Below, piece by piece: positions 1-35,670 of a DNA stretch of 35,670 nucleotides. The notes under the pieces are model-generated. The model did not search any database. It saw nothing but the letters and a program-made list of their open reading frames with translations, and was not told the origin of the DNA. Source of the stretch: a bacterium (GTDB lineage: Bacteria > Armatimonadota > UBA5829); the NCBI GenBank assembly GCA_021373255.1, contig JAJFTD010000080.1, positions 1-35,670 on the forward strand, read 5' to 3'. Positions within the stretch are counted from its first letter, which is position 1. Each line of letters starts with the position of its first letter. Made by a program: the position numbers and the translations under genes.

Positions 1-343
1 GCTTGCTCTTCTTGAGGCTCGCCCTGATACCCTCGGCTTTACGAATCGCGGCGTTGTAGCCCTGGGAAGCACGTGTTGCTGTGATGAGCAGCGAATATGC
101 TTTGCTTCGTTCCGCTGACGAAGCGGACTTCGACAGCACACTCTCAGCCACCTTCATTGCCTGTTCATGGTGACCCGCATTAAGAGCCGAAACCCCCTCC
201 CCTATCGGAGAGCTTGCCGAAGCGCTGGCCTTAACGTCACGCTTTGCAGATACGCTGCCGCCAAAGCAAGCATAACCGATGACGCAGACAACCAGCACCG
301 GTAAGAGAAACCAAGAAACCTTCCCCAATGGATATTTAGCCAT
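1..343 (-). CDS. Secreted helical-repeat-like protein, N-terminal part (runs off the left edge)
   Basis: The reading frame begins at an ATG at 343 and stays open to the window edge, giving 114 codons. Residues 1-30 form a signal peptide: a positively charged start (MAKYPLGK), a hydrophobic core and a small-residue region. The following part, with SALNAGHHEQAMKVAESVLS and then SSAERSKAYSLLITATRA, looks like paired amphipathic helices of the TPR type. That would suit an exported scaffold or cell-envelope protein, but no family is recognised. A GAGGAGG ribosome binding site lies 12 nt upstream, slightly far. The C-terminal part is outside the window, so catalytic domains further on cannot be excluded. 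Confidence 0.6.
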   Translation of the reverse strand, partial: MAKYPLGKVSWFLLPVLVVCVIGYACFGGSVSAKRDVKASASASSPIGEGVSALNAGHHEQAMKVAESVLSKSASSAERSKAYSLLITATRASQGYNAAIRKAEGIRASLKKSK

Positions 344-891
344 AATGACACAATGCCTCCTCAGCAAGGGATGGATAACGCGCAAGAGTACAAAGTAAGG
401 TAATTGCAGTTGAAAAGCGGGCGCATGGACCGTCATCGACGGAGCAGCCCGAAATGCGAAGCGAGATTATGAAGTGTAAAATACGAAGCAGCCGGCATCA
501 AGATGGAGATGGTAGATAATCTTGTAGCTCAGCTTTTAATAGTGTAGTCATGATGCTACATGTATTCAACTGTGTCAATGATATTTACACGAACATATAA
601 TAACCATTTGCATTATATATTTGCAATGCAGACACATTAATGGAGCAGTTGTCGAGAGTATGCTTACATGAGCGAAGTATTGAGAGGTAATTGCACTTAT
701 TTCACCTATGCAGAGCGCAAGGTGCTTTTGATCTCTGGGATGATGCATCTATCCTGAAGCATGTCATTAATCACTAATCAATTGAAAATCCGAACTTGGC
801 TTTCTACCATAGCATCAATGACAGATCTATAATTTCACACCGTTACCTAATATCACAAGTGCCCGCTACCCATGCACTCATAATTGCTTTT
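344..891. other. 548-bp intergenic region without a recognised gene
   Basis: This AT-rich stretch separates two minus-strand genes. I see no open frame of convincing length, no tRNA and no strong terminator. The only signal is a possible minus-strand promoter at 550-578. A short inverted repeat, CCGTC-ATC-GACGG at 430-442, is too small to interpret. Confidence 0.5.
550..578 (-). promoter_or_regulatory. Possible promoter for the left-edge secreted protein
   Basis: On the minus strand, TTGACA (573-578) and CATCAT (550-555) are separated by 17 nt. The -35 is perfect and the -10 is weak. Transcription would start near 543, leaving an untranslated leader of about 200 nt before the ATG at 343. Confidence 0.35.
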
Positions 892-2427
892 CTATCCCCA
901 GTATTTACGGTCCAGGCTTCGGTATTGCACCGCTTCTGCTATGTGCTCTACACCTATTGAGTCAGCTGCAGCGAGATCGGCGATGGTGCGGGAGAGTTTG
1001 AGAATTCGATCAAAAGCGCGGGCGGAGAGGTGAAGTTGCTCGATAGCTTGTTTCAGCAGACCTTCAGCGTCAGGATTTAACTTGCAATGCTGCTTTGTCA
1101 GCTTGGAGCTCATCTGGGCGTTGTTGAATATCTTGGTGCCGGCGAAACGAACCTGCTGGATCTCTCGTGCCTGCCTCACCCTGGCACGTATCTTTACTGA
1201 TGGCTCACCGGAAGACTTGCTCATAAGTTCATCCTGTTTAAGACGCGGGACTTCTACGTGGATATCTATCCTGTCCAGAAGCGGGCCGGAGATGCGTTGG
1301 AGGTATTTGTGGATCATGTTGGGGGTGCATGTGCATGTTTTTACGTGGTCATTATAGAAGCCGCATGGACACGGGTTCATCGCGGCGACAAGCATGAATT
1401 GCGCGGGATAAGTGAGCGAGGCTTGAGCGCGGGCGATGGTAACATGGCCATCCTCAAGCGGCTGCCGCATCACCTCCAGCACATCGCGCTTGAATTCTGG
1501 AAACTCATCAAGAAACAGCACCCCGTGGTGCGCCAGGCTGACTTCACCGGGACGCGGATATGTGCCCCCACCCGTAAGGCCGGCGTTGGATATGGTGTGA
1601 TGGGGAGCACGGAACGCCCGGCGGGTGATCAAAGCTTCATTTGAACTCAGTAGGCCGCAGACACTGTAGAGCTTGGTGACATCAAGGGCCTCATCCATAC
1701 TGAGGGGGGGAAGGATACTGGGGATTCTGCGTGCGAGCATGGTCTTGCCACTGCCTGGAGGTCCGACCATCAATAGGTTGTGCCCTCCGGCTGCCGATAT
1801 TTCCAGTGCGCGTTTGACCGTTTCCTGGCCCTTGACGTCGGCAAAGTCCACTTCATAAGCCGGTTCGTGAAGGGCCTCGAACTCAGCAGGGTCAAAAATT
1901 GCCGGAAGCATGTGATCCGGCTCATTGAGGAGTTGGACCACTTCAGTAAGAGTAGTAACGGGATAGACTTCTACATCTTGAACGATCGCGGCTTCCTTTA
2001 TGTTGTGGGCGGGCACGATCATCCGCTTGATCTTCTTCTCACGTGCATTGAGCGCGATAGGAAGCACCCCACTGACTTGTCGCACAGCACCATCGAGGCT
2101 GAGTTCACCAACCACAACGCAGTCGTCTATAAACTCCGTGTCCACCTGCCCTGATGCGGCCAAAATGCCAATAGCAATCGGCAGATCGAATGACGGGCCT
2201 TCCTTTCGGACATCGGCAGGGGCGAGGTTGATAGTGATTCGGCGTGAGGGAAACTCAAGGCCACAGTTCTTGATCGCAGCACGTACACGCTCGATGGATT
2301 CGCGCACAGCCGCGTCAGGCAGGCCAACAATTGTAAAACTCGGCAGCGCGGGTGCGATGTCAACCTCAACCTCGATGAGATAAGCATCAATTCCGTTTAC
2401 CGCACTCGAGTTCACATGTGCAAGCAT
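892..2427 (-). CDS. comM: YifB/ComM family Mg-chelatase-like AAA+ ATPase
   Basis: About 511 residues, a full-length member of the YifB/ComM family. ComM is a hexameric helicase that promotes branch migration during integration of transformed DNA in naturally competent bacteria; the family is also common in non-competent ones. Visible in order: the N-terminal Lon-substrate-like domain (VNGIDAYLIEVEVDI), Walker A GPPGSGKT at about 222-229, Walker B with GVLFLDEFPEF, the family-typical Cys-rich NPCPCGFYND followed by CTCT, and the C-terminal Mg_chelatase_C helices (LSARAFDRILKLSRTIADL). I place the start at the ATG at 2427, because GGAG sits 7 nt upstream. The alternative GTG at 2457 would lie at or before the transcription start implied by the promoter at 2462-2491. 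It is monocistronic. Confidence 0.93.
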   Translation of the reverse strand: MLAHVNSSAVNGIDAYLIEVEVDIAPALPSFTIVGLPDAAVRESIERVRAAIKNCGLEFPSRRITINLAPADVRKEGPSFDLPIAIGILAASGQVDTEFIDDCVVVGELSLDGAVRQVSGVLPIALNAREKKIKRMIVPAHNIKEAAIVQDVEVYPVTTLTEVVQLLNEPDHMLPAIFDPAEFEALHEPAYEVDFADVKGQETVKRALEISAAGGHNLLMVGPPGSGKTMLARRIPSILPPLSMDEALDVTKLYSVCGLLSSNEALITRRAFRAPHHTISNAGLTGGGTYPRPGEVSLAHHGVLFLDEFPEFKRDVLEVMRQPLEDGHVTIARAQASLTYPAQFMLVAAMNPCPCGFYNDHVKTCTCTPNMIHKYLQRISGPLLDRIDIHVEVPRLKQDELMSKSSGEPSVKIRARVRQAREIQQVRFAGTKIFNNAQMSSKLTKQHCKLNPDAEGLLKQAIEQLHLSARAFDRILKLSRTIADLAAADSIGVEHIAEAVQYRSLDRKYWG

Positions 2428-2461
2428 TGTCATTCTCCGTGGTGGATTATTGTCCACGAGA

Positions 2462-2491
2462 ATTATATATACCTCAGGGGGAAGGCGTCAA
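2462..2491 (-). promoter_or_regulatory. Promoter of the ComM/YifB gene
   Basis: On the minus strand TTGACG (2486-2491) is followed after 18 nt by a perfect TATAAT (2462-2467). Transcription would start near 2455, about 28 nt before the chosen ATG. This argues against the longer GTG start. Confidence 0.7.
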
Positions 2492-2530
2492 TCTGTGGGA
2501 CGAATTTGCTACAATTGCCGGGCTTTCTGC

Positions 2531-2559
2531 TTGCAAAAAGGAGGCATAAATGGTATATT
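2531..2559 (+). promoter_or_regulatory. tRNA promoter
   Basis: TTGCAA (2531-2536) and TATATT (2554-2559) are separated by 17 nt. The start would fall about 10 nt upstream of the mature tRNA 5' end. Confidence 0.7.
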
Positions 2560-2575
2560 AGAATGCACGTGGCGG

Positions 2576-2650
<75 letters not shown>

Positions 2651-2732
2651 TCATCCCCCGACCTTCTCCACATTATTGAGCACCAGTTAGATAATTACGT
2701 ACGGATTGTTCTAGGCGGAACTGTCGATCTCA

Positions 2733-3335
2733 CTAGCTAACTCGTGGCGCAGCGGACAGAATGAACAAAGATGTCCATATAACGATTGATAGAAAGAAGC
2801 CCAACACTAAACAGCCAAACCATATCCAGCCCCAAATGGCCCAGGCACGCTGCACCTGAAAGAACTCGTCAACGCTCTGGAACTGCCTGGATTGCCATGC
2901 CCATTCGTTGCCCCTGACAAGTAGCAGGATATGCATAACAAGTCCGAGTGCTGGGACCACGCTGAGAAGGCCAATCCATACATTGTGGAAAACACTCCAC
3001 AGTGGGGTCAAAAAGCATGCACCCCAGTTTAGTTTTCCTTTGATTTCGGATGGCACTCCCAGATTAGGTGGAAGCAGCCCTCCAAGTGCGCCTGATGGTG
3101 GGTTTATTGAGCCAGCTACAGTAGGAGGCACGCCGTATACGGTTTGTTGACCACTCTGAACGGGTCCGGCATAACCACTACCCGATTGCGTAGTTATCCA
3201 TATAAATCCCGGCTGCTGCGGTTGTGTTTGGACACTTACAACAACGGAGGTTGTCGCGACTTGACCGTTAATTATAATCCCAGCAGGTTCGCCTTGTATC
3301 GGATATTTAATGAAAATAACCTGCTTGTAGTCCAC
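2733..3335 (-). CDS. Two-helix membrane protein with proline/glycine-rich N-terminal region
   Basis: About 200 residues. The first half is a low-complexity soluble segment rich in Q, G, P and V. The second half has the pattern KLNWGACFLTPLWSVFHNVWIGL, then a hydrophobic helix, then LLVRGNEWAWQSRQFQSVDEF and a second hydrophobic helix. This 'GNEWAW' module occurs in a broadly distributed family of small bacterial membrane proteins of unknown function, often mislabelled by a zinc-ribbon or ribonuclease name. I choose the GTG at 3335 because AAAGGAG sits 8 nt upstream; a TTG at 3359 would place the ribosome binding site inside the gene. It is divergent from the TIM-barrel gene at 3547. No enzymatic motif is visible. 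Confidence 0.7.
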   Translation of the reverse strand: MDYKQVIFIKYPIQGEPAGIIINGQVATTSVVVSVQTQPQQPGFIWITTQSGSGYAGPVQSGQQTVYGVPPTVAGSINPPSGALGGLLPPNLGVPSEIKGKLNWGACFLTPLWSVFHNVWIGLLSVVPALGLVMHILLLVRGNEWAWQSRQFQSVDEFFQVQRAWAIWGWIWFGCLVLGFFLSIVIWTSLFILSAAPRVS

Positions 3336-3421
3336 CGTTGGATCTCCTTTAAAGGACAAAAAAACCGTTGCACTGTCTGGACTGCATAACGCAACCCAGA
3401 TACTGCATCAGGCTTGTTTGT

Positions 3422-3450
3422 AATGTAATGTAAATACGGATAACTGTCAA
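3422..3450 (-). promoter_or_regulatory. Promoter of the two-helix membrane protein
   Basis: On the minus strand TTGACA (3445-3450) and TACATT (3422-3427) are 17 nt apart. The -35 hexamer lies 20 nt from the oppositely directed TTGACA at 3471, so the two genes have facing-away promoters that could share a regulator. Confidence 0.65.
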
Positions 3451-3470
3451 GCATTTACTGATCATGTATC

Positions 3471-3499
3471 TTGACACGATGCATCTCAGGTAGTTAGAT
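3471..3499 (+). promoter_or_regulatory. Possible promoter of the GH42-like gene
   Basis: TTGACA (3471-3476) and TTAGAT (3494-3499) are 17 nt apart. The -35 is perfect and the -10 is poor, which would fit a promoter needing activation. Confidence 0.45.
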
Positions 3500-3546
3500 T
3501 ACAACAGATTCGCTCATAGCAGAATCCAGCAGTTCGGAGGTTAAGG

Positions 3547-5547
3547 ATGAGCAACCATACGCGCGCGAAAGTATCGTTCCGCGCAAGCACTTATATCTGG
3601 CTCGGTGACGAGAGGTTCGATGAGCTATTGTCAATGATGAGCAGGTTCAGGGACACGGTGGATGAGGTGGCCTGTTTTACCAGCTTCACGCACCCGCCGC
3701 TTCCACTGGAAGAGATACAACGGCGCGCCGAGGTTTTGAAAGACCGCATACCGAGGCTGAGGCAGATTGTGCCGTCTGTGGGAATCAATCATCTTGCCAC
3801 GCTTGGCCACTTGAACGAGAACCTTGCCAACTCCCTGAATGAACCCTGGCAGCGCCTGATGGGCATTGATGGCGACACAATTGCCGGCTGCTATTGTCCC
3901 TCGGACGAAAGCATGCAGGACTATGTACGCAAGACTTATGTCACGCTGGCCGAAGCCGAGCCTGATTTTATTTGGGTAGATGACGATGTTCGGATGGAAG
4001 GTCACGGTATACCAGGGCTTACGTGCTTCTGTGAGCGTTGCCTCGACAAGTTCAACCACGAGACCGGCAAGCATTGGACCAGAGAGAGCTTGAAAGATGC
4101 TATAAACGGTGGATCGGTGCAAGAACGGGTGAGCATGCGCAAACAGTGGCTTGCGCACAATCGAAGTGTGATCAGTGATTTGTTGGCGCTTATTCGGGAC
4201 GCTGTGGACTCGGTAGATCGAAGCATTCCTCTTGGCTTGATGACCGGTGAGATATTCTACAGTGGGTTCGGGTTTGATGATTGGGCTAAGAGTATGGCGG
4301 GCAAGGACGATGTTAAGGTGATGTGGAGGCCGGGAGGTGGCTTCTATGGTGATGATAATCTTCCAGGGTTCGTTACAAAGGCTCATTCCATCGGCAGGCA
4401 GGTTTCAGTGCTCGGTCCAAAAGTAGTAGATATTCAGTCAGAGATTGAAAACTTCCCGTATCAGATGCTGAAAAAGAGCACGACAACCCTGGGCCTTGAG
4501 TGTGCGACCTACATCGGCACGGGCTGCACAGGCGCGGCGCTCAACCTGATGGGGATTGCATCTGACCCCATTGCAGAATACGCTCCCAACTTTGAAAGAG
4601 TAAAGCAGTTCCGGCCTTTCATGGACGCTGAGGTCCAGGCATTCGGCAGGAGTAAATGCGAAGGAGTGTGGGCTGCATTTACAACCGACAGCACCGCTTC
4701 TCTCAACGCCGATGCTGACTGGTTCCAGACCGGCTTCGGCGCTGAACTTGATTATGTTCAGGAACTATCCGAGATCGGTATTCCAATCGCCTACGCTCGT
4801 GATGGAGCTTCGGTGACGCTGATCAAGGGCGATTCGTGCCTTGCATTCCCTAAGGATCAGCTTGAAGAGATACTGTCGGGGAGTGTGTTGATGGATGGAC
4901 CTGCGCTCCGGCGATTGAATGAAATGGGGATGTCGGCGCTCACAGGTTTTGATATCGCGGGAGTCCGAAATGTTGACAGCATCGAAGTCTTTACGAATGA
5001 CGAATTGAACGGTAAATTCGCGGGATGGCACCGGGACACAAGGCCTTCATTTTGGGCAGAATCTGCTTATATTCTGAAGCCGCTCGACACAGCATGCAGA
5101 ACACTTTCCGAGGTTATCGACTTCACCAACACCAGCTTCGGCCCTATTATGGGAATCTACGAAAACCGTAACGGGGGCCGCATCGCTGTGGCTGGATATT
5201 CACCTTGGAGATCGATGCAGACGCTGGCGAAAACCAGCCAGGTGAAGTCTCTAGTCCGTTGGCTTTCCAAAGATACGCTACCTGCGTGGGTGGCATCTTA
5301 CCACAAAACCGCGCTGTGGTGCCGCAGCGACGCTCAGGGCAAGCGTTCTATGCTTCTACTAAACGCCTGCCTGGACTCGGCGCAGGATATAGAACTTCGC
5401 GTGCTGAACTCCACCGATTCGCTCCGGCTGCTCCATGTGAACGGGAAGTCAGAAGTATTGGAGAAGAAGACTACCAGTGGGCCATACTCAGTATTTGAAC
5501 TGCCGCAGTTGGCACCGTGGGAGATCGTATTGCTTACTTCCTGCTAG
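3547..5547 (+). CDS. GH42-like TIM-barrel protein, predicted glycoside hydrolase
   Basis: A 666-residue protein starting at the ATG with GGAGG 6 nt upstream. There is no obvious signal peptide, so it is probably cytoplasmic. The N-terminal two thirds read as a TIM barrel with features of GH42-like enzymes: the Cys cluster TCFCERCLDKFN (about 158-169), in which CxCxxC resembles the zinc-binding site of GH42 enzymes, the acidic strand end DFIWVDDDVRMEG, and DIQSEIENFPY, whose Glu is a candidate nucleophile. The last ~200 residues are beta-rich, with a glutamine-amidotransferase-like or trimerisation-type middle region and a small C-terminal beta-sandwich. The substrate cannot be named; a beta-galactoside-like glycan is a guess from family. 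It is followed by a strong hairpin shared with the convergent esterase gene. Confidence 0.65.
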   Translation: MSNHTRAKVSFRASTYIWLGDERFDELLSMMSRFRDTVDEVACFTSFTHPPLPLEEIQRRAEVLKDRIPRLRQIVPSVGINHLATLGHLNENLANSLNEPWQRLMGIDGDTIAGCYCPSDESMQDYVRKTYVTLAEAEPDFIWVDDDVRMEGHGIPGLTCFCERCLDKFNHETGKHWTRESLKDAINGGSVQERVSMRKQWLAHNRSVISDLLALIRDAVDSVDRSIPLGLMTGEIFYSGFGFDDWAKSMAGKDDVKVMWRPGGGFYGDDNLPGFVTKAHSIGRQVSVLGPKVVDIQSEIENFPYQMLKKSTTTLGLECATYIGTGCTGAALNLMGIASDPIAEYAPNFERVKQFRPFMDAEVQAFGRSKCEGVWAAFTTDSTASLNADADWFQTGFGAELDYVQELSEIGIPIAYARDGASVTLIKGDSCLAFPKDQLEEILSGSVLMDGPALRRLNEMGMSALTGFDIAGVRNVDSIEVFTNDELNGKFAGWHRDTRPSFWAESAYILKPLDTACRTLSEVIDFTNTSFGPIMGIYENRNGGRIAVAGYSPWRSMQTLAKTSQVKSLVRWLSKDTLPAWVASYHKTALWCRSDAQGKRSMLLLNACLDSAQDIELRVLNSTDSLRLLHVNGKSEVLEKKTTSGPYSVFELPQLAPWEIVLLTSC

Positions 5548-5567
5548 TGTCATCTCTGAATCGTTAT

Positions 5568-5599
5568 AATGGCTGCCGGAAGAGTATCCGGCAGCCATT
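5568..5599. terminator. Bidirectional terminator hairpin
   Basis: A perfect 13-bp stem (5568-5580 with 5587-5599) has the loop AGAGTA. It lies between the convergent stop codons at 5547 and 5621. The outer A-T pairs give short A/T flanks but there is no long U-run. Confidence 0.65.
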
Positions 5600-5620
5600 G
5601 TGTGATCTAGTGTGAGGTAT

Positions 5621-7111
5621 TTACTGCAGCTTTGTGTAGGGAGTGTTCTCCGGCTGTGTGGTGAGTTTGAATGTGTCCGTGCGGAACGGGGACATAGGCA
5701 GATCGTAGGAGTTGAATACGTTGACTATGGGGCTGTAGGCCCAACCGTAGCGCACAGCTACCGGCTTAGAAACCTTGGGGCTGCTCACCGTGATCTTGTT
5801 GCCATTGATAACAGCTTGCGCTTTCACGAACTTTCCATCAGCGCCTGCAATGGTGAACCCGATAGGCTCGCCGCCTTTTGCAATTAGGCCTTTACCGGCA
5901 TCATCAAAGCTCAATACTACTGAGCTATCTTTTATGACCATTGAACGATAAGATGGCCCTCGGTAAGCTACTTTCTGGCCGTAACACATTGCACGAGCAG
6001 CCAAAGCCAGGCGGTGGCCGACGGGCTCCTTATCCACTGGATGTATATTGTTTTGATCACCTACATCTGTGATCACCGCCATAGCCGTGCGCGGACAATC
6101 AAGCAAAGTCAGCCTTTGCGCTTCACGAAGTTCTGCAGCCTGGCTGTCACCTGGTTCAGACTCCGTGGCTCCATAGGAAAATGGTGCAATTTGGACAAAG
6201 AGGAATGGGAATTTTCCCTGCCCCCAATCATTTCGCCAGCTATTGATCAGGGTGCCGAATAGGCTTCGGTAGTTATATCCGCCACCGATATTAGACTCAC
6301 CCTGATACCACAGTGCACCTCGAATTGCATACGGAATCAGCGGCGAGATCATGGCATTATACAAACCACCGGGCGTGTTTTGACCGGTCGCCCAGATCGG
6401 TGGCTCAGGCATTGCGGCTATTGCGGCCATGTCCTGTCGCGCGATCGGGTTCGTCTGCAGTCCCGCCACGCTTACCCACGCCTGGAGAACGGTTCCGCCA
6501 TAAGAAGTATTGATCATTCCTACAGGCACATTAAGAGCCTTTCTGAGATCACGAGCGAAGTAATAACCTACTGCTGAATAATTACTAACAAACGCAGGCT
6601 CACATTTCGCCCACGAACTATTGGTGTCAGCAAGCGGAGCTTTTTGTGTACTTAGTGGAACATTGTACATGCGCATAGCTGGATCTGTGCACTCAGCAAT
6701 AGCCTTAGCAGCATCACGAACTGATGACATACGAAAGTCCATGTTGGATTGCCCACTGCAGATCCACACTTCTCCGACCATCACGTCTTTGACTTCGACA
6801 GTGTTATCACCCGATACCGTCATCACAAACGGACCGCCGCCCTTAAGCGGCTTGAACCAGACCATCCACTTCCCGTCTTTAGCAACTGTCGAGGCTGTCT
6901 GGCCGCACAGCTTTACAGTGACTTTTTCGCCATCGTTAGCAGTGCCCCATATGGGAACCTTTACCCCGCGCTGCAGCACAGCTCCATCGGAAAAAAGTGA
7001 GTTGGGCTTTACAGCCCCGTATGCAACCGTGCTCAACACAATTGCCATACACAATGCCAGCATGGTACACATGCGAAGCATTCCAATAGATGAAACCATT
7101 CTTTCTATCAA
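5621..7111 (-). CDS. Secreted sialate O-acetylesterase-like (SASA) carbohydrate esterase
   Basis: About 496 residues with an N-terminal signal peptide (MLALCMAIVLSTVAYGA). A beta-rich module (SLFSDGAVLQRGVKVPIWGTANDGEKVTV) precedes the SGNH-like esterase domain, as in typical sialate O-acetylesterase family proteins. The catalytic Ser is in GEVWICSGQSNMDF. Further family blocks are MINTSYGGTVLQAW, GALWYQGESN and an Asp/His pair in DVGDQNNIHPVDKEPVG. It should remove O-acetyl groups from sugars, but many members act on acetylated plant polysaccharides rather than sialic acid. The likely start is the TTG at 7111 with AGGAGG 9 nt upstream; an ATG four codons later is possible. It follows the alpha/beta-hydrolase gene by 36 nt, so the two are probably cotranscribed. 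Confidence 0.88.
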   Translation of the reverse strand: MIERMVSSIGMLRMCTMLALCMAIVLSTVAYGAVKPNSLFSDGAVLQRGVKVPIWGTANDGEKVTVKLCGQTASTVAKDGKWMVWFKPLKGGGPFVMTVSGDNTVEVKDVMVGEVWICSGQSNMDFRMSSVRDAAKAIAECTDPAMRMYNVPLSTQKAPLADTNSSWAKCEPAFVSNYSAVGYYFARDLRKALNVPVGMINTSYGGTVLQAWVSVAGLQTNPIARQDMAAIAAMPEPPIWATGQNTPGGLYNAMISPLIPYAIRGALWYQGESNIGGGYNYRSLFGTLINSWRNDWGQGKFPFLFVQIAPFSYGATESEPGDSQAAELREAQRLTLLDCPRTAMAVITDVGDQNNIHPVDKEPVGHRLALAARAMCYGQKVAYRGPSYRSMVIKDSSVVLSFDDAGKGLIAKGGEPIGFTIAGADGKFVKAQAVINGNKITVSSPKVSKPVAVRYGWAYSPIVNVFNSYDLPMSPFRTDTFKLTTQPENTPYTKLQ

Positions 7112-7147
7112 TCCTTGCTTCCTCCTATGGATATGATCCTCGATCTC

Positions 7148-8914
7148 CTATAACAGCTCCAGTGATTCAATGGTAATGGGTGAATCATCTGAGCGAGTGC
7201 CGTCGATTCGGAACCCATCAAATGGATAAAGTACTACGGGCGCATCCTTTGGAGCCTTGAATGCACTCCAGGGAATGTTGATAGTCGTGGACGCCGGGCC
7301 ATATTTTACTTGCGCAGTATAAGCCACCTCGTTCGTACAACCGGAATTGCGTTGAAGCGTAACCGTTAGGCTCCCGAACTGCCCATTGCCGTTGATGGTC
7401 AGCCTGATCCCCTTGTTGGAGTTCGCGTATCCATTTGCCAGGATTATGCTGTTTGTCAGCGCGGCAAATTGTGTATTTCCCTTGCCCGGACCGATTGTTA
7501 CGACACCATTGGATGCGGTTTCTATTCGGGTGTCACCCGGCCCCGTGTTCACTGCAGAACCGGTTGGCCTCCACGCATCAGCCCCGCTCTGCTTGTCCCA
7601 GATTGCGTCATCAGCCCACAGCGGTCCCCGCTGGGCACATGGATTTTGTCCCGCATGATGGACAACTTCTGTCGAGATAGCCCTGTTTTCCATGTCGAAT
7701 ACCGTTGCGAACACCTGACACGAAAGCCCTGCAAATCTTTCAGGCACCTGGGCTTGCCATACATTGCCTTTCTTTGCAGCGGGGATAGCCAGCCAGTAGC
7801 GTGATGGCCAGCTTACATCACCAGGACTCCAATAGAGCGTAGATTTGTTCGTATCTACCGGTCCCTCACACTTCCAGGTGTAGATTCGCCCGCTCTTGCG
7901 AAAGGAACCGGGGACAATTTTCGGAAACGCCATATCTCCCATCAGGCATGCGCTAACCCATTTCATGAGTGCGAAAGGCGTCTGAGGCCCACCACACTCG
8001 TGGTTGCTGTTCGGCCTAATTAGGAAGCGTTTATTTCCGTGGAGCATGCGGTAGTTGTCCTGCACATCCCCGAGCCAGAAGAAATAATCGTTAGCGCAGG
8101 CATATTGCATGGTGGGAGCGGTCACACGCGAAGCATAGGATGCGGGATCGAATGCCGCGATCCACAGCCTGCGTTGCGTTGGCGGAAGAGCGTTCGCCCC
8201 AGCCGCTATTGTGCCCTTTGTAGACTCTTTGAATGCGCCTGCACCCAGAGCACAAGTAGTACACTTAACCCTCTCATCAACGCCAGCCAGTAGGTTGGAG
8301 AGAAAACCGCCCCATGACCCACCTCCGCAAGCGATCTGATTGGCATCAACTTCTTTCTGCGTGCCCAGGAAATCCATTGCCCTGCGGATAGCCATTACGA
8401 TGCGGTAAAGGCTGCTGCTCTTGGCGTCAGGAGTAACGTTGTAGCTGGTCATATAAGGATTAGGGTTCGGCCCACGCCATATCGTGTATCTATCGGCCCC
8501 TTTGATGAATTCACCGCTCCAGTCAATTGACACGGCAGCGCATTGCATCTCTCGCGCGAACCACAGTGCCCGACCAGGATCAGCATGCCCCCCACCCCCG
8601 TGGATGTCAAAATATACGGGCACAGGTTTCTTTGGGTCAACAGGCCTGGCAAACGCAATGAATATGCGAGTGGGACCGTCGGGGTGTATCTCACTGGTGA
8701 AGTATATCTCATCAAGGCGGTAACTGTTGTCTATTTTGCTGGACACGATTTCAATATCCAGCGGGATCTTTCTGATCTCATCCATGCTCCAAAACTTGCC
8801 GGGATCAAATCCCGCCGTCTTCTGCACAGCCGAGCCAGCACCTGACCCGATGGCAGGCAACGCGTATACGCTCAGGCACGTAAAGACGGTTGCCACTATA
8901 GCCATCCACTTCAT
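7148..8914 (-). CDS. Secreted alpha/beta-hydrolase with C-terminal beta-sandwich module
   Basis: A 588-residue protein. The ATG at 8914 is chosen because AGGAGG lies 5 nt upstream and a signal peptide (MKWMAIVATVFTCLSVYALPAIG) follows at once; the frame is open further upstream but reads repeat-like DNA. The catalytic triad of an S9/CE7-like hydrolase is visible: oxyanion region FDIHGGGGHADPG, nucleophile Ser200 in GGGSWGGF, Asp276 in CANDYFFW and His305 in NSNHECGG. The last ~150 residues are a beta-rich domain resembling carbohydrate-binding modules (IRLTINGNGQFGSLTVTLQR, then YPFDGFRIDGT). An acetyl-xylan-esterase-like or glucuronoyl-esterase-like role is plausible. It is the first gene of a two-gene unit with the SASA esterase. 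Confidence 0.8.
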   Translation of the reverse strand: MKWMAIVATVFTCLSVYALPAIGSGAGSAVQKTAGFDPGKFWSMDEIRKIPLDIEIVSSKIDNSYRLDEIYFTSEIHPDGPTRIFIAFARPVDPKKPVPVYFDIHGGGGHADPGRALWFAREMQCAAVSIDWSGEFIKGADRYTIWRGPNPNPYMTSYNVTPDAKSSSLYRIVMAIRRAMDFLGTQKEVDANQIACGGGSWGGFLSNLLAGVDERVKCTTCALGAGAFKESTKGTIAAGANALPPTQRRLWIAAFDPASYASRVTAPTMQYACANDYFFWLGDVQDNYRMLHGNKRFLIRPNSNHECGGPQTPFALMKWVSACLMGDMAFPKIVPGSFRKSGRIYTWKCEGPVDTNKSTLYWSPGDVSWPSRYWLAIPAAKKGNVWQAQVPERFAGLSCQVFATVFDMENRAISTEVVHHAGQNPCAQRGPLWADDAIWDKQSGADAWRPTGSAVNTGPGDTRIETASNGVVTIGPGKGNTQFAALTNSIILANGYANSNKGIRLTINGNGQFGSLTVTLQRNSGCTNEVAYTAQVKYGPASTTINIPWSAFKAPKDAPVVLYPFDGFRIDGTRSDDSPITIESLELL

Positions 8915-8933
8915 ATACTCCTCCTGATAAAGT

Positions 8934-8968
8934 GTGAGTTGAGAGCGGAGAGCAGAGGGCTGAGAGCC
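8934..8968. repeat. Degenerate heptanucleotide tandem repeat, purine-rich
   Basis: Four consecutive 7-nt units, GAGAGCG, GAGAGCA, GAGGGCT and GAGAGCC, fill 8941-8968. A weaker unit, GTGAGTT, occupies 8934-8940. The array lies just upstream of the hydrolase ribosome binding site, inside its 5' leader. Confidence 0.6.
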
Positions 8969-8995
8969 CGGAATACATATCAAATCACGTTGTTT

Positions 8996-9035
8996 GTCCG
9001 GCGGCTTCAGCATCAGGATGCCGAAGCAACTTGCG
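8996..9035 (-). repeat. Dispersed palindromic REP-like element, copy A
   Basis: Read on the minus strand, this 40-bp unit matches 33322-33361 at about 35 of 40 positions. Its core is an inverted repeat with arms 9005-9014 and 9017-9026 around a 2-nt centre, with one G-T wobble. A GC-rich tail, CCGCCGGAC, follows. Confidence 0.65.
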
Positions 9036-9061
9036 ACACCTGTCACCCGACACCCGATACC
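9034..9061. repeat. Degenerate heptanucleotide tandem repeat
   Basis: Four 7-nt units in a row: CGACACC, TGTCACC, CGACACC and CGATACC. The array abuts copy A of the palindromic element. Confidence 0.65.
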
Positions 9062-9082
9062 TTTTCCTCAACACTCGCGAGC

Positions 9083-9112
9083 ATTCTAGCTTTACCGTAT
9101 GCAGTATGTCAA
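9083..9112 (-). promoter_or_regulatory. Promoter of the hydrolase-esterase operon
   Basis: On the minus strand TTGACA (9107-9112) and TAGAAT (9083-9088) are 18 nt apart. The predicted leader of about 165 nt contains copy A and both heptamer arrays. Confidence 0.6.
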
Positions 9113-9129
9113 GCGTCGGAAAGATATAA

Positions 9130-9158
9130 TTGACAAGCAGTGTATGCTGAGCTACATT
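9130..9158 (+). promoter_or_regulatory. Promoter of the GH5-like gene
   Basis: TTGACA (9130-9135) and TACATT (9153-9158) are 17 nt apart. Its -35 lies 17 nt from the divergent TTGACA at 9107-9112, the same back-to-back arrangement as at 3445/3471. Confidence 0.6.
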
Positions 9159-9210
9159 ACGAGCGTTGCATTCATGTGGGCAAAGCCCATAAAGAGGTCA
9201 ATAGGAAAGG

Positions 9211-10548
9211 ATGTACGCACGGATGAGAAGATTGACGATTCTACTTGCGTTGGCAGCAGTTGCGATGGTCGCATCAGTGGCCGTGGCTGACGCAAAGCTG
9301 GACCCGAAAGAGGTCCTCAGTGTTAAAAATGGCCGGTTCTACCTGGAGGGCAAGCCATTTGCCGAGATCAGCTTCAACAAGTTCGACTTGTTCTGGCAAT
9401 TATACGGCATTCTTCATGAAGGAAAAGGTGATACCCAGCAGTACAAGGACATGATCGCAGCTCAAGACCAGGCGCTTCGTGAGCTGCACGAGATGGGCTT
9501 CAAGACTATTCGCTTCTTTGCATTGCCGTGGGGCATTTGGGACTTTAGAGACACCTACCCCGACCCGGTAAAGCGTGAGAAGATATTTTACAAGGCAATG
9601 GACACTGCCCTTGATCTTTGCGACAAGAATAACATTAAGGTGGTGTATTCCCTCGGCGCGGGTAATTTCACAGATGCTTCCTGGAAAGACGGAAAGATTG
9701 TTCAGGGAAAAGAACAGCTCAGAGACTTGATAGGAAACCCCAACTCCGAAAACCGCAAGTTCCTGTATCAGTATATTGATGATGTGGTTACCAGATATAA
9801 AAATCGCAAGACCATTGCAATGTGGGAGATCAGTAATGAAGTTACTCTCACAGCAGATGTCATGCCGGATCACGATAACATAGTCGATGGTCAGAGGATG
9901 CCTTCACTGAAGGATGTCTCTGAATATTTCGATTCTGTGACAAAGCGTATCAAGAAGAACGACAGTCTCCGGCTGGTTAACAGCGGTGGGTCAAGCCTTC
10001 GCCCAAGCCAGTGGACACAATACACAAAGCATAAGTGGGGCACAGACACAGTCGATGAGCAGTTCAAGGCCTTTAAGATGCTTTATGGCAACACTGCGAT
10101 CGATATCATAGACATTCACTATTACCCAGGGCCGAAGTGGGGTGATATGGTGATCGGCGAAGATGGCAAAGAGACGGCAATGAGCCTTCGACGTTATATG
10201 AACATGGCCAAGATGCTGAACAAACCGCTGTATGTCGGTGAGTGCGGCACATCACCTTTGGCAAAAGATGACCCTAATAATAAACAGATCTTCGAAGAAA
10301 CTCCTGACTATCTAGATAGCTATCAGGACCCGATTGCGCAGAAGTGGGTTCAGAGAATGCTTGACGAGATCGTGGACTCGGGCGTGCAGTTGTCGCACTG
10401 GTGGGAATACTCCTCGAACAGAGATGTAGACCAGGTAAGAACGAGCTTCGACCTGAAGAAAGGCAAAACTGATCCTGTGCTCAGGCAGATCATAGATGCA
10501 AATAAGAGACTCAAGGCTAAGTTGAGAATTCCATCAAGCGATTCTTAA
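9211..10548 (+). CDS. Secreted GH5-like (cellulase/mannanase clan) glycoside hydrolase
   Basis: A 445-residue protein with a clear signal peptide (MRRLTILLALAAVAMVASVAVADA). The TIM barrel of clan GH-A is recognisable. FYLEGKPFAEISFNKFD begins the fold, the acid/base is Glu210 in MWEISNE, His303-Tyr304 lies in DIIDIHYYPG, and the nucleophile is Glu344 in LYVGECG. A late aromatic segment, LSHWWEYSSN, may line the sugar site. It would cleave beta-linked glycans such as mannan, glucan or xyloglucan outside the cytoplasm; the exact subfamily is not assignable by eye. The first ATG has AGGAAAGG just upstream; an ATG four codons later would also give a good signal peptide. It is monocistronic and followed by a cluster of hairpins. 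Confidence 0.82.
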   Translation: MYARMRRLTILLALAAVAMVASVAVADAKLDPKEVLSVKNGRFYLEGKPFAEISFNKFDLFWQLYGILHEGKGDTQQYKDMIAAQDQALRELHEMGFKTIRFFALPWGIWDFRDTYPDPVKREKIFYKAMDTALDLCDKNNIKVVYSLGAGNFTDASWKDGKIVQGKEQLRDLIGNPNSENRKFLYQYIDDVVTRYKNRKTIAMWEISNEVTLTADVMPDHDNIVDGQRMPSLKDVSEYFDSVTKRIKKNDSLRLVNSGGSSLRPSQWTQYTKHKWGTDTVDEQFKAFKMLYGNTAIDIIDIHYYPGPKWGDMVIGEDGKETAMSLRRYMNMAKMLNKPLYVGECGTSPLAKDDPNNKQIFEETPDYLDSYQDPIAQKWVQRMLDEIVDSGVQLSHWWEYSSNRDVDQVRTSFDLKKGKTDPVLRQIIDANKRLKAKLRIPSSDS

Positions 10549-10563
10549 ACACTGTAGGAGAAA

Positions 10564-10645
10564 CGGATCGCAGATCCGCAAGAATTGGGTCCAGGATGGC
10601 ACATCCTGGACCATCAAGATTGTCATTATGCGCTAAACTAGCGCA
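10564..10645. terminator. Three tandem triloop hairpins between convergent genes
   Basis: Three perfect inverted repeats follow one another. CGGATC/GATCCG (10564-10578) has loop GCA. An 11-bp stem, 10588-10598 with 10602-10612, also has loop GCA. TGCGCTA/TAGCGCA (10629-10645) has loop AAC. They fill the gap between the GH5-like stop and the stop of the small secreted protein. The place fits bidirectional termination or 3'-end protection of mRNA, although U-runs are lacking. Confidence 0.5.
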
Positions 10646-10655
10646 AGGTTGGCCG

Positions 10656-11069
10656 TCACCCAGATGCGGGGGGTGCTTCGCCGGGGGCTCTGGGAAGCAC
10701 TAGTGGATATATCGTGCGAAAACGCTGCGCCCAGGTGTCGGCGAGAGCTTGTTTTGTGGTGCTGTTAATTTGGGCGTCACAGTCGGCAACCGTGACCAGA
10801 ACCTTGCCTCCAGCGTAGACGGCAGTGGTGTTACCGGTGGTCTGGACTACTACAGTATCGAGGCCGACTCCGCCTGGAAATAGCAGGTCATTCACACGTT
10901 GTTGAATGGCGTCAGCCCGTTGCTGAGCTGTGAAGCCTGACGATGCGCATCGAATCCTCAGGAAGAGATAATTCCCCATCATTACGTTGCCCTCTTGCGC
11001 GAGGGTAGCCGACGATAGTATCAACATAATCGCACCGGCGAGCATGCCGGTTATGAGAACACGTCGCAT
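10656..11069 (-). CDS. Small secreted protein of unknown function
   Basis: A 137-residue protein with signal peptide MRRVLITGMLAGAIMLILSSATLAQ. The mature part has an alpha/beta pattern: QRADAIQQRVNDLLFPGG, then strands VVVQTTGNTTAVYAGGKVLVTVADCDAQ, then a helix TTKQALADTWAQRFRTIYPLV. It resembles the periplasmic domain found before some MscS-type channels, but here it stands alone without a membrane domain. It is the last gene of a three-gene operon. Its ATG lies 3 nt after the flavoprotein stop, and the ribosome binding site GAGGTG includes that TGA, so translation is probably coupled. Confidence 0.65.
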   Translation of the reverse strand: MRRVLITGMLAGAIMLILSSATLAQEGNVMMGNYLFLRIRCASSGFTAQQRADAIQQRVNDLLFPGGVGLDTVVVQTTGNTTAVYAGGKVLVTVADCDAQINSTTKQALADTWAQRFRTIYPLVLPRAPGEAPPASG

Positions 11070-11072
11070 GTG

Positions 11073-12332
11073 TCACCTCTGAGCGAACTCCGCAGCCGCC
11101 TCCCCAGCAACATAGCCTGTCGAGAATGCAGCCTGGAGGTTATAACCGCCTGTTTCAGCGTCTATATCTATCACTTCACCTGCAAAGAACAAACCATCCA
11201 CCAGTTTAGACATCATGGTCTTCGGGTCGATCTCTTTTATGGATACACCACCCGCCGTTACGATCGCCTCATCCAGCGGGGCCATCCGCTTCACCGTTAC
11301 CCGGAAGTCCTTGAGCAGGTCTACCAAGTCCGTGCGCTCGGAAGCAGTGATGGTATTTACTGGCTTGTCCGGATCAATCGCAACCAGCCTTACGAACACC
11401 TCCACCATCAACCTCGGTAGCAGGTCGTGCAAATAATTCTTAAAGTGCCTGGTCTGCTTGAAATCCCTGATGAAACGTTCATGCAACTGCTCACGAGTCA
11501 GGGCTGGCTTCAAGTCGATAGAGATGATCGTCTTGCCATGGTCCAGCAGCACGCCAGCTTTCCTGCTCAGGGTTAGTATTATCGGCCCCGAAACCCCGTT
11601 TTGCGTAAACAACATTTCCCCGAACTCCGAAGCAATCCGCGTCGGTATTTCCTGGCCGGGTGACTCGCGTAGAAGCGTCACCTCAACGTTTCTCAGAGAT
11701 AATCCCTGTAATTGTCTTACCCAGTTCTGCGACACGACCAGTGCAGAAAGAGCCGGCCTTGGGCGAACGATGGTGTGGCCGAGTTCGCGGGCCATGTGGT
11801 AGCCGTCACCTGTAGAGCCGGTTTTGGGATACGATGCGCCGCCGGTCGCGAGGACCACAGCGTCTGCATCCGTACGGCCACCGTAAAGTTTTACTCCCAC
11901 CACGCGGCCGTCTTTCACTTCTATGGACTTTGCCGTCGCATTGTATTTGATGCGAACTCCCACCGACTCCATCCATCGCTCGAATGCGTTGGCGACATCT
12001 CCTGCGCGATCAGACACGGGAAACACTCTTCCCCCGCGCTCCACTTTCGTCTCCACGCCCATTTTTCTCAGAAAGTCCAACAGGTCATCGCGGAAGTATC
12101 GAGAGAATGCGCCATAGAGAAACTTGCCATTAGGTTCAAATGCCTCGATGAAGTCACGCAACTCGGCGGTATTCGTGACATTTCCCCTACCCTTACCGGC
12201 AATCCTGAGCTTACGTCCAAGTTTCGAGCCTTTCTCCAGCAGCACAGCATTCGCGCCGGACTCAGCCGCGCGGCCAGCAGCGACCATACCCGCTGCGCCT
12301 CCGCCAATGATCACAACTCTGGAACTTGCCAT
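11073..12332 (-). CDS. HI0933/BaiN/YhiN-family FAD-dependent oxidoreductase
   Basis: A 419-residue flavoprotein, normal length for the HI0933 (YhiN/BaiN) family. FAD-binding GGGAAGMVAAGRAAESG lies near the N-terminus. It is followed by the family signature KLGRKLRIAGKGRGNVTN, an internal GVSGPIILTLSR region, and C-terminal FFAGEVIDIDAETGGYNLQAAFSTGYVAG, where the second FAD contact sits. The biochemical role of most members is unknown; BaiN in clostridia is implicated in bile-acid dehydroxylation, which should not be transferred here. The start ATG overlaps the MFS stop by one base (TAATG), with no separate ribosome binding site, so it depends on translational coupling. Confidence 0.9.
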   Translation of the reverse strand: MASSRVVIIGGGAAGMVAAGRAAESGANAVLLEKGSKLGRKLRIAGKGRGNVTNTAELRDFIEAFEPNGKFLYGAFSRYFRDDLLDFLRKMGVETKVERGGRVFPVSDRAGDVANAFERWMESVGVRIKYNATAKSIEVKDGRVVGVKLYGGRTDADAVVLATGGASYPKTGSTGDGYHMARELGHTIVRPRPALSALVVSQNWVRQLQGLSLRNVEVTLLRESPGQEIPTRIASEFGEMLFTQNGVSGPIILTLSRKAGVLLDHGKTIISIDLKPALTREQLHERFIRDFKQTRHFKNYLHDLLPRLMVEVFVRLVAIDPDKPVNTITASERTDLVDLLKDFRVTVKRMAPLDEAIVTAGGVSIKEIDPKTMMSKLVDGLFFAGEVIDIDAETGGYNLQAAFSTGYVAGEAAAEFAQR

Positions 12333-13498
12333 TATACTGTGTCCAATACTTTCTTATTAGTTCGTAACCTTGATGCAAGGAAGAGCGACACAACTACTAC
12401 CACAGCTCCGCCTAAAAACGTGACCTGATACCCTAGAGATGCCCAAAGTTGACCACCAATAAGCGGCACAACAACTGCCATCACGTGATTTGCCGTGACC
12501 CCTGTCGAAAGCGCAGGTGTGAGATCCTCAGGTTCAGCGATCTTTTGCAGATAAGTGGTAAGGCATGTCGTGGACAGGTAGAAGAAATTGTCCAGGCAGT
12601 AGAGCACATACAGAATATGCGCATTAGGTATCTTAGCATATCCGATAAAGACTAATATCAGCGCGGAATAGCTGGACATGAGTATCTTCCGCTCGCCGAT
12701 GCGATCGATCAAACGCCCGACATAGGGTCCACCCACCATATTTACTATATTGTTGATGACCATCAATAGAGCAACGGTTTTCAGCGACGTGTGGTATTCT
12801 CTGGTGAGCGCGTAGACGGCGAAGGTCATAAACACCTGTTTGCGGCCGCCCTCGAGCAGCGTAAGCCAATAATAGAGCCCATACTTGCGCTTCCACACGA
12901 ATCGTGGCCTATCTGCGTGATTGATTTCCCGGCGCAAGCCAAGCATCACAACAGCCGCGAGGAATATCATCCCACTGCCGAATAAGAACCAGTGCGGATA
13001 TATGATTGTGTTACCAATTAAGCGTACGGTAAGCATCCCCAGAACCGATCCGAGGCTCCCCACGCACATAGTCTGGCCAAGGCGTTTGCCCTTATTATTG
13101 CCCTCTCCTGAAAACCGAAGCACCAGCGACGACTGCAGCGGCATCCACGCGTGGAACCCGACGCTCCACACAAAAGAAAAAGCCATCAGGCTGGGGATAC
13201 CGTGAACCCACGCGTAAGCCGCCATTCCGCCTGACATTGCAAAAAGCATAATAGAGCCCAGCATCGGCTCTGCTACGCGCATAGTGAGTGCAGCCAACAG
13301 GAAACACAGTATCCCAGGGAACTCCCTCACGGCCTCAACAGGACCAAGTTGGTTCGGTTGGATGCTAAGCGTTTCGGTAGCGAAATTATAAAAGATGGCG
13401 CTGTAGATGCCGAAGCCATACATCATGCAAAAGACTGCTGTCCATAACAGCTTGAGGTCGCGCTTGAGCGCGTGGAGGCGGTCGAGTAGCTGAGGCAC
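12332..13498 (-). CDS. Major facilitator superfamily transporter
   Basis: About 388 residues with twelve predicted membrane helices, beginning with LLWTAVFCMMYGFGIYSAIF and ending with VTFLGGAVVVVVSLFLASRL. An MFS-like loop, GPYVGRLIDRIGERKIL, follows helix 8. The substrate cannot be told. I place the start at the GTG at 13498, where AAGGAG lies 6 nt upstream. The frame is open to an ATG at 13603, but that codon lies upstream of the predicted promoter (13561-13590) and has no ribosome binding site. It is the first gene of the operon with the flavoprotein and the small secreted protein, and divergent from lexA. A link to the SOS response would be speculative. Confidence 0.85.
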   Translation of the reverse strand: MPQLLDRLHALKRDLKLLWTAVFCMMYGFGIYSAIFYNFATETLSIQPNQLGPVEAVREFPGILCFLLAALTMRVAEPMLGSIMLFAMSGGMAAYAWVHGIPSLMAFSFVWSVGFHAWMPLQSSLVLRFSGEGNNKGKRLGQTMCVGSLGSVLGMLTVRLIGNTIIYPHWFLFGSGMIFLAAVVMLGLRREINHADRPRFVWKRKYGLYYWLTLLEGGRKQVFMTFAVYALTREYHTSLKTVALLMVINNIVNMVGGPYVGRLIDRIGERKILMSSYSALILVFIGYAKIPNAHILYVLYCLDNFFYLSTTCLTTYLQKIAEPEDLTPALSTGVTANHVMAVVVPLIGGQLWASLGYQVTFLGGAVVVVVSLFLASRLRTNKKVLDTV

Positions 13499-13560
13499 AG
13501 AACTCTCCTTGAAGACCGGGACACGGGGGTCCGTGGCGGGGCCGTGGTTGTTACAAAACG

Positions 13561-13590
13561 ATTGTACCGGAGTCAGCTCATGGCCGTCAA
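13561..13590 (-). promoter_or_regulatory. Promoter of the MFS transporter operon
   Basis: On the minus strand TTGACG (13585-13590) and TACAAT (13561-13566) are 18 nt apart. Transcription would start near 13554, which favours the GTG at 13498 as start codon. Confidence 0.6.
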
Positions 13591-13646
13591 GGCTTTTGCC
13601 CATATTAATGGATCAATGCCTGCTGAATATTTTTATAAAAAAGCTC

Positions 13647-13675
13647 TTGACAGGCAGGCAAGCTGAGGTTATTAT
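13647..13675 (+). promoter_or_regulatory. lexA promoter
   Basis: TTGACA (13647-13652) and TATTAT (13670-13675) are 17 nt apart. A perfect TATAAT overlaps it at 13673-13678 but with 20-nt spacing. The likely transcription start falls inside the palindrome at 13679-13696. Confidence 0.65.
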
Positions 13676-13678
13676 AAT

Positions 13679-13696
13679 GGTGTAATTCTTTACACC
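13679..13696. promoter_or_regulatory. Candidate LexA operator (SOS box)
   Basis: A perfect 18-nt inverted repeat, GGTGTAA-TTCT-TTACACC, lies directly after the -10 and over the presumed transcription start of lexA. LexA represses its own gene in most bacteria, so a perfect palindrome at this place is the obvious operator candidate. The sequence differs from the E. coli CTGT-N8-ACAG and Firmicute CGAAC-N4-GTTCG boxes. The assignment rests on position and symmetry. Confidence 0.55.
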
Positions 13697-13707
13697 TGGT
13701 TGGTTAA

Positions 13708-14352
13708 ATGACAAGTAGACTCACGGATAGGCAGGAACAAGTACTTAAGGCCATACGCCAAGCGCTAAAGCGCGACGGCAGGCCGCCGAGCATCCACGAG
13801 TTGATGGCAGAACTTAACGTCTCCAGCCCCAATGGCATCGCCAAGCACTTGGGAGTGTTGGAAACTAAGGGATATATCCACCGGGAGTCGGGGGCTAGGG
13901 GAATAAGGCTTGTAAACGATAATAGTTACCAGGCTCCTCCCGAGCACACGGACTTGGCTTTTGTGCCGCTGGTGGGGCAGATTGCGGCTGGCTCGCCTAT
14001 CTTGGCTGAGGAAAACGTCGAAGAAGTGCTGCCGGTCCCGCAGTCGATAGCCGGGCCGGGAGTAGAAGTTTTCTTCCTCAAGGTCAAGGGCGAGAGCATG
14101 ATTGAAGAGGGCATTATGTCCGGCGATCTGGTTATGGTGGAGAAGTGCTCCAGCGTGACAAACGGGGAAATAGCTGCAGTGATGATCGAAGATGAGGCAA
14201 CAGTAAAGCGTTTCTACCGGCGAGATGGCAAGATCGTTCTCGAACCGGCGAACGCACTTTATGAGCCTATTGTTGTGGACCCCAGTATTTCTCGATGTGA
14301 AGTGGTCGGGCGTGTAGTCGGACTGCTGAGAAGTTACAGGCGAAAGTTTTGA
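13708..14352 (+). CDS. lexA: LexA SOS-response repressor
   Basis: A 214-residue full-length LexA. The N-terminal winged helix-turn-helix includes LTDRQEQVLKAIRQ and RPPSIHELMAELNVSSPNGIAKHLGVLETKGYI. The self-cleavage site is Ala94-Gly95 in VGQIAAGSP. The catalytic dyad is Ser130 in KGESMIEEGI and Lys167 in ATVKRFYRR. In the SOS response RecA filaments trigger cleavage and derepression of repair genes. The recognition helix (SSPNGIAKHL) differs from E. coli, in keeping with a different operator. There is no strong ribosome binding site before the ATG, and the leader is short (about 25 nt). The stop precedes a small membrane-protein gene by 32 nt. Confidence 0.95.
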   Translation: MTSRLTDRQEQVLKAIRQALKRDGRPPSIHELMAELNVSSPNGIAKHLGVLETKGYIHRESGARGIRLVNDNSYQAPPEHTDLAFVPLVGQIAAGSPILAEENVEEVLPVPQSIAGPGVEVFFLKVKGESMIEEGIMSGDLVMVEKCSSVTNGEIAAVMIEDEATVKRFYRRDGKIVLEPANALYEPIVVDPSISRCEVVGRVVGLLRSYRRKF

Positions 14353-14384
14353 TCACCGGCGGTTGCCGGTTTGGAGGGTTTGAG

Positions 14385-14843
14385 TTGGCTAACAAGGGAA
14401 CGTGTATTTGCGTGATAATGGTAATACTGGCTCTTATCGCAGCCAAAGCAGTATTTCCTGTATGGATGGGCACTGGATTGGTTATGGTTGGGTTTGTAGT
14501 GGGTAAAGAAGACTTGTCCAGCCCATCAGCGAGCAGGCGAAGAGCTGGATTCAAGCGGATGGCATCAGTGATGCTTACAGGGATGCTGCTTATAATAACA
14601 GGATTGCAGGCAGACAAGGCGCCATGGAGCCTTCAAATTGCCGATGCAGAGCAGGCTAGGCACGCATTGCTTTCTCTTTGGGTATATTCTGCAGCCCTTA
14701 TTGGTTCACCGGTGCTTGCGTGGGCGTATATGATGCATCGAGAACGCCCCGCGAAACGGCAGGTGCGCAGGGTCAGGCGAGAACGAACACTCTCCAGGCT
14801 GGCTGATCAGACAAACAGGAGGCACTTAAGAGCTGCTGTCTGA
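14385..14843 (+). CDS. Small membrane protein of unknown function downstream of lexA
   Basis: About 152 residues. I choose the TTG at 14385 because GGAGGG lies 6 nt upstream; the frame is open from 14349, overlapping lexA. Hydrophobic segments are CVIMVILALIAAKAVFPVWMGTGLVMVGFVV (one long or two short helices), MASVMLTGMLLIITGLQ and LLSLWVYSAALIGSPVLAWAYMM. A strongly basic cytoplasmic tail (RPAKRQVRRVRRERTLSRL) follows. No family is recognised. Spacing suggests cotranscription with lexA. SOS-linked small membrane proteins that delay division exist in other bacteria, but no sequence likeness supports that here. Confidence 0.6.
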   Translation: MANKGTCICVIMVILALIAAKAVFPVWMGTGLVMVGFVVGKEDLSSPSASRRRAGFKRMASVMLTGMLLIITGLQADKAPWSLQIADAEQARHALLSLWVYSAALIGSPVLAWAYMMHRERPAKRQVRRVRRERTLSRLADQTNRRHLRAAV

Positions 14844-14964
14844 GTCCGGCACATCTCTCCCGATCCGCTGAAAACACAAGAATATGCACTGCAAAAGCTG
14901 TTGTGAATACCTAAAGTTAGATGGAATGATATTCTTGAGCGGCGAGCAGGGAAAGGAGAGATAT

Positions 14965-15225
14965 ATGGGGGCTGTCGGAATACCGGATATCCATGAAGAC
15001 CGCTCGGTTCGGCTGACTAAGCGCGAACTGGAAGTACTCTCCCTCGTAATAGAGGGAAAGTCCAGTAAGGACGTGGCAGATGCGCTATATGTCAGCAAGC
15101 GGACTGTGGACTTCCATTTAGCCAACATATATGACAAGCTCCAGGTGTCCAACAGAGTGCAAGCGTTTCGGCGAGCAACCAGGTTGGGTCTGATCCCACT
15201 GGAAGCAACATTGTCGGGGCACTAG
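14965..15225 (+). CDS. Stand-alone LuxR/GerE-type helix-turn-helix protein
   Basis: About 86 residues starting at the ATG with AAGGAG 6 nt upstream. Almost the whole protein is a LuxR_C_like DNA-binding domain: LTKRELEVLSLVIEGKSSKDVADALYVSKRTVDFHLANIYDKLQVSNRVQAFRRATRLGLI. Conserved features include the TxRExEVL opening and the recognition helix SKRTVDFHLANIYDKL. There is no receiver or ligand-binding domain, so activity would be set by abundance or a partner, as in GerE-like proteins. It is followed by a strong terminator. Confidence 0.85.
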   Translation: MGAVGIPDIHEDRSVRLTKRELEVLSLVIEGKSSKDVADALYVSKRTVDFHLANIYDKLQVSNRVQAFRRATRLGLIPLEATLSGH

Positions 15226-15250
15226 CCAGACACCAAGCCCAGTCTCGTAG

Positions 15251-15287
15251 ACAAAACGGCCGCACCATTATGATGCGGCCGTTTTGT
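15251..15287. terminator. Bidirectional terminator
   Basis: A perfect 14-bp stem (15251-15264 with 15274-15287) surrounds a 9-nt loop. The stem carries A and T runs at its base, so it can act as a U-tract hairpin in both directions between the convergent HTH and beta-propeller genes. Confidence 0.8.
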
Positions 15288-15293
15288 CGCATA

Positions 15294-16496
15294 TTAGCGA
15301 CTGACTCTCAGCATGTATACCACACCGTTTGCGCACCGCAGGGCACACAGCGAACCATCTCGCGAACAGACTGATTCCACTATCGCTGATGGGATTCTTA
15401 TAGACGGCTGTGGATTACCGGCTCCATTTACAACGAACAATTCGTTTTTCTCGTTACAGACCAGCACCTCACCCGCACTAGTCACAAGTAATGGGTTTAT
15501 CTGGAAAAATAACGAGCCTTTGTCCCACAACTGATTCCCCTGGACATCAAGAAGAACAGCATGCTTCTCAAAGGTGGATTTCCCTTTGTGCCTGATCAGA
15601 TTTGAGCGTCCGAGGCAGACGTAACGGCCATCAGGGGAAAAATAGACACGGCATTTCCCGGAAGCATCTATTGCACCCTGCCATATTGGGTTACCATCAA
15701 CATCAATAAGCGCAAATGCGCCGTCTATGCTGCGTTTGTTGGGCTGGGAACACACAGCAATACGGTCGGCTGAGTGCAGATGCTGCACGTGAACCAGATT
15801 AGCTGAATCCGCGTCTAGCTCCCATATTCGGTCGCCATCGATGCTCCTGCATTGCACTTTCGATTTTTGCCATGTTCCAACTACGACCCGCTCCCCAGCC
15901 GGATCAAGGCTCACAGACACAACCGCCCCCGGAGCGCGCCATCGCTGGTATCTTTTCTTATCATGTGAGATATCAATAATGTAGACGCGCTTGCTTCCAG
16001 TGCCTACAACAAATCTTGCTCCCCCGTCTACCTTACATGCGTCCGCGGACCAAATTGCCCCGCCCACATCCATCTTCCAACACACTCGCCCGTTCGAATC
16101 TATCAGGGTGCATGTTGTGTTGGCGGAGTCCATTGCTGAATAAGCAATTGCGTAGTTGGCATCTGGTGACAATATGAACTGGTCAACATCGGGAATTGTG
16201 GTTGTGTAGAGCATTGACCCTGTGGATGTATTATATAAAGTTTCACCGGTGTCTGTAATAATGCATAGATGATGGCTGGAGGGGGAAAATGACATGTGCC
16301 TGATGCCGTTTACTGAGGTTTTCCATCGAAGAGCGACTTTAGATGGCTTTGTACTTGCTTGGGCGCTGGCTTGGACATTGCCTTGAGAACCGGTTCGGGT
16401 TTTGCGCACAAAAACGGGAAGCGCGCAGCACATCAGCAGTAAAACTGCTGTCAATGCAACCGCTGCATGGCTTGTTCTGGTTCGTCCTCTAGGCAT
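15294..16496 (-). CDS. Exported or membrane-anchored beta-propeller (WD40/PQQ-like) protein
   Basis: A 400-residue protein with a positively charged N-terminus and one hydrophobic segment (AAVALTAVLLLMCCALPVFV), a signal anchor or signal peptide. The rest is repeated four-stranded blades, for example VALRWKTSVNGIRHMSFSPS, LYTTTIPDVDQFILSPDANYAIAYS, VVSVSLDPAGERVVVGTW and CRVYFSPDGRYVCLG, about seven in total. These blades resemble WD40/PQQ-like propellers that use internal repeats as a binding scaffold. There are no catalytic residues to point to. It is monocistronic with its own promoter and convergent with the LuxR-type gene. Confidence 0.7.
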   Translation of the reverse strand: MPRGRTRTSHAAVALTAVLLLMCCALPVFVRKTRTGSQGNVQASAQASTKPSKVALRWKTSVNGIRHMSFSPSSHHLCIITDTGETLYNTSTGSMLYTTTIPDVDQFILSPDANYAIAYSAMDSANTTCTLIDSNGRVCWKMDVGGAIWSADACKVDGGARFVVGTGSKRVYIIDISHDKKRYQRWRAPGAVVSVSLDPAGERVVVGTWQKSKVQCRSIDGDRIWELDADSANLVHVQHLHSADRIAVCSQPNKRSIDGAFALIDVDGNPIWQGAIDASGKCRVYFSPDGRYVCLGRSNLIRHKGKSTFEKHAVLLDVQGNQLWDKGSLFFQINPLLVTSAGEVLVCNEKNELFVVNGAGNPQPSIRIPSAIVESVCSRDGSLCALRCANGVVYMLRVSR

Positions 16497-16543
16497 CGTG
16501 AAATAATTATTCCCAAAATGTAGATGTATTTGGCAACGTTCTC

Positions 16544-16572
16544 AGCATATCACCCGTCATATAATGTGTCAA
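16544..16572 (-). promoter_or_regulatory. Promoter of the beta-propeller gene
   Basis: On the minus strand TTGACA (16567-16572) and TATGCT (16544-16549) are 17 nt apart. The leader to the ATG at 16496 would be about 40 nt. Confidence 0.55.
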
Positions 16573-16743
16573 CGCATCGAACTTGTAGTGCCGTCGACAT
16601 TCCGCGTGATACCAGTCATATAGGCAAGGATAAAGAATATCCATCACGAAAGCATGCGTTTTCGCGATTAGATATTTCTTATATGCGCCAAGTGATCGCT
16701 ATTGGGTTAGCCGGTAGGCGGCAGAGCTAGAAAGGAAATATGA

Positions 16744-17286
16744 ATGAAGATACGGCGCGCGCTGACTTTAGCGATCGTAGTCGCATCTGTGGGGGTCCTT
16801 GCAGTAGCCACATTCGCAAATCTTAGCCCAAAAGCGAAAGCCCCCAACTTTACTCTTCCCACCCTGGAAGGTAAATCGTTAACTCTGTCAGATCATACAA
16901 AAGGCTCGCCCAGAGCGGTAGTGCTCGATATATGGGCGACATGGTGCCCCCCATGCCGTGCCGAAATCCCTTACCTGGTAGACCTCTACAATGGTTATAA
17001 AGATAAGGGGTTGGTAATGATCGGTGTGGCAATCGACCAGGAAAAGGCTGATGTAAAGGAATTCGCTAAGCAGCAGAAGATCAGTTATACTCTGGCGCTC
17101 GATCCCGGGGCCGAAACAATCGGCAGTAAATACAAAGTGACCGGCATTCCTGCAACCTATGTGATCGACAAAAAGGGTGTAGTTCGTTATGTCCATTCCG
17201 GCTTCCCCACAAGAAGTAAAGATGAGCAGCAAAAAGAAGCCAAACAGATCGAAAACGAAGTAAAGACTCTTCTGGCAGAAAAGTAA
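16744..17286 (+). CDS. TlpA/ResA-like exported thioredoxin-family protein
   Basis: A 180-residue protein. An N-terminal hydrophobic segment (ALTLAIVVASVGVLAVATFA) acts as signal peptide or anchor, followed by an AhpC-TSA/Redoxin fold: APNFTLPTLEGKSLTLSDH, then VVLDIWATWCPPCRAEIPYLVDLY with active-site Cys68 and Cys71, and the cis-Pro loop VTGIPATYVIDKKG. Such proteins reduce disulfides outside the cytoplasm, for instance in cytochrome c maturation, or act as general thiol oxidoreductases. The ATG at 16744 has AAGGA about 8 nt upstream; an out-of-frame ATG lies 4 nt before. A terminator follows at once, so it is a single-gene unit next to the cytoplasmic redox operon on the other strand. Confidence 0.88.
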   Translation: MKIRRALTLAIVVASVGVLAVATFANLSPKAKAPNFTLPTLEGKSLTLSDHTKGSPRAVVLDIWATWCPPCRAEIPYLVDLYNGYKDKGLVMIGVAIDQEKADVKEFAKQQKISYTLALDPGAETIGSKYKVTGIPATYVIDKKGVVRYVHSGFPTRSKDEQQKEAKQIENEVKTLLAEK

Positions 17287-17307
17287 CCATAGTTAGAATT
17301 CTACAAT

Positions 17308-17332
17308 GGGCCGCACTGCGCGGCCCGTTTTT
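17308..17332 (+). terminator. Rho-independent terminator of the TlpA-like gene
   Basis: GGGCCGC (17308-17314), a 5-nt loop and GCGGCCC (17320-17326) are followed by G and TTTTT. The U-run is on the plus-strand side only. Confidence 0.85.
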
Positions 17333-17337
17333 CATTA

Positions 17338-18510
17338 TCAGGAAATAAACTCCTGGGCAACATCATTTAGTAGAAGCAATCCGTTATGCGTTACTCGCAG
17401 GCAATCACCCACCAACTCGACCAACCCTCTTTCCTGCAATCGTTGAATCACAACGGCAAACTCAGATGCAATATCTGTAAAATATTTCTGCGAGATCTTA
17501 GACAATCTTATACCGTCGAGCATGCGAAGTCCCTGAATTATGGTTTCAGCAACCAATGCGCGACCAGTAAGCCGTTCTGAGAATTCAATTCCATCAGAGC
17601 CCAAATATATCGCCTGAATATACTCCGCCGGTGAGCCGACCCTGCGCGCCCTAACGCAGTGAACATAGCTGGTTGCCCCTGCTCCGAAAGCATAATAGGG
17701 ATCATTGCGCCAATAGACTTGGTTGTGACGGCTGCGAAAGCCGGGGCGCGCAAAGTTAGAGACTTCGTAGTGTTCGTAACCCGCAGATGTAATCTTACTG
17801 ATGGCAAGCTCGTACATCGCAAGCTGTGTATCTTCGTCCGGCAGCTCGAGCCGTCCTTGGGCGCACAGATCAGCGAACCGTGTACCCTCCTCGATTGATA
17901 ACTCATAAAGGGAAACATGCTCCGGGCTAAGTTGAATCGCTGTGTCCAGAGTTCGGCTCCAGTGTTCCAGTGTCTGCCCCGGCAGCGCGAAAATCAAGTC
18001 TAACCCTACATTTTTGAATCCAGCTTGCCTGGCCAGGTGATACGCGGTAATGGCTTGATCGGCAGTATGAACCCGGCCGATTTTGGCTAGAAACTCGTCA
18101 TCAAATGATTGAATACCAAGGCTCAGTCTGTTAAACTTTCGTTGCTGTAGTTCTACAAGTTTATACTCATCCACTGTGCCGGGGTTGGCTTCTATTGTGA
18201 TTTCAGCGTCTGGTGACAGGTGTAGTGTTTCATCAATTGTGGCGAGAATCGTACCCAGTATATCGGCAGAAAGAACAGTAGGCGTCCCCCCCCCGAAATA
18301 GACCGAATCGAGTGGCCTGCTCTGCGTCGTGTCGAACTCGCTCCCCGTGCGCTTGATCTCAGTCATCAGAGCATTGGCATAGTCGTCAAAAATGGCTTGC
18401 ATACCGGCGTAGGAGTTGAAATCGCAGTAGTGGCACTTGGACAGGCAAAACGGCACGTGCACGTAAGCTGCTTCCGGCGGGACATCACAGGTGGAATTGT
18501 TTACGGTCAT
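17338..18510 (-). CDS. hemW: HemW-like radical SAM protein
   Basis: A 390-residue protein of the coproporphyrinogen-dehydrogenase-like family. The radical SAM cluster Cys22-x3-Cys26-x2-Cys29 lies in YVHVPFCLSKCHYCDFNSY. VYFGGGTPTVLS is the SAM-binding GGGTP motif. ITIEANPGTVDEYKL and NRLSLGIQSFDDEFL follow, and the C-terminal HemN_C domain contains ETIIQGLRMLDGIRL. HemW proteins are heme chaperones rather than true coproporphyrinogen oxidases. The CxxxCxxC arrangement with FNSY fits HemW, while a HemN-type extra N-terminal part is absent. The start ATG overlaps the trxB stop by 4 nt (ATGA), so it is the last gene of the redox operon. Confidence 0.9.
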   Translation of the reverse strand: MTVNNSTCDVPPEAAYVHVPFCLSKCHYCDFNSYAGMQAIFDDYANALMTEIKRTGSEFDTTQSRPLDSVYFGGGTPTVLSADILGTILATIDETLHLSPDAEITIEANPGTVDEYKLVELQQRKFNRLSLGIQSFDDEFLAKIGRVHTADQAITAYHLARQAGFKNVGLDLIFALPGQTLEHWSRTLDTAIQLSPEHVSLYELSIEEGTRFADLCAQGRLELPDEDTQLAMYELAISKITSAGYEHYEVSNFARPGFRSRHNQVYWRNDPYYAFGAGATSYVHCVRARRVGSPAEYIQAIYLGSDGIEFSERLTGRALVAETIIQGLRMLDGIRLSKISQKYFTDIASEFAVVIQRLQERGLVELVGDCLRVTHNGLLLLNDVAQEFIS

Positions 18511-19472
18511 GTTTCACAAGTCGCTTCGGTGCTCCAATCGGTAGCTGATGGGAGCCTCACTAAGTATGAATATGCCCCAAGCGCAGCTTTAGCGCCGTCA
18601 CCGGCAGCTATGATGATCTGCTTTTCAGGATCTATAGTGACGTCCCCTGCTGCATAAAGGCCTGGGATTGGGGTCCGTCCGGCACAGTCCACCGCAACCT
18701 CACCATACTCATTCAGGGGCAGCAAATCTTTAATAAAATCTGTGTTAGGAGCAAGCCCCACTTCTACGAACACCCCTTCGACTGATATATCTCGCACCTC
18801 ACCCGTCGAAGTATTCTCAACTGTAATGCGATCCACAAGCATATTGCCGTGTATAGATTTCACCAGGGTGTTGGTCAGAATATCCACATTGCCGGATGCC
18901 CGAACTCTATCAACCAACACAGCATCAGCACGGAGCCGCTCGGTTGCTTCAATAATATACACCTTAGGGCATATCTTCATCAACTGCACGGCAGCATCCA
19001 GCCCGGAATTGCCTCCGCCGACCACAGCCACGTTCTTTCCAGCGAAGAGTGGGCCATCACACGTGGCGCAATAGGTAACTCCTTTTGCGACATACTCTTT
19101 TTCACCGGGTACATTGAGCATTCTGGGTGACTTACCCGTAGCGACAATCACCGATTTGGCTGTGAATACACGACCATCTTCCGTATCCACCCGGAAACCA
19201 CTGTTGATCTGAGATAGCTTGGCGGCTCTTGTATACTCAATATCAACAGGAAACTTCAGCAGGTGCTCCTCGAATTTCCTCACGAGCTCGGGGCCGGAGA
19301 TATAAATGTAGCCGAGATAATTTTCAACATCCGCGCTCCACGTTGCCTGGCCGCCGATGTCACCAGTAAGAATCAGAGTATCAAGCTGCTTGCGCGCGGC
19401 ATATATACCGGCTGTCATCCCAGCCGGACCAGCACCGAGGATAATCAAGTCATAGTCGATTTTTTTAGCCAT
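18507..19472 (-). CDS. trxB: Thioredoxin-reductase-like flavoprotein (AhpF/Cp34-like NAD(P)H site)
   Basis: A 321-residue low-molecular-weight thioredoxin reductase fold. FAD site LGAGPAGMTAGIYAARK lies at the start, redox pair Cys135-Cys138 in TYCATCDGPLF, the NAD(P)H site in VAVVGGGNSGLDAAVQL, and the C-terminal FAD motif in PGLYAAGDVT. The usual NADPH-phosphate motif HRRxxxRA is replaced by YIIEATERLRADAVLVDR, like AhpF-type and Clostridium Cp34-type reductases, which prefer NADH. It is preceded by a small glutaredoxin-like gene (20-nt gap), its probable electron acceptor. The start ATG is 1 of 321. The gene symbol is by fold; the electron donor and partner may differ from classical TrxB. 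Confidence 0.85.
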   Translation of the reverse strand: MAKKIDYDLIILGAGPAGMTAGIYAARKQLDTLILTGDIGGQATWSADVENYLGYIYISGPELVRKFEEHLLKFPVDIEYTRAAKLSQINSGFRVDTEDGRVFTAKSVIVATGKSPRMLNVPGEKEYVAKGVTYCATCDGPLFAGKNVAVVGGGNSGLDAAVQLMKICPKVYIIEATERLRADAVLVDRVRASGNVDILTNTLVKSIHGNMLVDRITVENTSTGEVRDISVEGVFVEVGLAPNTDFIKDLLPLNEYGEVAVDCAGRTPIPGLYAAGDVTIDPEKQIIIAAGDGAKAALGAYSYLVRLPSATDWSTEATCET

Positions 19473-19492
19473 AGAATTTGCTCGCTTAAGGA

Positions 19493-19732
19493 TTACTGGC
19501 TAATGAGTTCTTCGAGCTTTGATTTATTGAAACCGATGACTATATTGCCATCTACCTCAATCACTGGAACGCCGAGTTGCCCGGACTTCTGGACCATTGC
19601 ATTGCGTGCTTCAAGATCGGTGGCAACGTTGAGATCAGTAAATGCCACACCCCGCTCTTGTAAAAATTCCTTTGCCTGCCTGCAATAGGGACATGTGGGA
19701 GTCGAATAGACGGTGATATTCTTGTCAGTCAT
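19493..19732 (-). CDS. Small glutaredoxin-like protein (CPYC)
   Basis: A 79-residue single-domain thioredoxin-fold protein with active site Cys14-Pro-Tyr-Cys17 in YSTPTCPYCRQAKEFL, the cis-Pro loop GVPVIEVDG and the C-terminal GFNKSKLEELI. It belongs with the short glutaredoxins of the NrdH/Cp9/'Uxx-star' type, which take electrons from a TrxB-like reductase rather than from glutathione. The ATG at 19732 has GGAGG 7 nt upstream; the TTG two codons earlier is too near that site. It is the first gene of an operon with the reductase and hemW. Confidence 0.87.
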   Translation of the reverse strand: MTDKNITVYSTPTCPYCRQAKEFLQERGVAFTDLNVATDLEARNAMVQKSGQLGVPVIEVDGNIVIGFNKSKLEELISQ

Positions 19733-19814
19733 AGCCAATCCTCCGGTTCGTTATGGAATACTTACTGCGTATACCCGTCATCACACTGTTTTCTAACAGA
19801 ACGTATTGCTGCTC

Positions 19815-19843
19815 TTGCGTTTTCCGCGCGGAACTGCTATATT
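19815..19843 (+). promoter_or_regulatory. rpsT promoter
   Basis: TTGCGT (19815-19820) and TATATT (19838-19843) are 17 nt apart. The start near 19850 gives a leader of about 45 nt before the rpsT start. Confidence 0.55.
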
Positions 19844-19895
19844 AATAAGGTTCAATTTTTTTGTATTGATGGCAAAGACAGGGGGTGAAACCTAG

Positions 19896-20168
19896 TTGCC
19901 GAATATTAAGTCAGTTGTCAAGGACGTCAAGAAGTCTCGCGAGCGCAGGCTGCGGAACCTTGCCACGAAGTCAAAGATCAAGACGTTCGTGAAGAAAACC
20001 AAGTCCGCACAGGATACTACCGCGGACAGTGCAGTAACGCTGCTGAATGAGACTGTGAGCATAGTCGACAAGGCTGCCAAGCGTGGGATCATCCACCCGA
20101 ATGCGGCTGCTCGACGCAAGTCCAGGCTTATGAAGCGCGCCAATTTCAAAGCTGGCGTGCAGGCGTAA
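19896..20168 (+). CDS. rpsT: 30S ribosomal protein S20
   Basis: A 90-residue lysine/arginine-rich helical protein with the S20 pattern: PNIKSVVKDVKKSRERRLRNLATKSKIKTFVKKTK near the N-terminus and AAKRGIIHPNAAARRKSRLMKRANF near the C-terminus. S20 binds 16S rRNA early in assembly. The initiation codon is TTG, giving the canonical N-terminus MPNIKS, with GGGGGTG 8 nt upstream. E. coli rpsT also uses UUG, where it takes part in autoregulation. It is a single-gene unit with a terminator at 20198. Confidence 0.95.
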   Translation: MPNIKSVVKDVKKSRERRLRNLATKSKIKTFVKKTKSAQDTTADSAVTLLNETVSIVDKAAKRGIIHPNAAARRKSRLMKRANFKAGVQA

Positions 20169-20197
20169 TCTGCGTCAAGTATAGCACGAATTCCGAT

Positions 20198-20231
20198 GAG
20201 AGGTAAGTCCACGCTGCCTCTCTTTCTTTTT
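20198..20231 (+). terminator. Rho-independent terminator of rpsT
   Basis: GAGAGG (20198-20203) and CCTCTC (20217-20222) form a 6-bp stem around a 13-nt loop, followed by TTTCTTTTT. Confidence 0.65.
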
Positions 20232-20357
20232 GTACGGCTGTGTTGGCCCTCAAAACAGGTTTATGCCTGTTACAAACTTATGCCCAACACTCGTCTTCGT
20301 AGGGATGATAAATAATCATTCTATGCAGAGCAATACCTAAAGCTGAGGAAGCAGGTT

Positions 20358-21260
20358 TTGGTTACCAGGAAAGATATAGAAGCAGGGCTCAGAGAAATTG
20401 GGCTGAGCAAGGGCGATGTGGTTGTGGTTCACAGCTCCCTATCCAGCTTCGGCAGAGTTGACGGCGGCGCGAAAGCGGTCGTAGACGCAATTCTTGCCGT
20501 AATCGGTGATGAGGGGACACTTGTGGTGCCTACTTTCACTTATGGGCAGAGCGTGTATGACCCGGATGAGTCGCCATCGCTTATGGGGGCGATTCCTGAG
20601 GAAGTCCGCACGCGCCCGAATGCATTGAGAAGCCTGCACCCCACCCACTCCGTCGCGGCTATCGGGTCATTGGCGGATGTATTTACAGAAGGCCACGAGA
20701 AAGTCCACCCATTCGCTCGTGGTTCAGCGCTGTTCAAGGTGCTCCAGGCACGCGGCAAGATCCTCCAACTCGGCACAACCCATACCACAAGCTCGATCAT
20801 ACATGTCGCCGAAGAAATCGCAGCGGTGCCATACCTCGACCGGTCCAGATATGTAGAATACAAGACCCCTCAGGGGAAATCCGCCCACAAATGGGTACGC
20901 AGGCCGGGATGCAGCAGAGGATTTGATGTCTTGGAAGAGGCGTTGCAAGAGGCGGATGCGATCCGTGAGACAATGATCGGCGAGAGCAGGGTTAAGCTGA
21001 TGAGTGCGCGGGCAGTGGTTGATGCAGCGGTGGAGCTTCTGAAATTTGACCAGGAGGGGCTGCTGTGCGACCAGCCGGATTGTGAAGTGTGCGCCGAAGC
21101 AAGGGCGATGGTGGCTGCCACTGAAGCCGAGAAGCAGGACAAAGAAATCACCGAACTAGCCGAAGAGGAAGAACGGCTGCGCCGGGTTATCGAGACACGG
21201 CTCAGCGGCGGCGAACTCAAATATTTTGAGATAGACGACGGCGATCACTCGCCTAATTAA
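20358..21260 (+). CDS. AAC(3)-family (YokD-like) N-acetyltransferase
   Basis: A 300-residue protein of the aminoglycoside 3-N-acetyltransferase fold. Family blocks are GDVVVVHSSLSSFGRVDGG (about 19-37), GTLVVPTFTYG, RSLHPTHSVAAIG (His97 region), KVHPFARGS and LQLGTTHTTSSIIHVAEE. Members use acetyl-CoA. Only some confer aminoglycoside resistance, and YokD-like chromosomal members act on other, often unknown amines. Cys237-x4-Cys242-x2-Cys245 near the C-terminus may bind metal. Residues 255-300 form an acidic, Glu-rich helix followed by a short tail, longer than most family members. Start is TTG with GAGGAA upstream. It stands alone between rpsT and the pyrimidine operon. Confidence 0.85.
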   Translation: MVTRKDIEAGLREIGLSKGDVVVVHSSLSSFGRVDGGAKAVVDAILAVIGDEGTLVVPTFTYGQSVYDPDESPSLMGAIPEEVRTRPNALRSLHPTHSVAAIGSLADVFTEGHEKVHPFARGSALFKVLQARGKILQLGTTHTTSSIIHVAEEIAAVPYLDRSRYVEYKTPQGKSAHKWVRRPGCSRGFDVLEEALQEADAIRETMIGESRVKLMSARAVVDAAVELLKFDQEGLLCDQPDCEVCAEARAMVAATEAEKQDKEITELAEEEERLRRVIETRLSGGELKYFEIDDGDHSPN

Positions 21261-21274
21261 AGAGGGAATTTTAT

Positions 21275-21345
21275 CGCGACAGCGCGAAAGGGCGAAAACG
21301 CGAAATGGGTCAGAAGGTCATAAAGTCATAAGGTTAGAAAATCGA
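21275..21345. repeat. Two degenerate octanucleotide tandem arrays
   Basis: Four 8-nt units (CGCGACAG, CGCGAAAG, GGCGAAAA, CGCGAAAT) fill 21275-21306. A second family (AAGGTCAT, AAAGTCAT, AAGGTTAG, with degenerate flanking units) continues to about 21345. They lie just after the acetyltransferase stop, about 70 nt before copy B of the palindromic element. Confidence 0.55.
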
Positions 21346-21414
21346 AGAACCAAGGCTGGTTGATTCGGCAACAGTGAATTTTGACTTTGCTTTTCGATCA
21401 TGCGCAGACTCCGC

Positions 21415-21436
21415 TGCCGAAGCCGCCGGACGCACT
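21415..21436 (+). repeat. Dispersed REP-like element, partial copy B
   Basis: The right arm and tail are intact: TGCCGAAG followed by CCGCCGGACGCACT. The left arm is changed (CAGACTCCGC), so the hairpin is lost. CGCCGGACGCACT is identical to 33354-33366. Confidence 0.5.
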
Positions 21437-21497
21437 TTCTTATTCAGCGTCTTCATATCTCTTCAGTGTCTAGGCGATTCAAACCGCCTTTCTTTCG

Positions 21498-21526
21498 TTG
21501 CCATAGTCGCGTCTGCCTGTTAAAAT
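21498..21526 (+). promoter_or_regulatory. Promoter of the five-gene pyrimidine operon
   Basis: TTGCCA (21498-21503) and TAAAAT (21521-21526) are 17 nt apart. The start near 21533 gives a 20-nt leader. No other clear promoter is seen before 25675, so the unit probably runs from here. Confidence 0.6.
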
Positions 21527-21553
21527 TATTGAAGTGTATGTTGTGAGGTTACA

Positions 21554-22000
21554 ATGCCTGAACGCCCTTCATTTGATGAGATTTATATGGAAGTGGTTGA
21601 TACCATCGCCAGGCGTTCCACGTGTCTGCGAAAACACGTTGGCGCGGTGGTGACTATCGATCATAGGATTCTCTCGCACGGCTACAATGGTGTCCCCACG
21701 GGGCACGAGCATTGCTGTGACACAGGTCAATGTCTTAAAGATCGCGCTGGTACCGAGGAGTTCAAAGTATGCGTGCACGCGGAGCAGAACGCTATATGCC
21801 AGTGCGCAAAGCGTGGGCTGGCTGTGAGCGGGGCTACACTTTATGTGAATGCCGATGTATGCATCACATGCGCTAAGTTGATTGTGTCCTGCGAGATTGC
21901 GAGGGTGGTGGTGCGACGCGACCACAAGGGAACCTCGGACGGTATCGATCTCCTTCGCAAGTGTGGGATAGATGTGGTAGAGTGGCTGAATGCCTCATAA
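21554..22000 (+). CDS. comEB: dCMP deaminase-like (ComEB-type) zinc enzyme
   Basis: A 148-residue member of the deoxycytidylate deaminase family. KHVGAVVTIDHRILSHGYNGVPTG is the typical nucleotide-binding start. Zinc ligands are His75 in VCVHAEQNAI, with the proton-shuttling Glu77, and Cys103/Cys106 in DVCITCAKL. The extra Cys/His set CCDTGQC (54-60) occurs in ComEB-type dCMP deaminases. The product of dCMP deamination is dUMP, the substrate of thymidylate synthase. GAGGT lies 4 nt before the ATG. It is the first gene of the operon and overlaps the HAD gene by 11 nt. Hydroxymethyl-dCMP or other cytosine nucleotides are alternative substrates. Confidence 0.87.
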   Translation: MPERPSFDEIYMEVVDTIARRSTCLRKHVGAVVTIDHRILSHGYNGVPTGHEHCCDTGQCLKDRAGTEEFKVCVHAEQNAICQCAKRGLAVSGATLYVNADVCITCAKLIVSCEIARVVVRRDHKGTSDGIDLLRKCGIDVVEWLNAS

Positions 22001-22709
22001 TATTTCACAGATCAAGGCTGCCATTTTTGACATAGGCGCAACGCTTGTCACCGGGCCGCCGGTAGCCCCAAACAAAGTCATAGCATCGCTGATCGATGGC
22101 GCAACTGCGGCTGATGTATCATCGGTCATTATGACCACTGAGATCCAGTCGGCTGAGCATGCGTGCAGCATACTCGAAAAGCGATTCGGCAGGCTGAGCG
22201 GCGAGGCCGTGATGGCTGTGTGCGAACTTTGGAAGTCGCAGTCCACTGCCCCCGAAGCCTTAGGTGGCGCGGCGGAAACTGTGCTCACCATCAAGAATCG
22301 CGGGCTTAAAATCGGGCTGCTGTCAGATATATGGAGCCCATATTACGCTGGGGTCGAGAGAGTGCTGCCTGAGGTTGTTGAAGCGTCGGATGCCATAGTG
22401 CTTAGCTGCAGGACTGGTGTGCGAAAGCCTGACACGAGCAATTTCCGAACGGCTATAGACGCGCTTGGCGTGGAAGCGAGCGAGGCGTTGATGGTCGGGG
22501 ACACTTACACGCACGACATCCTGCCGGCGCTGGAGTTGGGAATGAAAGCCGTATGGGTGCTTGCCCGGCCGGAGAGGGAATCGGAGTCGATTATTCGTAT
22601 ATTGAATGGCGAGGTGCCAGTGCCTACTATTACAGTGGCAAGCGTTGGTGAGGTTGCTTCGCTGAGGATTTTGAACGTAGATATGCTGACACAGGAGAGG
22701 GTTGGATGA
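21990..22709 (+). CDS. HAD-superfamily hydrolase
   Basis: A 239-residue HAD subfamily IA-like protein. Motif I is AAIFDIGATLVTG: the nucleophile Asp14 is present, but the second Asp of DxDxT is replaced by Gly16. This FDxGxTL variant is seen in several HAD branches. Motif II is IGLLSDIWS, motif III has the Lys of RKPDTSNF, and motif IV is MVGDTYTHDI. A helical cap lies between motifs I and II. In the operon it follows a dCMP deaminase and precedes the unknown DGxHR protein (ATGA overlap), so a nucleotide or modified-nucleotide phosphatase is a fair guess. The substrate cannot be read from the sequence. Confidence 0.82.
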   Translation: MPHNISQIKAAIFDIGATLVTGPPVAPNKVIASLIDGATAADVSSVIMTTEIQSAEHACSILEKRFGRLSGEAVMAVCELWKSQSTAPEALGGAAETVLTIKNRGLKIGLLSDIWSPYYAGVERVLPEVVEASDAIVLSCRTGVRKPDTSNFRTAIDALGVEASEALMVGDTYTHDILPALELGMKAVWVLARPERESESIIRILNGEVPVPTITVASVGEVASLRILNVDMLTQERVG

Positions 22710-23320
22710 ATATCGAGAGAGTTGAGCAGCACAGTGTTGAGGAATTATTGGCGAATATGCGGCGGGTTGGGATGCTTACGCATCCTGAGGACTATCCCTA
22801 TGAGAATGCGCAGATCGAGCTGGTGTCGCTGCACACTAACGAGATCGCCCCGGCGCAGCGTTATGTTCTCAATTGCGAGCTTATGAAGGTGCGCGACCTC
22901 CAGTGGGCGTTGCAGGAGCATGGTGTTGATCTTTTCAAGCTGGATGGGTATGCCTCAATCTGGCTTGAGGGTTATGATGATCCGATTGACGTTCTGCCAC
23001 CGGTGGTCGAAGAGTCTGAAGAGGCTGATGGAAGCGTGGTGAGAATCCTCAACGATGGTATGCACCGCGTCTATCTCGCTCGAATGGAGCGTACGCCTAT
23101 ACAGGTGGTCTATGCGCGAAACGTGCCTAAGCAGTATCCATATTATGCGTTCCCACTGGTAAATGGCTGGGCGGATGTGGAGATCATGCAGGATCTGCCC
23201 GAGGGATACATAAAGAAGTGGCACCGGATTAAGAATTACAAGAGCCTTTATAGGAACTTCAACAGCGGCTTCCAGAACGTCGGTGGGCCCAGAGGTCATT
23301 TCACCAATGCAGGAAAGTGA
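22706..23320 (+). CDS. Unrecognised protein with ParB/Srx-like DGxHR motif
   Basis: A 204-residue soluble protein of no family I can name with certainty. Residues 113-135, ending with NDGMHRVYLARMERTPIQVVYA, look like the ParB/sulfiredoxin-fold motif D-G-x-H-R followed by a helix and a hydrophobic strand (Asp117, His120, Arg121). That fold includes DNA-binding partition proteins and phosphotransfer enzymes such as the archaeal free-serine kinase SerK. The N-terminal half has long helices and an EEADGS turn. The C-terminal 60 residues are rich in aromatic and basic residues (YPYYAFPLVNGWAD; KKWHRIKNYKSLYRNF). GAGAGG lies 5 nt before the ATG, which overlaps the HAD stop by 4 nt. Its 3' end overlaps the next gene by 14 nt. 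It is embedded in the nucleotide operon. Confidence 0.6.
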   Translation: MNIERVEQHSVEELLANMRRVGMLTHPEDYPYENAQIELVSLHTNEIAPAQRYVLNCELMKVRDLQWALQEHGVDLFKLDGYASIWLEGYDDPIDVLPPVVEESEEADGSVVRILNDGMHRVYLARMERTPIQVVYARNVPKQYPYYAFPLVNGWADVEIMQDLPEGYIKKWHRIKNYKSLYRNFNSGFQNVGGPRGHFTNAGK

Positions 23321-24755
23321 TCTGGAGTTCATCCCGCTGCACTTCGGCAGCAAGCTCAGAGTAATAAACCCCCACGCACGGCTGGGGGTTACCACGCTTT
23401 GGAGCAAGATTGAGTTTGTGGAGCAGGTTCTCGCTGATCTCGGCGTGGACCTTTCTCCCGAAACGTCAAAAATCGCCGTCATCGGCAACCTCTACGGCAA
23501 TGGCATCCCGCACATGCTCCGCAACCTGCTTTACAACCCACAGATTCGAGACCTCGTGATCTGCGGAGCTGACAGGTCTGGTTCGGCGGATGAGTTTATC
23601 TCCTTCTTTGAGAACGGCCTGGAGAAGGCGCGAAGCCTGGGCGAGGAAGTCACGAAGATTGCTGGGACTAATCGGATTATAGACGATATGGTTACGCCAG
23701 ATGACTTTGCAGTGCGGCCGAATATTTTCAGGTTTGGCGATCTGCGTGATAAAGATTCTCGCGCAAATTTATACAAGCATATACAATCTCTCGACGTGAA
23801 CGAGGCACCGAGGGGTGACAGGCTTCTAGTTGAACTTCCCCAGGTGAGCGTTTCCCACTACCCCAGTGAGCCTCGTAACCACAATATTATAAAAGACACG
23901 CCGCTGGACGCGTGGCGGGAACTGGTGTTCAGGCTGGTGCGGTTCGGGCATCTGGTGCATCTGCGTAAGGGTGATAGGCAGGAGCTTCAAAACGTCCGTG
24001 TAGTGGTGTGCCGTCCACAGGTTGAGGACGAGGAGAGTCTAAGTCAGTATAACTTCTTACGCTCTGATCTTATACAGTATCAGCATGATATGCTCCTCGG
24101 ACCGCTACCGGAAGATCAGCCCTACACCTATGGAAACCGCATACGGGAGTATTATGGGTTCGATGCACTGATGAAGTTCGCGGAGCGTCTCAAGGCAAAC
24201 CCGCACGACCGGGACTGCTACCTCGCTCTGTGGGACAGTCACACGGACATCGACGCCGACGATGCGCCGTGCCTGGTGTCGTTATTTTTCAGAGCGTTCG
24301 ACGATCAGCTCACGCTCACAGCCACTTACCGGACGCACAACGCGCTGGATGCGTGGCTCAAGAATGTATACGGGCTCATGCATGCCCAAGAGATCGTTGC
24401 GAACGAGGCAGGGTTGCCGGTTGGCCCGCTTACCGTGATCAGCCATTCCATAAGCGTGGACCCGTCGAAATACGACCAGGCAATGCGTGTAGCGAACTCC
24501 AAAGGTTTCTCGCTGGATATGGACGCGAATGGGCAGTTTATTGTGAGCGTTGAAGACGAAGAGATTGTGGTCCGGCATATGGATGACAATGGCGTAATGC
24601 TCCACGAATATCGCTCAAAGAAGGCCGAACGAATACAGCACGAAATCAACCGCGACTGTGCCATCTCAGACATCAATCACGCAATGTATATCGGGCGACA
24701 ACTCGCGAAGGCGGAGAACTGCTTGAGAACCGGAGAGATCTTCGAGGAAGGTTAG
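23307..24755 (+). CDS. MtrA/DUF4346-like domain fused to thymidylate-synthase-like domain
   Basis: About 482 residues. The ATG at 23307 (AGAGG 11 nt upstream) is preferred over a GTG at 23283. Residues about 45-150 (IAVIGNLYGNGIPHMLRNLLYNPQIRDLVICGADRSG and ISFFENGLE) resemble DUF4346 and methanogen MtrA-like domains. Residues about 250-390 read as a thymidylate-synthase fold: YTYGNRIREYYG (substrate loop), NPHDRDCYLALWDSHTD (the DxR...W block), the catalytic Cys322 in DDAPCLVSLFF, Arg342 in TATYRTHNALDAW and Asn353 in WLKNVYGL. The last is the position that favours dUMP in ThyA. About 100 further residues, containing MDANGQFIVSVEDEEIVVRHMDDNG, form a C-terminal extension. Its place after a dCMP deaminase strongly suggests a dTMP or related pyrimidine synthase. 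Confidence 0.72.
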   Translation: MQESDLEFIPLHFGSKLRVINPHARLGVTTLWSKIEFVEQVLADLGVDLSPETSKIAVIGNLYGNGIPHMLRNLLYNPQIRDLVICGADRSGSADEFISFFENGLEKARSLGEEVTKIAGTNRIIDDMVTPDDFAVRPNIFRFGDLRDKDSRANLYKHIQSLDVNEAPRGDRLLVELPQVSVSHYPSEPRNHNIIKDTPLDAWRELVFRLVRFGHLVHLRKGDRQELQNVRVVVCRPQVEDEESLSQYNFLRSDLIQYQHDMLLGPLPEDQPYTYGNRIREYYGFDALMKFAERLKANPHDRDCYLALWDSHTDIDADDAPCLVSLFFRAFDDQLTLTATYRTHNALDAWLKNVYGLMHAQEIVANEAGLPVGPLTVISHSISVDPSKYDQAMRVANSKGFSLDMDANGQFIVSVEDEEIVVRHMDDNGVMLHEYRSKKAERIQHEINRDCAISDINHAMYIGRQLAKAENCLRTGEIFEEG

Positions 24756-24763
24756 CCCCTGTA

Positions 24764-25672
24764 ATGCCAAGAGATGACTTGAAGAAAAGAATCGAGGCGC
24801 TCAACAAGAAGCCCCTTAAGAATGTACCTGAAGCGAAGCAAACCGCGAAGCCTGCTGTCGTCACCACTGAGCGGGTTGCATATTCACGCAGCGTCCCCAC
24901 CCTGACTGCCAACCCACAACCCATCCAGCCCAGCAAATCGGGAAAGCCTGTTAAGTTGGAAGACGTGGTGGATGGGATTATTACGCAAGCGCCTGTGGGA
25001 CCGGGATATTACCTTGTCGAGATGCCCGCAACATCACTCGATGCCTGCGCAGGTGTGATGTATGAGCAGTTTTTGAGGCTGACCGGCTACCCTGACGGAA
25101 CCGCTGTGGAGCGACTGGCACGCGCGTGTAAGTCAGAATCGATTGCACCTGAAGAGATTATTTTTATGGACCTCGAAACCACCGGGCTCAGCATGACACC
25201 ATTGTTTCTCATCGGGACGATGGAAGTCACGCCTGATGGGCTGCACTTCAAACAGTATTTCGCACGAGATTATTCTGAAGAGGTCAGTATTATTACAGCC
25301 TATGCCGAGCGCATGCGCAGTGCGCGGATGGTGGTAACATTTAACGGCAAGAGCTTTGATGTACCGTTTTTATCTACCCGTGCGCTGGCGGCCGGGGTGA
25401 AATGCCCCGCTCCTGAGTTCCATCTTGACCTGCTTCACGAGAGCCGCAGAGTCTACAAGCACGACCTGCCTAACTGCAGGCTCCAAACACTGGAGCAGAT
25501 GGTCTGCGGGCGGTGCAGAGAAGATGATATCCCCGGCGCTGAGATACCGCAGGCCTATCACGACTTCGTTCGCTCGGGAGACGCAGGCAAGATAGCGCAA
25601 ATACTTTACCACAACCTCTACGATCTCCTCACAATGGCCGATCTCATGCACCGGATGTGGCATCGGGACTAG
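24764..25672 (+). CDS. YprB-like RNase H-fold exonuclease
   Basis: A 302-residue protein of the RNase_H_2/YprB type. A disordered, Lys/Pro-rich N-terminus of about 70 residues precedes the nuclease domain. Its acidic residues are Asp136 and Glu138 in IIFMDLETTGLSMTPLFLIG, Asp199 in VVTFNGKSFDVPFLSTRA and Asp287 in YHNLYDLLTMADL, which together form a two-metal DEDD-like site. Family members are presumed 3'-5' exonucleases for DNA or RNA. A cysteine pair in MVCGRCREDD sits in a loop. It begins 8 nt after the thymidylate-synthase-like gene and ends the operon. Confidence 0.85.
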   Translation: MPRDDLKKRIEALNKKPLKNVPEAKQTAKPAVVTTERVAYSRSVPTLTANPQPIQPSKSGKPVKLEDVVDGIITQAPVGPGYYLVEMPATSLDACAGVMYEQFLRLTGYPDGTAVERLARACKSESIAPEEIIFMDLETTGLSMTPLFLIGTMEVTPDGLHFKQYFARDYSEEVSIITAYAERMRSARMVVTFNGKSFDVPFLSTRALAAGVKCPAPEFHLDLLHESRRVYKHDLPNCRLQTLEQMVCGRCREDDIPGAEIPQAYHDFVRSGDAGKIAQILYHNLYDLLTMADLMHRMWHRD

Positions 25673-25674
25673 CG

Positions 25675-26040
25675 TTATTTCGCATCCATATTTCGTTCGA
25701 TAGGTATGCCGCTTACCAGTACTCGACCATCACGGATTTGTATACCCTCTAGTGTTTCCAGTTCGCCACGGTTGCTGATATGGAGAAACTTAACACGCAG
25801 CCCGCTGGCGTTTAATACAGCCCCGGATTTCCAGCCGTTAGCGATGTATACCGGCCCCGGTAGAAGTGAACAAAGTGGAGACTTTACAACCAGGTAAGTG
25901 ACCGCGCTTGCACTGTTCCCTGTGCCACTCGCATTGGGTTGGCAGGTGGCTTGAATGGTTATGAGTGTGCCGGGTAGCGTTGTTTTGGGAGCAGGCGTGG
26001 CAGTGAGCGCGCACATGACAAGAGCTAGTGCAGGTGACAT
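25675..26040 (-). CDS. Small secreted protein of unknown function
   Basis: About 121 residues. The ATG at 26040 has AAGGA 6 nt upstream and opens a signal peptide (MSPALALVMCALTATPAPKT). The mature part is beta-rich: LITIQATCQPN, a Gly/Ser linker, VTYLVVKSPLCSLLPGPVYIANGWKSG, LRVKFLHISNRGELETLEGIQI and DGRVLVSGIPIE. Two Cys in the mature part could form a disulfide. It may be an OB- or Ig-like envelope protein, but no family is recognised. It is convergent with the exonuclease, only 2 nt apart, and has its own promoter. Confidence 0.6.
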   Translation of the reverse strand: MSPALALVMCALTATPAPKTTLPGTLITIQATCQPNASGTGNSASAVTYLVVKSPLCSLLPGPVYIANGWKSGAVLNASGLRVKFLHISNRGELETLEGIQIRDGRVLVSGIPIERNMDAK

Positions 26041-26152
26041 ATTACATCCTTGTAGTCTTACTTCCTTATGCACAGTGGGGACGAGTACGGCTGTTCCATC
26101 AGCACACTTCTCAACAGTGGCGTTGAGAAATAGCCTCTGCTGTGCTGAGGAT

Positions 26153-26181
26153 ATGGTAGTCTATATTGCTCTAGTTGTCAA
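26153..26181 (-). promoter_or_regulatory. Promoter of the small secreted protein
   Basis: On the minus strand TTGACA (26176-26181) and TACCAT (26153-26158) are 17 nt apart, about 110 nt before the chosen start. Confidence 0.5.
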
Positions 26182-26313
26182 CCGGGCGTCACATACTGTA
26201 CCGCACAGCTAGCTATTAGCCATTAAGTTCTTCTGTGTGTCGCATTCAAAAAGTTGTTGTGCGTAATGGGCAGCCGTGGTGTTGCGTGGATGAGATCAGT
26301 TGCAGACGGCAGG

Positions 26314-27147
26314 TCAGGACCGCTTGGCGACTACAAGGCTTCGTGCGAAGAAGCTGGAGGAGAGGCTATCCACCCCTACCCCGTTCCTCGACGCCGAGCA
26401 GTGGACGAAGTAGCCGTTGCCCGCGTATATGCCGCAGTGGTCGATGTAGGGGTTTCGACATGCGAAGTAGAGACGGTCGCCAGGCTGAAGCTGGTCCAAT
26501 GGAATAGTGGTTCCGACAGTAGCCTGCTCGCGAGACGTGCGAGGGAGGTTGATGCTGAACTCTTTGAAAATCATACGAACAAATGCTGAACAATCCATCC
26601 CCGATGCAGGATTGGTGCCGCCATAAAGGTAACGTGCGACCTGGGCCTGGGCAGCGGTTCGCACGAGCGTATTAGTGAACATCTCATCACGATCGAGCGC
26701 ACCACCACGAGAGGTGCCTGCCCCACGGGTTAAATCTGACTGCTTAGCCACCAAATCATAACCGGTCTCCGAAACGTTCACCGCCGGAATCCAGCCGACG
26801 CCGCCATTTGACATCATTACGCCATACCAGCCATTTTCTTCGCGTACGATGGCGAGAGGTGTGCCGGATTTAACGGTAGCGTATTTGCGGCTGGTATAGG
26901 ACTGAGCGCGATATATAGGCGCTTTAGCGACGCGAACCGTGCCCACACGCCCGACTTTTACCACATTGGCCTTGGTAGTCTTGGGCGAAGCCTTTTTCGC
27001 TTGAGATGTCGACGAATGTTTAGCCGCGGAATCGCCAAGCTCGGGCGACTCCAGGCTGAGAGTCAGCGTGGACGACGCGTATACGCTTGATGTTATGAGT
27101 ACGAAAATCGCAATAATAAATAGTCGCAGGATGAAGCCTCTAGTCAA
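26314..27147 (-). CDS. Exported SH3-NlpC/P60 peptidoglycan endopeptidase
   Basis: A 277-residue protein. A signal peptide (FILRLFIIAIFVLITSSVYA) is followed by a Ser/Lys-rich linker and an SH3b domain at about 68-125 (VRVAKAPIYRAQSYTSRKYATVKSG and VGWIPAVNV). The NlpC/P60 domain has Cys186 in ASGMDCSAFVRMIF, His237 in DHCGIYAG and His249 in GYFVHCSASRNGVG. LPRTSREQA and LQPGDRLYF are the usual flanking motifs. Such enzymes cut gamma-D-Glu-diamino-acid links in wall peptides. The start is a TTG with GGAGG 9 nt upstream. It lies 158 nt downstream of the Rad50-like gene on the same strand. Confidence 0.9.
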   Translation of the reverse strand: MTRGFILRLFIIAIFVLITSSVYASSTLTLSLESPELGDSAAKHSSTSQAKKASPKTTKANVVKVGRVGTVRVAKAPIYRAQSYTSRKYATVKSGTPLAIVREENGWYGVMMSNGGVGWIPAVNVSETGYDLVAKQSDLTRGAGTSRGGALDRDEMFTNTLVRTAAQAQVARYLYGGTNPASGMDCSAFVRMIFKEFSINLPRTSREQATVGTTIPLDQLQPGDRLYFACRNPYIDHCGIYAGNGYFVHCSASRNGVGVDSLSSSFFARSLVVAKRS

Positions 27148-27305
27148 TTTCCTTTTCCTCCGCGGATGCCGGAGAGGTCAGCAGCACGTCCGCATTATCA
27201 TTATCGGCTGCATGACGCTGTTTGTTAGACGGTAAGTGTGCCAGTTTGGTTTCAGGCGCACCGTCATTTATTCGCTAAACATACAAATAAATCCTTCATC
27301 AATTG

Positions 27306-30140
27306 CTAATTGAGCTGCCGAATTTCGGACATGTCGGCGCAGTGGAAGCCTGCGCCGCACTCGCTGAGGTGCGACCTCCACTTCTCGACCTCATGCGGCT
27401 GAGCGGTGAAGTAGAAAACCTGTCTGCCTGTGCGAGTGAGAGCTGTTACAGCTTGGATTATCTTGTCTGCGCGATCATCATCGCTTGTGGCGAGGGTTTC
27501 ATCAAGAATAATCGGCAGTTTCACACCTTGTTCCTGCTGTTCCACGAATGCGACTCGAACAGCAAGCAGAAGCTGGATGCGAGTCCCACTGGAGAGTTCG
27601 TCCAGCGTAAGCGACCGGTTCCTGCGCGTATCGACTGCCCTAAATGCCACTTTTCTATGATCGAAATCCAGCTTGTAGTCATTATTTGTGATTTCGGCGA
27701 ACAGCTCGCCTGCCCTGTTGAATACCGCAGGCAAGCTCGCGCGCTCAGCTTCACGCTTCACGTAATCGGCCAGCGCCCAACCTGCAGCGGCAGCGTAACC
27801 TTTGGAACGCTCATTACGTAGGACATCTCGGCAAGTTTCAAGGTCAGATATCGCGTTTGCGAGGTCGCAGCTCTGGCGCTCCATCTCTACCTCGGTCTCG
27901 ATTTTAAGGATGGCATCGTGCGCATCGGAACGTTGATTGGCAATAATCTGTAAGTTGTCTATTTGACTTTGAATATCTGATGCAGGGGATATTCTCAAAA
28001 GCGAGATAATCTGGGAGATGTTGTCGGAGGCAGAGTTGGTATTTGATTGATACCAGTCTATGGCTGCATCGGAGAACAGAGATGCTGTATCGCTCAGCCT
28101 GCGCTCGCAGGATGCAAGCACTGCTTGACGGTTACGCAGCGTTTCCTTTGCCGTGGTAAACGCCGCGAGGTCGGTAAGGAGGTTTGTCACAGTGACCTCA
28201 TCATCAACGACTGTGCCTATACGATTATAGAATGCATCGCGCTCAGTGTCTGATCGGAAGATTCCCTTTCGAGCTTCACCAATGACAGCCACTGCGCGGC
28301 GGATATCGGATCTGGCTTTATCGAATGCCTGTTTCCTTTGGTCCAGGTCGCGAATGGTCGCCAGGGCAGCGGCAGGGTTATCAGCCGGATCGATGTTATA
28401 CCGGGCAAGAATTTCATTGATGGCGTTTTTGCAGGTGAAGGCATCCTGCTCGATGCGTTTGCATCGCTCTCTCTGCCCCTCGGCTTCGTCGCCCGCTGCA
28501 AGCCACCGGTTAATAGCTTCAGCAAAGATGATGAGATCGACCCTATCGATAGAAGGTGCAATACCAAAGCGCGCCAGCAGGTCACGGGCGCGCTGGTCGA
28601 GCGCCTTTTTACATTCATCAAGCTCGCGCAGTTTGGGATCGAGTGATTGCCAGTATGTAAATCGCTCGAGCTTGGTGCAGAGGGTTTGAAGCTCCGTTAT
28701 ACGTTCGCGCACGCTGTCCTCAGTCCAGGTCTTGGGGCCTTGAACAGGGAGTTCGGTGAAGCTCAACTTGATTGACTCACGCTCACCTGGCTTGGAACTC
28801 CCTCGCCGCATAAGAAATATAAGCATTATAGCAACCGATATCAGCGATATAACGCACAATCCCGGGTTCACCAGCAGCGCGAGTGCAACACCGAGACAGG
28901 CTGCACCGCCGCATGCTGAAGCGACCAGCCAATGTATGCCGTGCTGCCTTGTAGTTGATTCGGGGCGGCTGAGCCATTGCATCAACAGGAATAGGGCGTC
29001 ACGCGCTTTATAGAGGTTGGTCGAGGTGTCAGTATCCCCTACCCAACTCTTTACGGCGCTCTGTGCATCGTAATCGGCGTTGAGTTGGGTTGCTTCTTGG
29101 GCGTAATCTAGTAATTCCTGAACGACTTCCGGCGAATCAACGATGGAGCTAAGCCTGCTTTCGTCAATCTCATCAGCGATGCTCTGCAAGGCATTTCGCT
29201 GCCTGCCCTCTACAGATGCCAGGTTGGATTGCTCCTGTTTGAGCTGCATAGCCAATCGCTGCCACTCAGCGTGGTGGGAGTTTAGTTCGTTAATGTGAGA
29301 GCCGGGGACGCCGCCGATGGGGAGAGCGCACGAGTTGAGTTGCCGGCGCGCCGAATGAAACGCATCTACGGCTTCTGACTTCTTTTTGAATAACTCCGCG
29401 TGCTGGGTTTTCAACCTTTGGAGGGTTTCGGCATCGTTTGGAAGTAAATTATCCATTCGAGCATCGAACCTGTCCAGTGCGGCTTCGGCATCAAGCATTT
29501 CAGCAGACCTGGCAGCACACTCCAGCGCCTCATTTAATATTTTGAGCTGGCTGATCGCCATATCCGCTTGGGCACGCCGCGCCCGAAGGCGTTCAAGAGA
29601 AGATTCACGATTATTTAGTTCACCTTCGGCTTTTCTTATCGTTTCAACGGTATCGCTGTGCTTTTTGAGTTCATTTTTATGATTGGTCGGTTTGTATGGA
29701 TCGCTGCGATACTGCAGTGCGGCTGCGGCGCTGTCGAGATCGTATCCACCTGAAGCTGCTTGATGAATCGCACGGGCGAACTCGGCGTTGTCACTATTGA
29801 TTAGATCGGGGAGCGCGAGCGTATAGGCCTGCATTCGTTCTTCAGGCACGGTATGCGGGCAGGAAGCCTCTTCTGTTCCACCGATGATATAACTGCCACG
29901 GCGCTTGTGGAGGACAACGCGGCACTCACAACCATCCAGGTAAAAACTCGCGGTGGCTTCATCTTCTGATCCTGCTTTGCTCGGCCACAGTAGGCCGGTG
30001 ATGGCTCGGGCAGTGGTGCTCTTACCGGAGGCGTTGGGACCGGAGATGATATTGATTCCACTGCTCAAGCCGTCCAGAGTGAAACGGTCGCAGCCCGGCA
30101 TGCGCTCGATATCCAGCCGCGTAAACCACCACGCATTCAT
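27306..30140 (-). CDS. YhaN/SbcC-like Rad50-type ATPase with a central membrane hairpin
   Basis: A 944-residue SMC/Rad50-like protein. The N-terminal Walker A is GPNASGKST at 34-42, preceded by GLSSGINIIS. Long coiled coils occupy about 160-400 and 460-830. A hydrophobic pair at about 405-445 (LVASACGGAACLGVALALL and VISLISVAIMLIFLM) sits at the middle, where other Rad50 proteins have a zinc hook. The C-terminus has the signature LTLDELSSGTRIQLLLAVRVAF and Walker B LPIILDETLATSDDDRA. Membrane-hairpin architecture is typical of YhaN. With its Mre11-like partner just upstream (ATGA overlap) it should form a nuclease complex that acts on DNA ends, possibly at the membrane. Confidence 0.88.
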   Translation of the reverse strand: MNAWWFTRLDIERMPGCDRFTLDGLSSGINIISGPNASGKSTTARAITGLLWPSKAGSEDEATASFYLDGCECRVVLHKRRGSYIIGGTEEASCPHTVPEERMQAYTLALPDLINSDNAEFARAIHQAASGGYDLDSAAAALQYRSDPYKPTNHKNELKKHSDTVETIRKAEGELNNRESSLERLRARRAQADMAISQLKILNEALECAARSAEMLDAEAALDRFDARMDNLLPNDAETLQRLKTQHAELFKKKSEAVDAFHSARRQLNSCALPIGGVPGSHINELNSHHAEWQRLAMQLKQEQSNLASVEGRQRNALQSIADEIDESRLSSIVDSPEVVQELLDYAQEATQLNADYDAQSAVKSWVGDTDTSTNLYKARDALFLLMQWLSRPESTTRQHGIHWLVASACGGAACLGVALALLVNPGLCVISLISVAIMLIFLMRRGSSKPGERESIKLSFTELPVQGPKTWTEDSVRERITELQTLCTKLERFTYWQSLDPKLRELDECKKALDQRARDLLARFGIAPSIDRVDLIIFAEAINRWLAAGDEAEGQRERCKRIEQDAFTCKNAINEILARYNIDPADNPAAALATIRDLDQRKQAFDKARSDIRRAVAVIGEARKGIFRSDTERDAFYNRIGTVVDDEVTVTNLLTDLAAFTTAKETLRNRQAVLASCERRLSDTASLFSDAAIDWYQSNTNSASDNISQIISLLRISPASDIQSQIDNLQIIANQRSDAHDAILKIETEVEMERQSCDLANAISDLETCRDVLRNERSKGYAAAAGWALADYVKREAERASLPAVFNRAGELFAEITNNDYKLDFDHRKVAFRAVDTRRNRSLTLDELSSGTRIQLLLAVRVAFVEQQEQGVKLPIILDETLATSDDDRADKIIQAVTALTRTGRQVFYFTAQPHEVEKWRSHLSECGAGFHCADMSEIRQLN

Positions 30141-31435
30141 CGCGCCACCTCTTCACTCCGCAGCGCCGCGAGGAGGTTCCTGCACTCCTGCTTGAGAAGC
30201 GATATCACCAAATCATCGTCAGGCACACAGTCCTCAGAACTTCCGGTGGCTGAGTCGCGTATCTGCATGTAGACCTTGGTTGAATGCACCTCGCGAACCT
30301 TGGCTGCTACGCTCTCAAGGAGTTCGGGGTAGCTTTCCCGCACGGTGCCGTTATCGATGGAGATGAGCACGCGTGCCAGGGTGCCCATCGCGTCGGCGCA
30401 CTTGGCAAGAGCTAGTAAATCGATTATCGGAGTAGTGGCAATGTCGATGCGTTCAATATCAAGTTGGACATCCCCACGCCGGAACGGCTGTTCACGGAGA
30501 GCTTCCACCACACCATCCAGATCACCGTGGGCATCCGTCTCGCCCTCAAGCCTTACTCTGCACGAGATCACACGAAGGGCGTCGCCTGTCACCATATCAA
30601 GTTCAACTTCCAGAGCTTCGGATGCACGATTTTGACATTCCAACGCCGTTTCGCATCTGCTGACATCCACAGGCACTACACAATAAGTAACTGAAGATAT
30701 TGGGACTTGTATGGGGCGCGATAGCCTGCCATTGGAAAGCTCGATAATCCATGGACCATGCATGCCAGGTTCTTCGGGATGCATTGCCTGAGGAGAGCCT
30801 GGGTTTAGGATCATCGGGCGGTTGTCGGACGGGTAATCGTTCGAGAGATGAATATGGCCCAGAAGCCACATATCCACCGGCTGAGCTCGAAGATCATCTA
30901 ACGGGACAGGAGCATACACGCTTGCCGATGTGCCTGCGTCCGCGTGCAGGATGGCTATCGTGGGCGTTTCAGTGGAACTAAGACTGGGAAAGCAGCGAAG
31001 GGGGTTCTCTTTTACCTCACCACTTGGATACGACCACCCTACCAGCCTCAGGGCAGGCTTCCCATCCACATATATGCAGACCTCTTCCCACTCACCACCA
31101 GCCCCAATCAGCTTAAAGCACTCAGGGTCGAGCTCGGAGGCGATCCTGGGGAGGACATCGTAATCGTGATTACCTGCGACGGCAAAAACACGCACATTAT
31201 GCTCGGCAAGACGCCGGATGCCGTCACGAAGGGCACCATAGCCCTCATAAAGGCGGTTCTGGCGGTCCACCAGATCACCACTGAGACACACCACATCAAC
31301 GCGCTCATCATCGTCTAAAGCCAGCCGTACAATCCTGTCCCATGCAGCCGAGCAGGACAGCGTGCGCTGGTCGAGATTTGTGATCTTGGTTGATGCGCGG
31401 CCAAGGTGAAGGTCGCCTGTGCAAAGAATTCTCAA
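30137..31435 (-). CDS. YhaO/SbcD-like Mre11-family DNA nuclease
   Basis: A 432-residue calcineurin-like metallophosphoesterase. Metal ligands are visible in ILCTGDLHLG (Asp8, His10), VCLSGDLVD (Asp54), VAGNHDYD (Asn89, His90), TIAILHAD and LLGHIHLS. After the nuclease domain comes a capping domain and an acidic C-terminal tail that may bind the ATPase. Family knowledge predicts a Mn-dependent exo/endonuclease at broken or hairpin DNA ends. The start is a TTG at 31435 giving MRILCTGDLH, with GAGGGG 4 nt upstream. It is the first gene of the pair; its stop overlaps the start of the YhaN-like gene by 4 nt. Confidence 0.9.
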   Translation of the reverse strand: MRILCTGDLHLGRASTKITNLDQRTLSCSAAWDRIVRLALDDDERVDVVCLSGDLVDRQNRLYEGYGALRDGIRRLAEHNVRVFAVAGNHDYDVLPRIASELDPECFKLIGAGGEWEEVCIYVDGKPALRLVGWSYPSGEVKENPLRCFPSLSSTETPTIAILHADAGTSASVYAPVPLDDLRAQPVDMWLLGHIHLSNDYPSDNRPMILNPGSPQAMHPEEPGMHGPWIIELSNGRLSRPIQVPISSVTYCVVPVDVSRCETALECQNRASEALEVELDMVTGDALRVISCRVRLEGETDAHGDLDGVVEALREQPFRRGDVQLDIERIDIATTPIIDLLALAKCADAMGTLARVLISIDNGTVRESYPELLESVAAKVREVHSTKVYMQIRDSATGSSEDCVPDDDLVISLLKQECRNLLAALRSEEVAR

Positions 31436-31507
31436 TATGCCCCTCTGGTGGGCTGGATTACAGGCCGGTGCTGTCGAATATCACTCTATGCACTGCCGGT
31501 TGATGGT

Positions 31508-31536
31508 ATTATATGTGCCGATGGCTGGAGCGTCAA
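31508..31536 (-). promoter_or_regulatory. Promoter of the Mre11/Rad50-like operon
   Basis: On the minus strand TTGACG (31531-31536) and a perfect TATAAT (31508-31513) are 17 nt apart, about 70 nt before the TTG start. Confidence 0.72.
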
Positions 31537-31713
31537 TGCTGGGGAGCATGGTTGTTTCTGATGTCTTGACAAACTGCACCACGATAATGCAAAATACTGT
31601 GGGTGCGTTATCCTCAACCAAAGCGCGAGCTCTAGAGATTGTTGCTCGCCGCCTGGTATTGTGCTTAAGTGCACATCTAAAATAGGCATCTCTTTTTAGG
31701 AAACGCGCCCGCT

Positions 31714-32274
31714 TTGCGTACAGCAAATACAAAGGCTGTCTGGACAAAACTACAACTAGGGCAACGAGATCAGATGATGCAGTTTATAAAACAAAGTCTT
31801 GCAGAAAATGGCTTCCAAGGCTTTATAAGTATCTGCCAATTGAAGTCTGAAAACTGTACATCTGTTCCACGCCAAATGGGTGTGTATGTTATCTTTAGAG
31901 AATCCCTAACTCCTCCTGCCTTTCGTGCAGTGAGCATTGGTGGGCATTTTAAGAGCAAAGATCCCACTGTACCAGAGCACCTGTTGAGAGAACAGTGGGT
32001 CGTTGATGCAATGGTCATTTACATAGGTAAAGCAGGTGGCAGGTCTCAGACTGCAACCTTGCAGAGTAGAATGAGACAGTACATGCAGTTCGGCTGCGGT
32101 AAGCCTGTTGGTCATCGAGGCGGACGGTTCATCTGGCAATTAGCCGACTGTGAAGATCTACTCGTTGCGTGGAAACCACTTGATCTTCAAGAACCACGCC
32201 AAGTTGAGCGCGAAATGATCAGTGATTTTATCCGGATATATGGCGTGAAGCCATTTGCCAACCTAAACAGATAG
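31714..32274 (+). CDS. Orphan GIY-YIG-domain protein
   Basis: A 186-residue protein. The GIY-YIG nuclease signature is split in the usual way: GVYVIF (56-61) and VIYIGKAGGR (101-110), then the conserved Arg in LQSRMRQYM (119-121), a Glu in EREMISDFIRIY (165 or 167) and a final Asn in FANLNR (184). A 34-residue insertion between GVY and YIG is longer than in UvrC and resembles domains that accept a nucleotide or DNA ligand. There is no HTH or helicase part. The start is uncertain: the TTG at 31714 or the double ATG at 31774. It appears more AT-rich than its neighbours. DNA cleavage or damage processing is possible, and restriction or mobile origin cannot be excluded. Confidence 0.7.
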   Translation: MRTANTKAVWTKLQLGQRDQMMQFIKQSLAENGFQGFISICQLKSENCTSVPRQMGVYVIFRESLTPPAFRAVSIGGHFKSKDPTVPEHLLREQWVVDAMVIYIGKAGGRSQTATLQSRMRQYMQFGCGKPVGHRGGRFIWQLADCEDLLVAWKPLDLQEPRQVEREMISDFIRIYGVKPFANLNR

Positions 32275-32313
32275 CAAGCAATCAAATGATATTATAAAGG
32301 AAATCTAGATAAA

Positions 32314-32343
32314 CAAAAGTGCCCGTTCACACGGGCACTTTTG
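32314..32343. terminator. Bidirectional terminator
   Basis: A perfect 13-bp stem (32314-32326 with 32331-32343) has the tetraloop TCAC and A/T runs at the base. It lies between the GIY-YIG gene and the convergent PEP-CTERM gene. Confidence 0.82.
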
Positions 32344-32396
32344 ATCACTTATAAGCTACAGAATGAACCGTGAGCGTGGTTTTTTCTATAGAATTA

Positions 32397-33065
32397 TTAC
32401 TTTCTGCGAAGTCGTCCGCCAAGACCAACGATACCACAAAGGCCGGTAGCCAAGGCAAGAATAGAACTGGGCTCTGGGACTGCGTTGGGAGTAACGTCAA
32501 CAAAACTCACGCCGTAGTACTGGGACAGTGCGAAATCCGTGGAAGTGCTGTAGTCGTCTACGTTTACAACAAACCAATCCTGACCGGTGACTGAGCCAAG
32601 CTTATACTCAGAGATCGGACCGTCGCCCCACATCAGACCTGTAGAAGTCGTATTGTTTTTGGTGAGGAGCGTGTTGGGCATCCAATTCAGGTTTGCAAAG
32701 ATAGCCCAATTTCCTTGCGGGTGGGTGAGAAGCTGCACGTATACATCATAAACTCTGGTTGTGTCCAGTCCTCTGACTACGGTGGTTATTGAAGGGCAAT
32801 CCTCTCCGGTCCAGCCATTGTCATCCTGGAATCTCGGATGGGAAGTAAGAGCTGTATAGCTGCCCCAATTTTCTAAGCCCCACTTACCGTCATAACCGTT
32901 CGGTGACATGCTTGTCCAATCGAAGGCATTTACCGCCTCCGAAGTGGTGTTGGTAGAGTCTGCTTTCACGAACGTGCCGGTGATTGCTGCCATTGCGGTG
33001 CTTGCAGCGAGGACAGTGACACATCCAACTATAATGGCGTGTCTGAGAATGGATACGTGTTTCAT
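32397..33065 (-). CDS. PEP-CTERM sorting-domain exported protein
   Basis: A 222-residue protein. The ATG at 33065 has AAGGAG 6 nt upstream and starts a signal peptide (HAIIVGCVTVLAASTAMA). The mature domain is beta-rich, with many Asn, Thr and aromatic residues (NWGSYTALTSHPRFQDDNGWTGEDC; RVYDVYVQLLTHPQGNWAIFANL), a lectin-like or fasciclin-like appearance. The C-terminus is a classic PEP-CTERM tripartite signal: VPEPSS, a hydrophobic helix (ILALATGLCGIVGLG) and GRLRRK. Proteins with it are cut by an exosortase (EpsH/XrtA type) and placed in the extracellular matrix. No exosortase is encoded in this window, so the gene must lie elsewhere. Confidence 0.92.
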   Translation of the reverse strand: MKHVSILRHAIIVGCVTVLAASTAMAAITGTFVKADSTNTTSEAVNAFDWTSMSPNGYDGKWGLENWGSYTALTSHPRFQDDNGWTGEDCPSITTVVRGLDTTRVYDVYVQLLTHPQGNWAIFANLNWMPNTLLTKNNTTSTGLMWGDGPISEYKLGSVTGQDWFVVNVDDYSTSTDFALSQYYGVSFVDVTPNAVPEPSSILALATGLCGIVGLGGRLRRK

Positions 33066-33183
33066 CTTCTTCTCCTTGTAGATGTTGTGGATATCTGTAG
33101 GTACCACAGGTTTTCTGTCGATTCGGAGTGGAAGAATTCCACACCAACTCATTAGCACATACGCAGTGTGTCCTACACATGTC

Positions 33184-33212
33184 ACTATGCCACAGTATTG
33201 CTCAGCTGTCAA
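33184..33212 (-). promoter_or_regulatory. Promoter of the PEP-CTERM gene
   Basis: On the minus strand TTGACA (33207-33212) and CATAGT (33184-33189) are 17 nt apart. The leader is about 110 nt. Confidence 0.6.
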
Positions 33213-33321
33213 GGGCATGTGTAGTAATTATTCTGCATTATTTCTGCACTATTGGGTTGTAACGAGGGCTAACGCGTCTTGTCAGCTTATTGTTTAATCG
33301 CGAAAAGAAACGAAGAGATAA

Positions 33322-33361
33322 CGCAAATTACTTCGGCATCCTGATACCGAAGTCGCCGGAC
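33322..33361 (+). repeat. Dispersed palindromic REP-like element, copy C
   Basis: A 40-bp unit with arms CTTCGGCATC (33331-33340) and GATACCGAAG (33343-33352), a CT centre and one A-C mismatch. The tail CGCCGGAC continues as GCACT to 33366. It matches copy A closely. Confidence 0.65.
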
Positions 33362-33409
33362 GCACTGAAGCACTAGATATGCGTCCAAAAATGTCACCAT
33401 AGAGGGCTG

Positions 33410-33418
33410 TGGTATAAT
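33410..33418 (+). promoter_or_regulatory. Extended -10 promoter of the helicase gene
   Basis: TGGTATAAT is a perfect extended -10 (TGn-TATAAT). No good -35 lies 17 nt upstream; ATGTCA at 33391 is 16 nt away. The start near 33425 gives a leader of about 115 nt before the chosen TTG. Confidence 0.5.
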
Positions 33419-33541
33419 GTACACGATTGTTATGTTGGTTTGGCACTGACCTGGTTGTTCACGGATGTTTTCGGTCCCGCTAGCTCACTCGCTTCAAGCC
33501 GCCTAGACAATAGCGAACTATCAGTTAGGAGATCGATTTTT

Positions 33542-35236
33542 TTGGGCTATCAGGACAAATTGTGTGTGTGCCGTGATTGCGGACAGGAGTTTGTATTTAC
33601 CGCACACGAACAGAAAGAATTTTTAAAACAAGGCTTTAATCCGCCGACCAGGTGCATAGAGTGTCATGAAAGACGCACATCGCGGCGGCGCTTTAGCCGG
33701 GGTAGTGACTGTGAGATGCACACCGCACCCTGCTCTGTGTGTGGCAAAGAAGCCATGCTTCCATTCAAACCTGTGGGCAATAAACCTATATACTGTTCGG
33801 AGTGCTTCAGAAACCAGGCAATAGCTACGGCCAAGGCAAACCGCAAAGAATTCGTACTGCGCAAGCCGGAGAAAGTAGAACAGGATCCAGTGCAACCGAT
33901 CTTGCAAGAAACGGCCAGTGTTGCGTCATTTGGGCAGTTCAACCTTGACCCACGGCTGGAGCGCGCGGTGAATGAAGCCGGTTATGAAACCCCCACCCCT
34001 GTGCAGGCAGCAACCATTCCATTGGGCTTGGCGGGTCGTGATATTATCGGCACGGCTCAAACCGGCACCGGTAAGACGGCGGCGTTCGTGCTGCCGATAC
34101 TTCAACATTTGCTTACAAACCCGGTGGACAGACCGTGCACACGAGCTGTTGTGCTTACTCCCACTCGTGAGCTTGCGGAACAGATCTGTGATGCATTCAA
34201 GCAGTTGGGCAAGTTTACGAAAGTCCGGGTCGCAACTGTCTACGGCGGGGTCGGAATGAACCCGCAAGAGCAAGCGCTTCGTAATGGGACCGAAGTGATA
34301 GTCGCATGCCCAGGTAGGCTGTTGGACCACATCGAGCGCGGCAACACTAACCTCTTACGAGTTGAGAACCTGGTGCTTGACGAGGCCGACAGGATGCTGG
34401 ACATGGGCTTCCTTCCGCCTATCAAAAGAATCCTCGCGCGCCTGCCGCGCCAGCGTCAGAGCATGCTCTTCTCGGCTACATTCGCAAAAGAGTTGGAACA
34501 GCTTGTGGCGAGCACGTTGAACGATCCGCAGAGGGTGGATGTAGACCTCCATGCGCCCGCGAAGACCGTAGCGCACGCGCTATACCCGTGCCCTCAGCAT
34601 CTGAAGACCACGCTGGTGCTCAAGCTGCTGGACAAGACCGACACAAACTCTGTGTTAATATTCACCCGCACAAAACACCGCGCAAATCGTGTGGCTCAAC
34701 AGATTGAGCGGGCCGGTTATGGCACGGCAGCGTTGCATGCGAACAAGTCTCAGAACCAGAGACAAATTGCGCTGGATGACTTCCGGTCAGGTAGATGCCA
34801 GGTGCTTGTAGCCACGGATATCGCAGCACGGGGGATTGATGTTGACACCATATCTCACGTGATCAACTATGACATCCCCGACACCGCCGACACGTATATC
34901 CACCGCATCGGCCGCACAGGTAGAGCCGAGCGCGAGGGTGATGCAATGACCCTGATAACCAATCAGGACAGCGCAATCGTGTGGGATATTGAAAAAGCTC
35001 TGGGCGGGCCGATAGAGCGCCGAAAACTTGAGGATTTCGACTACAATGCACCTGCGCCGTCTATTGACGAGTTCAAGCGTGGCCCGATGCCGCAGCGCAA
35101 GCCCAAGCCAAGGCAAGAACCCAGCCAGAGCCGACCGACCACCAAAGTGCGACAGAGCGGTTCCGTAGAAAGAGGCAAAGCGAAAAGCCCAGGATACTTT
35201 GCCGCTCAACGTAAGGCAAGAAGCAAATCATCTTGA
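33542..35236 (+). CDS. DEAD-box RNA helicase with N-terminal double zinc ribbon
   Basis: About 564 residues from the TTG at 33542 (AGGAG 10 nt upstream). The residues before it lack coding character, and proteins with this first domain usually begin with a short M-x-YQDK. Two Cys-rich modules precede the helicase: CRDCGQEFVF...PTRCIECHERR (about 10-45) and CSVCGKEAMLPFKPVGNKPIYCSECFRNQ (about 65-95). The helicase core has Q-motif GYETPTPVQ, motif I AQTGTGKT, PTRELAEQ, motif II DEAD, motif III SAT, TRTKHRA, ATDIAARGIDV and motif VI HRIGRTGR. A basic tail rich in K, R, P and S ends the protein. It probably unwinds structured RNA, for ribosome assembly or cold adaptation, with the ribbons guiding the substrate. 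Confidence 0.93.
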   Translation: MGYQDKLCVCRDCGQEFVFTAHEQKEFLKQGFNPPTRCIECHERRTSRRRFSRGSDCEMHTAPCSVCGKEAMLPFKPVGNKPIYCSECFRNQAIATAKANRKEFVLRKPEKVEQDPVQPILQETASVASFGQFNLDPRLERAVNEAGYETPTPVQAATIPLGLAGRDIIGTAQTGTGKTAAFVLPILQHLLTNPVDRPCTRAVVLTPTRELAEQICDAFKQLGKFTKVRVATVYGGVGMNPQEQALRNGTEVIVACPGRLLDHIERGNTNLLRVENLVLDEADRMLDMGFLPPIKRILARLPRQRQSMLFSATFAKELEQLVASTLNDPQRVDVDLHAPAKTVAHALYPCPQHLKTTLVLKLLDKTDTNSVLIFTRTKHRANRVAQQIERAGYGTAALHANKSQNQRQIALDDFRSGRCQVLVATDIAARGIDVDTISHVINYDIPDTADTYIHRIGRTGRAEREGDAMTLITNQDSAIVWDIEKALGGPIERRKLEDFDYNAPAPSIDEFKRGPMPQRKPKPRQEPSQSRPTTKVRQSGSVERGKAKSPGYFAAQRKARSKSS

Positions 35237-35245
35237 TTTTGCAGT

Positions 35246-35293
35246 AAATAACACCTATTCTCTCACGCAAGTGAGGGGGAATAGGTGTTATTT
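35246..35293. terminator. Long terminator hairpin with GNRA tetraloop
   Basis: A perfect 15-bp outer stem (35246-35260 with 35279-35293) surrounds an inner stem CTCAC/GTGAG (35262-35266, 35271-35275) closed by GCAA. The structure ends the helicase transcript. A TTATTT stretch lies at its 3' side. Confidence 0.75.
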
Positions 35294-35319
35294 CATCGTG
35301 ATAATGGAGAGTGCTTGCA

Positions 35320-35670
35320 GTGACAAACAAACAGGAAAGCCAACCCCTGCTTGAAACAGGCACGATTGATGCAGCTAAACAGACTCCGAAAGAGCGTTTT
35401 CGCTGGTGGGTGATATTATTAGGGGTTGTGCTCATTCCGGTGAACAGCCTTTGGATTGCACGCTCGGAGGCAATGGACTACTCCGGGTTTCCTACGAACG
35501 CATCGTTGTTCTTTAATGTCATCTTTTGCCTGATGGTCCTGCTCCTGGTAAACGCGCTTGTGAGGCGGATATGGCCGGGAGCCGGGCTTTGCAGGCGTGA
35601 GCTGATGGTGCTTTATGGAATGTTGGCGACGGGCTCAAGTCTGGTTGGTCATGATACGATGCAGATGCTG
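35320..35670 (+). CDS. DUF6785-like polytopic membrane protein, N-terminal part (cut by the right edge)
   Basis: The GTG at 35320 has GGAG 10 nt upstream and the frame is open to the window end (117 codons). A soluble start of about 27 residues is followed by the first helix, WWVILLGVVLIPVNSLWIA, then YSGFPTNASLFFNVIFCLMVLLLVNALVRRIWP and RRELMVLYGMLATGSSLVGHDTMQML. The pattern of YSGxPT, SLFFNV and GHDxxQxL fits large membrane proteins of the DUF6785/DUF6784 type that are common in Armatimonadota and Planctomycetota. Their function is unknown; a transport or permease-like role is sometimes guessed. The rest of the protein is outside the window. Confidence 0.7.
   Translation, partial: MTNKQESQPLLETGTIDAAKQTPKERFRWWVILLGVVLIPVNSLWIARSEAMDYSGFPTNASLFFNVIFCLMVLLLVNALVRRIWPGAGLCRRELMVLYGMLATGSSLVGHDTMQML

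Follow-up and report, generated by a model that had tools for sequence, protein, structure and literature searches.

Gene organization of the locus

The window, the whole stretch of DNA analyzed (35,670 nt), holds five tightly packed open reading frames on its forward strand, all of which were confirmed to be present. The genes and the features in and around them are as follows:

21498..21526, +, weak promoter-like site upstream of the operon (TTGCCA, 17 bases, TAAAAT, with TG before the -10)
21554..22000, +, dCMP deaminase, 148 aa, ComEB-like, zinc motifs HAEQN and CxxC, predicted to supply dUMP
21990..22709, +, HAD-IA phosphatase-like protein, 239 aa (PF00702, 7e-14)
22706..23320, +, Parb-CE protein, 204 aa, with a ParB/sulfiredoxin/serine-kinase fold, near-obligate partner of the fusion (PF24392, 4e-61)
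23054..23068, +, DGMHR motif of Parb-CE, residues 117-121, invariant in a 40-sequence alignment
23307..24755, +, MtrA-like/TS/PterinBD-DUF4346 fusion, 482 aa, predicted to be the cell's thymidylate synthase (TS)
23364..23786, +, N-terminal MtrA-like Rossmann domain of the fusion, residues ~20-160, without the B12-ligating His of MtrA
23892..24503, +, TS-fold domain, residues ~196-399 (from structure alignment)
24270..24272, +, codon of the catalytic Cys322 (E. coli C146), invariant in 47 of 47 fusions
24519..24743, +, PterinBD-DUF4346 domain, residues 405-479, following a shortened TS domain (PF14251, 8.2e-18)
24764..25672, +, RNase_H_2 3'-5' exonuclease-like protein, 302 aa (PF13482, 8e-36)

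Successive genes overlap by 11, 4, and 14 bases, the fourth running from an ATG at 23307 to a stop ending at 24755 and the fifth beginning 8 bases past it. The shared direction and the overlapping or near-touching arrangement described in the sequence-only reading are thus borne out, and profile matches agree with the identities that it gave: a dCMP deaminase, a HAD protein, a DGxHR protein (which is Parb-CE), an MtrA-like/TS/DUF4346 fusion, and an RNase H-fold exonuclease. The single promoter fares less well: the site exists and matches at 10 of 12 positions with the TG present, but sites of this kind are just as frequent in shuffled sequence (four found, 4.4 expected).

The first four genes are found together again in distant phyla, which indicates that their operon linkage is not due to chance. 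The five genes nevertheless do not form a single unit. What is conserved at the core is the fusion with Parb-CE; the deaminase and the HAD protein often accompany this pair as accessories, and the exonuclease is confined to the source family. The deaminase matches PF00383 (1e-18) and has invariant zinc-binding residues (H75, E77, C103, and C106), while its score against the ComEB equivalog TIGR02571 (99 bits) lies below the cut-off of 219.45; its orthologs adjoin the fusion in Armatimonadota, Desulfotomaculia, Desulfobacterota, Synergistota, and phage. The HAD protein retains D14, S112, K146-P147, D171, and D176, with an invariant Gly replacing the Asp two residues past the nucleophile. Its clade is present in only 31 of 54 distinct fusion genomes, so it was rejected as an obligate component. 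The exonuclease gene, seen beside fusions in Armatimonadota only, was likewise rejected as part of the module and is regarded as a family-local passenger.

Domain structure and active site of the fusion

Among NCBIfam models, the methanogen-type TS, TIGR03283, fits the TS domain best (9e-32 over residues 200-384), although the score of 110.2 bits, like the 153.1 bits of the divergent fusion in genome G466, fall below the equivalog cut-off of 174.55. Both kinds of protein occur in hosts lacking dihydrofolate reductase (DHFR), but the methanogen-type model spans 201 positions with no flanking domains, and the fusion hosts are bacteria. By structure alignment, the domain has the fold of the ThyA superfamily (PF00303), with VIA-align Z-scores of 19-23 and an rmsd of ~2.2 over ~200 residues against ThyA, MilA, and AfhB. 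E. coli ThyA lies at Z ~19 (rmsd 2.4). The nearest solved structures are the CMP hydroxymethylase MilA and the phage dCMP hydroxylase AfhB (Z 21-23), which differ in taking cytosine nucleotides as substrates and in having no MtrA or DUF4346 domains in the aligned chains; we know of no Parb-CE partner for either. PF02511 (ThyX) is not among the Pfam matches of the fusion.

Unlike ThyA, the fusion carries additional domains on both sides. The C-terminal match to PF14251 (65.4 bits) is well above the gathering cut-off of 29.6, and the N-terminal similarity to MtrA is weak (residues ~20-110). The same outer pair, MtrA-like and then DUF4346, makes up stand-alone NF002128-like proteins of ~370-406 aa. 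These have no TS domain between the two; they have a Cys-rich N-terminus and the cobalamin-ligating His84 of MtrA (PF04208), which is absent from the fusions, and the missing ligand disfavors a B12-dependent fusion. Literature searches returned no paper mentioning DUF4346 and none on MtrA-like/TS/DUF4346 fusions.

The active site is conserved in part and rebuilt in part. The catalytic Cys322 (in a PC motif) and the uracil-reading Asn353 occur in all 47 aligned fusions, as do two of the phosphate-binding Args, so that C146, N177, R126, and R166 in E. coli numbering are all retained. The folate-binding Asp169, by contrast with ThyA, is lost in every aligned Parb-CE-linked fusion, with Asn345 in its place (47/47). 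The ribose-binding His207 and Tyr209 are gone from nearly all of them, the aligned positions 383 and 385 being S/T/G and D/N/S, and the phosphate Arg R127 is missing from most. A natural ThyA tolerates loss of R127 alone (PMC6005164). The G466 fusion, the one without Parb-CE, retains the classical D169, R127, H207, and Y209. Residue losses specific to the Parb-CE-linked fusions point to altered chemistry or an altered substrate.

Co-inheritance of the fusion with Parb-CE

Parb-CE scores 205.6 bits against PF24392 (gathering cut-off 23) and is modeled by AF2 with a pLDDT of 93. A sequence search of the PDB gave no match, but the model matches sulfiredoxin, SerK, and SbnI-type enzymes in fold (Z 6-7, Foldseek probability 0.98-1.0). 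A GxHR-type motif is common to these ParB-fold enzymes and Parb-CE. Identity to them is ~10% over ~100 residues, and Parb-CE differs in adding conserved N- and C-terminal parts and in tracking a TS.

We identified 54 distinct genomes with the fusion in about nine phyla, many of them metagenome-assembled. Parb-CE is present in 54 of 54, against none of 14 controls. In unbiased samples of two phyla, it occurs in 14 of 14 fusion genomes versus 0 of 187 others (Armatimonadota; Fisher's P ~1e-21) and in 17 of 18 versus 2 of 229 (Desulfobacterota; P ~1e-23). The exceptions are two genomes that have Parb-CE without a detected fusion and one divergent fusion without Parb-CE. The association holds genome-wide also where the two genes are not adjacent (e.g., in G066, G218, and G221), and the fusion and Parb-CE trees are correlated (Mantel r = 0.66, 0 of 999 permutations). 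Partners of the fusion thus recur in both related and unrelated genomes. No Parb-CE was found in INPHARED phages and plasmids. Phages have the fusion in the company of a class II RNR and a cobalamin adenosyltransferase, or have Parb-CE close to a dCMP deaminase. An apparent doubling of Parb-CE to match a doubled TS in rumen Abditibacteriota was rejected, the extra domain being DUF6273.

Other thymidylate genes in fusion genomes

The source genome has neither canonical ThyA nor ThyX; finding either would have counted against the dedicated pathway proposed in the sequence-only reading. Canonical ThyA is found in none of the 54 fusion genomes, where all but two PF00303 matches are the fusion itself. 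ThyX occurs alongside the fusion in three; it is an unrelated family and an alternative dTMP synthase that likewise does not need DHFR, and it takes the place of the fusion system in G088, the one member of the family in the sample that lacks the fusion. Among isolates, six (Desulfofundulus, Desulfovirgula, Desulfocucumis, two Desulfacinum, and Desulfonema magnum) have neither ThyA nor ThyX. DHFR is present in five fusion genomes, three of which are among these isolates, and absent from 49. Thymidylate kinase is retained in at least 47 of 54, which is consistent with dTMP as the product and led us to reject Parb-CE as a substitute for that kinase.

Four of the Desulfobacterota fusion genomes also encode divergent TS-like proteins (~260 aa), which in two of them escaped the PF00303 search; more may therefore hide elsewhere, also in G000, which limits any claim that the fusion is the sole TS. 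Other Armatimonadota have TS-like proteins of ~280 aa, which are of a divergent TS type and were rejected as ThyA.

A predicted thymidylate-synthesis module

The alternative dTMP route suggested from the sequence holds in that thyA and thyX are missing and the genes co-occur, and fails in treating all five genes as one unit. We consider it probable that the operon is a thymidylate-synthesis module in which the fusion is the main or only dTMP-forming enzyme of the cell, Parb-CE is a required partner, and the ThyA-DHFR cycle is largely dispensed with. The deaminase would supply dUMP, Cys322 would attack its C6 while Asn353 reads the uracil, and the one-carbon unit would come from a reduced pterin. 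DUF4346 possibly holds this pterin, a role taken from the family name only. The fold of Parb-CE, which resembles that of nucleotide-binding, phosphoryl-transferring enzymes, together with the altered site of its partner, suggests that Parb-CE carries out or makes possible a nucleotide-dependent step acting on the substrate of the fusion or on an intermediate; the HAD protein may be an optional clean-up phosphatase. On this best reading, the fusion would be a dTMP synthase that has received little study, works largely without DHFR, and depends on its ParB/sulfiredoxin-fold partner. Gene content, co-occurrence, fold, residue pattern, and the lack of canonical ThyA and ThyX are observed, while enzyme activity, pterin binding, and the Parb-CE reaction are inferred.

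The chief competitor, which we regard as possible though well short of even chances, is that the fusion makes dTMP as ThyA does, using methylene-tetrahydrofolate or tetrahydromethanopterin, with an unrecognized reductase restoring the dihydropterin and Parb-CE being only a regulatory or stabilizing nucleotide-binding subunit. The catalytic Cys, Asn, and Arg residues are retained, DHFR is missing from methanogens too, which nonetheless have a related TS, and ParB folds can act as NTP switches (PMC12704722); the loss of the folate Asp, ribose contacts, and R127 specifically in Parb-CE-linked fusions, and their retention in G466, argue against it. An unlikely alternative has two steps: the TS domain hydroxymethylates dUMP without oxidizing the pterin, Parb-CE phosphorylates the product, reductive loss of phosphate gives dTMP, and the HAD protein removes dead-end products. 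It would suit the resemblance to MilA and the dCMP hydroxylase, the sulfiredoxin/SerK fold, and the scarcity of DHFR, but the module has no linked reductase, 23 of 54 genomes have no HAD protein, and there is no direct sign of a kinase reaction.

Less likely still is a modified pyrimidine, such as 5-hydroxymethyl- or another 5-substituted deoxyuridine, destined for DNA, for a metabolite, or for conflict with phages, with dTMP coming from salvage or an undetected TS. This idea, also raised in the sequence-only reading, gained no positive support. The likeness to hydroxymethylases and a hydroxylase, the HAD gene in many copies of the module, and the divergent TS-like proteins of some genomes would fit it. 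Against it stand the ThyX swap within the lineage, the fusion in free-living isolates without ThyA or ThyX, the ordinary thymidylate kinase, and phage copies lying in dNTP-supply cassettes. PADLOC models match neither the fusion, the HAD protein, nor Parb-CE, and we rejected an anti-phage conflict system; the deaminase matches just the deaminase portion of a much longer model. That the neighborhood is merely promiscuous, its genes hitch-hiking in an operon with no dedicated pathway, is barely credible: the exonuclease and HAD genes do differ among lineages, but the co-occurrence of Parb-CE even when unlinked, in both phylum samples, largely refutes it.

Thymidylate synthesis, nearly universal, is among the major targets of drugs. 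According to a comparative study of 2007, thyA or thyX is present in most bacteria, and the few with neither, of which it names Mycoplasma hyopneumoniae and Ureaplasma parvum, rely on a thymidine kinase for salvage (PMC1971073). The ~50 bacteria without canonical thyA or thyX described here, free-living isolates included, all have the TS fusion and its uncharacterized ParB-fold partner, and the fusion appears to be the main dTMP source in the source bacterium and in more than 50 others. The near-constant co-inheritance with the unstudied Parb-CE suggests an undescribed thymidylate route. More tentatively, the pair could be a third, chemically distinct bacterial route besides ThyA and ThyX, with a rebuilt folate/ribose site, a nucleotide-dependent ParB/sulfiredoxin-fold partner, and no dihydrofolate formed, spread over about nine phyla and phages. 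If confirmed, the module would add a dTMP synthase system, give functions to DUF4346 and Parb-CE, and predict insensitivity to DHFR-directed drugs.

Operon and search for canonical thymidylate synthases

The five genes of the operon share one strand (21554-25672) and overlap or are separated by at most 8 bases:

ComEB-like dCMP deaminase, same strand as the other four
21990-22709 (+), HAD-IA protein
22706-23320 (+), Parb-CE protein (PF24392)
23307-24755 (+), fusion of 482 residues, with thymidylate synthase (TS) and DUF4346 profile matches and a weak MtrA likeness at its N terminus
RNase_H_2 exonuclease, same strand as the other four

Residues 200-384 of the fusion match TIGR03283, the methanogen-type TS model (9e-32), and residues 405-479 match PterinBD-DUF4346 (8e-18). 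A promoter-like site is present upstream but is not above chance. Motif I of the HAD protein is DIGxT, the usual second Asp being an invariant Gly in 26/26 aligned homologs. Just upstream of the operon lies an AAC(3)-like acetyltransferase (PF02522; 20358-21260 (+)); downstream, on the opposite strand, is a pair of genes for a Rad50/SMC-like ATPase and an Mre11-like phosphoesterase (27306-31435 (-)).

Searches of the window's genome (4.19 Mb, estimated 100% complete) returned no ThyX and no PF00303 match besides the fusion; the absence of both canonical enzymes agrees with the alternative dTMP route raised in the sequence-only reading. In the phylum (201 genomes), only the window's family carries the full-length fusion (14 of 15 members); the remaining member (G088) has ThyX in its place, and a PF24392 search found no Parb-CE there.

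Distribution of the fusion and its partner

A scan of GTDB genomes gave 77 loci, nearly all with a full-length fusion, which their record titles assign to Armatimonadota/Abditibacteriota, Desulfotomaculia (Desulfofundulus, Desulfovirgula, Desulfocucumis), Desulfobacterota, Nitrospirota, Nitrospinota, Magnetococcales, Thiotrichaceae, Synergistaceae, and MAGs labeled Zambryskibacteria and Alphaproteobacteria. The test set of 56 handles comprises 55 distinct genomes (G074 and G206 are one), many of them MAGs, and 54 carry the fusion. A PF00303 search showed no canonical ThyA in any tested genome, the matches (17-44 bits) being the fusion itself in all but two cases. ThyX occurs in 3/54 fusion genomes, DHFR in 5/54 (including three of six isolates), and thymidylate kinase in at least 47/54. 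Controls behaved as expected: ThyA-bearing bacteria had DHFR and two methanogens lacked it.

Parb-CE is found in 54/54 fusion genomes and 0/14 controls. In samples not picked for the fusion, it is present in 14/14 Armatimonadota with the fusion versus 0/187 without, and in 17/18 versus 2/229 Desulfobacterota; the Fisher P values (~8e-22 and ~4e-23) overstate the evidence because the genomes are not phylogenetically independent. The fusion and Parb-CE trees are correlated (Mantel r 0.66, 0/999 permutations). Co-occurrence of the genes elsewhere is likewise upheld, with adjacency in most lineages: the order deaminase-HAD-ParbCE-TS is shared by Armatimonadota and Desulfotomaculia, whereas Nitrospirota have HAD-ParbCE-TS, Desulfonema HAD-ParbCE-deaminase-TS, Magnetococcales TS-HAD-ParbCE, and Synergistaceae ParbCE-TS-deaminase. 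Even where the fusion lies apart, the genome has a Parb-CE gene, in many cases together with deaminase and HAD (L148, L149, L159). The HAD clade occurs in 31/54 fusion genomes and is therefore accessory.

Rumen Abditibacteriota encode a doubled protein of ~790 residues, in which a complete MtrA-like/TS/DUF4346 precedes a further TS/DUF4346 unit (L044:4026-6383, L043:6703-9075), and a Parb-CE with a C-terminal DUF6273 (L148:4743-5942, L149:4025-5218; confirmed by Pfam in L148). An alphaproteobacterial MAG has a 1077-residue fusion adjoining HAD and Parb-CE (L120:833-4066), its TS domain split by long Ala/Asn/Pro/Thr-rich low-complexity insertions.

Folds, active-site residues, and function

AlphaFold2 models are confident (pLDDT 91 for the fusion, 93 for Parb-CE). 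The TS domain resembles the structures of ThyA, MilA, and AfhB (Z 19-23). The fold of Parb-CE is that of sulfiredoxin/ParB/SerK, and its DGMHR is invariant. We mapped the residues of 47 aligned fusions on E. coli ThyA. D169, the folate Asp of ThyA, is Asn in 47/47. C146, N177, R126, R166, and Y94 are kept, and R127 is kept in five. H207 becomes S/T/G and Y209 D/N/S, a correspondence drawn from sequence and profile alignment, not inspected structural superposition. The roles of C146, N177/178, H207, Y209, R126, R127, and R166 in ThyA are tabulated in PMC6005164. A divergent fusion (G466) keeps the classical residues (SRR, RSQD, HVY) in a genome from which Parb-CE is absent; though a single case, it ties the altered active site to Parb-CE.

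The analysis shows which genes are present, their folds, the pattern of active-site residues, an almost perfect pairing of fusion and Parb-CE, and the absence of canonical ThyA or ThyX. In the best explanation the fusion probably forms dTMP, and Parb-CE would carry out or enable a nucleotide-dependent step. Ordinary ThyA chemistry with a regulatory Parb-CE, favored by the kept C146 and disfavored by the altered D169, is a tentative possibility, and a two-step hydroxymethyl/phosphate route to dTMP is unlikely; both are sub-models of dTMP synthesis that overlap the best explanation. Synthesis of a modified base, the other proposal of the sequence-only reading, is less likely again, to be set against thymidylate kinase in most fusion genomes and the lack of canonical ThyA. 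None of the open papers searched describes an assay of any of the three: the fusion, DUF4346, and Parb-CE.

Related proteins and phage copies

PF00303 is blind to, or barely detects, some divergent TS-like proteins. Directly upstream of the module lie a 256-residue protein in Desulfobacterales (L088:3202-3972) and its Desulfonema magnum relative (L095:2309-4078), the latter apparently split by an intein that has a LAGLIDADG-like domain. G235 has a 259-residue relative, and G214 a different TS-like protein of 268 residues. Such proteins might serve as additional or alternative TSs, and others like them may go undetected by PF00303 elsewhere, including in the window's genome. Many other Armatimonadota (L016-L031) have a divergent TS-like protein of ~280 residues, weakly like E. 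coli ThyA, with motifs PHTRRAQ, MRSNDAF, and FHIYGSY.

MtrA/DUF4346 proteins without TS also exist (406, 372, and 369 residues). The B12-ligating His of MtrA (PMC4915002) is kept in these, whereas in the fusion it is lost and TS lies between the two domains. Two from Desulfobacterota (L177:1169-2386, L179:5772-6881) have a Cys-rich N terminus and adjoin ArsR-type regulators.

Phage settings of the fusion and Parb-CE are dNTP-supply contexts. On a phage contig with terminase and head proteins (L122), the fusion adjoins class II ribonucleotide reductase and cobalamin adenosyltransferase, in a cassette (6001-11402) that also holds a DNA methylase. Other phage contigs have Parb-CE near dCMP deaminase or cobalamin adenosyltransferase, and a 287-kb contig classed as viral (L123) carries HAD-ParbCE-deaminase-TS.
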